Below are positions 1-64,000 of a stretch of 64,000 nt of DNA, one piece after another. This DNA comes from Halapricum desulfuricans (lineage in GTDB: Archaea; Halobacteriota; Halobacteria; Halobacteriales; Haloarculaceae). Made by a program: the position numbers and the translations under genes. The stretch is from the NCBI RefSeq assembly GCF_017094525.1, contig NZ_CP064788.1:1225030-1289029 (forward strand), written 5' to 3'. The notes under the pieces were generated by a model that was not told where the DNA came from, made no database searches, and was given only the letters and a program-made list of their open reading frames with translations. Within the stretch, counting starts at the first letter, position 1, and each line of letters begins with the position of its first letter.

Positions 1-1
1 G

Positions 2-589
2 ATCCGTCAGAACGTCCGCCACTGGGCCGCGAAGCAGGCGCTGACCATGCCCGTCGTCGGCGAGTACGCCATCGACAAGTTGGTCGACATTCACACGTCC
101 GTCTTTCTGGACCGTGCCGAGGAGAGTTACAAAGACGATCGGCGTGAGTACCTCGACGTCTTTTTCGAGGCGACAATGGACACCTACGTCGCCGCGCTAG
201 AGGACGGCTATCCGGAAGCCGAGGCCCGCGAGATAACCCACATCCAGGCCAACTTCGCCTTCTACAATCACGGCTGGACCGAGATGATGGAGTTCCCCAG
301 CGACGAACTGGATGTCCACTACGATCGTTACGCCGAGTTCTTCGAGACCTACGGTATCGCGATCGAGGACCCGCTCGGGGAGTTCGAGCCCGCTGGTGGG
401 CTCCCGAACGCGCCCTCGACGCCCGAGCGACTCGAGGAACCAGAACATCCCTACGCCGAGGGCGGGTTCGAGGACGATGTCTACGTCGAGACCGGCGACG
501 GCGAACTCGTGGTCGGCGGCGGCGAGGAACCCGACGAGGTCGACGTCGAGGCCGCGCCGGGTGTCGACGAGGAAAAGATCGAAGGATAG
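2..589 (+). CDS. DUF6149 family protein (5' end outside window)
   Basis: The reading frame is open from the first bases, and the visible 195 residues start inside the conserved N-terminus (IRQNVRHWAAKQAL), so the true start lies just upstream. An internal Met at 47 is probably not the start, because the residues before it match the family. The protein is soluble and largely helical, with an Asp/Glu- and Gly-rich C-terminal tail after about residue 130. The resemblance is to the haloarchaeal DUF6149 family, which has no known function. It converges on the FAD oxidoreductase with only 3 bp between the stops. Confidence 0.7.
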   Translation: MRQNVRHWAAKQALTMPVVGEYAIDKLVDIHTSVFLDRAEESYKDDRREYLDVFFEATMDTYVAALEDGYPEAEAREITHIQANFAFYNHGWTEMMEFPSDELDVHYDRYAEFFETYGIAIEDPLGEFEPAGGLPNAPSTPERLEEPEHPYAEGGFEDDVYVETGDGELVVGGGEEPDEVDVEAAPGVDEEKIEG

Positions 590-592
590 CCG

Positions 593-1891
593 TTACTCGA
601 TCAGATTCGCACACGCGTACCCGGCCTCAATCGCGCCGTCGAGCGACCGTTCGGGATACTGCGCCCGCGAGGCCATTCCCGCGTAGTAGACGTCCTCGGC
701 GACCTCCTCGCTCAGGTCGTAGGGCACGACCATGTCGAGATAGCCCCGCTCGTAGACGGGGGCCGTCCGGGGATTGCGCGCGATCTTCATCCAGTTGACC
801 GACTCCCGGTCGAAGTGGGGAAACAGGTCTGCGACGCCGTCGAGCCACAGCTGTTCGACCTCGTCGTCGTCGAGTTGCCACAGCTGCTCGTCGTACTCCT
901 GGACGTAACTCGCCAGGTAATAGAGGTGCTCGCCGCCGTAGCGCTGTTCGGGGATGAAGTTCGTGTGCTCGATGAGCACGCCGAAGGGGGCGTCGTCGAT
1001 GAGGTTCAGCCAGTAGGTGTCGGTCAGCGACTGCTCGAGCGAGAGGACCCCACAGACGGTCCCCTGAAAGTCGATCTTGCAGGGATAGCCCGTCAGGTCC
1101 TCGAGGACGTTCGGCATCGCGGCGACGATCGCGGCGTCGACGTCGCGGGTGGCCGTGCCGTCGTCGGTTTCGACGGTCAGCGAGTCGACCGCGCCGTCGC
1201 TGGCGTCGAGTTCCGTCACTCGCGCGCCGGTCGTGATGTTCTCGCGACCGACAGCCTCGATGAGGGCCTCGAGCAGTCGACCGAAACCCCCCTCGACGTA
1301 TCCAAGTTGCTCGCCGCGCAGGAGGTCGCGCTCGCCGCGGAACTTGACCCGCCCCAGCAGCCAGGCCGCCGAGACGTCCGCTTTCCGGGAGCCGAACTTC
1401 GCGTCGAGCAGCGGCTCCCAGAAGTACTCGTAGACGCCGCGAGTCGTATGCTCGAGCAGGAACTCCCTGATGGGGACGTCCTCGAAGTCTTCGAGGTCGT
1501 CGTAGGTGTCGAACCGCGGCCGGCCGCCGCGGACGTCGATCTCGCTGACAAGCATCCCCAGCCGGAACGTGTCGTAGAGACTCAGATACGGGTACGCGAG
1601 GATCTCCCAGGGTTTGTCCATCGGGTAGATCCGCCCGTCGACGTAGAAGGCGTCGGACTTGTAGCGCCACTCGACATCGACGCCCAGTTCCGCGGCCAGT
1701 TCGAGGATCGTCCCTTCGGACTTCGAGAGGTGGTGGTAGTACTGCTCGACGGGATCGCCCGCAGTCTCGTAGGTGGCCGCGAGCCCGCCCAGCTGCTCGC
1801 TGGCCTCGAAGACTTCGACCTCGTGGCCGCGCTGCTGGAGCCGATAGGCGGCCGCGAGCCCGGCGATCCCGCCGCCGACAACGCCGATCAT
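593..1891 (-). CDS. NAD(P)/FAD-dependent oxidoreductase, amine-oxidase/protoporphyrinogen-oxidase type
   Basis: 432 aa. The N-terminus is a dinucleotide-binding Rossmann fold (GVVGGGIAGLAAAYRL, residues 3-18), followed by an acidic residue at the end of strand 2 (VEVFEASEQLGG) as in FAD enzymes. Near the C-terminus YYAGMASRAQYPERSLDGA is the second FAD-contact region, ending in an alpha helix. This layout fits the flavin amine-oxidase / UDP-galactopyranose-mutase-like superfamily. The substrate cannot be read from sequence. Haloarchaeal homologues are sometimes linked to carotenoid or surface-glycan genes, but no such gene is adjacent here. It is divergent from homoserine kinase, and the 172-bp gap holds a palindromic element. 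Confidence 0.8.
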   Translation of the reverse strand: MIGVVGGGIAGLAAAYRLQQRGHEVEVFEASEQLGGLAATYETAGDPVEQYYHHLSKSEGTILELAAELGVDVEWRYKSDAFYVDGRIYPMDKPWEILAYPYLSLYDTFRLGMLVSEIDVRGGRPRFDTYDDLEDFEDVPIREFLLEHTTRGVYEYFWEPLLDAKFGSRKADVSAAWLLGRVKFRGERDLLRGEQLGYVEGGFGRLLEALIEAVGRENITTGARVTELDASDGAVDSLTVETDDGTATRDVDAAIVAAMPNVLEDLTGYPCKIDFQGTVCGVLSLEQSLTDTYWLNLIDDAPFGVLIEHTNFIPEQRYGGEHLYYLASYVQEYDEQLWQLDDDEVEQLWLDGVADLFPHFDRESVNWMKIARNPRTAPVYERGYLDMVVPYDLSEEVAEDVYYAGMASRAQYPERSLDGAIEAGYACANLIE

Positions 1892-1940
1892 GTCTCAGCG
1901 TTCCGCGGTGGCGCGAAAAGGTCTTTCCATCCGTGTGTCA

Positions 1941-2020
1941 TCACCACCGTTGCACCGACTTACCGATATGACCGCTCGCAGTCGGGCGGCCGATCCGGAA
2001 CAGACGGATAACGGTCACTA
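1941..2020 (-). repeat. 80-bp palindromic element, family 1, copy A
   Basis: Imperfect 80-bp palindrome ending in AACGGTCACTA. Read on the minus strand it has the family core TTCCGGATCG and an inner stem GCCGCCCG/CGAGCGGT. It sits between the divergent FAD oxidoreductase and homoserine kinase, just 43 bp before the thrB start, so it may overlap the thrB promoter. The other copies are at about 11.8, 16.3, 53.3, 60.5 and 63.9 kb. Confidence 0.8.
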
Positions 2021-2063
2021 CCAGTCCGCTACCTTTTTGCGGGTACTCCGGCTACGGCAGGGT

Positions 2064-2945
2064 ATGCTGACGGTGCGGGCGCCAGCGACGAGTGCCAACC
2101 TGGGGAGTGGCTTCGACGTCTTCGGTGTGGCGCTCTCCCACCCGGCGGACGTGGTCCGCGTCGAGCGCGCCGACCGGACCACGATCGAAGTGACGGGGGC
2201 GGGAAGCCAGTACATCCCCGAGGATCCCGAGAAGAACACGGTCGGCGCAGTCGCCGAGGCGCTCGACGCGCCCGCACACATCAAGATCGACAAGGGCATT
2301 CGACCGGCCTCGGGGCTGGGGTCATCGGCTGCCAGTGCTGCCGCGGCCGCGGTCGCGCTCAACGAACTCTACGACCGGGGCAAGACCCGCAAGGAGCTGG
2401 TGCCGATCGCCGCGAAAGGTGAGGCCGTCGTCTCCGGTGACGCCCACGACGACAACGTCGCGCCGGCGATCCTCGGCGGGTTCACGATCGCGACCCCCGA
2501 GGGCGTCACCCAGGTCGACACCGACGTGGCGCTGGTGGCCTGTCTGCCCGAGATCGTCGTCTCGACGCGTGACGCCCGGAAAGTCGTCCCCGAGCGGACG
2601 AGTGTCGACCAACTGATCGAGACCGTGGGCAACGCCGCGACGCTGACGGCGGGGATGTACCGCGACGATCCCGAGTTGATCGGACGCGGGATGGAGGATT
2701 CGGTCGTCACGCCCGCGCGGGCGAAACTCATCGACGGGTACGCCGAGGTCCGCGAGGCAGCCCTCGAGGCCGGCAGCACGGGTGTGACGATCAGCGGTGC
2801 CGGTCCCGGGGTGCTCGCCGTCTGTCGTGAAGACGATCAGTCCCGAGTCGCCTCTGCGATGCTCGACGCCTTCGACGACGCCGGCGTCGAGGCGCGTGCC
2901 TACCAGACCCGGATCGGCGAGGGCGCGACGGTCTACGAATCATAG
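2064..2945 (+). CDS. thrB: Homoserine kinase
   Basis: 293 aa GHMP kinase that phosphorylates L-homoserine in threonine biosynthesis. The N-terminus RAPATSANLGSGFDVFG is typical of homoserine kinases. The ATP-binding GHMP loop is PASGLGSSAASAAAAAV (about residues 80-96), and the C-terminal motif GVTISGAGPGVLAV completes the fold. Length is normal for archaeal ThrB. I chose the ATG at 2064: it lies directly before the conserved N-terminus, and the frame upstream only reads through the palindromic element. The next gene starts 35 bp downstream in the same direction but is functionally unrelated. Confidence 0.93.
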   Translation: MLTVRAPATSANLGSGFDVFGVALSHPADVVRVERADRTTIEVTGAGSQYIPEDPEKNTVGAVAEALDAPAHIKIDKGIRPASGLGSSAASAAAAAVALNELYDRGKTRKELVPIAAKGEAVVSGDAHDDNVAPAILGGFTIATPEGVTQVDTDVALVACLPEIVVSTRDARKVVPERTSVDQLIETVGNAATLTAGMYRDDPELIGRGMEDSVVTPARAKLIDGYAEVREAALEAGSTGVTISGAGPGVLAVCREDDQSRVASAMLDAFDDAGVEARAYQTRIGEGATVYES

Positions 2946-2980
2946 AGTTTGATAACGCGCCGCATCGAACACCCGACGCT

Positions 2981-4048
2981 ATGGCGATGTCCACCGTCGA
3001 GATCGTCGCTCGGCTGATCGCAGGGATCGGACTGATCCTCGGCAACGCGTTCTTCGTCGCGATCGAGTTCGCGCTGACACGCACCCGCCAGTACAGCAAA
3101 GACGAGTTCCTTGAGGAAGGGTCGCGGGGACTCCGTCGCGCCTGGGAGATGACCAGCGACCTGGAGATCTATCTCACCAGCTGTCAGGTGGGGATCACCG
3201 CGACCAGCATCGCGGTCGGGATCGTCGCCGAGCCGGCGCTGGCGTTCCTGCTCGAGCCGGTGTTCGCTAACACGGCACTTGCGTCGGCAGGTGCAGGCGG
3301 CGTCATCGCGTTCCTGATCATCAATCTCGTCCACCTCACCCACGGCGAGCAGACGCCGACGTATCTGGGCGTCGAGCGCACGCGCATGGTCGCCAGGTAC
3401 GGCGCGGAGCCGCTGTACTGGTTTCACTTCCTGATCTCGCCGATGATCATCGTCGGCGACAGCGTCGCCAAGTGGACGCTCAAGCTCTTCGGGATCGAGA
3501 TGACCGGCGCGTGGCTCGAAACCGAGACCGACTCCATCGAGACGCGGGCGGAACTGCGGAACCGTCTGGGGTCGGTACTGGAGGAAGGGGAACTGAGCGA
3601 CGAGCGCCGCTCGGAGGTGCTGAACGCCCTCGATATCGGGGATAGCACCGTCGCGGACATCATGGTCGACCGCGAGGCGATCGTCGCGCTCTCGACGGAA
3701 GCGGATCTCGAGGAGAACCTCGATCGAATGGACGGGACGCCCCACGTGCGGTTCCCGCTGGTCGAGGACAAACTCGAAGCCTTCGTCGGCGTGATCTACG
3801 CGCCGACCGTGCTTCACAACCTGGACGCGCTGGAGCGCGGCGACACGACGCTCCGAGCGCTGGCGACGCCACCGATGACCGTCGCGGCCGATACGGTCGT
3901 CAGCGATTTCATCGACCAGTGCCAGGCAGAGAATCAGGAACTCGCGCTGGTGCTCGACGGCGGCGAGGTCGTCGGGCTCGTCACCGCGACCGACGCCTTC
4001 GAGGAAGTGCTCGGCGAGCTCGAAGATCCGATGGACCGGAACGTCTAG
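2981..4048 (+). CDS. CNNM (DUF21)/CBS-domain membrane protein, CorC/hemolysin C type
   Basis: 355 aa. The N-terminal half is a DUF21/CNNM membrane domain with about three to four hydrophobic segments ([16 protein letters not shown] near the start, then two further helices to about residue 165). It is followed by an acidic linker and a pair of CBS domains (about 200-345, including [15 protein letters not shown]). The family is implicated in Mg2+/Co2+ efflux or regulation, with CBS domains sensing adenine nucleotides. There is no C-terminal CorC/HlyC transporter-associated domain, as in many short archaeal members. The gene overlaps pdxS by 4 bp, tail to tail. Confidence 0.85.
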
Positions 4049-4947
4049 ACGCCGCGATCCTGCAGCTGCTCTTCCTCGGGCAGGTCCGCGTTGGCGTCGC
4101 CTTTCATACCCGAGCCGATGTTCGAGGAGATCTCGGCCAGTTTCTCGGGGTCGTCCCAGTTGTTGACGGCCTCGACGATGGCCGTCCCCATCGCTTCGGG
4201 GTCCTCGGCCCCGAAGATGCCGCTGCCGACGAAGATGCCGTCACAGCCGTGGTGCATCATCAGCGCGGCGTCAGCGGGCGTGGCGATCCCGCCGGCGGCG
4301 AAGTTGACGACCGGGAGCCGCCCCATCTCGGCGGTCTCGTGGACCAGATCGGCGGGCGCTTCGTGCTCGCGGGCCCACTTCTCGCGTTCCTCGTGGGTCA
4401 TTCCCTCGAGTTTGCGGATCGAGCCCTTGATGTTGCGCTGGTGGTGGACCGCCTGGTTGACGTCGCCGGTGCCGGCCTCGCCTTTCGTCCGGATCATCGC
4501 CGCACCCTCGTCGATCCGGCGCAGCGCCTCGCCGAGGTTGCGCGCGCCACAGACAAAGGGCGAGGTAAAGTCGCGCTTGTCGATGTGATAGCGGTCGTCG
4601 GCGGGCGTCAGTACCTCCGACTCGTCGATCATGTCGACGCCGACCGCTTCGAGGATCTCGGCTTCTTTGGTGTGGCCGATCCGGGACTTGCCCATCACCG
4701 GGATCGACACCTCGTCGATGATCTCCTCGACGTCCGCTGGATCGGCCATCCGGGCGACGCCGCCGCGCTTGCGGATGTCCGCCGGGACAGCCTCCAGAGA
4801 CATGACCGCGACCGCGCCCACGTCTTCGGCGATCCGCGCCTGTTCTCGGTTGACGACGTCCATGATGACGCCGCCCTTCTGCATCTTCGCGAACCCGCGC
4901 TTGACCAGTTCAGTCCCGCGCTTGAGGTCTTCGAGATCTTCTGGCAT
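4045..4947 (-). CDS. pdxS: Pyridoxal 5'-phosphate synthase lyase subunit PdxS
   Basis: 300 aa, a (beta/alpha)8 PLP synthase subunit that makes PLP from ribose-5-phosphate, glyceraldehyde-3-phosphate and ammonia supplied by the glutaminase PdxT. Diagnostic stretches are [52 protein letters not shown] (catalytic Lys region) and [19 protein letters not shown]. The ATG at 4947 gives the usual N-terminus [16 protein letters not shown]. The frame is open further upstream but not conserved there. A possible TATA element (AGTATAAGT) lies about 30 bp before the start on the minus strand. No pdxT is in the window. Confidence 0.96.
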
Positions 4948-5002
4948 GCCTGCACTTTTGTATTGGGTCCACTTATACTGACGGTTGTACGTGCGAGCGT
5001 CG

Positions 5003-5965
5003 TCACTCCCAGAGCGGGTAACAGTCGTCCCGCGGCTGCGAGCGGATCGTCTCGTCGTCGATCTTGACGACCGGTTCGCCCGCCTGTACGGTGCCGACGA
5101 CCCTCGCCTCGATCCCCGCGTCGGCCAGTGCCCCGAGCGCTCGCTCGCTGTCGTCCGGGTCGACCGTCGCAAGAAGTGCGCCCGAGCCGAAGATCCGGAG
5201 CGGATCGACGCCCATCGCGTCACAGATCGCTCGCGTCTCCGGACGGATCGGCACCGCGGACCGGTCGAGTTCGACAGTCGCATCGGCAGCCTGCGCGATC
5301 TCGTATACCCCGGTGAGGACGCCGCCCTCCGTCGGGTCGTGGAGGCCGGTCGCGGTCGGCCACAGCGCTCGCGCGGCCTCGAGGACGCTAATCTCCTCGA
5401 AAAATCCCGCCGCGCGGTCGAGCGTCTCGGCGGGCACCGAGTCGAGGTCGTCGCGGAAGTCGGTCGCGAGGATGGCCGTCCCCTCGATGGCGGCCCCGCC
5501 GGTCAACAGCAGGTCGTCGCCCGCCCGCGCGCCGCCCGTCGGAACGGGGTCGTCGGTCCGGCCCATCGCCGTCAGCGAGAGGAGCGGCCGCGAGAGGTCG
5601 TCCAGCACCTCGGCGTGGCCGCCGACGATCGCCACGTCCAGTTCGCGGGCGGCCCGGTCGAGTTGTGCCGTCAGCGCGTCGAGTCGCTCGGGATCGCCGT
5701 CGGGCAGAAAGACCGTGCTGGTGAGCCACGCCGGCTCGGCTCCGGTCGCAGCGACGTCGTTGGTCGCGACTGGCACCCCGAGGGTCCCGGCAGCCTCGGC
5801 AGCCAGCGAGACGGGGTCGGAACTGACCACCAGCGAGTCAGTCCCGAGGTCAATCGCTGCGGCGTCCTCGCCGGTCGCCGGGCCGAGCGTGACTCGTTCG
5901 TCGGACGCGCCGGTCCGCGAGAGGACGTGTGCGTCGAGCACTTGCGGATCGAGTTTCCCGACCAT
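5003..5965 (-). CDS. AIR synthase-related protein (HypE/ThiL/SelD superfamily)
   Basis: 320 aa. The N-terminal half is a PurM-like ATP-binding domain ([22 protein letters not shown], then [18 protein letters not shown]). The C-terminal half is the PurM_C domain ([18 protein letters not shown] and [12 protein letters not shown]). It resembles haloarchaeal proteins annotated as AIR synthase or HypE-like. No hydrogenase genes are present, so HypE activity should not be assumed. The start is the ATG at 5965 ([15 protein letters not shown]), because the sequence before it in the same frame is Arg-rich and unlike haloarchaeal coding sequence. Confidence 0.82.
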
Positions 5966-6051
5966 GCGCCCGGCTACATCGCCGGCACGTATACCACTCG
6001 CGGATCGGAGCGTACCCGTCGAGTGACAGTGGGCAGCGACCGCTCGGCCTG

Positions 6052-6900
6052 CTATCCTCCGCCGAGCGCGGCTTCGACCTGTTCGATCAGTTCGGAGTTG
6101 CCCAGAAACGTCGGTGTCCGGGCGTGCAGTCCGCCGGGCTCGACATCGAGCAGCGACTTCTGCCCGTCGCTGGAGTCGCCGCCGGCCGCCTCGACGAGAT
6201 ACGCCAGCGGCGCGGCCTCGAAGTGGATCCGGAGCTTGCCCTCGGGATACACCTCCGACTTCGGATACCCGAAGAGGCCGCCGTACTCGAGAACTTGCGC
6301 GAGGTCTGCGACGGTCGCACCGCCATACCGGAGTTTGAGGTCGCGTTGCAGGTCCTCGGCGAGGGCGTTGACCTGTTCGGAGCGGTCGATGGGCTTGCCG
6401 GCGATCCCGACGACGGCGTAGTCCTCGGGCAACTCGAAGACGCCCCGGCGCTCGTTGTGGCCGTCCCGGAGCAGGTACTCCTGGACGACGTCGCTGTCGG
6501 CCCGCGCGACGGTCATCGTCGTGTAGGGGCCGTGCAAGACCATCATCGCCGCCACCAGGTCCCGGCCGCTGGTCGGGAGCGGCCGGTCGTAGACGCCGAC
6601 GATCGTCCCGACGGAGTTGTTCGACGCGAGGTTGCCCGACCCGTCTAGCGGGTCGATCGCGATCGCGTACCCTTCCCCGCAATCGACGGTCTCCGAGCGC
6701 TCCTCGCTGGTGTAACTGCCGACCCCATCGAGCGGCGCGAGCGCGTCGAAAAACAGGTCGTCCGACCACACGTCGGCACCGGTCTGAACCTCGTCACTGG
6801 GATTGGTCTGGCCGCGCTTGCCAGCGTGCGTGCCGAGATTGCGTTTCACGTAGTGTGAGGTCTCGCGAACCGCGCGTTCGATCCGATCGATCGTGTTCAT
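6052..6900 (-). CDS. fbp: Class I fructose-1,6-bisphosphatase
   Basis: About 282 aa. It hydrolyses fructose-1,6-bisphosphate to fructose-6-phosphate in gluconeogenesis. The metal site motifs are visible: SYTSEE (metal-binding acidic pair), [20 protein letters not shown] (DPLDGS) and, near the C-terminus, YLVEAAGG. The conserved [19 protein letters not shown] loop is also present. Two starts are possible, 6909 ([10 protein letters not shown]) and 6900 (MNTIDRI). I favour 6900 because the family homology begins there. It is upstream of and co-oriented with the AIR-synthase-like gene, 86 bp apart. Confidence 0.92.
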
Positions 6901-7067
6901 CGCCGCCACCCCGACAGTGTTGTGGTGTCCATACCGGGCTATCGAGGTGAAGGAAGTTACATTCTTCCCCTATGAAACATTCAGTCCTAGAATGTGAGAG
7001 GGTCGCTACCACGGTCGCGTTCGTCCGATCCATCACGGTTTAGTCGTCGGTGTTCCGAGAGGCAGGT

Positions 7068-7850
7068 ATGTCCGGGGCTGGTATCGGTCGTCGCATGGAG
7101 CAGGTCGTCGCACGATGGTGGGGTGGTCGGGTACCGGACTCCGAGAGGGTGCCCCGGTACGTCGCGCCGCTGCCGGCGTGGCTCGAGGATATCGGGTTGC
7201 GATTGGCGTGGCCGATCGTCGCGGTCAATCTCGTGGGGACGGTGTTCGGCTTCTGGTACTACGCCGGCCAGCCGACGACGCTCGCCGTGGGCGGGCAACT
7301 CGACGCCGCGCCAATCCCCGCCTGGCCGCTGATCCCTGACAGCCCGGTCGCGACGCTTTTCATCGCGCTGTCGCTCGCGGCCTGGCGGCTCGACCTCGAC
7401 GCGGACTGGCTGCACGCGCTGGCGTTTTTCGGCTGTATCAAGCTCGGGCTGTGGACGCCGTACGTCCAGCTCGCGTTGAACGGTCCGGGCGGGATCGAAC
7501 TGTGGCTGTACGTCTTCCTGATCGTGAGCCACCTCGCGATGGCGCTGGAAGCGTTTCTCATCCACCGCTATGCACGCTTCGCCGTCCGCTCGGTCGCGGT
7601 GGCGGTCGCGTGGTACGCGTTCAACGACGTGGTCGATTACTTCTGGCCGGTTCTGGACGGCCCCCATCACACCTGGCTGCGGGCCGAACCGCTCGTGACG
7701 ACCGCCGCGGGAGTAGCCCCCGATCACACCGTCCCGGCCCACGATTTCGCGGCGGCCTGGGCCGTCCTGCTGACCGTCCTTGCGACCTTTCTCGCACTGG
7801 CGACTCGCGTCGAGAAACTACGGACGCGACTCGACGACCGGGAAGCTTGA
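7068..7850 (+). CDS. DUF1405 family membrane protein
   Basis: 260 aa integral membrane protein with about six to seven hydrophobic helices, and conserved aromatic/acidic clusters (FWYYAGQP, YVFLIVSHLAMALEAFLI, WYAFNDVVDYFW). These match the DUF1405 family of archaea and Bacillus, whose function is unknown. The ATG at 7068 gives an N-terminus ending in a basic/aromatic stretch before the first helix. A second Met at 7095 is possible. The stop codon is directly followed by an insertion-sequence-like hairpin. Confidence 0.8.
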   Translation: MSGAGIGRRMEQVVARWWGGRVPDSERVPRYVAPLPAWLEDIGLRLAWPIVAVNLVGTVFGFWYYAGQPTTLAVGGQLDAAPIPAWPLIPDSPVATLFIALSLAAWRLDLDADWLHALAFFGCIKLGLWTPYVQLALNGPGGIELWLYVFLIVSHLAMALEAFLIHRYARFAVRSVAVAVAWYAFNDVVDYFWPVLDGPHHTWLRAEPLVTTAAGVAPDHTVPAHDFAAAWAVLLTVLATFLALATRVEKLRTRLDDREA

Positions 7851-7886
7851 CGTCCTCCACGCGACGGAAGTCGTGGGCTTTCCCCC
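7851..7886 (-). mobile_element. Solitary IS200/IS605-type end hairpin
   Basis: On the minus strand this reads AAAGCCCACGACTTCCGTCG followed by CGTGGAGGACGTC, a short imperfect stem (CACGACT...GTCGCGTG). It closely resembles the end hairpin of haloarchaeal IS200/IS605/IS1341 elements as I remember it. A second near-identical element lies at 47733-47762. No transposase or tnpB is next to it, so this is probably a leftover end. It begins at the base after the stop of the DUF1405 gene. Confidence 0.4.
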
Positions 7887-8024
7887 GTATTTCTGTAACC
7901 GCGACCGGTTTCCAGCCATCGAGAACGACCGTCGAATCTTTGGTAATAGATAACAAATAATGAACCGCAGACTGCACGGCGACCGGGGGATCGAGCGGCG
8001 ACCACCACACAGCGGCATGCAACC

Positions 8025-8845
8025 ATGGACATCGCGAACATCGTTTCGGACGACTACGTACAGTTCCCACCGGACAGCCCCGTCTCGAAGCTCGTTGGAA
8101 CGTTCGACGACCCCGCGGTCAAGGGGGTCGTTGTACGAGACGATCGATTCAGGGGAATCGTCACCAGGAGACAGCTCGCCACCTCACACCGTCAGCCCGG
8201 ACCGACTCGTTCGGCGGGAACATCTCTTCGAGCGCCGGCCGGACACACGGCGGGTTCGGCGCGCGAGAGGGTGAACTGGCCCGGATCCTGGACCTCCCGG
8301 TCCGGGACGTCATGACGTCACCGGTGCGGACGATCAGCCCGGACGCGACACTCGAGACGGCCGTCGAGGAGATGTTCGCCATCGGCGGATCGTCGCTCGT
8401 CGTTACCGAGGACGGCCACCCCCACGGGATCGTCACGAAGACCGACGTGCTCGATTCGCTCACCTGGGAGGCTGGCGGGAACCGGGCCGTGCAGGTCTAC
8501 GGGGCCGACCTGCTCGACGACGTGCAGTACGAGGACGTCGTCGCGCTGATCGAGAAGTTCGACCAGCGCGACGGGGAGATGTCTCTGCTGGACGCGAAAG
8601 TCCACCTCCACGAACACGACGAGACGCTCCGCGGGACGCCGCTGTTGCTCGCCCGGATTCGCCTGCACACAGACCGAGGGCTGTACATCGCGTCCGGAGA
8701 AGGCTACGGGGCGAGTCACGCGCTCAACGAGGCGCGGGACGTGCTCGAACGCCGGATTCGTGACCGCAAGACCTACGCCCAGACGAAAAAGCCCCCGAGC
8801 GAGGAGTTCTGGGAGAAGCGGTTCGGCTGGCTGCTCGAGGAGTGA
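8025..8845 (+). pseudogene. CBS-domain protein with internal deletion and frameshift
   Basis: Two frames together make one protein. Frame 1 (from ATG 8025) gives the start of a CBS protein: MDIANIVSDDYVQF, then RFRGIVTRRQLATSHRQPG. From about 8205 the second frame continues with family-like sequence (DSFGG, THGGFGAREGELARILDLP) into a final CBS domain (VRDVMTSPVRTISPDA). A C-terminal alpha/beta domain follows, ending KPPSEEFWEKRFGWLLEE. Haloarchaeal homologues are roughly 380 aa with four CBS motifs. About 110 residues of the middle are missing and the frame changes at the junction. The 3' part (ATG 8312, 177 aa) could still be translated alone. The C-terminal domain may resemble ribosome-hibernation HPF/RaiA folds, which is speculative. 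Confidence 0.75.
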
Positions 8846-8867
8846 CGTCGAGCCGTCGCCGACACCG

Positions 8868-9650
8868 TCAGCTGCGCATCGATCCCCCGTCGATCGGCAC
8901 GCCCGCCCCCGTGACGTAACTCGCCCGCTCGCTCGCCAGAAACGCCACCACGTCGCCGAGTTCGTCGGGGTCGCCGATCCGCTCGAGCGGGACGTCCTCG
9001 GCCCAGTCGGCCAGCCCCGCCTCGTAGTCGTCGTACTCGCCGCGTTCGACGGCGGCCTCGACCAGCTCCTGAATCCGGCTGGTCTCGTGTGCGCCGGGCA
9101 ACACGGCGTTGACCCGGACCTCGGGCGCGAACTCCCGGGACTGAGTCTTGACGAGACCGATTACCGCTCGCCGGACCGAGTTCGACAACACGAGGTCGTC
9201 GATGACTTCCCGGACCGAGCGGGAGGTGATCGCGACGATCGAGCCGCCACCGTCCCGGAGGTGGGGAAGCGCCGCCCGGGTCGTCCAGACGTAACTCATC
9301 ACCAGCAGGTCGTAGGCCTGATACCAGTCGCGTTCAGTCGTCTCGGTGAACGGGCCGCTGGGCGGGCCGCCCGCGCTCGTGACGACGTGATCCAGGCGAC
9401 CGAACTCCTCGACGGTCGCCTCGACGAACGCCTCGACCGCGTCCGGATCAGTGACGTCCGCCTGCACCGCCAGCACGTCGCCGTCGCCGACCGATTGCAG
9501 GTGCTCGCGTGCCTCTTCGACGTGTTCGTCGGTCGTGCCACAGACGGCGACGTCACAGCCCTCGCGGGCGAGTGCCTCGGCGCTCGCCAGTCCGAGGCCG
9601 CTGGTCGCCGCCGTACAGAGTGCCGCGTTTCCCTCGAGTCGCAGATCCAT
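8868..9650 (-). CDS. SDR family oxidoreductase (non-canonical active site)
   Basis: 260 aa short-chain dehydrogenase/reductase. The nucleotide-binding motif is TAATSGLGLASAEAL (residues 13-27), followed by VQADVTDPD and TSAGGPPSGP. The catalytic Ser is in VAITSRSV, but the usual Tyr-x-x-x-Lys is replaced by N-S-V-R-R within LSNSVRRAVIGLVKTQS. This change defines a recognised SDR subgroup often called putative beta-ketoacyl reductases. Activity is therefore uncertain. The C-terminus GDVVAFLASERASYVTGAGVPIDGG is standard. The ATG at 9650 precedes the first beta strand (MDLRLEGNAAL). It lies downstream of the amidotransferase in the same direction, 85 bp apart. Confidence 0.88.
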   Translation of the reverse strand: MDLRLEGNAALCTAATSGLGLASAEALAREGCDVAVCGTTDEHVEEAREHLQSVGDGDVLAVQADVTDPDAVEAFVEATVEEFGRLDHVVTSAGGPPSGPFTETTERDWYQAYDLLVMSYVWTTRAALPHLRDGGGSIVAITSRSVREVIDDLVLSNSVRRAVIGLVKTQSREFAPEVRVNAVLPGAHETSRIQELVEAAVERGEYDDYEAGLADWAEDVPLERIGDPDELGDVVAFLASERASYVTGAGVPIDGGSMRS

Positions 9651-9735
9651 AGTGGCTGTTCGATGCGTACTGTCAAAAGCGTGTTCGCGGGTGGAACGTC
9701 GTGTGCGCCACCCGCGTCTCGAGCCGTCCGGTCGC

Positions 9736-10452
9736 TCACCGATCGACAGATAGTGACTCGACGGCGGCACGATCAGCTCGGACGCGCTCGACGAACGCCA
9801 GAAAGTTGTCGAACAGTTGTTTCGCCTCGCGGGCCGCCCGGTAGTTCTCCTCGGTGATCCCCGCGAGCACGGCATCGATTTTCGCCTGATCGATGTCCTT
9901 GCCCTTCGTGACGGAGCGGGCCATCTCCATGTCGTACTCGGGGTGAAACTGCACGGTCAGGACGCGCCCCTTCCGGAAGCCATGGATCCCGTAGTCGTTG
10001 TGAGCGAAGACCCTCGCACCGGGTGGCGCTCGGCGCACGCGATCGGAATGGGTCGTGAACGCCGTGAATTCTTCGTCGACACCGTCGAGCAACGGGTTCT
10101 CGCCGTCGTGGCGGATCGTCCGGTATCCGATCTCGTACTCGCCCATTCTCTCGACTTGCCCGCCGAGGACGTCAGCCAGTAACTGGTGACCGTAACAGAC
10201 GCCCAGAAACGGGACCCCCGCCGAGACGGCGTCGCCGACCCACTCTTTGAGCCGCCCGATCCACGGCTCGTCCCAGTAGACAGAGGCCTCCGACCCCGTC
10301 ACGACGCACGCGTCGAACGCGAACGACGACGGCAACTCCCCGTCGGGGCAGTTGAACTCGACGAGTTCGGCATCTAACTCGCGCTCGAAGTTCCGCCTGG
10401 TCTCGGCGGCCGAACGTGCCGCGTTCAACAGCGCGATGCGTAATTCACTCAC
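9736..10452 (-). CDS. Type 1 glutamine amidotransferase
   Basis: 238 aa class I GATase domain resembling the glutaminase part of GMP synthase. The nucleophile Cys is in GVPFLGVCYGHQLLAD (about residue 86) and the catalytic His-Glu pair is in VLTVQFHPEYDMEMA. No synthetase domain is fused, and no partner is encoded nearby. The gene is divergent from a GshA-type ligase, with a 231-bp gap that contains A/T-rich promoter sequence. Possible roles include amido-transfer or gamma-glutamyl hydrolysis; the sequence does not decide. Confidence 0.85.
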   Translation of the reverse strand: MSELRIALLNAARSAAETRRNFERELDAELVEFNCPDGELPSSFAFDACVVTGSEASVYWDEPWIGRLKEWVGDAVSAGVPFLGVCYGHQLLADVLGGQVERMGEYEIGYRTIRHDGENPLLDGVDEEFTAFTTHSDRVRRAPPGARVFAHNDYGIHGFRKGRVLTVQFHPEYDMEMARSVTKGKDIDQAKIDAVLAGITEENYRAAREAKQLFDNFLAFVERVRADRAAVESLSVDR

Positions 10453-10683
10453 GGTGGACGAATACGCGTCGAAACATAAATAATCTGCCTATCGTGGTAT
10501 ATTTGGCACGATCTATAGCCTTTTGTGTCGGAATCTGGCGCAAGTTTTGCGAGATACAGTATATTCATTGTAGCCCTTCGAGAACGTGTGCGTAATGGTA
10601 CCACGGAACTGGACCGTTTCACCCTCCCGAGCCGGGACGGCGACGAGACATCCGAGGTGGTGCCGGTGATCGAGGCGGGAGGG

Positions 10684-11772
10684 ATGCGTCGGAGCGTCGA
10701 GGTCGAGTACTGGGTCGTCGATACCGACGGCACGCTGACCGGACCGGGCGACCTCGTCTCGGCGTCACCCGGCGTCGAACGGGAGTTCGTCGAACCGTTG
10801 CTTGAGATCAAAACGACGCCGTGTTCCTCGAGCGACGAGCTTCGCGGAGAACTGCTCGACCGCCTGGAGGCTGTGCTCGACCGCGCAGAGGATCTCGGGA
10901 AGCGGCTGGTGCCGCTGGCGACGCCCGTGCGTGCGGACGAGATCGCCGAGATTCCGAGCGAGCGGACCCGGATTCAAAACGAGATCGTCGGCGAGGACTT
11001 CCAGTACGTCCGTCACTGTGCCGGAACGCACGTCCACTTCGAACAGCAGCCCGGGCACACGGTCGATCAGTTCAACGTGCTCGTCGCGCTCGATCCCGCG
11101 TTCGCGGCGGTCAACTCCTCGCCGTACTTCCGGGGTCGCCGCCTGGCCGCCGGTGCCCGGTCGAAACTGTACCGGGATATGGCGTACGACACCGTTCCAC
11201 ACCAGGGCAAGCTGTGGCGGTATCTCGCCGATCAACGGGAGTGGGCGCGACGGCTCGAACGCCGCTACGAGGAGTTCCTCACGGCCGCTAGCGAAGCGGG
11301 CGTGGACCGGTCGGCCGTCTACAGGCACTTCGATCCCGAGAGCGCGATCTGGACGCCGGTACAACTCCGTGATCGGTTCGGAACCGTCGAGTGGCGCTCA
11401 CCCGACACGGCGCTCCCGAGCCAGGTGCTCCGGTTGGCTGACGACCTCGTCGGCGTCGTCGAACGCGCCGTCGACACCGAGGTCCGAATCGGTGGAAATC
11501 GAGGCTATCGAACCGAGACCGAGACCGTCCTCCCCGAGTTCGATACAGTGGTCGAACACGTCAACGGGTCGATCCGTCTCGGTCTCGAATCGGACACCGT
11601 TCGTACGTATCTCGATCGGATGGGGATCGATCCCGACGCATACGAGCCGATCACGACCCGGTTCGACCAGCGAGGGCGCATCACCGAAGCGTCGGCCCGT
11701 CGGCTCCGCCTCGAGTACGCGGACCGGCTCGAAGCGGACGTCCGAAGCCGGAGCGCGCTTCGAGCCGACTGA
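10684..11772 (+). CDS. gshA: Glutamate-cysteine ligase (GshA/YbdK-type carboxylate-amine ligase)
   Basis: About 362 aa. It matches the GCS2/carboxylate-amine ligase family that includes the haloarchaeal glutamate-cysteine ligase making gamma-glutamylcysteine, the main thiol of haloarchaea. Visible features are VEVEYWVVD (substrate/metal Glu region), EPLLEIKTTPCSS, CAGTHVHFEQ (metal-binding His) and TVEWRSPDTALPS. The ATG at 10684 follows a purine-rich stretch (GAGGCGGGAGGG). The frame is open back to 10525, but that part reads as an AT-rich leader. The stop codon is immediately followed by palindromic element copy B. Confidence 0.85.
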   Translation: MRRSVEVEYWVVDTDGTLTGPGDLVSASPGVEREFVEPLLEIKTTPCSSSDELRGELLDRLEAVLDRAEDLGKRLVPLATPVRADEIAEIPSERTRIQNEIVGEDFQYVRHCAGTHVHFEQQPGHTVDQFNVLVALDPAFAAVNSSPYFRGRRLAAGARSKLYRDMAYDTVPHQGKLWRYLADQREWARRLERRYEEFLTAASEAGVDRSAVYRHFDPESAIWTPVQLRDRFGTVEWRSPDTALPSQVLRLADDLVGVVERAVDTEVRIGGNRGYRTETETVLPEFDTVVEHVNGSIRLGLESDTVRTYLDRMGIDPDAYEPITTRFDQRGRITEASARRLRLEYADRLEADVRSRSALRAD

Positions 11773-11852
11773 TAGTGCTTATTGTAGCGATTTACCGGTA
11801 CGACCGCCCGAAGTCGGGCGGCTGATCCGGAACAGACCGACAATAGTCACTG
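11773..11852 (-). repeat. 80-bp palindromic element, family 1, copy B
   Basis: It begins at the base after the gshA stop codon. Outer arms are TAGTGCTTATTG and CAATAGTCACTG. On the minus strand it has the core TGTTCCGGATC, a perfect inner stem GCCGCCCG/CGGGCGGT and ACCGGTAAATCG. It belongs to the CTGTTCCGG...CCGGTAAAT subfamily, with copies A and E. Confidence 0.85.
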
Positions 11853-11890
11853 TGGGATCGCCGCTCCGCGGGGCGCGGTTGTCGATACTC

Positions 11891-11968
11891 TACTGGTGGC
11901 TGTACAATCTCGAACTGATTCGGCACGACGGCGTGTCGAACGTCGTTACGAGCGTCTGGCCACCAGTA
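11891..11968. repeat. Palindromic element, family 2, copy 1
   Basis: The ends TACTGGTGGC and GCCACCAGTA are perfect 10-bp inverted repeats. The interior contains TCGAACTGATTCGGCACGA, identical to copy 2 at 42357-42425. The element stops at the base before the uspA stop codon, so it abuts the 3' end of that gene. Length 78 bp; no coding capacity. Confidence 0.8.
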
Positions 11969-12370
11969 TCACGTCATCCCGCCAGTGATCGTGACGGGCC
12001 GATCGGCGTCGACGATGACGTTCTGGCTGACGCTACCGAACAGCACTGCACCGACCGGGGATCGCTTGCGGCCACCGAGAACGATATGGTCGGCCCCGAC
12101 CTCGTCGGCCGCAGCAAGGATCTTGATCGCTGGATCACCAACGCGAGAGGTCTGTTCGACCGCGACGCCGGCGTCCCGCAGCCGATTCGCCGCTACGTTC
12201 CCGCCGGCGATCTCCTCGGGGGTTGTCGTCTCCATTTCGTCTTCGTCGTCGAACACGTACAGCAGTATTACTGTGATGCTTTCCGTCGCGTCCGGAAGGG
12301 CGATCACTGTTTCGGCCTGGGCTGCGCCACGTGACTCGCTTCCATCGATCGGCATCAGCACCCGGTACAT
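11969..12370 (-). CDS. Universal stress protein, UspA family
   Basis: 133 aa single Usp domain. The N-terminus MYRVLMPIDGSESRG is the usual first beta strand and loop. The ATP-binding motif G-x2-G-x9-G-S is visible in GGRKRSPVGAVLFGS (about residues 98-112), so an ATP-binding subtype is likely. The protein ends with the final strand DRPVTITGGM. It stands alone, upstream of and co-oriented with nothing functionally linked. The 3' end is bordered by a family 2 palindrome. Confidence 0.92.
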   Translation of the reverse strand: MYRVLMPIDGSESRGAAQAETVIALPDATESITVILLYVFDDEDEMETTTPEEIAGGNVAANRLRDAGVAVEQTSRVGDPAIKILAAADEVGADHIVLGGRKRSPVGAVLFGSVSQNVIVDADRPVTITGGMT

Positions 12371-12422
12371 CTATCAATAGGTTCGAAGCCACACGGAAAT
12401 ATAACTACGGGACGCCCGATAC

Positions 12423-13208
12423 TCACGCGATTCCGAGTCCGCCCACGATCAACCGGACGCCGATCACCGCAAGCAGGCCGAGTACGACTGCCCGCCGGCC
12501 GCGCTCGTCGACACTGGTCCGGAGTCGTTTGCCGGCGGCGACGCCGACCACGGCCGGAAGCACGGCGACGACCGAGACGAGAAAGAACGCGACGCTGGGG
12601 TACAGGCCGAGCGCGCCGGCGGCTCCGATCCGGATCGCGTTGAGTCCCAGAAAGACCATCGCCACGACGCCGACGAAGACCCCGTGAGAGAGGTTACAGC
12701 TCCGGAGGTACGCGACCAGCTGGACGCCGACGTTCGTCCCGCCGAACAGCAGCCCCGAGACGGCACCCACCCCGATCATGCCGGCCGTCGATTCGACGAA
12801 ACACCCCTCTCTGGCGCGGTCGAGCCCCGGCAGTCGGACGACTCGCTGTGCGCTGGCGACGAAGGCCAGCGAGATGGTCCCGAGGCCGACCTTCAGCGGC
12901 CCCTGCGGGAGTCGTTCGAGAGCGACCAGTCCGAGGAGCGTCCCGACCAGCGCCGCGAGGACCAGCGGCGCGAACCGCCGACCGCACGTCCGCAGATCGT
13001 CCAGCGAGAGGTCCCGGAGCAACGAGAGGTTCACGCCCAAAATCGGCGCGATCATGAACACGACCGCGACCGCCGGGTCCATGGCTGTCGCCAGTACCAT
13101 CGTGCCGACCAGCGCGAACCCGAAGCCGGCCAGGCCGTTCACCGCGCCGGCGACGACGATGACGAGCGTCAGGACGACGAGCAGCTCGGGCGCGAGCGCA
13201 GTGAGCAT
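12423..13208 (-). CDS. TauE/SafE family membrane transporter
   Basis: 261 aa with about eight predicted transmembrane helices in two halves. The N-terminal half opens with VAGAVNGLAGFGFALVGTMVL, and the second half has the equivalent GVGAVSGLLFGGTNVGVQLV. These glycine-rich repeats are typical of TauE/SafE (DUF81) exporters of sulfite, sulfonates or other small anions. The substrate cannot be inferred. Nearby genes (UspA, SOUL) give no context. Confidence 0.85.
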   Translation of the reverse strand: MLTALAPELLVVLTLVIVVAGAVNGLAGFGFALVGTMVLATAMDPAVAVVFMIAPILGVNLSLLRDLSLDDLRTCGRRFAPLVLAALVGTLLGLVALERLPQGPLKVGLGTISLAFVASAQRVVRLPGLDRAREGCFVESTAGMIGVGAVSGLLFGGTNVGVQLVAYLRSCNLSHGVFVGVVAMVFLGLNAIRIGAAGALGLYPSVAFFLVSVVAVLPAVVGVAAGKRLRTSVDERGRRAVVLGLLAVIGVRLIVGGLGIA

Positions 13209-13416
13209 GCGTCAGCTACTCCTCCCGGAGACGTCGCGCGAGATAGCGGTGGAGACGCGCGTATAGCTGTCGATCAAGGGTACGACACGATACGGCGGGA
13301 GCGTACATCAAGGTTGTATTCCGGCCGGGAAAGCCGGTTTCGTCACCGTAACGTTTCGAACTGTGCGTGCTCAACGCCCGTGCGATGACGTCACTCGACG
13401 GGGACTCCGGCTTCGA

Positions 13417-14043
13417 TCACTCGACGGCGACTTCGACCGCAACCTCGTTCCGTCGCAGGAACGGCGGCGTCCACGGGTCGTTGTACCGGAGTAGCGACGG
13501 GTCGCCGCGCGGTTCGATCCCTCCGCGCTCGAGCGCGTCGAGCAACCGCCGCGCGTGACGATCGACTCGCCACTGGGGGGTGTACCACGAAAACCGACGG
13601 GCTGCGACCGTCTTCTCGGGCTCGATGACGAGTTCGACGCCCGACTCGGTCGGTTCCGGGGCCGTGTCGGGGCCGTACTCCGGCGGGAGGTAGAAGCCCA
13701 TGCGGACGCTCTCGCGTTCGGTCGTCTCTGACCGTACCGGCGTCGTCATCGAGATCGATGTCCCCGCCCGTGTCTCGACGGGGGTCGTCATCGAGAGCGA
13801 CTCGGCGCCGCTGTTGGCTCCCGAGATATATCGGAACAGCCGCCGAAACGCCGTCCACTGGTCGTCCGCGGTCGTCTCGACGAGGACCGTCTCCGGATAG
13901 CGTCTGAGTTCGGCCCCGTCGATCCGCCGGAGGCGCTCGTAGGGTACGGGCTTCGCTGTCCGCGTCGAATAGATTCCCCACCCGATCCAGCCGAGAAGCC
14001 CGACCCCGGCACCGACAAGAGCCGCTTTCGTCAGTCGATCCAT
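13417..14043 (-). CDS. SOUL-type heme-binding family protein, membrane-anchored
   Basis: 208 aa. The N-terminus has a single hydrophobic helix (VGAGVGLLGWIGWGIY, about residues 10-25), which probably anchors it with the domain outside. The rest matches the SOUL/heme-binding family: ELRRYPETVLVET, SMTTPVETR twice (SISMTTPV), FYLPPEYGPDTAPEP and a C-terminal LRYNDPWTPPFLRRNEVAV. The ATG at 14043 has AAGGGACAG just upstream as a possible ribosome site. Heme binding is a family property and has not been shown for this protein. Confidence 0.85.
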   Translation of the reverse strand: MDRLTKAALVGAGVGLLGWIGWGIYSTRTAKPVPYERLRRIDGAELRRYPETVLVETTADDQWTAFRRLFRYISGANSGAESLSMTTPVETRAGTSISMTTPVRSETTERESVRMGFYLPPEYGPDTAPEPTESGVELVIEPEKTVAARRFSWYTPQWRVDRHARRLLDALERGGIEPRGDPSLLRYNDPWTPPFLRRNEVAVEVAVE

Positions 14044-14203
14044 ACTGTCCCTTTGCGGCCTGTAAGCATCAATCGTCCCCTCGCGTGACCGAGCCCATCC
14101 GAGCAACCGGTCACCCGCCTCGGGACCGGACTCCGGGGGAGTCTTGTACGGGTGACGAAACCGGAAGCGGCATTTTTTGCCGTCGACAACGTCAAAAGAG
14201 ACA

Positions 14204-14629
14204 ATGCAAGTCTGTATGCCGACCCTCGGCGAAGGGGGTCTCGACGCCGACGTGTCCCATCACTTCGGTCGCGCGCCGACGTATACGGTCTACGATACCG
14301 ACGCTGACGAGGTCGCCGTCTACGAAAACGACAGCGACCACCGCGGCGGGAGCGGATCACCGCCGGAGATCGTGGTCGATCTCGGTGCCGACGCGCTCGT
14401 CTGTGTCCACCTCGGGGAGCGCGCGAGCGAGCAGTTCCACGAGATGGGTATCCCGATCTACTGCGGGGCCGAGGGGACCGTCGAAGACGCTCTCGAGCGC
14501 TTCCGGAACGACGATCTCACGCGGGAGCGGCCCGGCAGTGACGCCTGTCGAGAGGACGACGATCACGAACACGGCCACAGTTCTGGTGGCGACAAGGGTC
14601 ATGAACACGCCGGAGGTGACGCCCGATGA
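14204..14629 (+). CDS. NifX/dinitrogenase iron-molybdenum cofactor-domain protein with His-rich tail
   Basis: 141 aa. Residues 1-105 form a NifX/NafY-like fold (MQVCMPTLGEGGLDADVSHH, FGRAPTYTVYD, ADALVCVHLGERA, GIPIYCGAEGTVEDALERF). These proteins carry FeMo-cofactor or other Fe-S/metal clusters. The C-terminal tail after about residue 110 is rich in Asp, Glu and His (DDDHEHGHSSG), which suggests metal binding. No nitrogenase genes are visible. Its stop overlaps the start of the MBL gene by 4 bp, so the two are probably co-translated. Start at 14204, with the conserved strand beginning immediately. Confidence 0.88.
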   Translation: MQVCMPTLGEGGLDADVSHHFGRAPTYTVYDTDADEVAVYENDSDHRGGSGSPPEIVVDLGADALVCVHLGERASEQFHEMGIPIYCGAEGTVEDALERFRNDDLTRERPGSDACREDDDHEHGHSSGGDKGHEHAGGDAR

Positions 14630-15408
14630 CGCGCGTGACGATCCTCTCGGACAACGAGGTCGTCGACTCCCGACCAAAGGGGTTGCGGGCCGAGTGGGGC
14701 TTCGCCGCCGACGTCGACGGGCTGCTCTTCGACACCGGACAGACGGGAATCGCCGCAGACAACGCCGACAAACTGGGGCTGGGCCCCTACGAGACGATCG
14801 TGTTGAGCCACGGCCACTACGACCACACCAAGGGGCTGCCGGCGTTCGTCGACGACGTCGAGGAGATCTACGTCCACCCCGACGCGTTCGAGCCGAAATA
14901 TCACGGCGAGGAGTCCATCGGCCTGCCGTACACCCGGGAGTGGATCGCCTCCTACGCGACGATCAACACCCACCGCGATCCGGTCGAAGTCGCTGACGGG
15001 ATCTACGCGCTCGGGGAGATCCCGCGTCGCTATCCCGACAGTTCGACCGGCGAACTGCGAGATTCGGACGGCAACGCCCGCCCCGATCCCGTCCACGACG
15101 ACCAGTCGCTCGCCGTCGAGGGCGAAGACGGGCTCGGGCTGGTCCTTGGGTGCTGTCACGCCGGCCTGCGGAACACGGTTGCCCACGCCGAGGACGTCTT
15201 CGATCGCCCCGTCCGGACCGTCCTCGGCGGGACGCACCTCCGGTCGCCCGATCCCGACGAACTCGACGAGATCGTCGCCTGGGTGACCGACCGCGTCGAT
15301 CGGATCGCGCCCACGCACTGTACCGGCCACGACGCGCGCCGGAAGCTCGAAGACGCGTTCGGCGAGGACTACGAACGCGTCGGCGTCGGCTCGACGATCG
15401 AGTTGTAA
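14626..15408 (+). CDS. MBL-fold metallo-hydrolase (COG1237-like)
   Basis: 260 aa metallo-beta-lactamase fold. The metal motif is LSHGHYDHTKGL (HxHxDH, about residues 63-68), with further ligands near LGCCHAGLRNTV and PTHCTGHDARRKL at the C-terminus. The combination resembles the COG1237 family, sometimes called dihydropterin-methyl-ribofuranosylaminobenzene-phosphate synthase-like. It is translationally coupled to the NifX-like gene (ATGA overlap), which suggests a joint role in metal or cofactor handling. Confidence 0.85.
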   Translation: MTRVTILSDNEVVDSRPKGLRAEWGFAADVDGLLFDTGQTGIAADNADKLGLGPYETIVLSHGHYDHTKGLPAFVDDVEEIYVHPDAFEPKYHGEESIGLPYTREWIASYATINTHRDPVEVADGIYALGEIPRRYPDSSTGELRDSDGNARPDPVHDDQSLAVEGEDGLGLVLGCCHAGLRNTVAHAEDVFDRPVRTVLGGTHLRSPDPDELDEIVAWVTDRVDRIAPTHCTGHDARRKLEDAFGEDYERVGVGSTIEL

Positions 15409-15420
15409 TCGAATTCCGAA

Positions 15421-15433
15421 TACCAATTTGGTA
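15421..15433. promoter_or_regulatory. Palindrome TACCAATTTGGTA, candidate operator
   Basis: A 13-bp dyad (six-base arms around a central T) lies 42 bp before the wHTH start, upstream of an A-rich stretch that could be the TATA region. Downstream are a wHTH gene and a DtxR-type regulator, so it could be the binding site of one of them. There is no experimental basis for this. Confidence 0.4.
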
Positions 15434-15475
15434 CTAGCAAAAGGATTATGCTCACGGACGACAAACGGTCGGGTG

Positions 15476-15808
15476 ATGGCACCCAGACACGGAAACGGCG
15501 GCAAAGCGGGCGCTGGACAGTCGAACCGACGCGGCGGGCGCGGCGACGGGCCCGGTGGGAAGCGCCACGAGCGGCGGCGCGAGCGCGTCCGCGACGAGGA
15601 CGGACAGTTCGTCGAGACGGTCGACGGAGAGACCGTACTGAGCGTCTTCGAGGCCGTCTCTGGACCGGTCGTCACGACGACGGACGTCTCGGACGTGCTC
15701 GGCGTAAGCACCGAATCGGCTCGACAGAAGCTCAACGAACTCGTCGAAGCGGGCGAGTTACGGCGGCGCAAGACCGGCCGTACGGTCGTCTACTGGCGGG
15801 TCGAATGA
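15476..15808 (+). CDS. Winged-helix transcriptional regulator
   Basis: 110 aa. The N-terminal 40 residues are a Gly/Arg-rich, basic, probably disordered segment (NRRGGRGDGPGGKRHERRRE). It is followed by a winged helix: TVLSVFEAVSGPVVTTTDVS, recognition region VSTESARQKLNELVEAGEL and wing RRRKTGRTVVYWRV. The wing resembles that of the regulator at 23951-24496. The start at 15476 lies after the palindrome. It is 16 bp upstream of the DtxR-type gene, so the two probably share a transcript. Ligand unknown. Confidence 0.75.
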   Translation: MAPRHGNGGKAGAGQSNRRGGRGDGPGGKRHERRRERVRDEDGQFVETVDGETVLSVFEAVSGPVVTTTDVSDVLGVSTESARQKLNELVEAGELRRRKTGRTVVYWRVE

Positions 15809-15824
15809 GCGGACGGGGGCAACG

Positions 15825-16277
15825 ATGAGCGAGTATCCGCCGGCGATCGACACGGAACTGCCGGTCAGTCCCGGCGAAGGGCGGTATCTCTGCGGCCTGC
15901 TGTACCGGACGCTGCTGGACGAGCCGCCGATCGGCAACGGCGAGCTCGCCGAGCACCTCGGCGTCAGCGGAGCCAGCGTCTCGGAGATGATCGACGCGTT
16001 CGACGAGGCCGGCCTCGTCGAGTACGAACCCTACCGCGGTGCGACGCTGACCGACGACGGCGAGCGACTCGCAAGGGAGATCCTCTGGCGGCGGTGTGTC
16101 GTCACGCGGTTCTTCGATCGGATTAGCGGCGTCGATCTGGCCGACGAGCAGGCCTATCAGATCGGCTGTCTGCTCGAAGAGAAAGACGTCGAGGCGCTCG
16201 CGCGGCAGGTTGACCAGCCTTGCCGGACCCGCTGTCAGGCCGACAGTGCCGAGGACTGCGCGGAGCTGGCGGTCTGA
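15825..16277 (+). CDS. DtxR/MntR-family metal-dependent transcriptional regulator
   Basis: 150 aa. The N-terminal HTH is GNGELAEHLGVSGASVSEMIDAFDEAGLVEY (split: GNGELAEHLGVSGASV is the helix-turn-helix). The Fe/Mn-dependent dimerisation domain follows, with RCVVTRFF, EEKDVEAL and a Cys-rich C-terminus CRTRCQADSAEDCAELAV. This matches the haloarchaeal SirR/TroR/Idr-type regulators, which repress metal-uptake genes. There is no SH3-like C-terminal domain. Its target cannot be assigned, but the NifX-like/MBL/wHTH genes just upstream and the palindrome at 15421 are candidates. Confidence 0.85.
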   Translation: MSEYPPAIDTELPVSPGEGRYLCGLLYRTLLDEPPIGNGELAEHLGVSGASVSEMIDAFDEAGLVEYEPYRGATLTDDGERLAREILWRRCVVTRFFDRISGVDLADEQAYQIGCLLEEKDVEALARQVDQPCRTRCQADSAEDCAELAV

Positions 16278-16293
16278 CCGTCGACCTGCCTCA

Positions 16294-16373
16294 TAGTGAT
16301 TCCTGTACCGATTTGCCAGTGCGACTGCACGACTGCGTGCGGTCGATCCGGAAGGGACGTACAGTAATCACCA
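16294..16373 (-). repeat. 80-bp palindromic element, family 1, copy C
   Basis: Lies 16 bp after the DtxR-type stop. Outer arms are TAGTGATTCCTGTAC and GTACAGTAATCACCA. On the minus strand it has the core CCCTTCCGGATCG and the inner stem GACCGCACG/CGTGCAGTC. It belongs to the CCCTTCCGG subfamily, with copies F and G. Confidence 0.85.
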
Positions 16374-16764
16374 TCACTGGTTTTCGCGTCATCCCGTCGC
16401 GACCGCTGTGACGGTATCTCTCGTCGTGCCGTCGCAACATTGTATTGTGCGCCAGTCGGGCTATTGCAATATTACACTCGTGTGTACCCAATCTATTTTC
16501 GTGTGTGTCTTCCATACAGTCGTATGTTTCCGATAGCGACCCGGTCCCTCTTTTTATATACCCTTTCGCTGCTCCCAATTTCGCTGTTTTCTCCCCGATA
16601 TTCGTATCTGGACTCTTGAAACCGTATCATAATATATACTTTACCCATATCATTTCTGGGAAAAGGCGGCGTCGAGCCATCCTATCATTCATATAGAATC
16701 ATGCGGTAGATACAAGTGGTTCCAGTTGGACCTTCGATCCATGCCAGGCTTGAACGGGCATAAC
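16374..16764. other. AT-rich intergenic region upstream of the lactate module
   Basis: About 390 bp without a convincing gene. It is clearly more AT-rich than the surroundings, with several TATA-like stretches (CTTTTTATATACCC near 16550, CATAATATATACTTTACC near 16630) and a small palindrome TATTGCAATA at 16462-16471. It may hold promoters and regulator sites for the lactate genes, or be foreign DNA. Confidence 0.5.
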
Positions 16765-16804
16765 ACGCGTTCGGACGGTGTCACACACGCTCTGCCGAAC
16801 GCGT
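16765..16804. promoter_or_regulatory. Inverted repeat ACGCGTTCGG...CCGAACGCGT, candidate operator of the lactate permease
   Basis: Perfect 10-bp arms (16765-16774 and 16795-16804) are separated by 20 bp. They are followed directly by a possible TATA box (CAAATAAAAGC) and, 65 bp on, by the permease start. This position, just upstream of the core promoter, fits an activator or repressor site. Confidence 0.5.
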
Positions 16805-16868
16805 CAAATAAAAGCACATACCGGACACAGGACTCGGGCGATCCAGGCCAGAGAGTGGTGGATCACTG

Positions 16869-18587
16869 ATGGTGGGGACGCTCACGCTGGCAGCGCTGGC
16901 AGCGACTCCGATCGCGGCGGCGTTCGCGCTGCTGCTGGTATTTCGCTGGTCGGCCGCGCGGTCGATGGGCGTCGGCTGGCTCATCGCGACAGTCCTCGGG
17001 CTGGCGTACTGGCAGATGGATCCCGGGTGGTGGGTCGCATCCGCCATCTACGGCGGGCTCGAGGCCATCGACATCATCCTGATCGTGTTCGGCGCGATCT
17101 TGCTGATGAACTACCTGGACATCAGCGGCGCGATCTCGACGATCCGGTGGCACTTCAGCGGGATCGCGACCGACCGGCGGATCCAGTTGCTGTTGATCGG
17201 GCTGGGGTTCGAGACGATCATCGAGGGCGTGGCCGGTTTCGGCACGCCCGGGGCGCTGGCCGCGCCGCTGTTGATCGGGCTGGGGTTCCCGCCGCTGGGC
17301 GCGGCCGTGTTCGCGCTATTTTTCAACGCGCCGAACCCCCAGTTCGGTGCCGCTGGGACGCCGATCCTCGGCGGCGTCAACGCCGTCATTACCGAAGGGA
17401 AACTCGCGGAAGCGGCTGAACCGATCACGCAGGCTCAGTTCCAGGCGCTGGTCTCGGGCTACTCCGGTGTGGTCACCGGGCTGGCCTTCGCGTTCTGGGG
17501 CGTGCTGGGGATCTTCCTGCTCGCGTACTGGTTCGGTAACGAGCACGAGCGCTCTATCGGCGGGGCGGCACGCGCCACCGCGCCAGTTGCGCCGTTCGCA
17601 CTGGTGCTCGGCGTCGTCGCCGGGCTGACCCAGTGGTCGATCGCGTGGTTCGTCGGCACCGAACTCCCGTCGATCGTCGCCGGGTTCGTCGTCTTCGGAC
17701 TCGGACTCGCGATGGCCGATCGGGGGATCCTCGTCCCCGAGGAGCCCTGGATGTTCCCGGAACGGGAATCCTGGTCAGACCTGTGGCTCGGTGGTCTGAC
17801 GCTCGATAGCATCTCCGGAGACGAGCCAAAGAAGGAAATGCCCGTGCTGCTGGCCTGGGCGCCGTACCTGCTCGTCGGTGCCGTGTTGCTGGTCACGCGC
17901 TGGCCGACGCTCGATCTCGTTGCTACCCTACAGGAGTTCACGATCGGTATCCCGGCCGTGCTCGGGTACAGCGATCTCTCGTGGAACCTGCAGTATCTCT
18001 ACCTGCCCGGGACGATGCCGTTCATCCCGGTCGCGATTCTGACGGGCTTTCTCTACCAGATGGACAGCTCGGACACGGCCGAGGCCTGGCGCGAATCGGT
18101 CCGTCAGATCGGCCCGGCCGCGGTGACGCTTGTCGTCGTCGTCTCGCTGACCCAGATCCTGATCCAGTCGGGTGCCGACCCCGCCAGTGCCCGTTTCGAT
18201 GCGGGGATGATGGACGCGCTCTCGCAAGCCGTCGCGTTCGGTGCTGGAGCGGCACTGCCGGCGGTCGCTCCCTGGATCGGTGCGCTCGGCGGCTTCGTCA
18301 CCGGATCGAACACCGTCTCGGACATCCTGTTCGCCGCGCTCCAGTACGACGCGGCCGAGCAAGTCGGCGTCTCCCGGTCGATCGTCGTCGCGCTCCAGAA
18401 CGTCGGCGGCGGCATCGGGAACATGATCTCCGTCCAGAACATCGCCGCGATCAGCGGCGTGGTCGGGATCACCGGCCGCGAAGGCGACATCCTGCGCAAG
18501 ACGATCGTCCCCACGATCATCTTCGCGCTGTTCGCCGGCGCGGTCGGGATGGTGCTAGTGTACGTCGTGGCTCCCGGGGCGTTCTAA
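16869..18587 (+). CDS. lctP: L-lactate permease (LctP/GlcA family)
   Basis: 572 aa with about 12-14 hydrophobic helices. It has family-typical stretches: YWQMDPGWWVASAIYGG, ETIIEGVAGFGTPGALAAPL, LFFNAPNPQFGAAGTPILGG, GGFVTGSNTVSDILF and VALQNVGGGIGNMISVQNI. It imports lactate, probably with protons. The FAD/Fe-S dehydrogenase starts 27 bp downstream, so the two form a lactate-utilisation operon. The start at 16869 follows the regulatory inverted repeat and TATA-like element. Length is normal for the family. Confidence 0.93.
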   Translation: MVGTLTLAALAATPIAAAFALLLVFRWSAARSMGVGWLIATVLGLAYWQMDPGWWVASAIYGGLEAIDIILIVFGAILLMNYLDISGAISTIRWHFSGIATDRRIQLLLIGLGFETIIEGVAGFGTPGALAAPLLIGLGFPPLGAAVFALFFNAPNPQFGAAGTPILGGVNAVITEGKLAEAAEPITQAQFQALVSGYSGVVTGLAFAFWGVLGIFLLAYWFGNEHERSIGGAARATAPVAPFALVLGVVAGLTQWSIAWFVGTELPSIVAGFVVFGLGLAMADRGILVPEEPWMFPERESWSDLWLGGLTLDSISGDEPKKEMPVLLAWAPYLLVGAVLLVTRWPTLDLVATLQEFTIGIPAVLGYSDLSWNLQYLYLPGTMPFIPVAILTGFLYQMDSSDTAEAWRESVRQIGPAAVTLVVVVSLTQILIQSGADPASARFDAGMMDALSQAVAFGAGAALPAVAPWIGALGGFVTGSNTVSDILFAALQYDAAEQVGVSRSIVVALQNVGGGIGNMISVQNIAAISGVVGITGREGDILRKTIVPTIIFALFAGAVGMVLVYVVAPGAF

Positions 18588-18614
18588 CTCGAACAGACAA
18601 CCACATCCAACACA

Positions 18615-21600
18615 ATGTCACAGAAAATACATTCCGACGGCGTCACGGATCCGGCAGTCGATCCCCGCGCCGATTACGATTACCAGAGTACAGCAACGCA
18701 TCGAGAGGGGTTCGTCTCGGACCTCCGAGCTCGCGTCGACGGCGACGTCCGGTTCGACACCTATAGCCGACAGCTGTTCGCGACGGACGCCAGCGCCTAC
18801 GAGCAACTGCCGATCGGCGTCGTCTCGCCGACCTCGACGGCGGACGTCGTCGCCGTCATGGAGTACTGTGCACAGCGAGACATTCCTGTGCTCCCCCGAG
18901 GCGGCGGGACGAGTCTCGCCGGCCAGGCGGTCAACGAAGCAGTCGTTCTGGACTTCAAACAGTACATGGACGAGCTGCTCGAGATCGATCCCGACGCGGC
19001 GACGGCGCGCGCCCAGCCGGGCATCACGATCGCCCACCTCGATCAGGCGCTCGAACCGCACGACCTCAAGTTCGCGCCCGATCCTGCGTGGGGCGAAAAG
19101 AGTGTTCTCGGCGGTGCGATCGGGAACAACACCACCGGAGCACACTCGCTGAAGTACGGCAAGACCGACGCCTACATCGAGGAGTGCGAGGTCGTGCTCG
19201 CCGACGGCACCAGGACGACGCTGGGGTGGGTCGACGTCGATTCGCTTGCCGACCGCGCGCGACAGGCCGAAGAAGACGGCTCTCCGATCGAGGCCCGGCT
19301 GTACGCCGAGGTCGATCGGATTGTCACCGAGGACGCCGAGGAAATCGAGCAACGCTACCCCGACCTGAAGCGCAACGTCTCGGGATACAACCTCGACATG
19401 CTGATAGACAACGCTCGCGAGCGAGGCGAGGTAAACCTCGCACGACTACTAGCCGGTAGCGAGGGGACGCTCGCGATCGTCACCGAGGCGACGGTCTCGC
19501 TGGAACCGATTCCGAACGAGACGGCGGTCGTACTGCTGACCTACGACGGTGTGATCCCCGCGATGCGTGACGTCGCCCCGATCCTCGAACACGATCCGTC
19601 CGCCGTCGAGGTGATGGACGACGTCTTCCTGGATCTGGCGCGGGACACCTCCGAGTTCTCGGACCTCGTCGCGACGCTGCCCGAGGGAACCGATTCGACG
19701 CTGCTGGTCGAGTTCTACGCCGAGACGGCCGAGCAAGCCAGAGAGAAAGTCGCCGACCTGCTCGCCGATCGGCTTCCCGGCCACGACGGGGCGGCCGACG
19801 CGTCCCCCGACGCCGACGGCCCGGACGACGTCTACGCCAGCGACGCGCTGGAGGCCTACGACGACGAGCGTCAGGCGAAGTTCTGGAAGATGCGAAAGGC
19901 CGGGCTGCCGATTCTGCTCTCGCGCACGACCGACGAGAAACACTGGCCGTTCGTCGAGGACACGGCGGTCCCGCCCGAGAACTTGCCGGAGTACGTCACC
20001 GGCATGCGCGAGATCTTCGACGAGTACGACACGTTCGCCGCGTACTACGCCCACGCCGGCCCCGGCGTGTTGCACATCCGGCCGCTGTTGAACCTCAAAG
20101 CCGAGGACGGCGTCGAAACGATGCGGGAGATGGCCGATCAGATCACCGATCTGGTCATCGAACACGGCGGCTCGGTCTCCGGCGAGCACGGCGACGGCCG
20201 GGCCCGAACGAAGTGGAACCGGAAACTCTACGGCGAGGACCTCTGGGAGACGTTCCGGGACCTCAAGTCGGCGTTCGATCCCGACTGGTTGCTCAATCCT
20301 GGGAACGTCTGCGGGGACTTCGATCCCGGCGAGAACCTCCGGTACGACGCCTCCTCCACCTTTGATGCCGACTTCGAGCCCGTCCTGAACTGGGACAACG
20401 ACAACGGCTTCCAGGGGATGGTCGAACTCTGTCACGGCTGTGGCGGCTGTACCGGTCACCAGGACACCACCGGCGGCGTGATGTGTCCGACCTATCGCGC
20501 GGCCGACGAGGAGATCACAAGCACGCGCGGGCGGGCGAACATGCTCCGATCGGCGATGAACGGGAACCTGCCCGAGGATCCCTTCGACGACGAATTCATC
20601 CACGAGGTGATGGGTCTCTGTATCGGCTGCAAGGGATGCAAGAACGACTGCCCCAGCGGCGTCGACATGGCCAAGCTCAAGGCCGAAGTCGTCCACGAGT
20701 ACCACCAGCGCGAGGGGACGAGCCTGCGCGACAAGCTGTTCGCGAACGTCGAGACCGTGCTCTGGCTCGGGAGCGCCTTCGCGCCGCTGTCCAACTGGGC
20801 GATGCAGGTTCCTGGCAGCGGACTGGTGATGGAGAAGGCGCTCGGGATCGCCCAGGAGCGTGATCTCCCGTCGTTCCACCGGACGACGTTCCGAGACTGG
20901 ATTGACGACCGGGGCGGGACACGCGTACCCAGGGCCAGCGCGGCGCGGAAGGCGTTGCTGATAGCCGACCCGTACACGAACTACAGCCACCCCTACGTCG
21001 GAAAGGCGGCCGTCCGCGTCCTCGAAGCCGCCAATATCCACGTCGAAGTTCCCGAGGAAGTGTCCGACAGTGGTCGGCCCGCCTTCTCGAAGAGCATGCT
21101 CGACCACGCCCGCGCAACCGCCGAGGAGAACATCCGGGCGCTGGAACCGTACGTCGACGACGGCTGGGATATCGTCACCGTCGAGCCGTCCGATGCCGTG
21201 ATGTATCAGTCGGACTACCTGGATCTGGTGCCGTCCGACGCGGCGGCGCGGATCGCGGCCAACACCTACGGCGTCACGGAGTACATCGACGTCCACGAAC
21301 TCGATCGCAACGTCGACTTCGACCCGCCCGAGGAGTCGCTGTCCTATCACGGTCACTGCCAGCAGAAGGCGACGAAGAAAGACCACCACGCGGCGACCGT
21401 CCTGCGACGGGCCGGCTACGAGGTCGACGCCGTCGACTCGGCGTGCTGTGGCATGGCCGGCTCGTTCGGGTACGAGGCCGAACACGTCTCGATGAGCAAG
21501 GCGATCGGCTCGATACTGTTCGACCAGCTCGACGATTCGCCGGCAGACCAGCCCGTCGCGCCCGGTGCGTCGTGTCGATCCCAGCTCGAAGAGTACGAGG

Positions 21601-21644
21601 GCGAACCACCACATCCCATCGAAAAAGTCGCCGACGCGCTCTAG
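18615..21644 (+). CDS. dld: FAD-linked oxidase/Fe-S fusion, probable D-lactate dehydrogenase
   Basis: 1009 aa. The N-terminal half is an FAD_binding_4 domain (VLPRGGGTSLAGQAV, about residues 93-107, and GGAIGNNTTGAHSLKYGKT) with the GlcD-type C-terminal domain (VSGEHGDGRARTKWN). Next come two ferredoxin-type cysteine clusters (CHGCGGCTGH...MCP and CIGCKGCKNDCPSGVDM), then a heterodisulfide-reductase-type CCG region. The last CCG motif is intact (ACCGMAGSFGYE), but the first position reads DSGRPAFSK in place of CCGRP. Co-transcription with lctP supports a lactate substrate, passing electrons to the membrane chain. Glycolate remains possible. Confidence 0.88.
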   Translation: MSQKIHSDGVTDPAVDPRADYDYQSTATHREGFVSDLRARVDGDVRFDTYSRQLFATDASAYEQLPIGVVSPTSTADVVAVMEYCAQRDIPVLPRGGGTSLAGQAVNEAVVLDFKQYMDELLEIDPDAATARAQPGITIAHLDQALEPHDLKFAPDPAWGEKSVLGGAIGNNTTGAHSLKYGKTDAYIEECEVVLADGTRTTLGWVDVDSLADRARQAEEDGSPIEARLYAEVDRIVTEDAEEIEQRYPDLKRNVSGYNLDMLIDNARERGEVNLARLLAGSEGTLAIVTEATVSLEPIPNETAVVLLTYDGVIPAMRDVAPILEHDPSAVEVMDDVFLDLARDTSEFSDLVATLPEGTDSTLLVEFYAETAEQAREKVADLLADRLPGHDGAADASPDADGPDDVYASDALEAYDDERQAKFWKMRKAGLPILLSRTTDEKHWPFVEDTAVPPENLPEYVTGMREIFDEYDTFAAYYAHAGPGVLHIRPLLNLKAEDGVETMREMADQITDLVIEHGGSVSGEHGDGRARTKWNRKLYGEDLWETFRDLKSAFDPDWLLNPGNVCGDFDPGENLRYDASSTFDADFEPVLNWDNDNGFQGMVELCHGCGGCTGHQDTTGGVMCPTYRAADEEITSTRGRANMLRSAMNGNLPEDPFDDEFIHEVMGLCIGCKGCKNDCPSGVDMAKLKAEVVHEYHQREGTSLRDKLFANVETVLWLGSAFAPLSNWAMQVPGSGLVMEKALGIAQERDLPSFHRTTFRDWIDDRGGTRVPRASAARKALLIADPYTNYSHPYVGKAAVRVLEAANIHVEVPEEVSDSGRPAFSKSMLDHARATAEENIRALEPYVDDGWDIVTVEPSDAVMYQSDYLDLVPSDAAARIAANTYGVTEYIDVHELDRNVDFDPPEESLSYHGHCQQKATKKDHHAATVLRRAGYEVDAVDSACCGMAGSFGYEAEHVSMSKAIGSILFDQLDDSPADQPVAPGASCRSQLEEYEGEPPHPIEKVADAL

Positions 21645-21651
21645 GGAGGAT

Positions 21652-22155
21652 TCACCGATCGGCGAGAAAGCGCCTGAGACTGTTCGTCGGACTGTATCCG
21701 ACCCCTGACCGCGACTCGACGGCGAACCCGCGGCGATCGCCGAGGGACTCGAGTGCGGCCGAGAGTGCCTCGACATCGACGGGTGCGTGAACCCGATACG
21801 CGTAGGGCGGGCCGTCCCGCACGTCGACCGCGAGCTTCGGTCGTGCCAGTCGACTGTCGTACGTCCGTACCCGCTCGATCGACTCGTAGTCGACGGTATG
21901 GGCCCGCTTGGCCAGTTCGAACAGCCCAGCCGGCCCGTCTTCGCGATACCGTTCGCGGGCCCGGTCGCCGGCCGTGGAAAGCCTGCCGCGTGCCAGTCCG
22001 AACAGCGGCGTCAGGTACGCGTGTTCGACGACGTGCAAGCGGTCGTCGACGAACAGCAGGTCACAGGCGCGAAGCGGGAACGAGCCGGCGACAGCGAGAT
22101 GGACGTGCACGTGTACGGCCGATCCCGGTCGAAGTGCTCCCGAAGAGTGTGTCAT
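21652..22155 (-). CDS. Uncharacterised haloarchaeal protein, coupled to the Nramp-like gene
   Basis: 167 aa, not recognised as a named family. The N-terminus (VHVHVHLAVAGSFPLRACDLLFVDDRLHVVEH) alternates polar and hydrophobic residues like a beta-sheet domain. The middle is helical and basic (ARERYREDGPAGLFELAKRA), and the C-terminus again looks beta-rich. Its start overlaps the stop of the Nramp-like gene by one base (TCAT on the plus strand), so translation is probably coupled. A role in regulating or assisting the transporter is inference from position only. Confidence 0.7.
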   Translation of the reverse strand: MTHSSGALRPGSAVHVHVHLAVAGSFPLRACDLLFVDDRLHVVEHAYLTPLFGLARGRLSTAGDRARERYREDGPAGLFELAKRAHTVDYESIERVRTYDSRLARPKLAVDVRDGPPYAYRVHAPVDVEALSAALESLGDRRGFAVESRSGVGYSPTNSLRRFLADR

Positions 22156-23888
22156 CAGTGGAGTGGTCCTTGCGCCTGTTCGGAACCGGGAACGGTGTCT
22201 TTCGACGCGAGTTTCGCCCGTGCGGACCGCACCACGACGAATCCGACCACGAGAGCTGCGGCGGCAAACAGCGCCAGCCCGCCAGGCTCGCTCGCGAGGA
22301 CGCCCGCGTCAGTTTCGAACTGCGGCAATCCGGCAGCGGACGCCCACGTGCCGAGTAACAGGACGCTGAAGTAGCCGAAAAACGCCGTCGCCCACCACAG
22401 CATGCCGAGCCGCGTCCAGCTGGGCTGGGTGTGCTCCGGCAGTCGTTCCGTGTTCATGATCGCGAGCAGCGCCGTGTAGGGCAACATCATCAGTCCCGAG
22501 GCCGCTGCACCCACTACGAGCAACTCGAAGGGGCGGTCGAACGCGAACGGCACCGGGAGCGCCAGGACGGCGATCCCACCACCAGTGAAGACGGTCAACA
22601 GCGTCCAGAATAGCCGCGGCAGACTCCAGCCGGCCGAACGGCCGTGCAACTCGTAGACGATGTCGGCACTGTTGCGAACGAACGATTCGACGATGCCGTA
22701 CTCGGTCGTCAACAGCGCGGTGAATAGCGCCACGTACAGGAGTATCTCCGGAAGGACACCCACCTGCGGGACGACGACGTCCGTCCACATGGCGATCCCG
22801 CTTTCGGCCGTGCCAGTCGCGTATTCCGCAGCGACCGCCATGAGCATCGTCGCGACGGCAACCAGGCCGAGAACGAACGTGAGCAGGTGCTCGAGCTGGA
22901 CGAGCCGCCACCACCCCCGCCACCGGCGCATATTCGTCGGCGTCGGCGGAAACGTGAATCCGCCGCGTCGAACCGGCTCCGGGTCGTCGCCGACGATGGG
23001 ATTTTTGATTCGACCCTGGTAGCGACCCATGCCGTATCCCTTCTCGCGGACCCAGAGGCTCTGTGACAGGTTGAGATACCCACCCGCGCCCGCGAAGGCG
23101 ATGCCACCGAGCAGCAGGGCGATGTCGCTCCCAGCCGGGAGCTGCCCGACGCTGTCGACCGCGGTGGGAATCGCCGCGAGTTCGGAGATCGATCCCAGGA
23201 CGACAAACAGCAAGAGAGCGATCAGCAGCGCGAGCGAGACCAGCACTGCCTGGACCCGCTCGACGACGTTGTACATCACGGGCGTCACCTGGTAGGTGAG
23301 CCAGACGAGCACGAGCAGTGCGATCCCGAGGACGCGCCAGCTCGCCAGGCCGATCCCGCCGAGGCCGACCGTCGTCTCTTCGACCCCCAGACCGATCGTG
23401 CCGATGCGGGCGGCCCCGGCCGCCCAGCCGGGCCAGCCGAGGCTCGCGAACCCGAACACGAGCAAAATGAGAGGCCACACCCTGCCGAGGCGCTCGAACC
23501 CGCGGAAGATCGACTCGCCCGTCGCGACGGTCCAGCGCTGGATCTCGGTGTTGAGAAAGAACTGTGTGGCGACTCCGAGGAGAAACAGCCAGTAGAGGTC
23601 CCAGCCGTGGGTCGCGACGAGCAGCGGCCAGAACAGGGTTTCCCCGCTCCCCAGCGACGCCCCCAGTAGGATCGCACTCGGACCGAGGACGTGGGACAGT
23701 CGGGGCACGCGCGGCAGATCGAGCAGCCGGAACCCCTCGTCGTCACCACGATCGGGTTGCGTCGCGTCGTCGCGCGCGACGTCCAGGTTGTCGTACGCCG
23801 TCGGCATGTAGGAGCTGCCGTGGTACGTTCGCCCCTCTGAACCCGACAGGTACACGTCGTCGCGGACAGGCGTATCATCGTCCGACAT
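22155..23888 (-). CDS. Nramp-like divalent metal transporter family protein
   Basis: 577 aa with 11-12 hydrophobic helices. It follows the Nramp/APC layout: an acidic 60-residue N-terminal extension, then HVLGPSAILLGASLGSGETL in place of the classical TM1 DPGN motif, and TQFFLNTEIQRWTVATGES. Later helices are separated by a large loop near residue 300 (RGGFTFPPTPTNMRRW). The Asp-Pro-Gly-Asn metal ligand is replaced by an S-L-G-S-G-E type loop, so transition-metal selectivity is doubtful. It may belong to the Nramp-related transporters that lost this site. It overlaps the next gene downstream. Confidence 0.8.
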   Translation of the reverse strand: MSDDDTPVRDDVYLSGSEGRTYHGSSYMPTAYDNLDVARDDATQPDRGDDEGFRLLDLPRVPRLSHVLGPSAILLGASLGSGETLFWPLLVATHGWDLYWLFLLGVATQFFLNTEIQRWTVATGESIFRGFERLGRVWPLILLVFGFASLGWPGWAAGAARIGTIGLGVEETTVGLGGIGLASWRVLGIALLVLVWLTYQVTPVMYNVVERVQAVLVSLALLIALLLFVVLGSISELAAIPTAVDSVGQLPAGSDIALLLGGIAFAGAGGYLNLSQSLWVREKGYGMGRYQGRIKNPIVGDDPEPVRRGGFTFPPTPTNMRRWRGWWRLVQLEHLLTFVLGLVAVATMLMAVAAEYATGTAESGIAMWTDVVVPQVGVLPEILLYVALFTALLTTEYGIVESFVRNSADIVYELHGRSAGWSLPRLFWTLLTVFTGGGIAVLALPVPFAFDRPFELLVVGAAASGLMMLPYTALLAIMNTERLPEHTQPSWTRLGMLWWATAFFGYFSVLLLGTWASAAGLPQFETDAGVLASEPGGLALFAAAALVVGFVVVRSARAKLASKDTVPGSEQAQGPLH

Positions 23889-23950
23889 ATCGGAGTCTCG
23901 CCCCTTAGGGTCGAGTTGTCGGTAGGGAAAGCACGATGGTCACAAAAGCG

Positions 23951-24496
23951 TTACCCACCGAGGAAATGCCAGATGTGGCCACGTTCCTCAGGTGGATCGA
24001 CGCCGGGCAGTTCCGCCAGCGCCGGCTGCAGCGCGTTCCACCACCCCTCCGCCGTCTCGAACTCTGCCGGATGCTCGGGATAGACGTCGGTGAGAAAGTC
24101 GGACTTCTTCGCCTCCGGGTGTTCGCGGAGATACTGGTACGCGGCGACGAGTGCCTGCTGGCGTGTCTCGAGCGTCGTGCCCGTCCCCGGGAGATCGACC
24201 TGCGTCACCAGTTCTTCGATCCGTGGTCCCTCGGGTCCGTCGTCGGGCTGCTCTTCGATCGGAACCCACCAGACGCGACTTCGGGAGCCGACTTTTCGCG
24301 TTCGCAGCACGCCTTGTTCGACGAGTTCGTTGAGCTTGTTGTGTGCGGTCCGGCGGGAACAGTCGACGGCCTCCATGATGTCGTCCGCAGTCAGCGGACG
24401 GGCGCGGTCTTCCCGCTGCTCGAACACCTCGAGGACGTCGCTGAGCGGGATCCGTCCACGGTCTGTGGCCTCGAGTCGTTCCCGCTCGGGAGCCAT
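23951..24496 (-). CDS. Winged-helix regulator
   Basis: 181 aa. An N-terminal winged helix (PLSDVLEVFEQREDRARPLT, recognition region CSRRTAHNKLNELVEQGVLR, wing TRKVGSRSRVWWV) is followed by an acidic linker. A C-terminal alpha-helical domain of about 85 residues follows (LETRQQALVAAYQYLREHPE, EGWWNALQPALAELPGV). The N-terminal domain is related to the wHTH at 15476. I do not recognise the C-terminal domain, which may sense a ligand or mediate oligomerisation. The ATG at 24496 was chosen over 24523 because the HTH homology begins soon after. It lies 62 bp upstream of the Nramp-like gene in the same direction and could regulate it. Confidence 0.75.
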   Translation of the reverse strand: MAPERERLEATDRGRIPLSDVLEVFEQREDRARPLTADDIMEAVDCSRRTAHNKLNELVEQGVLRTRKVGSRSRVWWVPIEEQPDDGPEGPRIEELVTQVDLPGTGTTLETRQQALVAAYQYLREHPEAKKSDFLTDVYPEHPAEFETAEGWWNALQPALAELPGVDPPEERGHIWHFLGG

Positions 24497-24536
24497 ACAC
24501 GAACGTCTCCCGAGAAGACGCAAAAGCGTTTCCCCG

Positions 24537-24962
24537 TCACGATTCTGGCCGATCGACCGGACTTTCGCCGTCCGCTCCGAACAGTCCGCAGTCGGCGACC
24601 GGATCGGCCGCGAAAGCCTCGATGGCGTCCCGACAGTCGGTATAGACCTGATCGACGCGAGCTTCCATGCGCTGGGCGACCACCGCCGGATCGACGGCGT
24701 CGTAGACCGAGCGCTGACAGGTACTGTCCCTGATCGTCGAGGTCTCGACCAGGTCGTGCGTCTCCAGGCTATCGACGATCCGGTAAGCGGTCGTCAGTGC
24801 ACAGTCCAGTTCGGACGACAGTTCCTGCACGCTCAGCGGTCCGTCGCTCTCACAGAGGCGCTCGTAGGCCTCCCGCTCGGAACTGTTGAGTCCGAACACG
24901 ATCGCCAGCGCCTGTTCCGGGTCCGGCTCGGCGACGGCAACCTCCTGAAAGGACTGCGCCAT
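24537..24962 (-). CDS. HTH transcriptional regulator, TrmB-like
   Basis: 141 aa. An N-terminal winged HTH with SEREAYERLCESDGPLSVQE, then LSSELDCALTTAYRIVDSLE (helix-turn-helix) and ETHDLVETST, resembles TrmB/ArsR-type haloarchaeal regulators. The C-terminal 50 residues form a helical region (DPAVVAQRMEARVDQVYTDC). A palindrome CGGATATCCG at 25003-25012 lies 41 bp before the start and could be an autoregulatory operator. It is co-oriented with the next HTH gene, 40 bp apart. Confidence 0.75.
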   Translation of the reverse strand: MAQSFQEVAVAEPDPEQALAIVFGLNSSEREAYERLCESDGPLSVQELSSELDCALTTAYRIVDSLETHDLVETSTIRDSTCQRSVYDAVDPAVVAQRMEARVDQVYTDCRDAIEAFAADPVADCGLFGADGESPVDRPES

Positions 24963-25013
24963 TGTCTGTACTTGATCGGTGTCGACTTTGTATCTGTCTA
25001 TCCGGATATCCGA

Positions 25014-25098
25014 ATCAGGCTGTCGGCGGCACGTTCGCGGAGGCTTTCGCCACGGCAGGTATCGGAATGCTATCCGCATGTTACAGCCGACAGTACCG
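25014..25098. repeat. Degenerate palindromic element, family 3, copy 2
   Basis: The right end GTTACAGCCGACAGTAC matches the right end of the intact copy at 48612-48691 (GTTACAGCCGGCAGTAT). The left end (AGGCTGTCGGCGGCACGTTC) and the centre (TTTCGCCAC) match more weakly. The copy appears decayed. It lies in the gap between two divergent genes. Confidence 0.45.
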
Positions 25099-25145
25099 AT
25101 CCGAAAAGCAATACGTATCCCTCGCTCGCCCCTAGACGACTCACG

Positions 25146-25286
25146 ATGGCCGAACTCCGCGACGACGGCGTCCACAGCCACTATGCGCTGTCCGACGACC
25201 GGATCGCGACAGGGATGGAGCTGATGCGCGAGATCCTCTTCGACCAACTCGGCGACGACCACCACGTCCCGCCGGCCGAACACTAG
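25146..25286 (+). pseudogene. Tiny ORF resembling the C-terminus of an ArsR-type HTH protein
   Basis: 46 aa starting MAELRDDGVHSHYALSDDRI and ending in an acidic/His tail. The first 20 residues look like the end of an ArsR wing (LRDAGLV...YYALADDR type) with the wing itself missing. The following GMELMREILFDQL looks like the last dimerisation helix. The DNA-binding helices are absent. It may be a remnant or a genuine micro-protein; no clear ribosome site is visible. Confidence 0.4.
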
Positions 25287-25405
25287 ATCGTCCGGTCTGT
25301 CCGGAGCGCCGATCCCGACGGAATAGCGACCTGTTCTCACGTCATATACAAGACTGTGCGACTGCACGACAGGTTCAAGCGACGAGATACGCTACTGTCC
25401 CTGCA

Positions 25406-26155
25406 ATGGCTATCGAGACGTTCGATCTGAAGCGAGAGTGGCTACGGGAGGTACTGCCCGATGGACTGCCGGTCGGAGAGACGACGGTCGTCTCCGGACC
25501 CGGGGGGTCGGGCAAACCGTTGATCGGGTTCGCGGCCGTGAAATCGTGGCTGGAGTCGGGCGGGAGCGTCGTTTTCCTGCTGACCAATTCCGGGCGCGAG
25601 TTCGTCGACGAGACGATGACCGAACTGTATGACTTCGACGTTGACGCCTACCCTGATCGACTGTCATTTGTCGATTTCGACCCGACGCTGGAGCCGAGCG
25701 TCGAGGGGATGGTCGTCGACGATCCGATCGAGGCGAACCTCCTCGAACCCGAGGTCTGGGACGAGGCGCTCTCGACGGCGATCGACCGCGTCGGCGACGA
25801 CGTACTGGTGTTCGCCAGCGCGCTGAACCTGTTTCTGTTCTCGCCGACCTACGGCGACGACAGCCTCAAGGCCTTCGTCGACACCGTCGAACGCGACGAC
25901 GACCACACGTACCTGTTCACCGTCAGCACGTCCGCCTTCGAGGACGACATCGCGCGCGTCGAGGACGCCTCGGACACGGTGTTGATGACCGAGATGCGCG
26001 ACGATCGACTTTTCCTGCGCGGCGAGCGGTCGGACTCGGTCGCGGTCTCGATCGACGAAGTGCAGGTCCCGTTCACTCCCGAACAGCTCGGGACGATCAA
26101 GTCCGTCTCCGAGGAGACCCGGACGAGCCTGATCCCGACGCTGAAAGAGCTGTAG
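25406..26155 (+). CDS. RecA/KaiC-like ATPase, HTR-like protein
   Basis: 249 aa. A P-loop lies near the N-terminus (VVSGPGGSGKPLIGFAAVKS, Walker A about residues 30-37), with the usual Thr/Ser after GK replaced by Pro. A Walker B-like strand follows (DDVLVFASALNLFLFS), which lacks the usual acidic pair. The overall pattern resembles KaiC/RadA-superfamily proteins annotated in haloarchaea as HTR-like or RecA-superfamily ATPases implicated in signal transduction. The altered P-loop suggests weak or absent Mg-dependent hydrolysis. It is a monocistronic gene. Confidence 0.75.
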   Translation: MAIETFDLKREWLREVLPDGLPVGETTVVSGPGGSGKPLIGFAAVKSWLESGGSVVFLLTNSGREFVDETMTELYDFDVDAYPDRLSFVDFDPTLEPSVEGMVVDDPIEANLLEPEVWDEALSTAIDRVGDDVLVFASALNLFLFSPTYGDDSLKAFVDTVERDDDHTYLFTVSTSAFEDDIARVEDASDTVLMTEMRDDRLFLRGERSDSVAVSIDEVQVPFTPEQLGTIKSVSEETRTSLIPTLKEL

Positions 26156-26207
26156 GCCGGTGACGTGATCGCCACCCTCAAAGCCGTCGCGTCCGTTTCG
26201 TTCGCCG

Positions 26208-27029
26208 ATGGAAGTCACCCTGCTGGGAACCGGCGACACGACGGGAACGCCGACCGTCGGGTGTGACTGTGACACCTGCCAGCGTGCCCGTTCGATGGGT
26301 GTCGAGCGAACGCGCTTTTCGGTACACGTCCGGTCCGCGTCAGGGCAGTCGCTACTCGTCGATTTCAGCCCCGATTTCCGGTCGCAGTTTCTGCGGGAGG
26401 ACCTCGAACCGCCGGACGCCGCCGTTGTTACGCACATCCACTTCGATCACCTCGACGGACTGGGAAACGTCTACCGGCTCGCCGACGATCTGCCGGTGTA
26501 CGCGGCCGACGAGACCGATCCGGCGACCGGCGAGAGCGTCGCCCGGACGGTCCGCGAGCGGTACGACTACCTCGATGCGGTCTCGGTGGAGCCGACCGCC
26601 CCCTTCGAGCCCGTCAGGGCGGCGGGACTGGCGGTGACGCTCGTCCCTGTCGATCACCCGCCGTTTCTGTGTTACGGACTCCTCGTCGAGGACCCCGAGA
26701 CGGGCGGCCGGCTCGCGCTCTCGGGCGACACCAGCTACGACGTTCCCGACCGCTCGCTTGCGGCCCTCTCGGGGGCCGACCTGCTGCTGGCTGACGGGAT
26801 CGTCCCCGCCGAGAACTGCGAGTACCACCCGCTGGGCGGTCGTCACCACGACGACGCGGGCGTCCCCCGGACCTTCGGCGACAAACACATGACTGTCGAA
26901 GGGGCCCGCCAGCTCGGCGACCGGCTCGATGCCGAGCGGACGCGGCTCGTCCATCTCTCACATTACATCCCCGCCGACCGCGCCTTCGAGGACGATATGG
27001 CCGTCGACGGCGAGCGGTTCCACCTGTGA
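26208..27029 (+). CDS. MBL-fold hydrolase, PhnP-like
   Basis: 273 aa. The N-terminus has LLGTGDTTGTPTVGCDCDTCQRA, whose Gly-x-Pro and Cys cluster match PhnP-type phosphodiesterases. The metal motif is THIHFDHLDGLGN (HxHxDH). Further ligands lie in SGDTSYD and, at the C-terminus, VHLSHYIPADRAF. PhnP hydrolyses cyclic ribosyl phosphates, but many archaeal relatives have unknown substrates. No phosphonate genes are near. It is probably independent of the photolyase gene, which lies 105 bp downstream in the same direction. Confidence 0.85.
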   Translation: MEVTLLGTGDTTGTPTVGCDCDTCQRARSMGVERTRFSVHVRSASGQSLLVDFSPDFRSQFLREDLEPPDAAVVTHIHFDHLDGLGNVYRLADDLPVYAADETDPATGESVARTVRERYDYLDAVSVEPTAPFEPVRAAGLAVTLVPVDHPPFLCYGLLVEDPETGGRLALSGDTSYDVPDRSLAALSGADLLLADGIVPAENCEYHPLGGRHHDDAGVPRTFGDKHMTVEGARQLGDRLDAERTRLVHLSHYIPADRAFEDDMAVDGERFHL

Positions 27030-27134
27030 ACGCCTGCCGCCCGCGGGGAGGGCCGTCCCCAGCCGTCTCGACACTCGCGCTGTCGCTCCCCTTGATGCGG
27101 GCGTTTTTGCCGACCCGCACCCTATATCGCAGGT

Positions 27135-28664
27135 ATGACTGTTCTCGTTCTGGGCGATCAGCTCAACGCCGACGTCGGGCCGCTGGCTGACCGCCCCGGC
27201 GAGCGCGTCCTGCTGATCGAGGCGGCGGACCTCGCCCGGAGGCGACCGTATCACCCGCACAAGCTCACGCTCGTGTTCAGCGCGATGCGACACTTCCGGG
27301 ACCGGCTCCGCGAGTCGGGACGTACTGTCGAATACCGACAGGTCGAACGGTTCGCCGACGGGATCGAGGCCCATCTCGACGCCGATCCCGGGGACGAACT
27401 CGTCGTGATGCGCCCGCCGAACCACGGTACAGGCGACCGGTTACGGGAACTCGTCGAGCGCCACGGGGGACAGATCGAATTCGTCACAAACGATCTGTTT
27501 CTCTGTTCGCCCGACCGGTTCGACGACTGGGCCGGCGAGCAGCCCAGATACCGACACGAGGACTTCTACCGGTTCATGCGCCGCGAGACCGGCTACCTCA
27601 TGGACGACTCCGAACCGGTCGGCGGCGAGTGGAACTACGACGAACAGAACCGCGAGACACCACCCGACGACTACAGCCCGCCCGATCCGCCCGTCTTCGA
27701 GCCGGACGCGATCACCCGCGAGGTACAGTCCCGCGTCGCTGAGACGTTCGTGGGGAGTTACGAGGAGCCGCCGTACGGCGGCGAGTGGGCCGATCCCGGG
27801 CCGTTCCGGTGGCCAGTGACGAGCGATCAGGCGGAGACCGCGCTGGAGCGGTTCGTGACTGACCGGCTGGCCGAGTTCGGCCCCTATCAGGACGCACTGG
27901 CCGCCGGGGAGTGGGCACTCAATCATGCGCTTCTGTCTCCGGCGCTCAATCTCGGGCTTCTTCGCCCGGAGGCGGTCATCGAACGGGTGATCGAGGCCTA
28001 CCACGAGCGAGACGTCCCGCTGAACAGCGTCGAGGGGTTCGTCCGGCAGGTGCTCGGCTGGCGGGAGTTCATGCGTCAGATCTACCGTCGGGAGATGCCC
28101 GAACTGGCTGATGCGAACCAGCTGGAGCAGTCCGAGTCGCTGCCGCCGCTGTTCTGGACCGGCGAGACCGACATGGCCTGTCTGGCCGACGTGATCGACG
28201 GCGTTCGGACGCGGGGGTACGCCCATCACATCGAGCGACTGATGATCCTGTCGAACTTCGCGACGCTGCTGGGCGTCGAACCCCAGGAGCTGAACCGCTG
28301 GTTCCACGCGGCCTACATCGACGCCTCCCACTGGGTGACGACCCCGAACGTCGTCGGCATGGGCACGTTCGGGACGGACGTTCTCTCGACGAAACCCTAC
28401 GTCTCCTCGGCCAACTACGTCGACAAGATGAGCGACTACTGCGGCGACTGTCCCTACTACAAGACCAAGACCACCGGCGAGCGAGCCTGTCCGTTCAACG
28501 CCCTGTACTGGGATTTCCTGGATCGCAACGCCGAACACCTCTCGGACAACCACCGGATGGGGCTGGTCTACAACCACCTGGAAAACAAGGGCGAGGACGA
28601 ACGCGAAGCGATTCGTGCACGTGCCGAACGGCTTCGAGAGCGCGCGCAACGGTCGGAGTTGTAG
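27135..28664 (+). CDS. Cryptochrome/photolyase family protein, Fe-S bacterial type (FeS-BCP)
   Basis: 509 aa. The N-terminal DPRP (deoxyribodipyrimidine photolyase-related) domain starts MTVLVLGDQLNADVGPL. The C-terminal helical FAD-binding domain includes SVEGFVRQVLGWREFMRQIY and HIERLMILSNFATLLGV. Four cysteines in the expected places for a [4Fe-4S] cluster are visible: one in TDMACLADV, and CGDCPYY plus RACPFN near the C-terminus. This is the FeS-BCP/PhrB group, which includes prokaryotic (6-4) photolyases. A DNA-repair role fits a sun-exposed halophile, but lesion type is not decided by sequence. Confidence 0.93.
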   Translation: MTVLVLGDQLNADVGPLADRPGERVLLIEAADLARRRPYHPHKLTLVFSAMRHFRDRLRESGRTVEYRQVERFADGIEAHLDADPGDELVVMRPPNHGTGDRLRELVERHGGQIEFVTNDLFLCSPDRFDDWAGEQPRYRHEDFYRFMRRETGYLMDDSEPVGGEWNYDEQNRETPPDDYSPPDPPVFEPDAITREVQSRVAETFVGSYEEPPYGGEWADPGPFRWPVTSDQAETALERFVTDRLAEFGPYQDALAAGEWALNHALLSPALNLGLLRPEAVIERVIEAYHERDVPLNSVEGFVRQVLGWREFMRQIYRREMPELADANQLEQSESLPPLFWTGETDMACLADVIDGVRTRGYAHHIERLMILSNFATLLGVEPQELNRWFHAAYIDASHWVTTPNVVGMGTFGTDVLSTKPYVSSANYVDKMSDYCGDCPYYKTKTTGERACPFNALYWDFLDRNAEHLSDNHRMGLVYNHLENKGEDEREAIRARAERLRERAQRSEL

Positions 28665-28742
28665 CGCAGGCGTCCACTGCTCACAGCGGCCGAAATTGTA
28701 GGTATCCTCCGTCTTTTGTGCGCGGACGCCAACTATCGGTCG

Positions 28743-29060
28743 ATGACCGACTTCGATCCCGAGCGCTTCGAGGACAAGTACGAACACTACTTCACCGAAC
28801 TCCAGCACGCCTACAAGAGCGCGTTCGACGTGATGTCCGAACGCTACGACTCCGGACTGGTCCATGCGATCGACCAGTACACGCTGGCCGAGAGCGAACC
28901 CTTCTACGAGGGCGACGGACAGTTCCGCATCGAACTCCCCGACGACGCGATCGAGCGCGTCGCCCCCGAGACGGAACTCGACGATTCGGAACTCGCGGAC
29001 ATCTACACAGCGTACACTGACGAACTCGAACGCCAGCTTCAGGACGTATTCGGCCTGTGA
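28743..29060 (+). CDS. DUF5783 family protein
   Basis: 105 aa, acidic and helical, with the haloarchaeal signature FEDKYEHYFTELQHAYKSAF, then SGLVHAIDQYTLAESEPFY. The closest family I recall is DUF5783, which has no known function. The ATG at 28743 directly precedes the conserved part. It converges on the small membrane protein with no gap between the stops. Confidence 0.8.
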   Translation: MTDFDPERFEDKYEHYFTELQHAYKSAFDVMSERYDSGLVHAIDQYTLAESEPFYEGDGQFRIELPDDAIERVAPETELDDSELADIYTAYTDELERQLQDVFGL

Positions 29061-29351
29061 CTATTTTCGAGCGGTCGCGTACAGCAACGGTGCGGCGAAC
29101 ACGAGCACGAGACCGAAGAACTTGTACGCGAGCGGTTCGCTCAGCAGGCTCTGTTCGGCGGCGACGAGTTCCGACGATGGGGTTACGACGAAGATGATGC
29201 CGAACAGACCCGATTGCAGCGCCAGCACTTTCCGCGAGCGGACGACCAGCGCGGCGACGACCGCCAGACCGAAAACCAGTAGTAGCGCGTCCCCGACGTT
29301 GTACTTCAGCAGAAAGCTATCGACCAACTGCAGCGGGACTGACGTCGCCAT
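29061..29351 (-). CDS. Small membrane protein
   Basis: 96 aa with three hydrophobic segments (about residues 18-36, 44-62 and 76-92). It starts MATSVPLQLVDSFLLKYNVG and ends in YATARK. Family not recognised; similar small membrane proteins occur in haloarchaea. It ends at the base after the DUF5783 stop. Confidence 0.65.
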   Translation of the reverse strand: MATSVPLQLVDSFLLKYNVGDALLLVFGLAVVAALVVRSRKVLALQSGLFGIIFVVTPSSELVAAEQSLLSEPLAYKFFGLVLVFAAPLLYATARK

Positions 29352-29645
29352 TGCTGTCTCCCAGTGGTCTCGTTCCGGTATTCAACCTTCCGCTACCGGA
29401 GACTATCGCAGTCTGTCCGCCGGTGCTGAGAGTGCACATGTCATCTGGCCGCGCTGGGCTGGCAACCCACCCGCTCCAGCGACGAGGCGATCAGACAGGG
29501 CGTGCGAGACCTGCCCGATGACCCCGAGAACGAGCCACACAGTCTCCAGGAGTGACAGAGAGTACCATGCGAACGCGTTCCATTCGTGGAAAAGAATTAA
29601 TATATTCCCGCTCACAGGACGGAGTACAGCGATCAGGTGATCCAG
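29352..29645. other. Intergenic region without a convincing gene
   Basis: About 290 bp at the start of a gene-poor stretch. Near 29593 there is an AT-rich block (AAGAATTAATATATTCCC) that could be a promoter for the small ORF at 29646. I see no other clear feature. Confidence 0.5.
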
Positions 29646-29798
29646 ATGACTGACGTCCACTATCCGTCGCCGGCCGCTGCAGCCAGCAGCGGCACGGCCG
29701 CGATTGCGGGGTCGATTCCAGCCCCGTCGATCGGCGGCGAGGCGGCGGATGTCGGGGATCACTGGTCCACCCGGTTCGCAGCCAGCCTCGCCGCGTAA
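29646..29798 (+). CDS. Possible small protein (50 aa)
   Basis: A 50-codon frame beginning MTDVHYPSPAAAASSGTAAI, rich in Ala/Ser/Gly, ending SLAA and TAA. A TATA-like block lies about 50 bp upstream (TTAATATATTC). Codon use is GC-rich at third positions, as in real genes here. No homology recognised. Low confidence. Confidence 0.3.
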   Translation: MTDVHYPSPAAAASSGTAAIAGSIPAPSIGGEAADVGDHWSTRFAASLAA

Positions 29799-29998
29799 CC
29801 CGCCCGCGAAGCGACGGCGGACGACTGGCCGCGACCGCGTGGACGCGTCCGTTTTCCGTCGTCGATGTCATCCCGTGTGGACGGCAGTCCGTCCCTCGCG
29901 ACTGGTTCGGAAGAGTCCGTCCGACCCTCGCTGGCGTGACCCTCCAGCGGCGATTCCACCGACCAGCCGCAGCATCCGGCGCACGTGGTCGTGACAGT

Positions 29999-30015
29999 GC
30001 CGGTTCGATTCCGGC
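29999..30015 (+). other. Isolated tRNA T-arm-like hairpin 1
   Basis: GCCGG-TTCGATT-CCGGC forms a perfect five-pair stem with the canonical TTCGATT loop of tRNAs, followed by CGCCGACC, like an acceptor strand and discriminator. No matching 5' half (GTCGGCG) or anticodon arm is found upstream. It ends 9 bp before the 98-aa ORF. It may be an att-site remnant. Confidence 0.45.
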
Positions 30016-30024
30016 CGCCGACCT

Positions 30025-30321
30025 ATGGCAGTGCGAGCCAGACACACCGACGTGACGGTGACAGTGACGCTGTGGGTCCCCCGCGACGCGGGCAGCGACC
30101 TCCGGAGCAGCGTCGAGAGCGTCCTCGGCGACATCGAGGGCGTCGACGCGGTGACGGTCCGTAATGTGACCGACGTGCAGCCGCGTTCGACCGACATCCA
30201 GGTCACCACCGTTGCTGACGTGACGGTTGCCGTGCCCGTAGACGGCGAGGGTGCCGTTCGAGAGACACTGGCCGACGGCTTCGGCGTCATGGACGTCGGC
30301 CGCTGCACCGTCGAGACGTGA
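30025..30321 (+). CDS. Small protein of unknown family between two T-arm-like hairpins
   Basis: 98 aa. The pattern of beta strands and one long helix (VTVTVTLWVPRDAGSDLRSS, VESVLGDIEGVDAVTV, then QVTTVADVTVAVPVD) looks like a small ferredoxin-like alpha/beta domain. The C-terminus is ADGFGVMDVGRCTVET. Third-position GC is high and the acidic bias is haloarchaeal, so I think it is real. No family is recognised. It has no neighbouring operon partner and lies in a degraded stretch. Confidence 0.55.
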   Translation: MAVRARHTDVTVTVTLWVPRDAGSDLRSSVESVLGDIEGVDAVTVRNVTDVQPRSTDIQVTTVADVTVAVPVDGEGAVRETLADGFGVMDVGRCTVET

Positions 30322-30350
30322 CCGATCATCTCGGCTGGTACGGTGACGAT

Positions 30351-30367
30351 GCGGGTTCGATTCCCGC
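30351..30367 (+). other. Isolated tRNA T-arm-like hairpin 2
   Basis: GCGGG-TTCGATT-CCCGC is again a perfect five-pair stem with the canonical loop, followed by ACGGGGAC. The matching 5' acceptor (TCCCCGT) is not present upstream. It lies 29 bp after the stop of the 98-aa ORF, mirroring hairpin 1. Confidence 0.45.
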
Positions 30368-30460
30368 ACGGGGACTGGGGATACTACCCCGCTGATAGCG
30401 TGTTCCAACTCATCTTTGCACGGTGAAGTGGGTGCCTGACATAGGTGCCAGCAAAGACAG

Positions 30461-30748
30461 ATGACGTCGGTCACGGAGTTTTCTGAGGCTCACGTCCAAA
30501 GCTGCACGGAGGGACACGACAGTAATCCGCAATACTTGGGCGTGATGATCGGTCTCGTCGGGCTTGTGGGACTCACCAATGCTCTACTCGCCGCTGTTTT
30601 GGCTGGCTTGCACATCGTGTGGTTCCTCTTGTTTCCGTTCGCGGCGGAACCGTGGCTCAAAGCCGAGCTCGGCGAGGACCACGAGCGCTATTGCAGCCGT
30701 GTGCCACGGTTTGTTGGATGGAAGACGTTCCACCGGCCAGCACGGTGA
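30461..30748 (+). pseudogene. Truncated isoprenylcysteine carboxyl methyltransferase-like protein (C-terminal part)
   Basis: 95 aa. From about residue 22 it matches the C-terminal half of ICMT/PEMT-type membrane methyltransferases: NPQYLGVMIGLVGLVGLT, two hydrophobic helices, then ELGEDHERYCSRVPRFVGW with the conserved Y-x-x-x-V-P-R. The N-terminal helices and most of the SAM site upstream of NPQYLG are missing. The first 20 residues are not family-like. It is probably a gene remnant that still has an open frame. Confidence 0.6.
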
Positions 30749-30804
30749 ACCCGACGGACAGTCCTGGACGGTTGGGGCTCCCGGAATTAGCAAGATCATA
30801 TGCT

Positions 30805-30820
30805 GCCCCTTTTGAACCGG
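30805..30820. repeat. GCCCCTTTTGAACCGG motif, solitary copy
   Basis: The 16-bp sequence GCCCCTTTTGAACCGG also occurs in the tandem repeat at 60612-60663. In both places it lies next to a truncated gene. Significance unknown. Confidence 0.5.
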
Positions 30821-30864
30821 ATGCCTCCAATAGGTTTTTTCGGGATCTGTTCGTACTGTTTCGC

Positions 30865-32034
30865 ATGTCCTCGGCTTCCGACGTCCCGTTTCGAGCACTC
30901 CTCCTGCTCTTTGCCGTGGTTCTCGTGGCTCTTTCGGGTTGTGCAGCGTTGGACAGTCAGCAGACGGAATTTCCAACGGCAGGGGCAGTCGAGGAGACGC
31001 TTGCCGATCTTGAAGCGGTGAATGCGACGGTCGTGTCCTCGCTGGACGGGTCACGGGTATCAGAACAGCAGATCGCGTTCGAAGTCGGGACCCAACGGAG
31101 ACGATCGACGACCCAAGTCGGCGAGACTGAGTCTCTGGTCGTGGCAAACGACTCCGTGACCTGGCGATACGACCGAGCTGCGAACACCGTTCAGGTGACT
31201 CGACGAAGCGATCGGGATCGACAGTCAAATGCCAGCATTTCGAGATCGATGGCGTCGATCTTCGGGAGATTGAACGCCGGGTCGGACGATTCCGAACAGA
31301 AAGATGTGTTGGAGCCACTTATCCTGCCGTCCGCCGGTGCAGGCGGTCAACAACCGTTTTCCGGGCCAGTGGAGCGTTTCGAGAACGCCTCGCTGACGTA
31401 TCTCGGGACCGAGACGATTGCCGATCGCGAGGCGTACGTTGTGGAGGTCGTCCCACAACCGGACGTCAACACGGCCAACATCACGTTGTGGATCGACAAA
31501 GAGTGGTACTATCCGCTCCAGTGGGATTCGACGATCGTCGTCGATGGAGAACGACGGACCGTCACGACGGCCTACCGGAACGTCACATTCAATCCCGAGA
31601 TCCCGGCCGACACGTTCAGGTTCGAGCCGCCGGCGAACGCGACGGTCGTCGAACGGACGGTCGTCAGCCGGTCCTTCGAGACCAGAGGTGAACTAGTCGC
31701 TGCGAGCGAGATGACGATTCCCGACCCGGACGTGCCCGAACCACTGATATTCGATTCCGCTCGATATTTCGATGACAACGGAACGGTCCGAACGTCACTC
31801 CAGTATACGAACGGGTCAGCAACGCTGCGCGTGACAAAGTCCGAACCGATCGGTGACAGTGCCTCTCTCCCCGAGGGAAATCGCGTCGAGATCAACGACC
31901 ACGAGGGAGTGATCCAGACATTCGAAAGCGGCACTTCGCTGGTATGGTCCTGTGAAGGATATCGATATACAGTCTTCGGCGACGTTCCGGCGGAGACGGT
32001 ACACGCCGTTGGTAAATCGATCAACTGTGGTTGA
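30865..32034 (+). CDS. LolA-like lipoprotein
   Basis: 389 aa. The N-terminus has a hydrophobic signal with a lipobox (LVALSGC, Cys about residue 27), so it is probably lipid-anchored outside the membrane. The mature part is a LolA-type beta-sheet domain (LYVD-like motif NITLWIDKEWYYPLQWD; TYLGTETIADREAYVVEVVP). It matches haloarchaeal proteins named outer-membrane lipoprotein carrier LolA family, although haloarchaea lack an outer membrane. The real role is unknown. It is 200 bp upstream of the degenerate histidine kinase in the same direction. Confidence 0.8.
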   Translation: MSSASDVPFRALLLLFAVVLVALSGCAALDSQQTEFPTAGAVEETLADLEAVNATVVSSLDGSRVSEQQIAFEVGTQRRRSTTQVGETESLVVANDSVTWRYDRAANTVQVTRRSDRDRQSNASISRSMASIFGRLNAGSDDSEQKDVLEPLILPSAGAGGQQPFSGPVERFENASLTYLGTETIADREAYVVEVVPQPDVNTANITLWIDKEWYYPLQWDSTIVVDGERRTVTTAYRNVTFNPEIPADTFRFEPPANATVVERTVVSRSFETRGELVAASEMTIPDPDVPEPLIFDSARYFDDNGTVRTSLQYTNGSATLRVTKSEPIGDSASLPEGNRVEINDHEGVIQTFESGTSLVWSCEGYRYTVFGDVPAETVHAVGKSINCG

Positions 32035-32237
32035 CCAGACAGCCTTTCGAGGATCGATTGTCTGTGATCCGTGTCATCGCTTATCGGATACGTTCCCACC
32101 CCGATATCCAAGTGTCACGGGCGTCTACAGGAACGCACAGGCCGCTGATCGAACGCGGCAGCGGGTGTCGCTCCACCCGCCGGCCGTTCGACGCCGTCAC
32201 TTTCGGCCCGACGCAACGCCCTGATCGACAACGATAC

Positions 32238-33893
32238 ATGGTGCCCCTCACTGCGCTCCGCCTCGGAACTGCGTTCTTCGCGACGCTGGTAGCCGTCACA
32301 CTTGTCGCAGTCCTTCTTCGGCATCGCGAGCGAGCCAGCGCCAGGGCCCTGCTGGGCGTCGGCGCAGTCACAGCAGTGGGGTCCCTTTTGCATCTACTGG
32401 TCGCCGATCTCACGCCGCCGAACGCGGCGCTCACGGTCACCGGCTGGGAGATCGAGGCGACGGCCTGGGTCGTGGTCGGCACGACTGTAGCGGTGATCGC
32501 CAGTGGGTTGTGGGTGCTGTTCGCCTTTCGATACACCGGTCGATCGCAACGCGTGATTCAGGTGACTGTCGGGCTTGTGGCAGGAATCTCGTTCGGCGCC
32601 GTCGGGATCGCAACGGCCGCGCTCGGAGATCCCTCGACGCTCGCTTTTCAGCTACTGACGGTGACGTATCTCCTGGTCGGATTCCTCGTGACGATCGGTG
32701 TGTTCCTCCTCATATGGATGTCAATTGGTCAGCAAACAGTTCCGTACCGGGAGCCGCTGTTGCTGTCCGCCGGTGCTATCGTGTTGCTGTCCGGGAGTTT
32801 CGTCGCACAGATAGTCGAACGCCCGATTCTCCTTCCGGCGTTCTCGTCGGTCGCGAGTGGGGTTTTCCTGATCGCTGTCATTCGCTATCCGGTCTTCGAG
32901 ACAGCGCCGGCTGCACGGGTTCTGGGCCGGGATCGCGTCGTCGACGAACTGGCCGACGGGATCCTCATCGTCGACCGGCGTGGACGGCTACGCGATCTCA
33001 ATCCGGCTGCGGAACGACTTTTCGACGTCTCGCGAGCGTCGGCCGTGGGGCAGCCGATCAAGTCGATAATCCCCACCTCATTCGATCCTGGAGCGCTGAC
33101 CAGAGACGGGGAATCCCACCGAGTCAAACTATCAGATGGAACAACGATTTCCGTTACTGCCGATCCTGTCACCGATGGGCGCGACCGATCATTCGGCTAT
33201 TTGCTGCGGTGTACGGACGTGACCAATCGACGGCGGCAGGAGGAACAGCTGACACTGCTCAGCCGGTTCGTCGTCGAGGTAATCGACGAGCGGATGGCCG
33301 CGGTAGCCGAGGAGGCGACGAGAGCCGGCGACTCGGAGTCCGTCGACTCTGCGGCCGCCGCGGATCAGATCTGGGAGCGGACGACCCGACTGACGAATCT
33401 AGTCGCCCAGACGCGGTCGATCGAACAGATAATCGCCGAAAACGGCGTCTCTCCGGGCCAAGAACTCGATATCTGCCCCGTCCTTCGAGAACTCCGTGAT
33501 TCGATTGCCGCGGGATCAGGTCCCCGGATCGAACTCGACGTTTCCGGAGACCCCATCGCCACGACAGTCAGTCCGGCGCTGCTGACATCGCTGCTCGAAC
33601 CAGTGCTCGAAGACGCGTACGACCACGCCGAGACGCGAGTTGATGTCTCGGTGGATCGTGACAGCCCGGCGATCCGGATCGTCGCCGACTGGCCTGACGC
33701 GACTGATCCCGGGGAACAGGATCACGACGCCCAACTGCCGCTGGCCGTCACGCGCCTGGAGATCGACCAGCTCGGCGGACATCTCTCCGTCGAGCGGACC
33801 GACGACGGGCGACGGGCGGTCGTCGTTGCCCTCCCCACGAATGACACACGCGAAGCGAGGCGAACGGGAGTAGATGGAGGTGCCGAGCGGTGA
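32238..33893 (+). CDS. Degenerate membrane histidine kinase (7TM N-terminus, PAS, kinase-like core)
   Basis: 551 aa. Residues 1-225 contain about seven hydrophobic helices, as in haloarchaeal 7TM sensor kinases. A PAS domain follows (LADGILIVDRRGRLRDLNPA). The dimerisation region (LLSRFVVEVIDERMAAVAEE) has no phospho-accepting His. The ATPase part lacks the N-box Asn (LLEPVLEDAYDHA), the DxGxG and the GxGLG motifs, keeping only the last strands (LEIDQLGGHLSVERTDDG). It is thus a pseudokinase by sequence. Its stop overlaps the GTG start of the next, intact kinase, so the two are co-translated and may form a heteromer. Confidence 0.8.
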   Translation: MVPLTALRLGTAFFATLVAVTLVAVLLRHRERASARALLGVGAVTAVGSLLHLLVADLTPPNAALTVTGWEIEATAWVVVGTTVAVIASGLWVLFAFRYTGRSQRVIQVTVGLVAGISFGAVGIATAALGDPSTLAFQLLTVTYLLVGFLVTIGVFLLIWMSIGQQTVPYREPLLLSAGAIVLLSGSFVAQIVERPILLPAFSSVASGVFLIAVIRYPVFETAPAARVLGRDRVVDELADGILIVDRRGRLRDLNPAAERLFDVSRASAVGQPIKSIIPTSFDPGALTRDGESHRVKLSDGTTISVTADPVTDGRDRSFGYLLRCTDVTNRRRQEEQLTLLSRFVVEVIDERMAAVAEEATRAGDSESVDSAAAADQIWERTTRLTNLVAQTRSIEQIIAENGVSPGQELDICPVLRELRDSIAAGSGPRIELDVSGDPIATTVSPALLTSLLEPVLEDAYDHAETRVDVSVDRDSPAIRIVADWPDATDPGEQDHDAQLPLAVTRLEIDQLGGHLSVERTDDGRRAVVVALPTNDTREARRTGVDGGAER

Positions 33894-35575
33894 TCCGACT
33901 CGCTTGGGCCGCGGTCGGCGTGGTCGTTCTCGGGACCGGCGTCCTGACCGCGGGACGAACCGCACGCCGACACGACCATCCGGGAGTTATCCCCTACGCG
34001 CTGCTGGCTGTTCTGCTCGCCGGCCTGGGTACGACGATCGCGTTCAGCCGGTCCGGTCTGGTGCCGATCGAACTCGATGCGGTCAGCGAGTTGCTCCTCA
34101 TCGGCGGGTACGCGTTCGCGTCGCTGCTATGGATCGCCTTCGTCTTCGAATACACCGGTCGCGGGCCAGCGATCACGCCGCGGCGTTGGGTCGGGATTGT
34201 CCTCCTCGGCGGGCTGACGGTTACGAGTACGGCGCTCACCTGGGGTCAGCAGACGGGCCGAGTTCGGCTGGAGGCACTCGGTCAAGTGTCGTATCTCACG
34301 ACGTTCGTCCTGCAGGTGGCAGTGTTCTCGTTGGGCCTGCTCGGCGTGGTGTTGCTCGTGCGCTCGGCGGTGACCTACGACGACCTGCCGCTTGGCTCCG
34401 CGGCGGTGTTCGTCCTCGCGGGTGTCGGCATCACGTTTCTGCCGCTTGCGATCGGCTACGGCGGTCAGCTCGGTGGCGAATCGATCTATCGTGTCGTATT
34501 CCTTCAGCTCACAATTGTCGTCGGCGTCTTCGCCTGGATCGCGTTCGGTACCGACGCCTTCGAGCGGGGAGCTGCGACGGGACATCTCGCACGGGAGACA
34601 GCCCTCGACGCGATGTCCGCCCCAGTGATCGTCGTCGATCGATCCGGCCGCCTACTGGACGTGAACCGGGTCGCCACAGAAACGTTCGGCATCGAGACGA
34701 CTCGACTCCGGAACCAGTCGCTCGCCGACGTGGCAGCTGTCCCTGCGAATCCTTCCGACGAGCAGCCGATCACGCTCCAGACAACCGCTGGACGGCGAGA
34801 CTTTGTCATCGAACGAACTCGAGTCGCCGACACAGACGGCGACGTGCTCGGCCGGGCCTACCGGTTTCAGGACGTCACGGACCGCGAGATCCGTGAACAG
34901 CGTCTTCAGGTCCTTAACAGGGTGATAAGGCACAATCTCCGGAACGATCTCGATGCGATTCGCGGGTTCGCGGAACCGATTCGTGACGAGGATCTCCCGG
35001 CGGAGGAGGCGGGTCAGTACTTCGACCGCATCGGGACGCTCGCGACCGATCTGGCCGATCTCGCGGATACTGTCGAACGATCCGGGCGCGTTCTGACCGA
35101 GGTCTACCTTGAACGAGAGCGGTGTGACCTTGTCGCGATCGCACGGACAGTCGCCGAAGGGGTCACAGATGCCGATGTTACGCTTGATGTCCCCGATGAC
35201 GTCGAGATCTGGTCCGACCGCGACGCGATCGAACTGCTCCTCGACGAATTAGTCGAGAACGCCGTGACGCACACCGACCGGACGACGCCGTCGGTGACGA
35301 TTCGCGTCCGCTCGACGGGCGGCGGCGGGCGAATCGAGGTCGCCGACGACGGCCCGGGGATCCCGCCCGAAGAGCAGGCCGTCCTCCTCGAAGGTGAAGA
35401 GACACCGGTCAGACACGGGAGCGGAATCGGCCTTTGGCTGGTCTCCTGGACCGTGACACGACTGGGCGGTGACTTGTCGTTCGACAAACGCGATCCACGT
35501 GGAAGCGCCGTACGTATAGATTTACCGGGCTTCCAGGACTCGATCCGCCCCGATCCGACGGCGGAGGGATCGTAG
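33890..35575 (+). CDS. Membrane sensor histidine kinase (7TM, PAS, HisKA, HATPase)
   Basis: 561 aa, starting at GTG in a 4-bp overlap with the pseudokinase. About seven N-terminal helices (to residue 225) are followed by a PAS domain (APVIVVDRSGRLLDVNRVA). The dimerisation helix carries the phospho-acceptor (RVIRHNLRNDLDAIRGF). The ATPase has ELVENAVTHTDRT (N-box), VADDGPGIPPEEQ (G1) and HGSGIGLWLV (G2). No response regulator is adjacent, which is common in haloarchaea. The architecture of the two tandem kinases is the same, suggesting duplication followed by decay of the first. Confidence 0.9.
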   Translation: MIRLAWAAVGVVVLGTGVLTAGRTARRHDHPGVIPYALLAVLLAGLGTTIAFSRSGLVPIELDAVSELLLIGGYAFASLLWIAFVFEYTGRGPAITPRRWVGIVLLGGLTVTSTALTWGQQTGRVRLEALGQVSYLTTFVLQVAVFSLGLLGVVLLVRSAVTYDDLPLGSAAVFVLAGVGITFLPLAIGYGGQLGGESIYRVVFLQLTIVVGVFAWIAFGTDAFERGAATGHLARETALDAMSAPVIVVDRSGRLLDVNRVATETFGIETTRLRNQSLADVAAVPANPSDEQPITLQTTAGRRDFVIERTRVADTDGDVLGRAYRFQDVTDREIREQRLQVLNRVIRHNLRNDLDAIRGFAEPIRDEDLPAEEAGQYFDRIGTLATDLADLADTVERSGRVLTEVYLERERCDLVAIARTVAEGVTDADVTLDVPDDVEIWSDRDAIELLLDELVENAVTHTDRTTPSVTIRVRSTGGGGRIEVADDGPGIPPEEQAVLLEGEETPVRHGSGIGLWLVSWTVTRLGGDLSFDKRDPRGSAVRIDLPGFQDSIRPDPTAEGS

Positions 35576-35675
35576 CTGTGGTCGCGATGCGGCGTCTGAG
35601 GACATGGTTTATGTCGCTTGTCGCCCAACGCCCCAGTCAAGACGGCCGATCACCTGATCGGTCCTCGCTATACCC

Positions 35676-37025
35676 ATGACAAACCTCCATCGACGACGGT
35701 TTCTGGAACTCGGCGCGGCAGCGACGGCAGTCTCGCTCGGCGGCTGTCTCGGGTCCAGCGATGAGATGCCGGCCTACGCGGAGTGGATCCCGGCGACGGA
35801 TGGTGGCGTTCACGTTGGCTATCTGGACTTCAGTATCGCGACCGAGGCAGAAGGTGGCAACGAACTGTTGCCATTGATCCTTCCCACGAACGCGACCGGT
35901 AGTCCCAGGGAAGTCTTGAGCGAAGTGTCGGGTCTGGATAGTGTCGATGATCCGTTGCTCACCTGGCCCCTCGAAGTCGGGGGGAAACTGATCGCCGGGG
36001 CAGCACTTGGCATTGCTGTGTCCGGACTCGGCCATCTCGTCGATCCGGAACAGCCGGACCGCGGTATCGAGGAACTGTTCATGGCTGACACCGTGGCTGT
36101 CGGACGAGGTACAATCGACCTCGACGAGGCGGCGGAGACACTCCGGTCGGGATCTGACGGTCCGATCGGAGAAATTCCGTTCGAGGAATCGGGGTCTGTC
36201 GGGGAGTTCACGCTGTATGAACCCACCGACGACGAGACACTGGACGGCGTCACGGCGATCAGCGAGACTGCCGTCCTCGTCGCCGACACCCGCGAAGAGA
36301 TTCAGCGCGTCGTCGAGACCACGCAGGGTGAACGGGACAGAGAAATCGAGGAGACGGAGACCTTCGAGTGGCTGCTGGAGACAGCAGGCGACGGCCACGT
36401 CGCAGGCGGTTGGATGGGGCCGATCGACCTGGAAGACGTGTATTTCGGTGATCCAGCAGAGCGTCCCGTGGACGACCTTCTCAGAGCAGACGACGACGTC
36501 CTCGCGTCGGTGACTTTTGACCCCAACGAGGGCGAGGTCACAGCCGATCTCGCTGTCCAGCGCCCGCTCGACGACGCAACGGCCAGCCGGCTCGAATCAC
36601 AGTTTGGATCCGAAAGCGGAGATCACTCGGTGTCGATCGAAGACGAGCGGGTGACCGCTAGCGGAACCTACAGCGAGGACGTTCTCGATTTCGAGTTCGC
36701 CCAGCCCGACCGGACGACGACAGCGATCCCCGATGCGAGCGAGCCGGTCGATCCGCCCAAAGCGGTCGCGAAAGCAGTCCCCGACGATGCGTTCGAGTTC
36801 ACCTACGAGGCCGATCAGGACCGCGTTAAGATCGGGATCACCGAGGACCTCGACGTCGAGGAAGTGACGTTCGAGGCCGTCAAGGCGGACTACGAAGCCT
36901 CAACGACGACGCCACGAGCTGACATGTACATGTACGTTTACGTCGACACGGAGGGTGACACCGTGGTCGTGACTGTCACCGTTGACGGCACTTCGGGCGT
37001 CGTCGCTCGAAAGGAATTTCCCTGA
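35676..37025 (+). CDS. Tat-secreted lipoprotein of unknown function
   Basis: 449 aa. The N-terminus HRRRFLELGAAATAVSLGGC is a twin-arginine signal with a lipobox, so the protein is probably exported by Tat and lipid-anchored. The mature part is acidic with alternating helices and beta strands. The C-terminus is beta-rich (MYMYVYVDTEGDTVVVTVTV, then GTSGVVARKEF). That terminus has a partial copy at about 48.45-48.61 kb (VVVIVTVDGESGIVARTEL). No family is recognised. It follows the kinase pair by 100 bp in the same direction. Confidence 0.75.
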   Translation: MTNLHRRRFLELGAAATAVSLGGCLGSSDEMPAYAEWIPATDGGVHVGYLDFSIATEAEGGNELLPLILPTNATGSPREVLSEVSGLDSVDDPLLTWPLEVGGKLIAGAALGIAVSGLGHLVDPEQPDRGIEELFMADTVAVGRGTIDLDEAAETLRSGSDGPIGEIPFEESGSVGEFTLYEPTDDETLDGVTAISETAVLVADTREEIQRVVETTQGERDREIEETETFEWLLETAGDGHVAGGWMGPIDLEDVYFGDPAERPVDDLLRADDDVLASVTFDPNEGEVTADLAVQRPLDDATASRLESQFGSESGDHSVSIEDERVTASGTYSEDVLDFEFAQPDRTTTAIPDASEPVDPPKAVAKAVPDDAFEFTYEADQDRVKIGITEDLDVEEVTFEAVKADYEASTTTPRADMYMYVYVDTEGDTVVVTVTVDGTSGVVARKEFP

Positions 37026-37044
37026 CGGTGACTCCAGCCGCCGC

Positions 37045-37500
37045 TCAGGGTCGCACCACGATCGTGTTCCCCACTCGGTCACCGAGACGTCTGTCCGATT
37101 TCGAGACAGCGATCGTGACGATCCCGACCAAGTAAAAGAACGGTAACCAGTCGATCAATCGGAGGAGATTCCGGAGGAGTGAACCCAGAAGCGACGGCGA
37201 TTTTCCGTCCACCCCAGTCACTTTTATGCTGACGAGGTACTTCCCGAGCGTCTTTCCCCACCGCCACTCCAGAACGGTGTGATACAAAATCGAGACAGCA
37301 AGCCAGAGAGTCAATCCCGCGAGTGCTGCCCCGCCTTCCAAGTTCGTCTCGACCCCCTCGCTCGTGGTCTGCAAGTCACCGGTCATGAGGCCGACGGCTG
37401 AGACGGTGATCATGAACAGGGCCATCCAGATGATCGAGTCGATCGCCATCGCGACGCCGCGGATACCGACACCACAGCGCCGCTTGGTGTTCGAACTCAT
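37045..37500 (-). CDS. RDD family membrane protein
   Basis: 151 aa with three hydrophobic helices. The family signature near the N-terminus (RRCGVGIRGVAMAIDSIIWM: Arg...Asp) is followed by the loop LEWRWGKTLGKYLVSIKVT and a C-terminal GDRVGNTIVVRP. RDD proteins include putative ion transporters. I chose the ATG at 37500; the frame extends to 37563 but runs into the mobile-element-like region. It converges on the Tat lipoprotein, 19 bp apart. Confidence 0.88.
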   Translation of the reverse strand: MSSNTKRRCGVGIRGVAMAIDSIIWMALFMITVSAVGLMTGDLQTTSEGVETNLEGGAALAGLTLWLAVSILYHTVLEWRWGKTLGKYLVSIKVTGVDGKSPSLLGSLLRNLLRLIDWLPFFYLVGIVTIAVSKSDRRLGDRVGNTIVVRP

Positions 37501-37539
37501 CGTACCTAGGACTTGGTCCACGGGCGGAAAGGTCGTGTC

Positions 37540-37830
37540 CGTGCGTTTCTGCCGGTGAAACATTCCGCCCTAACGGCGAGGCGCGGACCGTCGTCAGCGT
37601 CTTTCAAGGCGGAGTCCCCGGCCTCAACGAGCGAACCCGTCAGGTTGAAAGAAGTAGGGAGGGGTCGGTTACACCCGCCTCCGGTCGGGGCGGGCATGAG
37701 TTCCTATGAAATGGTAGATAATCAACCAGTGTGCAGTGTTTCCAGGCACGAAACGCTCGGGGATTCCCCTCACGCTACGTGGGAAGTCAGTCGAACTGCT
37801 TGAATCCACCCAGAAAGGGTTCGTCTAATA
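37540..37830 (+). mobile_element. Probable 3' end remnant of an IS200/IS605 (tnpB) element
   Basis: The block GGTGAAACATTCCGCCCTAA onwards, through GGCGGAGTCCCCGGCCTCAA and GGGCATGAGTTCCTATGAAA, to GTGGGAAGTCAGTCGAACTG, closely resembles the 3' part of haloarchaeal tnpB elements as I remember them. The overlapping guide-like RNA maps to that part. One frame reads ETFRPNGEARTVVSV, then breaks because of a 4-bp insertion before AAGGCGGAGTCC. The nuclease domains are absent. The identification rests on memory and needs a search. Confidence 0.4.
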
Positions 37831-37932
37831 TCATTTCCGTTCGTTCTCCTGACGATGACGACAGACGTGCTCCCGCATATCGGTGAGCGAGTCGAACTGT
37901 CGGGGGCAGTGGGACCATTTCAGGAGCGGCAT
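37831..37932 (-). CDS. 33-aa zinc-finger-like micro-protein
   Basis: Encodes 33 residues, with CPRQFDSLTDMREHVCRH containing Cys and His residues spaced like a small zinc finger (one Cys, then His-x-Cys-x-His). A strong Shine-Dalgarno sequence GGAGGT lies 6 bp before the ATG, which is unusual here. A palindromic promoter-like block sits about 40-55 bp upstream. These make translation likely in spite of the size. Haloarchaea are rich in such small zinc-finger proteins. Confidence 0.5.
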   Translation of the reverse strand: MPLLKWSHCPRQFDSLTDMREHVCRHRQENERK

Positions 37933-37970
37933 TGTGGTACCTCCGCGTATCACAGTATTCGGCCCACGTT

Positions 37971-37987
37971 CATATACTTGGTATATG
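37971..37987. promoter_or_regulatory. Palindrome CATATAC-ttg-GTATATG, promoter/operator of the micro-protein
   Basis: Perfect 7-bp arms around three bases, overlapping TATA-like sequence. The palindrome is 39-55 bp upstream of the ATG on the minus strand, a suitable place for a repressor binding over the core promoter. Confidence 0.45.
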
Positions 37988-38138
37988 GTCAAAGAGGCGT
38001 TTGGGGCACGCTCAGCGACGATCCGGGCAGTGTCCAGAGAACGTCACACACTCGTTTACCACAGGCGTACAGGTCACAACCACCGACGACACACCGGCGG
38101 TATTATCGGTGATCGTCGGCTATCGCAGCCGTTTTCGA

Positions 38139-38444
38139 TCAGTCGTCCGGTTCCGTGCTGACGACGTCGACACCGTCGTGGTCCTCGGCGTCGTCACCGC
38201 CGCGTTCGAACGCGAGTCCGGCGAGGCCGGTCGCGATCATCCCGACGCCGGTCGCGCGCGTGGCGTCCGTGTACCACTCGCGCGGTTCGAGTTCGTCGGC
38301 GTTCTCGAACCCCATCGTCAGCATCTTCGAGGACATCTTGAGCGCCAGTCGCGGCGCAAGCGCGTACAGGACGCCGTTGAGCGCCAGCCACGCGTAGCCG
38401 GCCGAGCGACACTTCCCGCCCATCGAGGGACATTTGTCGAGCAT
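38139..38444 (-). CDS. Small conserved membrane-associated protein
   Basis: 101 aa starting MLDKCPSMGGKCRSAGYAWL, with two hydrophobic segments (about 15-30 and 72-88) and an acidic C-terminal tail (GGDDAEDHDGVDVVSTEPDD). The central MSSKMLTMGFENADELEP is amphipathic. Similar short proteins occur in haloarchaea, but I recall no family name. The ATG at 38444 lies 38 bp downstream of the MutS-like gene stop, so they may be co-transcribed. Confidence 0.65.
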   Translation of the reverse strand: MLDKCPSMGGKCRSAGYAWLALNGVLYALAPRLALKMSSKMLTMGFENADELEPREWYTDATRATGVGMIATGLAGLAFERGGDDAEDHDGVDVVSTEPDD

Positions 38445-38482
38445 CACTATCGATAGGGGCTCCAGCACTGTCAATGCACGCC

Positions 38483-40237
38483 CTACCGCGACCACCGGGC
38501 GTCAGAGAGGGTCCGCTGGACGGCTTCCTTGCCGATCGCCCGTGCGAGGGTGTCGAACCCGGCTCGCTCCTCGCGGTCGTCGGCGTCGGCCACGAGCCGC
38601 GAGACGATGAACTCCGGCGTCGAGCGCCCGACCGTCTCGAACCTGGGCTGGTAATCGACTTCGAGTTCGAGTTCCGGCGTCAGTCCTTCGGCGAAAATCC
38701 CGTCGATTCGGGCCGACTCCGGGAGCGGCGCCAGATCGTCCGCGAGGTGGGTGACGAACACGCCCAGCGCCTCGCGTTCGACCGTCAGCGTCACCAGCCC
38801 GTGGAGCAGATCGGCCGCGCTGCCGGGTTCGGTGATCGCCTCGAACTCGTCGACGAGCATCAGCGTGTGACCCTCGGCAGAAAGCGGCGGAACGACGTTT
38901 TTCAGCGTCGATTCGAGCACGCCGGCGTTGAAACTGGCGTGACGCCGGTGGAACACGATCGCGTCCACGAGCCCGACTTCCGCCGCCTGTGTCGGGACGG
39001 GTAGTCCCATCTGGGCGAGCAACTGCACCTGCGCGAGCGTCTCCAGCAGCGTCGTCTTCCCGCCGCTGTTGGCGCCCGTGAGAACGGTGACGCGGTCGCC
39101 GCTGGGAGGCGCGTTCGCCGTCGGGTACTGCAGGCCGTGCTCCCCGACGGCGTAGTCGACCGGCTGGACGGTCTCGTCGTTGGCTTCGAGAAAGAGGTTC
39201 CGGGCGTTCTCGACGGCGAGGACGTCGCTGTCGTCGACGAACGTCGGGCGCGTGAGATCGAAGTCGATCGCGAAGCGAGCCAGCGACAGCGACAGCGCGA
39301 TGTCGTCGACGGCTTCGACCGCAGTGTCGATCTCCGGACGTGCGTCGTCGATCGTCTCGCGGGCGTCAGCGGCGACGGCCTCGGCCCGCTCGTCGACGGC
39401 CGAGCGGAGATCGTCGGCGAGCGATCGCAGCGTTGCCGCGACGAAGTCCCGCGCGTCGGTCGCGTCGGCCGGCATCGCGGCCCGAGCGCGTTCGAGATCG
39501 GTACCCGTCTCCCGGACCACGTGATCGAGGACGCCCTCCTCGAACTCTTCGCTCGTCCGGATCTCGCTGCGGACGCGCTCGACGACCGACTCGCTGTCGG
39601 CCGCCAGGTCCTCGACGGTCCCGAGCTGCGTATCGAGTTGCTGCAGCGTCTCGTCGGCCCCGGCCGCGACCGACCCGTCGCCGTCCAGTGCGGCCAGTGC
39701 GTCGGCCGCTTCGGCGAGTGCATCGGCGTCCAGTTCGCCCAGCGACTCGAACACGCCCGTGTCGAGGCCGGCGTCCCGGAGCGCGAGCGCGGCCCGGACG
39801 GCAGACAGATCGCCGTCGAGACGTTCGTAGGCCTCGAAGGCGTCCATCACCGTTTCGCGCTCGGCGTCGTCGAGGCGCGCCCACGTGTCTCTGGCCTCGA
39901 TCACGTCTTCGAGGCGATCCGTCACGTCGCCACGGTCGCGCAGTGGCGTGAGCAATCGGATCCGGTCGGCGGCGTGATCGGTGACGGCATAGCGGCCGAT
40001 TACCGAGAGCAGATCCTTGTAGACCTCACGCGCGTCCCGCGTGGCGAGGACGTCCATCGCGGCTCCGCCCTCGACGCGCCGCAAGATTCGCGTCGCCCGG
40101 CCGCGGCTCAGTCCGGCCTCAGTCAGCGTCCGGATGTCTCCGCTCTCGATGGCCTCGACGGCCGTCTCGACGCCCAGTTCGGAGGCGAGCAACTCACTGG
40201 TCTTCGGTCCGACGCCCCAGTAGTCCTCCAGTCGCAT
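38483..40237 (-). CDS. MutS-related ATPase with N-terminal helix-hairpin-helix
   Basis: 584 aa. The N-terminus is a helix-hairpin-helix (YWGVGPKTSELLASELGVE ... GLSRGRATRILRRV). A long helical, acidic coiled region forms the clamp/lever (about 90-330). The MutS-type ATPase has Walker A TGANSGGKTTLLETLAQVQL-like GANSGGKTT, Walker B LMLVDEFEAI and FVTHLADD. This matches the archaeal MutS-like proteins (COG1193-related, lacking the mismatch-recognition domain and the Smr nuclease). The role is probably DNA recombination or repair rather than classical mismatch repair. Confidence 0.88.
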   Translation of the reverse strand: MRLEDYWGVGPKTSELLASELGVETAVEAIESGDIRTLTEAGLSRGRATRILRRVEGGAAMDVLATRDAREVYKDLLSVIGRYAVTDHAADRIRLLTPLRDRGDVTDRLEDVIEARDTWARLDDAERETVMDAFEAYERLDGDLSAVRAALALRDAGLDTGVFESLGELDADALAEAADALAALDGDGSVAAGADETLQQLDTQLGTVEDLAADSESVVERVRSEIRTSEEFEEGVLDHVVRETGTDLERARAAMPADATDARDFVAATLRSLADDLRSAVDERAEAVAADARETIDDARPEIDTAVEAVDDIALSLSLARFAIDFDLTRPTFVDDSDVLAVENARNLFLEANDETVQPVDYAVGEHGLQYPTANAPPSGDRVTVLTGANSGGKTTLLETLAQVQLLAQMGLPVPTQAAEVGLVDAIVFHRRHASFNAGVLESTLKNVVPPLSAEGHTLMLVDEFEAITEPGSAADLLHGLVTLTVEREALGVFVTHLADDLAPLPESARIDGIFAEGLTPELELEVDYQPRFETVGRSTPEFIVSRLVADADDREERAGFDTLARAIGKEAVQRTLSDARWSR

Positions 40238-40381
40238 ACCGGATCGTCGGCCCCGGCTCGGGTATAGCTTTCCTCGTTCGACCGACTCCCGGCGAGCGCA
40301 ACGCCGATGCGCGTATATCCGCGTCCGGTCGTATCCCGATCCGTCCGGCCATCGGACCGAAGGATCGCTGTAAGAATCCCG

Positions 40382-41536
40382 TTAGCGGGGTTGCTGACGA
40401 TAGATCAGGTCGCGCTGGATGTCGTTGGCCCCCTCGTAGATGACCGGGATCCGGACGTCCCGGTAGACGCGAGCGATCCGGCGGTCAGTCAACACGGAGC
40501 GGCCGCCGTGGAGTTTCATCCCCTGCTCGGCACACTCGGCTGCGACCTCCGTCGATTTCGTCTTGGCGAGCGCGGCCCAGAAGCCGGCGTCGTCGCTCGC
40601 TGCGACCTTGTTCGCGGCCCGCCAGGTCAGCGCGCGGGCGGCCTCGAACTCCAGACGCATCTCCGCGAGCGTGTGCTGGACCGCCTGAAAGTCGGCGACG
40701 TCCCGGCCGAACGCCGCCCGATCGTGGACGAAGTCGTTGGCCTCCTCGATGGCGGCCGCCGCCAGCCCCAGGCCGTGACCGCCGACGATCACCCGACCGT
40801 GGTTGAAAAACTCCGCCAGGATGAAAAAGCCCGCACCCTCCGGCCCGATCAGGTTCTCCTCGGGGATCCGGCAGTCGTCGAACTCGATGTGGGCCTGCTT
40901 GCTCGCCCGAAACCCCATCTTCTCGGGGATGTGCTCGGCATCGTAGCCGTCGGCGTCGGTCGGGACGACGAACAGCGAGTAGTTGCCGTAGCGATTGTCC
41001 GGGTCGTCGCCGGTCTTTGCGTAGACGGTCACCCAGTCGGCCTCGACGCCGTTGCCGATCCAGTACTTCTCGCCGTTCAGCACCCACTCGTCGCCGTCCT
41101 GCTCGGCGGTGGTCGTCATCCCCGCGAGGTCGCTTCCGGTCTCGGGCTCCGATACTGCCAGTCCGGTGAGTTGCTCGTCTTCCGCGACTGGCCTGAGATA
41201 TTCCTCCTTCTGGGCCTCGGTGCCGTGATCGGCCAGGATCTCCGCGCCGAAACTCGCCAGCTGGAGCGTCAGCGCGATCCCCGCGTCGGCGCGATAGAAC
41301 TCCTCGGCGATCGCCAGGACCTGCTCTAAGTCGAAGCCGCGTCCCCCGTACTCCTCGGGAACGTCCTGGGCGACGAGTCCGGCCTCTATTCCCGCCTCGA
41401 GGACCTCCCAGGGGTACTCCCCGCGCCGGTAATACTCTTCGGCGTTCGGGGCGATGTGTTCCGCGGCGAACTCCCGTGCCTCGTGTTTGACCTCGCGCGC
41501 GTGCTCCGGGACGATCCCGTCGTCGAGCAACTCCAT
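40382..41536 (-). CDS. Acyl-CoA dehydrogenase
   Basis: 384 aa FAD-dependent acyl-CoA dehydrogenase. Domains in order: N-terminal helices (about 1-120, PEEYGGRGFDLEQVLAIAEE), middle beta domain with AVSEPETGSDLAGMTTTAEQ and EKYWIGNGVEADWVTVYAKT, and C-terminal helices with QHTLAEMRLEFEAARALTWR. The last segment VIYEGANDIQRDLIYRQ contains the usual Glu-Gly-x-x-x-I-Q. Chain-length preference is not readable. No electron-transfer flavoprotein gene is next to it. Confidence 0.93.
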   Translation of the reverse strand: MELLDDGIVPEHAREVKHEAREFAAEHIAPNAEEYYRRGEYPWEVLEAGIEAGLVAQDVPEEYGGRGFDLEQVLAIAEEFYRADAGIALTLQLASFGAEILADHGTEAQKEEYLRPVAEDEQLTGLAVSEPETGSDLAGMTTTAEQDGDEWVLNGEKYWIGNGVEADWVTVYAKTGDDPDNRYGNYSLFVVPTDADGYDAEHIPEKMGFRASKQAHIEFDDCRIPEENLIGPEGAGFFILAEFFNHGRVIVGGHGLGLAAAAIEEANDFVHDRAAFGRDVADFQAVQHTLAEMRLEFEAARALTWRAANKVAASDDAGFWAALAKTKSTEVAAECAEQGMKLHGGRSVLTDRRIARVYRDVRIPVIYEGANDIQRDLIYRQQPR

Positions 41537-41636
41537 GATCTATCGTGTTGTTTCGGGCCGATAAATACGCGATGGAACCGGAAGAAACGCCGGGAGAGTT
41601 TGCAGGGCCGAGGCGCGATATCGGGAGATAACAGTC

Positions 41637-42239
41637 CTAGACTTCGATTTCCTGCATCAGGTCGACCAACTCTTCCAGTTGCGGGAACGTGTAGACGGTG
41701 ACGTCGATGTCGGAGTCAAGCGCGTGGATGTGCGAGTCGAACATCAGCGCCATTTCGGAGTCGCGGCCGCCGACGAGCTCGTCGACCATGCCGCTGCCTG
41801 GCCCGTAGGTGAACGTCGGCGTGGACATGTCGATGGTCGTCTCGAGGACGTTCGCCCACCCGTCGATGAACCCGGAGGTCATGATGTTGCCGATCTCCTC
41901 GATAGCCGACCGTTCCATATCGGTGAACCCGCTCTGTTCGGGGTCAGCTCCGCCCATGTCCCCGAGCATTCCCTGGGCGAGGTTCTTCGCGTTGGCGTAA
42001 TCGAGCAGAAAGAGGATGTGTCCGTGCGGCGGTTCCTGGAGTTCGATCGAGATGCCGATCAGCTTCTCGTCGCCGACGTGGGTCTTGATGTCGGGGATGT
42101 CGATGAAGTTGATCTTGGTGATCTCCATCTCGGTCTCCATCCCCGTCATCTGGCTGAGGTGGTCGGCGACGGTGTTCCCCCCTTCCTTGGCCATCTTGTT
42201 GAACAACGCGAGTTTCCGGATGTCGAGCATCAGACTCAT
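41637..42239 (-). CDS. cheC: Chemotaxis protein CheC
   Basis: 200 aa. The N-terminal part interacts with chemotaxis partners in homologues. The phosphatase motif [D/S]-x3-E-x2-N is visible in SAIEEIGNIM (about residues 111-118). A second copy is not seen, as expected for single-site CheC proteins. CheC dephosphorylates CheY-P, often with CheD. The other che genes are not in the window, so this is an isolated copy or belongs to a cluster elsewhere. Confidence 0.88.
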   Translation of the reverse strand: MSLMLDIRKLALFNKMAKEGGNTVADHLSQMTGMETEMEITKINFIDIPDIKTHVGDEKLIGISIELQEPPHGHILFLLDYANAKNLAQGMLGDMGGADPEQSGFTDMERSAIEEIGNIMTSGFIDGWANVLETTIDMSTPTFTYGPGSGMVDELVGGRDSEMALMFDSHIHALDSDIDVTVYTFPQLEELVDLMQEIEV

Positions 42240-42356
42240 GGTGACGATTGAATTATCGACCTGTTTCTATCCCATCCTCTTAAGTCATAGTCCCGCAGTT
42301 TTCGCTGGCGAGAATCGGCCAGGTGTTCTGGCAGTCTTGCCAGTAGCGTATTGATA

Positions 42357-42425
42357 CTGGTGGCTACCCCATTTCGAACTGATTCGGCACGAGGGTATGT
42401 GTACGAACGTATCGCCACCAGTACG
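42357..42425. repeat. Palindromic element, family 2, copy 2
   Basis: Ends TACTGGTGGC and GCCACCAGTA, as in copy 1 at 11891-11968. The interior shares TCGAACTGATTCGGCACGA exactly. 69 bp, 9 bp shorter than copy 1. It lies between the divergent cheC and YfcE-like genes. Confidence 0.8.
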
Positions 42426-42483
42426 ACGTTCCGATCGGTGGCCGATCCACAACGGTTGTGACGACCGACGACCATCGATTCGT

Positions 42484-43005
42484 ATGCTCGTCACACTCGG
42501 AGACACCCACGGGGACCGAGCGCACAGACTCGAAGGTCGAACGCTGACCGCTGTCCGAGAGGCCGAACAGGTCTGTCACACCGGCGATTTCACGACCGAA
42601 CGCGTCTACGAAGCGATCGCCGAGGAGGCAGGCCGCGAGCGAGGCGGTGCACCACTGTCCGCGGTCGCGGGCAACAGCGACGACCCCGATCTCGCGGCGC
42701 GTCTCCCGGAGACGATCACGGTCGAGTACGCGGGCCGGACGATCGTCCTCGCGCACGGCCACGACCGCGACGACACGTCGCTGTCACTGCTGGCCAGACA
42801 GGAAGACGCGGACGTCGTGATCGTCGGACACACTCACCGACCCGGGATCGAGCGAACGCCTCACTGTCCGGTCGTCAACCCGGGAAGTCACGCCGATCCC
42901 CGGGGCAACCGAGCCGCACACGGGGAACTGAGACAGGCAGGCGACGAACTCGCGATCGAGATCCGGACCCCGGACGGCGATCTCCTGGCGGAGCAGACGG
43001 TATAA
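42484..43005 (+). CDS. YfcE/MJ0936-type metallophosphoesterase
   Basis: 173 aa. Metal-binding motifs in order: GDTHGD (residues 6-11), HTGDFTTE, AVAGNSDD, VLAHGHD and VGHTHRPG. This matches the compact YfcE/MJ0936 phosphodiesterases. The ATG at 42484 is followed directly by the first strand (LVTLGDTHGD). Physiological substrate unknown. It is separated from cheC by a family 2 palindrome. Confidence 0.9.
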   Translation: MLVTLGDTHGDRAHRLEGRTLTAVREAEQVCHTGDFTTERVYEAIAEEAGRERGGAPLSAVAGNSDDPDLAARLPETITVEYAGRTIVLAHGHDRDDTSLSLLARQEDADVVIVGHTHRPGIERTPHCPVVNPGSHADPRGNRAAHGELRQAGDELAIEIRTPDGDLLAEQTV

Positions 43006-43081
43006 TCCGTATGAGTCCGGACGGTTTCGAGCTCGCCAGGTCGTGCTCGACGCGAAGCGAAGTGATAGTCTCGAAAGGTAA

Positions 43082-45007
43082 TTGAACGATGCCGTGCTCT
43101 GTGCTGGCGTGGTACTGTTCGGGCTCTCGGCAGGCGCGGCGATCGTTTTCGCGATCATCCTCGCAGCGCTAGTGTTGTTCGCGACGGAAGTCGTGCCGGT
43201 CGACATCACTGCGCTCGGAATTCTGGTCGCACTCCTGCTGGTACAGCCAGTCACGGAACAACTGGCTATGTGGGGCGTGCTACAAGGGCCGGTATACGTC
43301 CTGACCGAACCGGGAAGTGACGTGACGGCCGTCTCACAGGGGTTGTCCGGGTTCGCGAGCACGGCGACGATCACGGTGCTGGCGATGTTCATTCTCAGCG
43401 CGGGCGTTCGACGAACCGGCGCCATCCAGATCCTCGGATCGAAGGTCGCCGCCTACACTCGCGACGACGAGACCAGACAACTCGGGGCGACGATCGGCCT
43501 CGTCAGCCCGATCTCGGGGTTCATCAACAACACGGCCGCCGTCGCGATCCTGCTGCCGATGGTCACCGATCTCGCACACAGGGGCAAGTCGTCGCCCTCG
43601 AAGCTGTTGATGCCGCTGTCCTTTGCCTCGATGTTCGGCGGGACGCTGACGCTGATCGGGACCTCCACGAACATCCTCGCCAGCGAGATCACCGGTCGCC
43701 TCGGTCGCGAACTCGGTATCGCCACTCTGGAGGAGTTCTCGATGTTCGAGTTCACCGGCCTCGGGATCGTTGTCATGATCGTGGGAACAATCTATCTCAT
43801 GACCGTCGGGCGGTTGCTCACGCCGGCGCGGATCAAGCCCGCCGAGGACCTGACCGAGGAGTTCGAGATGGCCGACTACCTGACCGAGGTCGTCGTCCGC
43901 GAGGACTCGCCGATCGTCGGCGAGGCGGTCCAGACGGCGCTGACGGATTCCGATTTCGACGTCGATCTCGTCCAGTTGATCCGCGAGGACGACGTGTTCC
44001 TCGAGCCGCTCGGTCCGAAGACGATCCAGCCGGGCGACATCTTCGCCGTGCGAACCGACCGGGAGACGCTCGTCGAGTTGATGGACGTTGACGGCCTCGA
44101 TCTACTACCGGAAGTCGAAGTCACAGATACGGAACTCGAGACCGCAGAACGAAACCAAAACCTCGTCGAGGTCGTGATCGCGCCGGGATCGTCGCTGGTG
44201 GGAGAAACCCTCGCGAGTTCGAACTTCCGCCAGCGCTACGACGCGACGGTGCTGGCGTTGCGTCGCGGCGAGTCGCTGATCCGCAAGCGCATGGACAGAG
44301 CGCAACTGCGGGTCGGTGACACGCTGCTGGTCCAGGCGACTTCCGACAGCGTCGACCGGCTGAACAACAACCGCGACTTCATCGTCGCACAGGAAGTCAC
44401 ACGCCCGGACTACCGGAAATCGAGGATTCCGGTCGCCGTCGGTATCGTCGCCGGAGTCGTCGGATTAGCCGCGCTCACGCCGATCGACATCGCGACGGCG
44501 GCACTGACGGGTTCGCTCGGAATGGTCCTGACCGGTTGTCTGAAGCCGACCGAGATCTACGACGCCGTGCAGTGGGATGTCATCGTTCTGCTGGCCGGCG
44601 TGATCCCGCTCGGAGTCGCGCTCGAGGTGACTGGCGGCGCGGCACTGATCGCCGACGGCATCGTCGTCGTCGCCCCGTCGCTCCCGCCGATATTCGTCCT
44701 CGGACTCATGTACGTCGTGACTGCGCTTTTGACGAACGTCATCTCGAACAACGCGTCGGTCGTGTTGATGATCCCCGTCGCGGTCGAAGTAGCGACGCAA
44801 CTCACCGTCAACCCGTTCGCGTTCGTGCTGTCAGTGACTTTCGCGGCCTCGACGGCCTTCATGACGCCCGTCGGCTATCAGACGAACCTCTTCGTCTACG
44901 GGCCGGGCGGCTACCGGTTCACCGACTACGTGCGCGTCGGCGGGCCGCTGCAGGCCCTGCTCGCGGTCGTCACGACGGTCGGAATCGCGGCGATCTGGGG
45001 TCTCTAG
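43082..45007 (+). CDS. SLC13-family permease with two TrkA-C domains
   Basis: About 641 aa from a TTG at 43082; the exact start is uncertain, since no ATG is near. The N-terminal membrane half has about six helices (TEVVPVDITALGILVALLLV, ISGFINNTAAVAILLPMV). Two TrkA-C (RCK-C) domains follow (about 255-340 and 350-430: IVGEAVQTALTDSDFDV; LVGETLASSNFRQRYDA). The second membrane half contains VISNNASVVLMIPVAVEVAT and ASTAFMTPVGYQTNLFVYGP. The layout is that of SLC13/DASS-type Na+-coupled anion (carboxylate or sulfate) transporters. The substrate is not known. Confidence 0.88.
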   Translation: MNDAVLCAGVVLFGLSAGAAIVFAIILAALVLFATEVVPVDITALGILVALLLVQPVTEQLAMWGVLQGPVYVLTEPGSDVTAVSQGLSGFASTATITVLAMFILSAGVRRTGAIQILGSKVAAYTRDDETRQLGATIGLVSPISGFINNTAAVAILLPMVTDLAHRGKSSPSKLLMPLSFASMFGGTLTLIGTSTNILASEITGRLGRELGIATLEEFSMFEFTGLGIVVMIVGTIYLMTVGRLLTPARIKPAEDLTEEFEMADYLTEVVVREDSPIVGEAVQTALTDSDFDVDLVQLIREDDVFLEPLGPKTIQPGDIFAVRTDRETLVELMDVDGLDLLPEVEVTDTELETAERNQNLVEVVIAPGSSLVGETLASSNFRQRYDATVLALRRGESLIRKRMDRAQLRVGDTLLVQATSDSVDRLNNNRDFIVAQEVTRPDYRKSRIPVAVGIVAGVVGLAALTPIDIATAALTGSLGMVLTGCLKPTEIYDAVQWDVIVLLAGVIPLGVALEVTGGAALIADGIVVVAPSLPPIFVLGLMYVVTALLTNVISNNASVVLMIPVAVEVATQLTVNPFAFVLSVTFAASTAFMTPVGYQTNLFVYGPGGYRFTDYVRVGGPLQALLAVVTTVGIAAIWGL

Positions 45008-45276
45008 AGCACGAACAGTCCGGCGACGAAGGCCACTTCCAGATACGACAGCAGGATCACGAGCAGTGCGCCCGGCACGCCGGCGATCGCCACGACGAGA
45101 AGCGTCAGCGGGGAGATCGCAACTGATAACCCGAAGAGCAGATCCGCGAGGACGAACACGATCAGTCCGAGGACGGCGTTCCAGACGAACGGCTTGACCG
45201 CCTTGACGATCCTGTAGGCACCGACGAGCAGGGCCAGAAGGACGAGCACCAGGGCGACTTCGATCGGTGTGACCAT
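45004..45276 (-). CDS. BofA-like small membrane protein
   Basis: 90 aa with three hydrophobic helices covering most of the length (about 5-20, 33-60, 65-88) and the short basic segment YRIVKAVKPFVWNAVLG. It matches the pro-sigma-K processing inhibitor BofA family, which archaea contain without sporulation. Function unknown. The stop overlaps the SLC13 gene tail to tail by 4 bp. Confidence 0.75.
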   Translation of the reverse strand: MVTPIEVALVLVLLALLVGAYRIVKAVKPFVWNAVLGLIVFVLADLLFGLSVAISPLTLLVVAIAGVPGALLVILLSYLEVAFVAGLFVL

Positions 45277-45345
45277 ACCCGATCAGAGGTCGGGGACGGA
45301 CATGTGCTTTCGGGCCGCAGCTGGCCGCCGGGACCCTCGCCGGAA

Positions 45346-45592
45346 TCAGAGGTTGCTGTCCGAGCGCTCGATCGGTTTCGGGGCGGCGAAGACACTCACG
45401 GTGTCGGTCCGGGGATCGATCTCGCCGTCGCCGTCCGGTGGATCCGACGAAACTGACCACTCGAAAGAGTCGGGATCGGGCGAGTCGTGTGTGGCCGAGA
45501 GCTCCGGGAGCCGCGGCGCGAGGTTGTCCCGGCCGTGATCCGTGGCGTCGATCTCCAGATTCGACTGGCGTTTCTGGATCGAACCCGGCCAT
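45346..45592 (-). pseudogene. Small acidic haloarchaeal protein with a one-base frameshift near the start
   Basis: From about 45575 down to the TGA at 45346-45348, one frame encodes a haloarchaeal-looking acidic protein: IQKRQSNLEIDATDHGRDN, then LAPRLPELSATHDSPDPDSF, and ending TVSVFAAPKPIERSDSNL. It has no start codon in frame. An ATG at 45592 (M-A-G) would join it if one T were removed from GGGTTCGATCC, giving MAGSIQKRQ. The span is 82 codons plus one base, which fits a single insertion. It may be a true mutation or a sequencing error. Confidence 0.6.
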
Positions 45593-45680
45593 TGTCACGG
45601 CGTATCGGACACCGCGGTGGTCAGTGTGTCTGACCCGTCGCTGGTCGGAGCGTAGGATAACTGCGATAACGCCGTGCCGA

Positions 45681-45896
45681 TCACGCCGAGCAGGTATCGA
45701 TGCCGAGCACCGAGTACAGTCCGCAGGTGCCGGTTGCGGCCGTGCCGAGCATCATGATCGCCACGATACCCAGTACCGGCGATACAACCGCCGGTAGGTC
45801 GAGCTGTCCGCCCAGCACTGCGAGGGACACGATTCCGGCGACTGCGCCGACGACGATACGAACGTTCTTGTCGAGAGAACCGACGTTCTGTTCCAT
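45681..45896 (-). CDS. DUF2892 (YgaP-like) membrane protein
   Basis: 71 aa. Starts MEQNVGSLDKNVRIVVGAVA, the typical N-terminal D-x-x-x-R helix of DUF2892, followed by a second hydrophobic helix (VSPVLGIVAIMMLGTAATGT) and a Cys-containing tail CGLYSVLGIDTC. In other proteins this domain is fused to rhodanese. Here it stands alone. Confidence 0.88.
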   Translation of the reverse strand: MEQNVGSLDKNVRIVVGAVAGIVSLAVLGGQLDLPAVVSPVLGIVAIMMLGTAATGTCGLYSVLGIDTCSA

Positions 45897-46015
45897 GCAT
45901 GTGTCATGGGGGCCGGAGGGGTATTATTGTATCGCTCCCCCACGACTGCGACGGTTCTGACGGGGCCGCCTGGCAACGAAACGTTTTACCACCCCACCAT
46001 ACTACAGACGAGTGC

Positions 46016-46088
46016 GGGGTCGTGGGGTAGCTTGGTAACCTTCGGGCCTTGGGTGCCCGTACCCCCGGTTCAAATCCGGGCGACCCCA
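46016..46088 (+). tRNA. tRNA-Pro (anticodon TGG)
   Basis: Acceptor GGGGTCG pairs fully with CGACCCC, discriminator A at 46088. The D arm is GGGGTAGCTTGGTAACC. The anticodon stem CGGGC/GCCCG encloses the loop CTTGGGT, giving anticodon TGG and G37. The T arm is CCCGG-TTCAAAT-CCGGG. No intron is present and CCA is not encoded. An upstream T-rich ACGTTTTACC block could be the promoter. Confidence 0.95.
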
Positions 46089-46089
46089 T

Positions 46090-46124
46090 TTGCTGTCGCG
46101 AACATGGTCCGTGAGCGACAGCAA
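46090..46124 (+). terminator. Hairpin TTGCTGTCGC...GCGACAGCAA behind tRNA-Pro
   Basis: Perfect 10-bp arms (46090-46099 and 46115-46124) with a 15-base loop, starting two bases after the tRNA. It could be a 3' processing or termination structure, or a mobile-element end. Confidence 0.4.
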
Positions 46125-46226
46125 TCGAAGCGCACGGATTTGAGCGAGACTGCGGTTCTGCGGGCTTGATGGTCCCGCTCGATGACACCGACCCGTCCGG
46201 ATGACCGGCAAAACGCTTACCACTCG

Positions 46227-46243
46227 GTATAATCGAAGTATAC
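46227..46243. promoter_or_regulatory. GTATA-n7-TATAC palindrome at the vapBC promoter
   Basis: GTATAATCGAAGTATAC lies 3 bp before the antitoxin ATG and contains TATA-like sequence. This placement fits autorepression by the toxin-antitoxin complex. Confidence 0.4.
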
Positions 46244-46245
46244 AT

Positions 46246-46449
46246 ATGGAGAGCACGATTCGAGTTTCCGATACCACGAAAGAACTGCTCAGCCGACTCA
46301 AACAGGAAAACGAAACGTACGACGAACTGCTGGCACGACTCGCTCGGGAGAGTGATACGATGAATCCCGGCGTCTGGGACGAAGAACAGGCAGACGCTGC
46401 CCGTGAAGTGCTGCAACAGTCACGTCGGAGCTTCGAACGGGACCGATGA
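46246..46449 (+). CDS. vapB: VapB-type antitoxin
   Basis: 67 aa. The N-terminal MESTIRVSDTTKELLSRLKQ is a ribbon-helix-helix-like DNA-binding start, and the acidic C-terminus (EEQADAAREVLQQSRRSF) would wrap the toxin. The start is the ATG at 46246, next to a palindromic promoter. Its stop overlaps the toxin start by 4 bp. Confidence 0.82.
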   Translation: MESTIRVSDTTKELLSRLKQENETYDELLARLARESDTMNPGVWDEEQADAAREVLQQSRRSFERDR

Positions 46450-46841
46450 GCTTTCTGGAGACATCCGCCATCATCGACTATCTGGCCGGCGTTGAGGACG
46501 TAGTTGCGTTCGTGGACGACCAAGAGACGCTTTTCACCTCGAGCATCTGTGTCTACGAGGTTCTCGCGGGTGAGGTCCTCGGTCCCGGGCCGACCGACGT
46601 CTACCAGCGTCGGCAGGATTTTGGCCGAGTCCAGGCGCTCGACTTTTCAGAGACAGTCGCGATCGAGGCCGCGCAGTTGCAACGAGAGTTGATGGAAGAC
46701 GGGGTTCAGCTCGCTGCCAGGGACATGATGATTGCCGCGACTGCCCGCTCAACCGGTGCGGAGTTGGTCGTCGCCGATTCCGACTTTGAGGTGGCAAGCC
46801 TCGAATCCCACGTGGCCGTTCGGAATCTTCGAGACGAGTAG
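46446..46841 (+). CDS. vapC: VapC-type PIN-domain toxin
   Basis: 131 aa PIN nuclease. The first active-site position reads Glu (FLETSAIIDYL) instead of the usual Asp. The others are present: Glu in ICVYEVLAGEVL, Asp in LAARDMMIAATARSTG, and Asp in VVADSDF. VapC toxins cut tRNA or rRNA. Because of the Glu substitution, activity should not be assumed. Co-translated with VapB and 357 bp after tRNA-Pro. Confidence 0.85.
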   Translation: MSFLETSAIIDYLAGVEDVVAFVDDQETLFTSSICVYEVLAGEVLGPGPTDVYQRRQDFGRVQALDFSETVAIEAAQLQRELMEDGVQLAARDMMIAATARSTGAELVVADSDFEVASLESHVAVRNLRDE

Positions 46842-46934
46842 CGCCTGGTCCTGTCTCCCACAATCCTCTGACAGCCACCAGCGAGTCAATGAGATCGCAT
46901 CGACGAGCACGGGGCGACACCAACGAGTCCCTGA

Positions 46935-47672
46935 TCACACTGTCTCGGGTAGCCACCCGCCGTCGACCTCGACGTTCTGCCCGGAGATGTACCCGCTGTC
47001 GGGATCCAGGAAGAACAGCATCACCTGCGCGACGTCGTCGGTGGTGGCCCAGCGACCGCGAGGGGCCTCGGCGGGGAACTCGTCGGAGTTCTCGACGACG
47101 TACGGCGAGACGGCGTTGACAGTGATCCCGTCGTGCTGGGTGTCGGCGGCGAGCATCCGGGTGAACATCAGGACGCCGCTTTTCGCCGCGAAGTACGGGA
47201 AGTTCTTGGTGTTGACCAGCCCCTTCTCGCTGGAGGCGTAGCCGACGTTGACGATCCGGCCGTAGCCCTGCTCGCGCATCGGCCCCAGCGCGGCCTTCGA
47301 GCAGAGGTAGGTCCCGTTGATGTTCGTCTCCAGCACCGTGTTCCAGGTGGCGAAGTCGATGTCTTCCCAGTGGCAGGGCGCGAACGCGCCGACGTTGTTG
47401 ACGAGGATATCGACCGTCCCGAGGTCGGCCTCGACGCGCTCGAACATCCCGGCCACGTCCTCGGGCTCGGTGACATCCCCCTGGACGACCGTCGTCTGGA
47501 CGCCGGCTTTCGCGGCCCGGTCGGCGACCTCGTTCGCGGCGTCGTCGCTCGTCCGGTAATGGACGGCCGCGTCCGCGCCGCGGTCGGCCAGCGCCAGCAG
47601 GAGTCCGCGGCCGACGCCTTTGGCGCTCCCGGTGACGAGTGCTGTCTGTCCGGTGAGATCCGGTTCGATCAT
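46935..47672 (-). CDS. SDR family oxidoreductase
   Basis: 245 aa classical SDR. The cofactor motif is TGSAKGVGRGLLLAL. The active site Ser is in NVGYASSEKG, and YFAAK gives Tyr-x-x-x-Lys in PYFAAKSGVLMFTRML. The C-terminus ends in SGYISGQNVEVDGGW. The ATG at 47672 (MIEPDLTGQTALVTG) is preferred over 47681. The substrate is unknown. It is in the decay zone but itself intact. Confidence 0.88.
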   Translation of the reverse strand: MIEPDLTGQTALVTGSAKGVGRGLLLALADRGADAAVHYRTSDDAANEVADRAAKAGVQTTVVQGDVTEPEDVAGMFERVEADLGTVDILVNNVGAFAPCHWEDIDFATWNTVLETNINGTYLCSKAALGPMREQGYGRIVNVGYASSEKGLVNTKNFPYFAAKSGVLMFTRMLAADTQHDGITVNAVSPYVVENSDEFPAEAPRGRWATTDDVAQVMLFFLDPDSGYISGQNVEVDGGWLPETV

Positions 47673-47732
47673 ACCCCTCATTCGGGCGCGGCGATAAAAG
47701 TCACAGTGGTGGTTTCGGAAGCGACGGCTTTG

Positions 47733-47762
47733 TCTCACGACGCAAGTCGTAGGCTTTCGCCT
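47733..47762 (-). mobile_element. Second IS200/IS605-type end hairpin
   Basis: On the minus strand AAAGCCTACGACTTGCGTCG then TGAGAC, nearly the same as the hairpin at 7851-7886 (AAAGCCCACGACTTCCGTCG). No transposase is adjacent. It marks the edge of the broken flippase gene. Confidence 0.35.
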
Positions 47763-47814
47763 CGACAGCCTGTAAGTCGAGACGTTGTGGTGCACTCTTC
47801 GAAGCGTGTCCGCT

Positions 47815-48360
47815 ATCTCTCGCGGTATCTGTTGTCGACGAGCACAGCGGCGACACCACCGCCAACTAACATCCGAAGCCAGTACGTCACCCCCCGGTAG
47901 ATGACGACGGCAGCCGTCGCGGTAGTCGTCGCAATCCCAGTCGTAGAGACAACCCGGAGAATGAACGCTGTCTCGACGCCGCCCAGACCGCCCGGTAGCG
48001 CAAGTCGAACCCGCGCACGACGAATAACGCAAACCCGGTGATCGCCATCCCGATCGACGGGAAGAAATGGAGCGTGTCGACGCTGGCGATGGCAGCCAAT
48101 CCGTCCTCGTACTCTGTGTCGGCAGCCTCGGAAACCAGGAGCGCACTGATCGGTTCGCCACCGGCCTGGCCGAACGGCGTGACCTGGTTCGCAAACGTCG
48201 CGGCGACGAACACGAGAATCGCTCGTGCCCGGGAAATCGGCGTCCCGAGTGCACGCAGGACAGTGTGCAGACAGAGTCCCCAGGCGCTCTGCCAGAGGAC
48301 GACGAGACCGACCATTGCGGCGATGGCGAGCAAAAGGGATTTGACCGCCAAAAACCAACA
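47815..48360 (-). pseudogene. Remnant of a flippase-like / lysylphosphatidylglycerol-synthase-type membrane protein
   Basis: Two frames give parts of one family. From 48351 down to about 48010 one reads WGLCLHTVLRALGTPISRAR, TFANQVTPFGQAGGEPISAL and IASVDTLHFFPSIGMAITGF. From about 48000 to 47815 a different frame continues ALPGGLGGVETAFILRVVST and AAVVIYRGVTYWLRMLVGGG. The N-terminal helix region and the middle are missing and the frame changes, so the gene is dead. The family transfers or flips lipid-linked groups. Confidence 0.7.
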
Positions 48361-48429
48361 AGAAATAATACCTCAGACATGGTCCGGTGATGTTCGAACA
48401 CCAGCCGGAAGACATCTTCGTTCGGGCTA

Positions 48430-48627
48430 CTTCAACGCTGGAATCAACGCCGACGAAGTGACGATCCGGGCCTACCTATCCGGGAGCGAAGTGTCCCCGA
48501 GGCTACCGGATTCCCGTTACATCAACTTCAGGATCGCGCCGGACGACGAGGAGGTCGTCGTTATCGTCACTGTCGACGGTGAGTCCGGAATCGTCGCACG
48601 GACGGAGCTTGATACTGCCGGCTGTAA
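48430..48627 (+). pseudogene. C-terminal fragment related to the Tat lipoprotein at 35.7 kb
   Basis: The frame encodes FNAGINADEVTIRAYLSGSE, then NFRIAPDDEEVVVIVTVDG and ESGIVARTEL. The last 25 residues align with the end of the lipoprotein at 35676-37025 (GDTVVVTVTV, then DGTSGVVARKEF). No start or N-terminus is present. The family 3 palindrome begins at the end of this homology. Confidence 0.5.
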
Positions 48628-48691
48628 GTTCGTAAAGATATTCGCCACTCCGGGGTGGCGAATTCCTTCAGTTTGTTACAGCCGGCAGTAT
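48612..48691. repeat. 80-bp palindromic element, family 3, copy 1
   Basis: Ends ATACTGCCGGCTGTAA and TTACAGCCGGCAGTAT are perfect 16-bp inverted repeats. Inside is a second perfect stem, ATTCGCCAC-TCCGGG-GTGGCGAAT. Exactly 80 bp, the same as family 1. It sits at the 3' end of a broken lipoprotein fragment. Confidence 0.85.
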
Positions 48692-48709
48692 GAGTGAACA
48701 CAGCGTCGG

Positions 48710-49363
48710 TCACAGTTCCTCGTACGGCTGGACGAGGACGTACCCGTCGGTACCGCCGAACTGCATCTGGAACCGCTCTCCGGACTCCTGGCCGATCATG
48801 TCCGAGAGGTTCTTGTTGACCTCGACATCGGGGGTCGTCCGGCTCCAGGCGACGGTTGCGCTCGGGTCGGTCGTGACAGGCGGCTCGAAAACGATCGGGT
48901 CGCCGTGGGTGGTCAGCGCAACATGACCGGGGCCTTCGAGGTAGACGTTCGTGAACCCGCCAGCGAACGCCCCGGCGAGACTATCGAGCGTCGAGATGTC
49001 GTAGTCGATCCTCGACTCGAACGCGAGGATGTCCTCGCCGTTGACCGTGATCGCGTCGCTCGCGTCGAGTTCGATGATCTGGACCTTCTTCTCGCTATCC
49101 GCGAGATAGAGCTGTCCAGTACCCTCGACCGTCATGACCGGTGTCCCTTCGCTGGTCACGGCGTCCTTGAGGAAGCCACCGACGCCGCTGTTCGGCGTCG
49201 ATTTTCCGGTGAACGAGAGATCTCCCGTGTAGGCGACCATCGATCCGGCCTTCGCGAAGACCGACCCGTCGACGGTGATATCGAGCGTGTAGCTGTTCTC
49301 CAGTGCGAACGGCGATCCGCTCGCAGTCTGTGCGTCCTCCGTGGTGAACTGCTCAATTGACAT
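48710..49363 (-). CDS. AIM24 family protein
   Basis: 217 aa, beta-rich. The N-terminus (SGSPFALENSYTLDITVDGS, VFAKAGSMVAYTGDLSFTGK) and middle (MTVEGTGQLYLADSEKKVQI, GGFTNVYLEGPGHVALTTHG) match the AIM24/TerD-like family. In haloarchaea its role is unknown. ATG 49363 (MSIEQFTTEDAQ) is taken as start, with 49384 as an alternative. Confidence 0.85.
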   Translation of the reverse strand: MSIEQFTTEDAQTASGSPFALENSYTLDITVDGSVFAKAGSMVAYTGDLSFTGKSTPNSGVGGFLKDAVTSEGTPVMTVEGTGQLYLADSEKKVQIIELDASDAITVNGEDILAFESRIDYDISTLDSLAGAFAGGFTNVYLEGPGHVALTTHGDPIVFEPPVTTDPSATVAWSRTTPDVEVNKNLSDMIGQESGERFQMQFGGTDGYVLVQPYEEL

Positions 49364-49583
49364 GGTAGCGACAGGCAACGTCACGTTGCCTTACTCGTCC
49401 CGTCCGGCCGCAACGATATAATATTCCATTCGGTGTCTCTCGTCCGGCGACACGGCCGAACGTTATATCAGGGTCTGTGCCGATGTCGGAGACGAGAGCC
49501 GATCAGAAACACACCCCGACGGACAGCACAACCAGGACGGAATCGAACGCAGACGTATCCGACCGAAACGGACGACACCACAG

Positions 49584-50540
49584 ATGGCCCTCGACACGGC
49601 AGCGATTCCGATCGACGCGTACCCGGATCCGATAGTCACCTATACTGTCGAGGACGGGACCGCAGTGATCACGGCGGTCAACGACGCTTTCAGCGACGCG
49701 CTCGGACCGCCACCGGAGACTCTCCAGAGCGTATTCGAGCGGTTCGGACAGCCCGCGTTCGACGAACCCTACGAACGACTTCGGCAGGGGGGACCGATCC
49801 GGGTCAGCCTCGACAGTGCGGACGACCCCGCGTACGTCGTCCGGGAGGTTCAGGAGGGCGACGGCAGCGGATGTCTCGTCTTCGTGCGTCTTCCAGCACG
49901 CGACACCGAGGCGGTCTCGCTCGATCACGTCGCGAGTATCGTCAGTCACGACCTTCGGAACCCGATCGACGTGGCCAAGGCACACCTGCGAGCCGCTGAA
50001 GAGACCGGCGAGCAGGAACACTTCGATGCGGTCGCAGATGCTCACGACCGGATGGAACACATCGTCCGGGACGTCCTGACGCTTGCACGCGGAGACGACG
50101 TGATCGATGCGTCCGAGGAGATCTCGATAGCGTCAGTGGCCGAAGACGCGTGGCGCTCGGTCGAAACCCGACAGGCGTCGATCGCGATCGCCGACTCGCT
50201 TCCGACCGCGCGAGCCGACCGTGACCGGGCTCGACGCGTGTTCGAGAACCTGTTTCGAAACGCGATCCAGCACGGCTCGGACGGGAACGATCCGCCGCTG
50301 GAGATCCGTGTCGGCTCGCTCGGGGACGGCTTCTACGTCTCCGACAGCGGAGCGGGTATCCCACCGGACGACCGCGACGCCGTCTTCGAGGCGGGCTATA
50401 CGACGGCCGACCGTGGGACAGGGCTCGGGCTCGCGATCGTTCGACGCATCGTCGACGCTCACGGCTGGCAGCTCGCGCTCACCGAATCTCGGAACGGCGG
50501 TGCCAGGTTCGAGATCCGCCTGTCCGGCACGGAGCGATAG
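49584..50540 (+). CDS. Soluble sensor histidine kinase
   Basis: 318 aa without membrane helices. The N-terminal 110 residues are a PAS-like domain (PIDAYPDPIVTYTVEDGTAV). The dimerisation His is in VASIVSHDLRNPIDVAKAHL. The ATPase has VFENLFRNAIQHGSDG (N-box), VSDSGAGIPPDD (G1) and GTGLGLAIVRRIV (G2). It lies 5 bp upstream of the Bat-like regulator in the same direction, so a shared transcript is likely and a functional link possible. Confidence 0.88.
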   Translation: MALDTAAIPIDAYPDPIVTYTVEDGTAVITAVNDAFSDALGPPPETLQSVFERFGQPAFDEPYERLRQGGPIRVSLDSADDPAYVVREVQEGDGSGCLVFVRLPARDTEAVSLDHVASIVSHDLRNPIDVAKAHLRAAEETGEQEHFDAVADAHDRMEHIVRDVLTLARGDDVIDASEEISIASVAEDAWRSVETRQASIAIADSLPTARADRDRARRVFENLFRNAIQHGSDGNDPPLEIRVGSLGDGFYVSDSGAGIPPDDRDAVFEAGYTTADRGTGLGLAIVRRIVDAHGWQLALTESRNGGARFEIRLSGTER

Positions 50541-50545
50541 CACAC

Positions 50546-52069
50546 ATGGACGATCGACTTCACGCAGCTCCGATCGGCGCTCTCACGGTGTCAAGCGAGG
50601 GGGTCATCAGCGACAGTAACGAGACGGCCCAGGAGTTACTCGGCGGAGATCCGAGCGGCAGCCCAGTCGCCGAGTCAGACCTCCGGTCGGTCGAAGACTC
50701 GCTACTGGCAGCCCTCGAAGAGCCGACCGACGAGGTAACCTTCGAAGAGTACTATCCGGAACTCGAACGATGGCTGTCCGTGACTGTCACTCCCGTCGAC
50801 GGTAACGTGACGGTTTACTTGCGTGACGTCTCCAGACGGTATCGCGCCAGGCAGACGGTAGAGACGCTCCGGTCGGAGCGCCGACGGACAGCCGCAATCG
50901 ACGAGACACGCTCCGAGGTCGTGGCCGAGCTCGTCTCGTCACCGTCCCGAGAGGAGATCGAACGAACGCTCGCCCGTGAGCTGGGTGAACGGGACCTCTG
51001 GTCGTTCGTCTGGATCGGTGAGCGAACCGACGGAACGGCCGGCCTTGACGTCCGGGCAGTCGCGGGGGAGACCGGTGACACGTTTCCCGCTGTGCGGGAG
51101 ACCATCGAACGTCCAGCCACGACGCCCGAGGAGCGTGCCGTCGAACAACAACAGATCCAGGTCGTCAGGTCGATCGCCGACGAGGATGGTATTCCCGAAG
51201 CGGTCCGGCTGGCGGCGTTCAGCGACGGCGTCCAGTCGATGCTGTCGGTTCCACTCACGTACGGCGCGGCCGTGCACGGCGTCGTCGGCGTCTATGCCGA
51301 TCGAGTCGACGCGTTCTCCGAACGCGAACGCACGAGCTTCGAGACGCTCGGGACAGTCGCGGGGTTCGCCGTCACGGCCGGGCGCAACCGGGACCTGCTC
51401 CTCTCGGACACGGTCACGGAAGTGACGTTCGAACCCGGCGCCGACGCGCTGCTGGTGGCGGTCGCCCGAGAGGTGGATGCGACGATGGCGCTCACGGGAA
51501 CCGTTCCACACGAGAGCGACGCCCTGCTCTGTTACGTGACACCGACGGACGGCGATCCCGACGACATCGCAGCCGCTGCTTCGAACAACCCCGACGTCGG
51601 TCACGCGAGAGTGCTCGGTGACAGCGGCACGGTCGAGATTGAACTCCATCGCGCGACGCCGTTGATCGAAGTGTCATCGCTGGGTGGCACGATCCGCCGG
51701 GCGACGTACGAACCGGACGACAGTCAGATCGTCGTCGAGTTCCCGCCCGATAGCGATACCCGCAGGATCGTCACGTCGCTCACTCGCGAGTACGACCTCG
51801 ACGTTCGATCGAAACGCGAACGCGAACGGGGAGCCACGACCGCCCGCGAGTTCCGCGACGGGCTGGCCGAGCGGCTCACCGAACGCCAGAAAACCGCGCT
51901 CCGTACGGCGTACTTTGCTGACTACTTCGAAACGCCGCGGGGGAGCACCGCCGAAGAGGTCGCGGACTTGCTCGATATCACCGGGTCGACACTGCTGTAT
52001 CACCTTCGGGCAGGACAGCGAAAACTACTATCGGCGTTCTTTGATGGCGTTGGCGACCGAGGCGAGTGA
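50546..52069 (+). CDS. Bacterio-opsin-activator-type regulator (PAS, GAF, HTH_10)
   Basis: 507 aa. Layout: PAS-like N-terminus (IGALTVSSEGVISDSNETAQ), a GAF-like domain (about 130-290: VQSMLSVPLTYGAAVHGVVG), the Bat linker domain, and a C-terminal HTH_10 (LTERQKTALRTAYFADYFET, then STAEEVADLLDITGSTLLYH). This is the architecture of Bat-type haloarchaeal regulators, which activate genes in response to light, oxygen or other signals. The target here is unknown. It follows the histidine kinase by 5 bp. Confidence 0.9.
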   Translation: MDDRLHAAPIGALTVSSEGVISDSNETAQELLGGDPSGSPVAESDLRSVEDSLLAALEEPTDEVTFEEYYPELERWLSVTVTPVDGNVTVYLRDVSRRYRARQTVETLRSERRRTAAIDETRSEVVAELVSSPSREEIERTLARELGERDLWSFVWIGERTDGTAGLDVRAVAGETGDTFPAVRETIERPATTPEERAVEQQQIQVVRSIADEDGIPEAVRLAAFSDGVQSMLSVPLTYGAAVHGVVGVYADRVDAFSERERTSFETLGTVAGFAVTAGRNRDLLLSDTVTEVTFEPGADALLVAVAREVDATMALTGTVPHESDALLCYVTPTDGDPDDIAAAASNNPDVGHARVLGDSGTVEIELHRATPLIEVSSLGGTIRRATYEPDDSQIVVEFPPDSDTRRIVTSLTREYDLDVRSKRERERGATTAREFRDGLAERLTERQKTALRTAYFADYFETPRGSTAEEVADLLDITGSTLLYHLRAGQRKLLSAFFDGVGDRGE

Positions 52070-52160
52070 TCAGTTATCCAGATCGGGGACCGAGAGGACG
52101 ACTTCACGTCTCACCGGCAATTCTCGGGCGGCAGAGGGCCGACGCGTACCAAGCAGCTCG

Positions 52161-52487
52161 TTATCTGCGAGAACTATCAGTCTCCCGCCGTCTCGCTTCG
52201 AGACCGTTCTCGTCAAGCGCGATAGCGAACGACACGTCGACGGCCTCGAACTGTTCCCGATGGTGGCCGTCAGTCTGAATCTGCATTTCGCTGCGGACGA
52301 GCCCCGCATCGCGAAGGTCGTTAAGTCGTCGATACGCGGTTGCACGGGAGATGTCTGCTGCCTCGGCGACCTCACGGCCGCTTCGAGGCTGTTCGGCGAC
52401 GAGCCGGAGGACCGTTCGAGTGTACTCGTCACCGAACAGATCCAGCAGTTCGGGCGTCGTCAGGTTATTGGAAACGTCGCTATCCAT
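52161..52487 (-). CDS. Winged-helix HTH regulator
   Basis: 108 aa from ATG 52487 (a GTG at 52523 would add 12 residues). The HTH is LLDLFGDEYTRTVLRLVAEQ, then SGREVAEAADISRATAYRRL and DLRDAGLVRSEMQIQTDG. This is an ArsR/MarR-like haloarchaeal winged helix. A C-terminal beta segment (FEAVDVSFAIALDENG) ends it. It is divergent from the HalX response regulator at 52675, with a repeat-containing gap, and may regulate it or be linked to it. Confidence 0.82.
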   Translation of the reverse strand: MDSDVSNNLTTPELLDLFGDEYTRTVLRLVAEQPRSGREVAEAADISRATAYRRLNDLRDAGLVRSEMQIQTDGHHREQFEAVDVSFAIALDENGLEARRRETDSSRR

Positions 52488-52561
52488 CGGTCGTTTCGGC
52501 TTGGAGGGATCAGCGGTGGACACGGTAAGTACCAGGAGTGGGAGTACAGTAGAACGTGTGG

Positions 52562-52608
52562 CTAGGTATGCAGAGAAGCCGCTTCGCCCTCCCTTCTAGG
52601 TATGCAGA
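52562..52608. promoter_or_regulatory. Direct repeats CTAGGTATGCAGA x2
   Basis: Two identical 13-bp copies (52562-52574 and 52596-52608), 34 bp apart centre to centre, or about three helical turns. They lie 67-113 bp before the response-regulator start and could be regulator-binding sites for either divergent gene. Confidence 0.4.
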
Positions 52609-52674
52609 CGTTATCGACCCGACTTGTTCCGAAGGCCTATACCGATACGGCCCACATATGGTCGTATTCTGTAG

Positions 52675-53274
52675 ATGGTGGAACCCGGCCCACACGAGAA
52701 TCTCCAAGTGCTCGTCGTCGACGACGAGCGGGAAGTCGCCGACGCATACGCCCTCCGTCTCCGGGGGTTCTGTGCAGTCGAAACTGCCTACAGCGGCCAG
52801 GACGCGCTGTCGGTCATCGACGGCTCGGAGGTAGATATCGTGCTGCTCGACCGGCACATGCCTGATATGTCCGGCGACGAGGTGCTCGCCGAACTCGACG
52901 ATCGGGAGTATTACGGTCGCGTGATTATGGTGACGGCTGTTGATCCCGATTTCGACGTGCTCGAACTCCCGTTCGACGAGTATCTCTGCAAGCCGGTCGA
53001 ACGGGAGGATCTGCAGACCGTGGTCGACCAGCAACGCCGGGTCCTTGCCTTTGATACCCTCGGAGAGTACTTCAGCGTCGAGTCGAAACGGGCGGTGATC
53101 GAGGCACAGACCAGCGACGAACGACGACAGAACCACGACGGATACGCTGACCTCGTCGATCGCTCCAAACAGCTCCATGAGCGTGCGACGCGACTCCTCG
53201 GGGACAAGAACGTGCTCGAACAGTTCCACCGGATCGGACGTGAGCGCTCGGATCGGTCAGCTACCAATCGGTGA
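52675..53274 (+). CDS. Response regulator with HalX C-terminal domain
   Basis: 199 aa. Receiver domain about residues 10-120, with the acidic pair in VLVVDDEREVADAYAL, the phospho-Asp in IVLLDRHMPDMSGDE, Thr in VIMVTAVDP and Lys in YLCKPVERED. The C-terminal 70 residues (LGEYFSVESKRAVIEAQ) are a HalX-type helical domain, a haloarchaeal output or dimerisation unit. No cognate kinase adjoins it, though the kinase/Bat pair lies 600 bp upstream. The stop is followed 44 bp later by palindrome copy E. Confidence 0.9.
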   Translation: MVEPGPHENLQVLVVDDEREVADAYALRLRGFCAVETAYSGQDALSVIDGSEVDIVLLDRHMPDMSGDEVLAELDDREYYGRVIMVTAVDPDFDVLELPFDEYLCKPVEREDLQTVVDQQRRVLAFDTLGEYFSVESKRAVIEAQTSDERRQNHDGYADLVDRSKQLHERATRLLGDKNVLEQFHRIGRERSDRSATNR

Positions 53275-53318
53275 AGCTGCGGGCTTTCGCGCTGTTGCCG
53301 TATGACTATGGCTATTGA

Positions 53319-53398
53319 TACGGTCGGTTGTAAGTCTGTTCCGGATCGATCGCCTCCGTTATGCGATCGTACCGGTAAATCGTTACAGCAGTCACTGC
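53319..53398 (+). repeat. 80-bp palindromic element, family 1, copy E
   Basis: Core TGTTCCGGATCG, inner stem GATCGC/GCGATC and ACCGGTAAATCG, with an end TACAGCAGTCACTG. More diverged than the other copies. It lies between the HalX gene and a membrane protein. Confidence 0.75.
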
Positions 53399-53463
53399 GA
53401 TCTCGTTTCACGTCCCGAAACACTGTGGGCTGTTTTACTGTTGGCCCCCTCGTTCGTGATAAC

Positions 53464-54150
53464 ATGGAGACTGCCACACACTCCACGTCGAGAACAGACG
53501 CGGAAACGCGCGTCGCGTTCAGTCCCGTAGTCGACTGGATCGTCGGCGCGATACTCGGTCTCGTCGGGCTTTTCACCGGCGGTACCGGTGCGGTGATTTA
53601 CTCCGAGATAGACAGAGCGAGCGCGGTAGAGTTCGTGAACGATGCCGATATACAGACGGACGTGTTCACCGACGCAGAACTCGTCGACGCGCTGGTGGCC
53701 GTGGGAGAATGGCTCGGTATCGGGCTCGTCGCTGCCGGCGTGCTGACCGTGGTCGCAGGGGTCGCGCTCGTCGTTTTCCATCGCCAGGCCCGAGCGGCAG
53801 GCGAACCGACGCAGCGATGGATGCTCGGTCTCGTCGGCGCGGTCGTCAGTGTCGTCACCGGGTTTCTGATCGTTTCGCCACTGCTCGGCGGCGGGGTCGC
53901 GAGCTACCTCGATCCGGTCGAACACCGGAGCGGATTCCGGACGGGTGCTCTCGCCGGCGTCTTCGCCGTCGTCCCGGTGCTCGTGGTCGTGCTCTTCGGA
54001 ATCGTTGGAGCGTTTGCTGGCCTCTCCGGTGAGCTGGTAACGGCTATCGCCGGACTCCTGGCCGGCACTGCGGTGCTGTATCTCCTGTACTTTGTCGGCT
54101 TGAGCGCGGTCGGCGGCTACGTCGGCGCGTGGATCGCGTCAGAAGGCTAA
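53464..54150 (+). CDS. Haloarchaeal membrane protein (four to five helices)
   Basis: 228 aa. A short polar N-terminus (ATHSTSRTDAETRVAFSPVV) precedes helices at about 25-45, 75-95, 112-140, 160-185 and 190-220, rich in Gly/Ala/Val. An external loop follows the first helix (DRASAVEFVNDADIQTDVFT). I recall haloarchaeal families such as DUF5518 with this look, but the match is not secure. The ATG at 53464 was chosen because the upstream frame reads through palindrome E. Confidence 0.7.
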   Translation: METATHSTSRTDAETRVAFSPVVDWIVGAILGLVGLFTGGTGAVIYSEIDRASAVEFVNDADIQTDVFTDAELVDALVAVGEWLGIGLVAAGVLTVVAGVALVVFHRQARAAGEPTQRWMLGLVGAVVSVVTGFLIVSPLLGGGVASYLDPVEHRSGFRTGALAGVFAVVPVLVVVLFGIVGAFAGLSGELVTAIAGLLAGTAVLYLLYFVGLSAVGGYVGAWIASEG

Positions 54151-54198
54151 AGCGGACGCCATTCGATTCAAGACCCCACACTCCAAACGCCTCAACCG

Positions 54199-54996
54199 AT
54201 GAGATGGTCCGTCCGAGGGGTGCCGATCACTGTCGAGCACACGTACCGGTTCCAGGGCACTGAGTACACGAGCCGACAGGTGTTCCCTGGACGAATTAGC
54301 CCCATGTACGTCCTCCGGAGCGATGCGGCGGCGGTCATCGAACCGTACGAACCGAACGCGACAGCGACCGCTTACGTCGATCCAGACGCGCCGAGTCAGG
54401 CGTTTCTCGAACGCCGGACGGTGCGCATGCCCTTCGTATACGTCGGATTCGGTGGTCTGCTCGCCCTCTTGACGACGCTTCACGCTATCGGTGCGCGCAA
54501 CCCCGGTCAGGACACGGAGTTGCGACTGGGGGACGAATACGGGTCGACACGTGACGAAACACTGCTGGGATTCGATCTCGGCACGATAAACAGTCTCAGT
54601 AAGTACCTCATGCTCGGCTCGCCGGTCGTTCTCGCGCTATCGCTCGTCGGGACAGTGTATCTCACATACCGGGCCGAACCGTCGTCGGTACAGGCCGAGA
54701 TCACGGACCCGATCGGAGTTACGGCTGTCGGTGCTTTCGTCGCTGCGCTCGGGCTGATCGCCGGACTCGCACTCTATACTGCCTGGTCGTTCAGCGAGTA
54801 CCGTCGACTCCGCGAGCGGATTCCACAGCCACGGCCCCCGAGTCCGTTCAGACATCCATCACGGCTCGTCACGATTCTCTACACCAGCGACGGCCTCGAC
54901 ACGTACGGGAAGCGAGTGAAGCTGACGGGGTTTGCCGGAGTTGTGACGGTGTTTATCGCCGTAATTCTCGCCCTCGTGCTCGTCTGGGGAGCGTAG
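54199..54996 (+). CDS. DUF3592-like membrane protein, N-terminally shortened
   Basis: 265 aa. The N-terminal beta region (EHTYRFQGTEYTSRQVFPGR, then YEPNATATAYVDPDAPSQAF) matches the extracellular domain of DUF3592 proteins, which normally follows a first transmembrane helix. Here the protein starts inside that domain, so the leading helix is absent. Three or four later helices remain (MPFVYVGFGGLLALLTTL and others). Either the gene is truncated, or the start is further upstream in another frame. It is probably co-transcribed with the membrane protein before it, 48 bp apart. Confidence 0.65.
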   Translation: MRWSVRGVPITVEHTYRFQGTEYTSRQVFPGRISPMYVLRSDAAAVIEPYEPNATATAYVDPDAPSQAFLERRTVRMPFVYVGFGGLLALLTTLHAIGARNPGQDTELRLGDEYGSTRDETLLGFDLGTINSLSKYLMLGSPVVLALSLVGTVYLTYRAEPSSVQAEITDPIGVTAVGAFVAALGLIAGLALYTAWSFSEYRRLRERIPQPRPPSPFRHPSRLVTILYTSDGLDTYGKRVKLTGFAGVVTVFIAVILALVLVWGA

Positions 54997-55038
54997 CCGG
55001 AAAACCGACCGGCGCGACAGATCGCTACGAAGTCGGAC

Positions 55039-58000
55039 CTAACACTCGCTCCAGCCGCAGTTCTCGCAGGTCTTGCAGCCTTCAGAGTAGTACAGCGACA
55101 TCGAGCCACACTCCGGACACTCGGGGCTCTCGCCGTTCTCGATGAGTTTCTGCTGGTCGTCAGTGGTCGCCTCGTCCGCGGCGGCCGCACCGCCGTCAGT
55201 CGACCGGGACCCGGCGTCCGCTTGGGGGTCCTCGACCTCGTCTTCGAGTTCGGTCAGGTTCTGCTGCTGAGGGTAGGCCCGCTCGATATCGTTGTCCAGA
55301 TACCGACGCATCGCGGTGCCGATGGCGTCGGGGATTGACTGGATCTGTTCGCCCTTGTCCCAGGCGACTTTCGGCGAGCGGATGCCCTGCAGTTCGTCGG
55401 CGATCTCCTCGGGGTCGACGCCGCTGCGCAGCGCCGTCGAGATGGTCTTGGCCAGCGCCTCGGTGAACGACGCGGTGAATCCGCCTGAGTTGCCGATATT
55501 GGCGAACAGCTCGAACGGTCGGCCGTCCTCGTCTTCGTTGATGTTGACGTACAGCTTCCCGTAGCCGGTATCGATCCGCTGGGTGACGCCGTGGAGGACA
55601 TCCGGCCGCGGACGTTTCTGGGCGTACTCGGTCGTCTCGCCGTCGGCCACGCCGAGCAAGTCCTCGATGGACTCCTCCAGCGCGGCCTGGACTTCCTCGC
55701 TCTCGAGGAAACCCTCGATCCCGTCGAAGACCTCCTCGATCTGGGCGACGATCTCCTCGCGGTCCATGTCGGCGAACTCGGTGTTCTGGGCGCGGGTCGT
55801 CAGCACCTGCTTCGACCGGGTTCCGTCCCGGTAGTAAGTGACACCCTTGCCGCCGTGCTCGTAGATGTACTCGAAGGATTCCTTGGCGTCCTCGACGGTC
55901 GAATCGTTCGGGGCGTTGACAGTTTTGCTGATCGCCGAGTCCACCCCGTCCTGTAGAGCGCACTGGATCGACGCGTGCTGTTTGGGATCCAGGTCGCCGG
56001 TCGTGACGAACAACTCGCCGATGGCGTCCGGGACCGTCGAGAGGCCGTCGATGCCGTCGAACTCGTTTTCGGCCATCTGCTCCTGGGCTTCTTTCTTGAC
56101 AGCCTCGACGTCGATGTCGTTCTTCTCCAGCACCCGGAGGAAGTAGTCGTCGAACTCGACGAGCATCTCGTCGCCCTGGACGTCGTCGGAGACGTTCTTA
56201 TAGTAGGCGACGTTGTAGATGGGCTCACAGCCGCCCGTAGTGTTGCCCACCATGCTAGTCGTTCCCGTGGGCGCGATCGTCGTGGTGTTGTGGTTGCGGA
56301 TCGGGAAGCCGTCGGCCCACTCGTCGGCGTCTAGGCCGGTGTGGTGTTCGAACCAGTCGGCGTACTCGGTCGGGTCGGCGTACTTCGAGTCGTCCCACTC
56401 CTCGAAGGTTCCGCGCTCCTCGGCCAGTTCGTGTGAGACCCACTTCGACTCGTGGTTGATGTGGGTCATTAGCCGCCGCGCGACCCTGTCGGAGACGTCC
56501 TCGCCGTATTTCATCCCGAGCTGGACGTACAGCTGGGCAAGCCCCATGATGCCCATCCCGATCTTGCGCATCTCTCGGACCGTCTGTTCGATCTCCGGGA
56601 CGGGGAAATCGGACATCGTGACGACGCCCTCAAGGAAGCGAGTCCCGGTCTCGATGCGGTAATCGAACTCCTCCCAGTCGATCGCCTCCTCGAGGAAGGC
56701 GTCGATCGCTTCGTCGGTCGAGTCGTACTTGTCGGCGTGCGCCTCCGACCAGACGCGCCAGTCAGGGGCCTCCTCGTCGACCAGCGTCGAGAGGTTGATG
56801 TGTCCGAGGTTGCAGGCCTCGTACTCCTCCAACGGTTGCTCGCCACAGGGATTTGTTGCAAGCATTCGATGGTCTGGATTTTTTTCCACATCGAATGAAT
56901 GTTCCTCGTTTGCGCGTTCGAGATAGACGACGCCGGGTTCACCGTTCTCGTGAGCACCTTGGATGATATGGTCCCAGACCTCCTCGGCGGGCACCGACAG
57001 CACTTCGCCGACCTCGACGTACTCGCCGAGGCCGAACATGTCGTACAGCTCTTTGGTCTCTTCGGTCGTGACGTGCGGCTCGCCCGTCCGCGGGTTGGTG
57101 AAGGTGAATTCCTCGCCCTCCTCCAGCGCCTCCATGAAGTCGTCGGTGATCCCGACGGAGATGTTGAAATTCGAAAGGTGGCCCTCGACGGCGTTTCGGA
57201 GGTGTTCGGGGACGCGACCGTCCTCGTCGATCAACTCGCGGGCTTCTTCGAGCGCCTCTTCGAAGGAGTTGTGCGTGAAATCGTCAGGGTCGTTCAGGCG
57301 AAGCGTCTCGGCCAGCGAGACATCCTTGTTCTTGGCGTGGATGAACTGGATGACGTCTGGATGGGAGACCCGCATAACGCCCATCTGGGCGCCCCGTCGC
57401 GCACCACCCTGTGCGATCGTCTCGCACATCTGGTCGTAGGTCCGCATGAACGTGATCGGCCCGGACGCGATCCCGCCGGTCGAGCCGACTGCATCGCCGT
57501 AGGGTCGGAGCTTCCAGAAGGCATAACCCATGCCACCGCCGCTGTTGTGTGAGACGACTGAACTCGCAACGTATTCGTGGTCATCGGCGACGGTAACGTC
57601 GTAAACGGTGTCCGTTCCGGCATCTTCGACAGCCTCGACCTGCACATGCCAGGTCGATCCCTCGCGTGTGCCGACGCTCGGTCCTTCGGAGTCGATCGCG
57701 GAGAGTGTCTCCGCCATCGTCTCCTGGCGGTCGTCGACGAACCCGATCGACTCGATGAACCGTTCGAGACCTCGCTCGCCGGTTGGACCGACGTTGTAGT
57801 AGTCGCGCTCGTCGGTGTCGTACTCCCACTGGATCGCTGGCACGCCGAGACCGAGCAACAACTGCTGGACGTCCTCAACCAGATCCTCCGAGGCACTCCA
57901 CAGTCGCGGGTAAACGTCTTTCTGTAGCCCTCCGTCGGTCGAGAACAGCCCTCGAAGGAACGCGCCGATCGTCTCCCGGTCGGCCTCCCAGACTTCGCTC

Positions 58001-59541
58001 GGAACCGAAGCGGCGGTCGCGTCCGGCTTGGCGTCTCCGAAATTGGCGAGCCACCAGCGCTTGATCTCGTGGCTGTGCAAGACAGCCTCGTAGCAACCGT
58101 CGTCCCACCGCCAGTCCAGCCCGACATCGAAGATGTCCCGGGAGAGTCGGTCAGCGTGCTCAAGCGTTTCCTCCCGTCTGAGGTGGAATCGAATTCCGTC
58201 TTCATGTTTCGAGCCGTCGCCGACCCACATGCCGACGAGTTCCGCGAGTTCGGGCGTGAACTCGGTCGGCTGCGTGACGGTCTTGACAGCGTCTCCGTTC
58301 GCCTCGAGCGATCGGGTCTCGCGGAACCGGGCGACACTGCGGGTCGATACACCTAGTTCCCGAGCGATCTCACCGTCGGAGTGGCCGTCGTCATAGAGCG
58401 TCTCGAACTCGGTCTCGTCGAAGCTCACGCTCCCGCCGGATCGGCCACCGCTCCCGTTGGGATCAAGCCCGAGTTCGAGCGAGCGACGGCGCTGGATCGT
58501 CGAGGGCGAGCTGTCGAGTCGGTCCGCGATCTCGTAATCGCTGAGTCCGTCCGCGTGGAGTTCGAGGATATCGTCGTTCGAGACCGTTCGGTTTTCGGAC
58601 CACTGTGCCCCGCCAGCGACGGTCGTGAGTTCCGGTATCGCGTCCTCGCTGTCGATCCAGCCGAGCCGCAGCGAGAGGGTGTCTCCGGCCTCGATCTGAT
58701 CGATCCGCGTCCACGAGCCGTCAACGAGTAGCTCGTGGTTCGGAGTCCCTGTCAGTTCGATTCCGGCCGCCGTCTCGATTCGACTGACCGGCGAGTTATT
58801 GTATGCGTGGGTTTCTTCGACGTTCCGGACGTCATGGTCGTCCCCATCACGCTGGACGATCCGGTCGCCGGGCTCGACATCAGCTACGGAGACGACGCCC
58901 TTGTCCTCTACATAGACCTGCGTGTCCTCGGTGAGACACTGGAACACCTGTGCGGCCTCCTTGGCGGTCTGGTGGATGTCGTCGATGTCGTCTTCGGGCG
59001 AATCGACGAAACAGGCCGAAAGCTGCTGGAGTTCGTCGCCGGCGTTCATCAGCGTCGGTGAGTTCGGCATGAACGAAAGCTGCTCCATCATCTCCTGGTA
59101 CTCGGCGGCAGTCTCCTCGACGTGCTCGCGGACATCGGCGGGCAGCTCGGGCACGATCGTCTCGTAGGCGAACTTGTTGACGTTGTAGCGAGTCAGCGTC
59201 GTCTCGGCGTCGTCGTCGACGGTTGTCCCCTTGCCGAAGACCTCTTCGGCGAGTTCGTCACGCCGCGGATGGTCGGGCTTCAGTTGCTCTGGCGTGACCG
59301 TAATCTCGACGTCTTCCTGGCGGGCCTCGAAGACCGCCTCCGCCAGCGCGACGTTTTTCGCGACACGTTCGAAGAGATCCTCCTGGGATTCGACGAGTTC
59401 CCCGTCGGCGTCCTGACGGAGATACCGCGCCGGCAGGATGTTGTGATAGGCGTTCGAGGTGAGTCGCTCCTCGAGGCTGGTGCCGGTGGTGCGCTTGATC
59501 GGCAGCGAAATCTCGTCCGCAGAGAGGTCCTGCTGGCTCAC
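55039..59541 (-). CDS. nrdJ: Adenosylcobalamin-dependent (class II) ribonucleotide reductase with intein
   Basis: 1500 aa including a 465-aa intein (residues 202-666), so the mature enzyme is about 1035 aa. It reduces ribonucleotides to deoxyribonucleotides using B12. The extein shows SFMPNSPTLMNAGDELQQLS, then after the intein SGGGMGYAFWKLRPYGDAVG, ATNPCGEQPLEEYEACNLGH (catalytic Cys loop) and PTGTTSMVGNTTGGCEPIYN. The C-terminus is a zinc-ribbon-like CPECGSMSLYYSEGCKTCEN plus GWSEC, which contains the reducing Cys pair. No adjacent partner gene. The gene must splice to be active. Confidence 0.93.
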   Translation of the reverse strand: MSQQDLSADEISLPIKRTTGTSLEERLTSNAYHNILPARYLRQDADGELVESQEDLFERVAKNVALAEAVFEARQEDVEITVTPEQLKPDHPRRDELAEEVFGKGTTVDDDAETTLTRYNVNKFAYETIVPELPADVREHVEETAAEYQEMMEQLSFMPNSPTLMNAGDELQQLSACFVDSPEDDIDDIHQTAKEAAQVFQCLTEDTQVYVEDKGVVSVADVEPGDRIVQRDGDDHDVRNVEETHAYNNSPVSRIETAAGIELTGTPNHELLVDGSWTRIDQIEAGDTLSLRLGWIDSEDAIPELTTVAGGAQWSENRTVSNDDILELHADGLSDYEIADRLDSSPSTIQRRRSLELGLDPNGSGGRSGGSVSFDETEFETLYDDGHSDGEIARELGVSTRSVARFRETRSLEANGDAVKTVTQPTEFTPELAELVGMWVGDGSKHEDGIRFHLRREETLEHADRLSRDIFDVGLDWRWDDGCYEAVLHSHEIKRWWLANFGDAKPDATAASVPSEVWEADRETIGAFLRGLFSTDGGLQKDVYPRLWSASEDLVEDVQQLLLGLGVPAIQWEYDTDERDYYNVGPTGERGLERFIESIGFVDDRQETMAETLSAIDSEGPSVGTREGSTWHVQVEAVEDAGTDTVYDVTVADDHEYVASSVVSHNSGGGMGYAFWKLRPYGDAVGSTGGIASGPITFMRTYDQMCETIAQGGARRGAQMGVMRVSHPDVIQFIHAKNKDVSLAETLRLNDPDDFTHNSFEEALEEARELIDEDGRVPEHLRNAVEGHLSNFNISVGITDDFMEALEEGEEFTFTNPRTGEPHVTTEETKELYDMFGLGEYVEVGEVLSVPAEEVWDHIIQGAHENGEPGVVYLERANEEHSFDVEKNPDHRMLATNPCGEQPLEEYEACNLGHINLSTLVDEEAPDWRVWSEAHADKYDSTDEAIDAFLEEAIDWEEFDYRIETGTRFLEGVVTMSDFPVPEIEQTVREMRKIGMGIMGLAQLYVQLGMKYGEDVSDRVARRLMTHINHESKWVSHELAEERGTFEEWDDSKYADPTEYADWFEHHTGLDADEWADGFPIRNHNTTTIAPTGTTSMVGNTTGGCEPIYNVAYYKNVSDDVQGDEMLVEFDDYFLRVLEKNDIDVEAVKKEAQEQMAENEFDGIDGLSTVPDAIGELFVTTGDLDPKQHASIQCALQDGVDSAISKTVNAPNDSTVEDAKESFEYIYEHGGKGVTYYRDGTRSKQVLTTRAQNTEFADMDREEIVAQIEEVFDGIEGFLESEEVQAALEESIEDLLGVADGETTEYAQKRPRPDVLHGVTQRIDTGYGKLYVNINEDEDGRPFELFANIGNSGGFTASFTEALAKTISTALRSGVDPEEIADELQGIRSPKVAWDKGEQIQSIPDAIGTAMRRYLDNDIERAYPQQQNLTELEDEVEDPQADAGSRSTDGGAAAADEATTDDQQKLIENGESPECPECGSMSLYYSEGCKTCENCGWSEC
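57544..58938 (-). mobile_element. Intein in the ribonucleotide reductase, with LAGLIDADG endonuclease and two HTH motifs
   Basis: 465 residues from Cys (CLTEDTQVYVEDKG, block A) to Asn (VASSVVSHN, block G), followed by Ser in the extein. Block B is TGTPNHELLVDG, and block F is YDVTVADDHEYVASS. The LAGLIDADG-type motifs are LAELVGMWVGDGS (about 231-243) and AFLRGLFSTDGG (about 326-337). Two extra helix-turn-helix units precede them: LHADGLSDYEIADRLDSSPS (about 127-146, continuing TIQRRR) and LYDDGHSDGEIARELGVSTR (about 181-200). They probably help the endonuclease bind its target. Confidence 0.93.
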
Positions 59542-59894
59542 GCGTCGGCCCTCCCAGCGGTATCTCCCCGTCGTCGGTCGATACGAGTCGTGAAATGGGT
59601 CCGTGTACGAATCATCTGTGACGGAAGTGCGTTACTTGTGGGTTCCTAATGAACCCGTCGCCTCGCTATTTGGCTTCCCGTGAGATACCTGTCGCTGGAC
59701 GTATCTTTCTCGGTCGAGTGCGCGCCCCACGGGTGTATAGCGTACGCGAACAACGAAGGGGCGGAACGCTAATAAACGTGAGTAGACCGGAGTGAAAGTG
59801 AAACTGACGACGCCTGACCTCGGGATAGCGGTCGGGTCCCCAGCGGAAACAATCGGGTGTTCCGAAGCAGAAGTGGCCGGCGGACGCGGCGTCA
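59542..59894. other. Intergenic region upstream of the ribonucleotide reductase
   Basis: About 350 bp between two genes on the minus strand. It should hold the reductase promoter. I see no clear gene, repeat or strong palindrome. A TTTATTAG-like block on the minus strand (about 59768-59776) may be a promoter element. Confidence 0.5.
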
Positions 59895-60479
59895 CTACCG
59901 AGCGACGCTCCAGGCGTGCGCTGTCGTGCAGGCGACGACAGCCAGCAACACTCCGAGCAGGACGAACTGTACGACCAGTGTCGAAGGCGTGAGCAGCCAG
60001 CTTCCGGCGAGCGCGAGCGCGCCGACACCCACCACGGCGGCGTAGTACCGGGGCCAGCGGCGGGTCGTCGGCTGTCGCGCGAGATACGGTTGCAACTGGG
60101 CAGCACGCTCCCTGAGCGTGACCATCCCGCGTGACTTGTCATACGAGACGATGTCCATGTCATCGAGTTTCGGTAGATGACATTGATAGAGCGCGACGTA
60201 GACCCGCTTTCGTTCCGCGTACGAGATCTCGTCGGTCGTCTTGTCGTTTTCGTCCGCGGCGATCCGCTCGGCCAGGTCGCCGATCTCGAGCTGTTTGTCT
60301 GCCGCGTCCAGATATCGCAAGGCACGACGGCGACGGGCGTTTTTCAGCGCGTCGAAGATCGTATCTAGCGAGAGCGCTTCGGCATCCGCGTCTGTCTCAA
60401 CCCCGGCGTCCTCCGGTTCGATCGTCTCTCTGGAAACAGAGGTCGACAGGTCCCCCGGCGAAGAAGTCGCTTCACTCAT
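59895..60479 (-). CDS. DUF7344-type HTH protein with two C-terminal membrane helices
   Basis: 194 aa. After an acidic N-terminus there is a winged-helix region: LDTIFDALKNARRRRALRYL, EIGDLAERIAADENDKTTDE, KRVYVALYQCHLPKLDDMDI and VSYDKSRGMVTLRERAAQL. This matches the haloarchaeal DUF7344 HTH domain. Two hydrophobic helices follow (YYAAVVGVGALALAGSWLL; VVQFVLLGVLLAVVACTTA), so it is probably a membrane-bound regulator. The ATG at 60479 is preferred; the longer frame upstream reads through palindrome F. Confidence 0.82.
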   Translation of the reverse strand: MSEATSSPGDLSTSVSRETIEPEDAGVETDADAEALSLDTIFDALKNARRRRALRYLDAADKQLEIGDLAERIAADENDKTTDEISYAERKRVYVALYQCHLPKLDDMDIVSYDKSRGMVTLRERAAQLQPYLARQPTTRRWPRYYAAVVGVGALALAGSWLLTPSTLVVQFVLLGVLLAVVACTTAHAWSVAR

Positions 60480-60531
60480 CCCACCACCCCGCGTCTCGCT
60501 CGCCGACCACGACCGGTTCGAAATCCACTGA

Positions 60532-60611
60532 TAGTGACCGTTGTACGTCCCTTCCGGATCGACCGTACGAAGCCGTGCGGTCGCACCGGGAAATCGGTAC
60601 AACGGCCGCTA
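60532..60611 (+). repeat. 80-bp palindromic element, family 1, copy F
   Basis: TAGTGACCGTTGTACGTC at the left, core CCCTTCCGGATCG, inner stem GACCGTACG/CGTGCGGTC, then CACCGGGAAATCGGTACAAC and GGCCGCTA. This is close to the consensus. It is followed at once by the tandem repeat at 60612. Confidence 0.85.
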
Positions 60612-60675
60612 TGATACCACCCCTTTTGAACCGCTACTGACTGATACCGCCCCTTTTGAACCGGCCTACTGACCG
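60612..60675. repeat. Tandem repeat, two units of about 30 bp containing CCCCTTTTGAACCG
   Basis: Unit 1 begins TGATACCACCCCTTTTGAAC (60612) and unit 2 TGATACCGCCCCTTTTGAAC (60642), both ending CTACTGAC. The core CCCCTTTTGAACCG recurs at 30806. The repeat ends where the PKD remnant begins. Confidence 0.7.
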
Positions 60676-60884
60676 GCGCGTTCGACGCCTCGGCCAGCAG
60701 TGATCCGGGCGCGGACAACCTGACCTACGAGTGGGACCTTGACGGCGACGGCGAGTACGACGCGACCGGCGTCCAGCTCGACCACCGGTACAGGAGCGAA
60801 GGGACCTACGACGTCACGCTGCGGGTCAGCGACGGCGACGGTGGCGTCGACGCCGATACGATCGACGTGACCGTCGAGTCGTGA
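60659..60884 (+). pseudogene. PKD-domain fragment
   Basis: Without a start codon, the frame to the TGA at 60882-60884 encodes FDASASSDPGADNLTYEWDL, then DGDGEYDATGVQLDHRY and EGTYDVTLRVSDGDGGVDAD. It is a nearly complete PKD domain, whose conserved YEWD and TYDVTLRVSD are clear. PKD domains occur in large surface proteins. Only this last domain remains, cut sharply at the tandem repeat. Confidence 0.8.
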
Positions 60885-61102
60885 GCTGGTCGCGATACCG
60901 TTTCGGACTCGCCGGGGCGCCCTCGGACCGCTCGGTCGGGCACGGAAGACGTGGGAAGGGACAGGGGAAAGCAAGACGGGGCGGGAGCACGAACCCTTCC
61001 CGTGCTTTCCAGCGCGGAAAGCGCTCCCTTCTAGGCGGGCACACCTATTGGACTCTCCCGTTGGAGTATCAAACACACTATGAGGCGCAGTCGACGACGA
61101 GT
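60885..61102. other. Intergenic region between the PKD fragment and a Bat-type regulator
   Basis: About 220 bp with no gene. It contains an inverted-repeat-like stretch (GGAAAGC...GCGGAAAGCGC near 60967-61024), possibly a terminator. Nothing else is clear. Confidence 0.4.
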
Positions 61103-61777
61103 TTACGGGCCAGCGTCTCGCGACGTATCGGATTCGAGCTCCTCGGAGAGGGCCCGATGGCCGAGCCGTTTGGTCGCCCGCCGAAGCCGTGCCGAGACCG
61201 CCTGATCTGAGATGCCGAGTTCGTCCGCCAGCTCTGACATCGTCGTCCGTCTTGGCACGTCGAAGTATCCGCGCTCCAGCGCGAGCGCGATCGTCCGGCG
61301 CTGGCAGGGGCTGAGCAGCTCACTCGCGTGTCCCCCGGCCGAGTCGCTGAGTATCCGCTCGATCGATGTCGAGATATCGTGCTCCGAGCAACGTCGCTGG
61401 AAGCGGCTGACGTCATCGCGCGTGTCGAATCTGAGATGGAAATGCCACCGGTTTCCGACGCCCTTCGCCTGCAAGACCGCAGCACCGACTGCTTCGAGAC
61501 ACCGTAAAAACGGGTCAGACTCGGCTTTCCAGTCGATCCGGTACAGGAGCTCGCCGCTTTCTCGCTCAAGAAACTGGAACGATTCGGCGACGGCGTGTCG
61601 CTGCAGCGCCTCCTCGAACGTCGCTTGCTCGGGGACGTTCACCCATACGTAGCGGAACGTCCCCGAGCCGACCGGAACGATCTGCTCGAATCGGACCCGG
61701 ACCTCGGAAGCAGCGTTCAACGCCGCTCCGAAGGAGAGTTCCGATTGCGGGAGCGACAGTTCCAGTAAGACGGTCAT
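61103..61777 (-). CDS. Bat-type HTH_10 regulator
   Basis: 224 aa. The N-terminal domain (VNVPEQATFEEALQRHAVAE, LYRIDWKAESDPFLRCLEAV) is the Bat/HTH_10-associated sensor region. The C-terminal HTH_10 is LSPCQRRTIALALERGYFDV, then TTMSELADELGISDQAVSAR. It belongs to the same superfamily as the protein at 50546 but is shorter and lacks PAS and GAF domains. It acts alone, with no clear operon partner. Confidence 0.88.
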   Translation of the reverse strand: MTVLLELSLPQSELSFGAALNAASEVRVRFEQIVPVGSGTFRYVWVNVPEQATFEEALQRHAVAESFQFLERESGELLYRIDWKAESDPFLRCLEAVGAAVLQAKGVGNRWHFHLRFDTRDDVSRFQRRCSEHDISTSIERILSDSAGGHASELLSPCQRRTIALALERGYFDVPRRTTMSELADELGISDQAVSARLRRATKRLGHRALSEELESDTSRDAGP

Positions 61778-62136
61778 GGGTCACCTACCACTGGCTGTCC
61801 GCGGAATTGAAGACGTTCGACAGGCGGGGATTCAGGATCATCGGTATGTGTCCCCCATCTCAAAACGTACTCGTGCATTAGTTATAAAACCTACAGTTGC
61901 GGACATTCTCACTCGTTGTCGGCCGCAGTCCGGGACTGCCGGCGAGCGACGGCCACGTCCGGGACGTCGCGGCGATTTTCACCCGGACTGGCGACGGCCA
62001 GCAGCGGGCGGTTTCCGGGAAAATCGCGCCGTTCGGTCCGAGTGACTGCCATCGCGCCGAACGTCCCGTCACGAACGACGGCAAAGTTACACACTATTGA
62101 TGTGTTTATCCGGGAGGCGGCCATACGGGAGAGCGT
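61778..62136. other. Intergenic region before the rhodanese gene
   Basis: About 360 bp. A possible 47-codon frame on the minus strand (61909-62052, MAVTRTERRDFPGNRPLLAV) has no recognised homology. An AT-rich block near 61873 (ATTAGTTATAAAACC) may be a promoter. Nothing else is clear. Confidence 0.4.
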
Positions 62137-63027
62137 ATGACAGAACACGGCGTCGACGCGCTCGTGACGGCGGACTGGGTCGAAGATCACCTCGAGGAGT
62201 TCCAGGCGGACGATCCGGAGTATCGGCTCGTCGAGATCAACAACCCGACGGTCACTGCGGACTCGGAGTACACGCCGTACGAAGACGGGCATATCCCGGG
62301 CGCGACCTTCTTCCACTGGGAAGAGGACCTCAGCGATCCGGTGGCGCGGGACATCTTGGACAAGGGGTCTTTCGAGACGCTGAACGGCGAGGCGGGGATC
62401 ACCGAGGACTCGACAGTCGTCCTCTACGGCGGCGGGCGGGTCCCGAACTGGTTCGCGCTGTTCGGCTACTGGGAGTACAAGTACTTCGGCCACGAGGACG
62501 TTCGCGTCCTCGACGGCGGGAAGACCTACTGGGTCGAGAACGACTACCCGCTGACGACGGGGGTTCCGGAGTTCACACCCCAGGAGTACAACGCGCGGGG
62601 GCCGTTCGAGAACATCCGGGCGTACAAGTCCGACGTCGAGCAGGCGATCGACTCCGGCGTGCCGCTGGTCGACGTTCGCTCGCCGGAGGAGTTCACCGGT
62701 GAAGTCATCGCCCCCGAAGGACTGCAGGAGACCGCCCAGCGCGGCGGTCACATCCCCGGCGCGAGGAACGTTCCGACGACCTCGGTCCTGAACGACGACG
62801 GGACGTTCAAGAGTCCCGACGAGCTGCGGGCCCTGTACGAGGAAGTCGGGATCGGGGAGGATCAGTCGGTCATCACCTACTGCAGAGTCGGCGAACGCTC
62901 CTCGATCGAGTGGTACGTCCTGCACGAGCTGCTGGGCTTCGACGACGTCGAGAACTACGACGGCTCCTGGACCGAGTGGGGCAACACCATCCGCGCCCCG
63001 ATCGAGACGGGCGAGAGCAAGCAGTAG
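62137..63027 (+). CDS. Thiosulfate/3-mercaptopyruvate sulfurtransferase (tandem rhodanese)
   Basis: 296 aa with two rhodanese domains. The first (about 10-135) lacks the active-site Cys (VVLYGGGRVPNWFALFGYWE). The second (about 165-290) has the loop ITYCRVGERSS, whose Cys carries the persulfide. EVKL-like VDVRSPEEFTGEV and HIPGARNVPT are typical. This is the two-domain layout of haloarchaeal TssA/TssB-type sulfurtransferases. Sulfur donor not known. It starts at ATG 62137. Confidence 0.92.
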   Translation: MTEHGVDALVTADWVEDHLEEFQADDPEYRLVEINNPTVTADSEYTPYEDGHIPGATFFHWEEDLSDPVARDILDKGSFETLNGEAGITEDSTVVLYGGGRVPNWFALFGYWEYKYFGHEDVRVLDGGKTYWVENDYPLTTGVPEFTPQEYNARGPFENIRAYKSDVEQAIDSGVPLVDVRSPEEFTGEVIAPEGLQETAQRGGHIPGARNVPTTSVLNDDGTFKSPDELRALYEEVGIGEDQSVITYCRVGERSSIEWYVLHELLGFDDVENYDGSWTEWGNTIRAPIETGESKQ

Positions 63028-63167
63028 TCGTACCGTCGACACCCGACGTTTTCCCGGAGCGGATCGACGGACTCGACGGACCTGATCGACCACGCCGGCC
63101 ATTGTTTCGCCCGATCGGGCCTCGCCAGGCCGACAGCGTTAGAAGTGCCAGTCGTGTAGCACCCATT

Positions 63168-63872
63168 ATGGATCAGCAGACGTCGGACAGGATCGTCGCG
63201 GTCGCAGTCGCGACCGTGCTTGTCGGCGGTGGCGTGCTCACCTGGCAGGCGATCCAGCAACGGCAGACGAGCCACGGGATGATGGGCTCGATGATGGACG
63301 GATCGAGCTCGATGGGCGGCACCGATCCGATCGTCTACGCTGTCGGGACGGTTCTCGCGGTTGCGCTGTTGGTCGGGTTCTACGCGATCGTGCGCAGTGC
63401 GGCCGGCCAAGCGAGCGACGCTTCCGTCGCCGGAACGCGGACGGACGTGACCGGACGACCGTCTGCCGGCATCGGGGAGTCGACGGCGGTCGAAAACGCC
63501 ACAAGCGAGACAGGAGACGCGACACGCGCGCCCGACTCGGAGGGCGAGTCAGACGGGACGGCACAGCAGACGATCGGGGCCCGGTCGGAACAGGACGGCC
63601 CCGACGATGGACCGACGGACGGCGACGGCACACCGACCAGCCGGGTGCTGGAGCTGCTGCCCGACGACGAGCGCCGGATCCTCGAGCCGGTCGTCGAGTC
63701 GCCGGGGATCACCCAGATCGCGCTCCGGGACCGATCGAACTTCTCGAAGAGCAAGGTGAGCCAGACCGTCTCCGAACTCGAAAAGCGCGGCCTGCTCTAC
63801 CGGGAGAAGCAGGGCCGAACCTATCGGGTCTATCCGGGCGACGACCTCGCGGATCGGCACGAGGACTCATAA
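63168..63872 (+). CDS. Membrane-anchored MarR-like HTH protein
   Basis: 234 aa. Two N-terminal hydrophobic helices (about 8-26 and 52-75) flank a Met-rich loop (GMMGSMMDGSSSMGG), which may bind metals. A disordered acidic linker of about 70 residues follows. The C-terminal winged helix is LLPDDERRILEPVVESPGIT, then QIALRDRSNFSKSKVSQTVS and ELEKRGLLYREKQGRTYRVY. It is a haloarchaeal membrane-bound regulator of unknown target. Its TAA stop is the first three bases of palindrome G. Confidence 0.85.
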   Translation: MDQQTSDRIVAVAVATVLVGGGVLTWQAIQQRQTSHGMMGSMMDGSSSMGGTDPIVYAVGTVLAVALLVGFYAIVRSAAGQASDASVAGTRTDVTGRPSAGIGESTAVENATSETGDATRAPDSEGESDGTAQQTIGARSEQDGPDDGPTDGDGTPTSRVLELLPDDERRILEPVVESPGITQIALRDRSNFSKSKVSQTVSELEKRGLLYREKQGRTYRVYPGDDLADRHEDS

Positions 63873-63949
63873 TGACCGTTGGAAGTCCCTTCCGGATCGA
63901 CCGCATGAAGCCGTGCGGTCGCACCGGGAAATCGGTACAACGGTCACGA
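63870..63949 (+). repeat. 80-bp palindromic element, family 1, copy G
   Basis: TAATGACCGTTGGAAGTC, core CCCTTCCGGATCG, inner stem GACCGCATG/CGTGCGGTC, CACCGGGAAATCGGTACAAC and GGTCACGA. Close to copy F, 3.3 kb away. Its first three bases (TAA) are the stop codon of the HTH gene. Confidence 0.85.
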
Positions 63950-64000
63950 TCGCGCGAAAACTGCCGCCACGAACGATCCTGCGCCTCAAAAACGCTCTTA

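Follow-up and report, generated by a model that had tools for sequence, protein, structure and literature searches.

Haloquadratum IS605-type elements have been described as being cut by repeat-mediated deletion to 'terminal-only' PATEs, and such core deletions are reported to be frequent in that genus (Dyall-Smith et al. 2011, PMC3119063). Omega RNAs, termed sotRNAs in haloarchaea, are described as overlapping tnpB and as being associated with its 3' end (PMC12558985). In Halobacterium salinarum, the small zinc-finger protein Brz, encoded beside bop, is reported to be needed for high bop mRNA, and small zinc-finger genes are noted to accompany its Bat homologues as well (PMC2253796).

Herein, we analyzed a haloarchaeal window (the whole stretch of 64,000 nucleotides), in which positions 37540-37830, hereafter the block, had been read in the initial annotation as the possible 3' end of a tnpB element. 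The right end (RE) of an IS200/IS605-type element was indeed found at 37616-37672, fused to the left end (LE) at 37594-37634, whereas the rest of 37540-37830 was not IS DNA, and the one-element reading was abandoned in favor of an RDD-gene promoter (37540-37570), an LE (37594-37634) overlapping the RE (37616-37672), and the flank of a zinc-finger gene (37673-37830). On sequence grounds, the block is a composite of three unrelated pieces, and we consider it highly probable that this make-up is correct and that no guide RNA is present. The working part of the block would then be host-type regulatory DNA. The features are as follows.

30409..38062: island of ~7.65 kb, largely Halorhabdus-like, holding the block
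37045..37503, minus strand: RDD-family membrane protein gene (Pfam RDD, 7.6e-20)
37540-37570: RDD-gene promoter DNA, part of the block, not IS DNA
37545..37561: GTTTC-N7-GAAAC palindrome of the RDD promoter, 44 bp upstream of the RDD start
37594..37634, plus strand: LE of an IS200/IS605-type element, 80-93% identical to LE parts of related, mostly tnpB-less miniature elements
37616..37672, plus strand: RE of an IS200/IS605-type element, 75-90% identical to the RE of tnpB-bearing and miniature elements
37673..37830, minus strand: non-IS DNA flanking the zinc-finger gene on its 3' side, most of it 74-76% identical to the DNA of Halorhabdus G073 and G067
37674..37695, minus strand: G+C-rich hairpin GCCCGCC...GGCGGG, directly after the conserved NTG
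37738..37754: second GTTTC-N7-GAAAC palindrome, 40 bp before the conserved NTGCCCGCC on the minus strand
37831..37932, minus strand: 33-aa C2H2-type zinc-finger micro-ORF (alignment, dN/dS)
37939..37944, minus strand: GGAGGT ribosome-binding sequence
37972..37986: ATATAC-TTG-GTATAT, TATA region of the zinc-finger gene
53405..53421: third window palindrome GTTTC-N7-GAAAC, 42 bp upstream of the start (53464) of a DUF5518 membrane-protein gene

Identification of a 79-bp transposon relic

The relic spans 37594-37672 (79 bp) and consists of an LE and an RE fused within a common CTCAACGAGCGA, with GGTCGGTTAC as the RE terminus. The initial annotation depended on a similarity to IS elements, and this was found for 37616-37673 with a best E of 1.4e-15. 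Since sequence resembling 37616-37673 sits just 3' of tnpB elsewhere, it was assigned as the right end. The comparison covered 40 distinct loci outside the window having an LE or RE match, on whose fetched sequences the TnpB proteins of the own genome were placed; in 9 of them an RE-like sequence followed a same-strand tnpB match at a distance of 36-132 bp, and in 27 no tnpB was found by these queries. The ~57-bp RE sequence was widespread in the family, with 75-90% identity to 37616-37673. When 37560-37835 was used as the query, 59 of the 146 family genomes gave a partial match, mostly at the RE or LE part. Nine plasmid records matched, the best place of each falling inside 37586-37676, the LE/RE stretch; the phage collection gave no match. 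Matches to 37572-37604 in G001, G004, and G104, which lie inside unrelated coding sequence, were judged by eye to be due to chance and were discarded.

In 12 of the 40 loci, an LE and an RE were paired in the same orientation, no more than about 500 bp apart, as miniature elements, several of the pairs forming elements of ~390 bp without tnpB inside, and other end-fused copies were seen at L053, L070, and L074 among the 11 loci printed. A transposase gene is impossible by length in a 79-bp relic, and no tnpB match was obtained in the three window-derived loci, which agrees with the absence of the nuclease noted earlier. The overlap of LE and RE in CTCAACGAGCGA was as expected from core loss between palindrome-like direct repeats; an intact or undeleted element at the joint was seen in none of the genomes looked at. 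Both near-terminal ends were present and matched those of tnpB-bearing and miniature elements, and the relic resembles the terminal-only PATEs of Haloquadratum walsbyi, as they are described, in having two fused near-terminal palindromes and no transposase (PMC3119063). The likeness is to their described structure. Those PATEs are 52 bp in length versus 79 bp here, and the present relic, unlike them as described, lies within an island at a break in synteny (PMC3119063). The transposon part is an ordinary relic of an already known kind.

As a separate observation, a ~390-bp tnpB-less miniature family (L048, L067, L072, L090, L094, and others) shares the same LE and RE and has a conserved ~200-bp core before the RE, and L004 in the own genome (G000:C1:1093531) has the ~200-bp miniature core and the RE. 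Such miniature elements would be better orphan guide RNA candidates than the block, if any exist in this group.

Probable absence of a guide RNA from the block

In the guide-RNA reading, 37540-37830 would be transcribed from the plus strand into a guide (omega) RNA that has outlived its nuclease and was recruited to control the zinc-finger gene, which would call for another TnpB of the genome acting in trans. In the own genome (2.89 Mb, single contig) the TnpB C-terminal domain was matched 26 times, and the right end is genuine, both of which speak for this reading; nevertheless, we regard it as extremely improbable. As in haloarchaeal omega/sotRNA loci, the right end belongs just 3' of tnpB, on the side where such RNAs are described to lie, but the block differs from them in holding neither the tnpB 3' coding part nor the core up to the RE that would make up the scaffold (PMC12558985). 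The element core between LE and RE is gone, the two being joined directly, and therefore no guide-RNA-like scaffold is left to survive. The first 16 nt after the RE, furthermore, had no other match in the own genome at 0-1 mismatch; at two mismatches, 7 forward and 5 reverse matches besides itself were obtained, versus 5 and 4 in the backwards control. The predicted fold of the block RNA was unexceptional (z of -1.45, with 15 of 200 shuffles folding as well), and the zinc-finger gene and its flank occur in Halorhabdus without an IS end. Rfam gave no match in the block, but this is uninformative because 14 loci, several of them with tnpB and RE, also gave none. Being without tnpB and without the element core, the relic is, as judged from its make-up, inert as a guide RNA, which removes a false lead.

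The island and its joint

In the sister genomes G001, G002, G004, and G005, the counterpart of window ~30400 to 29546 came no more than a few hundred bases after the gene corresponding to 38139-38495, so that the ~7.65 kb between those points is extra in the window and absent from these four of the five sister genomes (the fifth being G003). Identity to Halorhabdus within 30777-38047 was 74-85% by stretch: 75% to G073 (32230-37570), 78% to G071 (32202-37570), 80% to G067 (32225-37479), and 76% to G068 (32098-37570), with about 79% for 30777-32040 and 83% for 37844-38047; 30409-30776 had no match in Halorhabdus. The homology on the RDD side stopped at 37570 in three of the four loci and at 37479 in G067, that on the zinc-finger side ended at 37656 or 37673, and the relic lay between the two. 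In G073, the zinc-finger unit is situated across the sensor genes, beyond a response regulator, whereas in the window it adjoins the RDD promoter; the relic sits where the island gene order departs from that of Halorhabdus.

From these homologies we infer that this haloarchaeon took up a Halorhabdus-like island, the direction of transfer included. The core-deleted ('terminal-only') IS200/IS605-type element would mark the joining of the RDD-gene promoter to the zinc-finger 3' flank, the simplest route being recombination at the near-terminal palindromes, which have CTCAACGAGCGA in common, within one copy of the element or between two. This haloarchaeal locus would illustrate how a transposon relic made up of ends only can sit at a rearrangement joint.

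The zinc-finger micro-gene

The 33-aa zinc-finger-like ORF directly adjoins the block on the opposite strand as annotated (coding 37834-37932, stop to 37831, minus strand), and its GGAGGT was located at 37939-37944, GGAGG being conserved in six of the seven aligned zinc-finger units and replaced by GGCGA in G070. As for the palindromic promoter described earlier, ATATAC-TTG-GTATAT does exist at 37972-37986, but because only one half is conserved in Halorhabdus, a TATA region is the better reading.

The DNA of the zinc-finger unit was detected in 6 of the 146 family genomes, namely the own genome and five of the seven Halorhabdus genomes (G067, G068, G070, G071, and G073; not G069 or G072); the search matched 14 genomes, the other eight in the RE part only. 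A protein profile gave strong matches in the same six of the 392 genomes of the order and weaker ones (E of 1e-6 to 0.01) in 15, the best of which was G357 (L102), and the window protein was the sole profile match in its own genome. In G067, which is Halorhabdus amylolytica, the gene occurs in two tandem copies. By eye, the pattern C-x2-C-x12-H-x3/4-H was kept in the six relative copies, with the first Cys lost in the window; Pfam C2H2 models stayed below their cut-offs in the three copies scanned.

The loss of the first zinc-ligand Cys in the window results from a C6W substitution (KWSHC in place of KCSNC/KCSHC), through which the protein may have lost zinc binding. It is plausible from this change that the gene is failing and has lost its function there, and that it is a pseudogene decaying after transfer is a possibility of some weight, albeit one we would not favor. 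Besides C6W, its status as the only profile match in the genome and the cutting of its 3' flank by the IS relic point in that direction, while the intact frame, the retention of C9, H22, H26, and a further C24, and a dN/dS of 0.15-0.38 against the six relative copies argue for a maintained gene, although most of that divergence may predate the transfer.

By analogy with Brz beside bop, the micro-protein is probably a small local regulator, acting as a transcriptional co-regulator. Like Brz as described, it is a zinc-finger protein of very small size whose gene lies next to others (PMC2253796), and in Halorhabdus G073 a homologue of the window GAF-BAT-HTH_10 (Bat-type) gene lies about 8 kb from the zinc-finger gene. 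It differs in being of the C2H2 type (CxxC-x12-H) and not of the CPxCG pattern given as defining the Brz group (PMC2253796): CPxCG/CPxCx/CxxCG was absent, the relatives having CSNC or CSHC followed by P or S and the window WSHCP. A further difference is that the window protein lacks the first Cys.

The 3' flank of the zinc-finger gene

As to whether the pair is kept elsewhere, the zinc-finger gene with the landmarks of 37673-37830 recurred in five of the seven Halorhabdus genomes, but no IS end was seen at that place in them. The flank DNA was matched by search in G067 and G073, whereas G068, G070, and G071 were matched only in the ORF and its upstream part, and there the flank palindrome and NTGCCCGCC were recognised by alignment. 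The gap from the palindrome to NTGCCCGCC was exactly 40 bp in all six sequences compared. GTTTC and GAAA were invariant in the six, the last base of the palindrome being changed in G070, and the N7 varied with no covariation. A TATA-like TTGATTATC lies between the palindrome and NTGCCCGCC in the window, at -28 to -20 from the NTG, and is not kept in G071, G068, and G070. The TGCCCGCCC of the G+C-rich hairpin was invariant in 6/6, and the hairpin appeared in the minimum-energy fold of three of five sequences (window, G073, and H. amylolytica; not G071 or G068). The reading frame after NTGCCCGCC was not conserved, with only the first residues in common and frames of 9 to over 50 aa; a conserved micro-protein starting at NTGCCCGCC would be a candidate at most. 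On the minus strand of the window, a 63-aa frame (37506-37697) also runs from the conserved ATGCCCGCC through the IS relic to just before the RDD start codon, probably by chance.

The position of this DNA directly after the ORF invites the view that 37673-37830 is not a promoter but serves the zinc-finger mRNA as 3' untranslated region and terminator, with a 5-bp GTTTC/GAAAC stem and the GC hairpin. The hairpin is followed by TTTT in H. amylolytica and the TATA-like stretch is missing from three genomes, in keeping with this view. Against it, the GTTTC-N7-GAAAC palindrome also stands 40-46 bp before the start codons of other genes, GTTTC and GAAA are invariant in 6/6 around an N7 that varies without covariation, and the window has TTGATTATC at -28 to -20 relative to the NTG, and we hence consider a terminator rather unlikely. 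In the reading as regulatory DNA, the two palindromes of the block would be operators for a dimeric regulator, the first serving the RDD gene and the second a putative short transcript starting at the conserved NTGCCCGCC beside the zinc-finger gene.

The GTTTC-N7-GAAAC palindrome

Exact copies of the palindrome numbered three in the 64-kb window (37545, 37738, and 53405), two of them within the block; allowing one mismatch added no further copy, and at that tolerance 19 of 100 window shuffles also reached three. The palindrome was picked after seeing the data, and its statistics are to be read as post hoc. In the own genome (G000), N7 accounted for 11 of the 20 GTTTCN(4-10)GAAAC sites, with four for N10 and 0-2 for each other spacing (P about 6e-7 over a background of 1.5 per spacing, post hoc), and 4 of these 11 lay inside likely genes. 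The excess was mild in G012 (N7 in 9 of 29 sites, N6 in 6) and not seen in the sister genome G001 (4 of 24; N5 and N10, 7 each). Four of the seven N7 sites of G073 fell within 12.7 kb, which 0 of 200,000 random placements reached, and four of nine in G071 formed one cluster (8.5e-5 under random placement), the backwards control for these comparisons giving 0-1 matches per genome; the clustering in the window was weaker (0.014).

The survey of start codons took in 18 sites, among them a minority of the 34 Halorhabdus sites and none of the four G000 sites inside likely genes. At 12 of the 18, an ORF of 60 aa or more began 40-46 bp downstream. Six of the 12 represent one orthologous RDD/DUF5518 promoter in six genomes, two a duplicated locus, and one is 37738 with its doubtful 63-aa ORF. 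The remaining six comprised two with a short NTG frame at 40 bp (the zinc-finger flanks of G073 and G071), two at 71 bp, one at 74 bp, and one intragenic site. The RDD start was located 44-46 bp from the palindrome in six genomes (44 bp in the window, 45-46 bp in five Halorhabdus), and the DUF5518 start 41-42 bp away in five Halorhabdus and at window site 53405; where the two genes diverge, one palindrome suits both spacings. No haloarchaeal paper on GTTTC-N7-GAAAC was found in a literature search whose coverage left out most subscription journals.

From the spacing we infer an operator upstream of TATA, whose candidate regulators in the cluster would be its Bat-type and winged-helix proteins and its HalX response regulator. 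The fuller proposal is tentative, and we would call it possible at best: that the palindrome 40-46 bp before (leaderless) starts is the operator of an undescribed haloarchaeal regulator; that its copies in Halorhabdus are concentrated in a single cluster, which encodes sensor and membrane proteins, Bat-type and HalX response regulators, and the 33-aa C2H2 micro-protein, the last of these working with the regulator as Brz may with Bat; and that this cassette partly moved between genera, the block carrying two of its promoters. The operator and Brz-like readings are weaker than that of a composite block without a guide RNA. The conserved micro-gene and the palindrome are real and worth a bench test, the palindrome being a testable, sharply defined promoter element at fixed spacing before a small gene set and beside a zinc-finger protein of fewer than 40 residues.

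Other observations

A lipoprotein-like 172-aa gene occurs twice in the own genome in opposite orientation (L164 and L166; G000:C1:938898 and G000:C1:1150876), the two proteins being identical in their first 60 residues and having the palindrome 41 bp upstream. A second cluster, at window 50546-54993, encodes a Bat-type GAF-BAT-HTH_10 protein, a winged-helix protein, a HalX response regulator, DUF5518, and DUF3592, and shows partial homology with the portion of the Halorhabdus cluster missing from the island. In addition, window 55039-59541 holds a 1500-aa ribonucleotide-reductase-like ORF, which, judged from its translation, seems to contain an intein.
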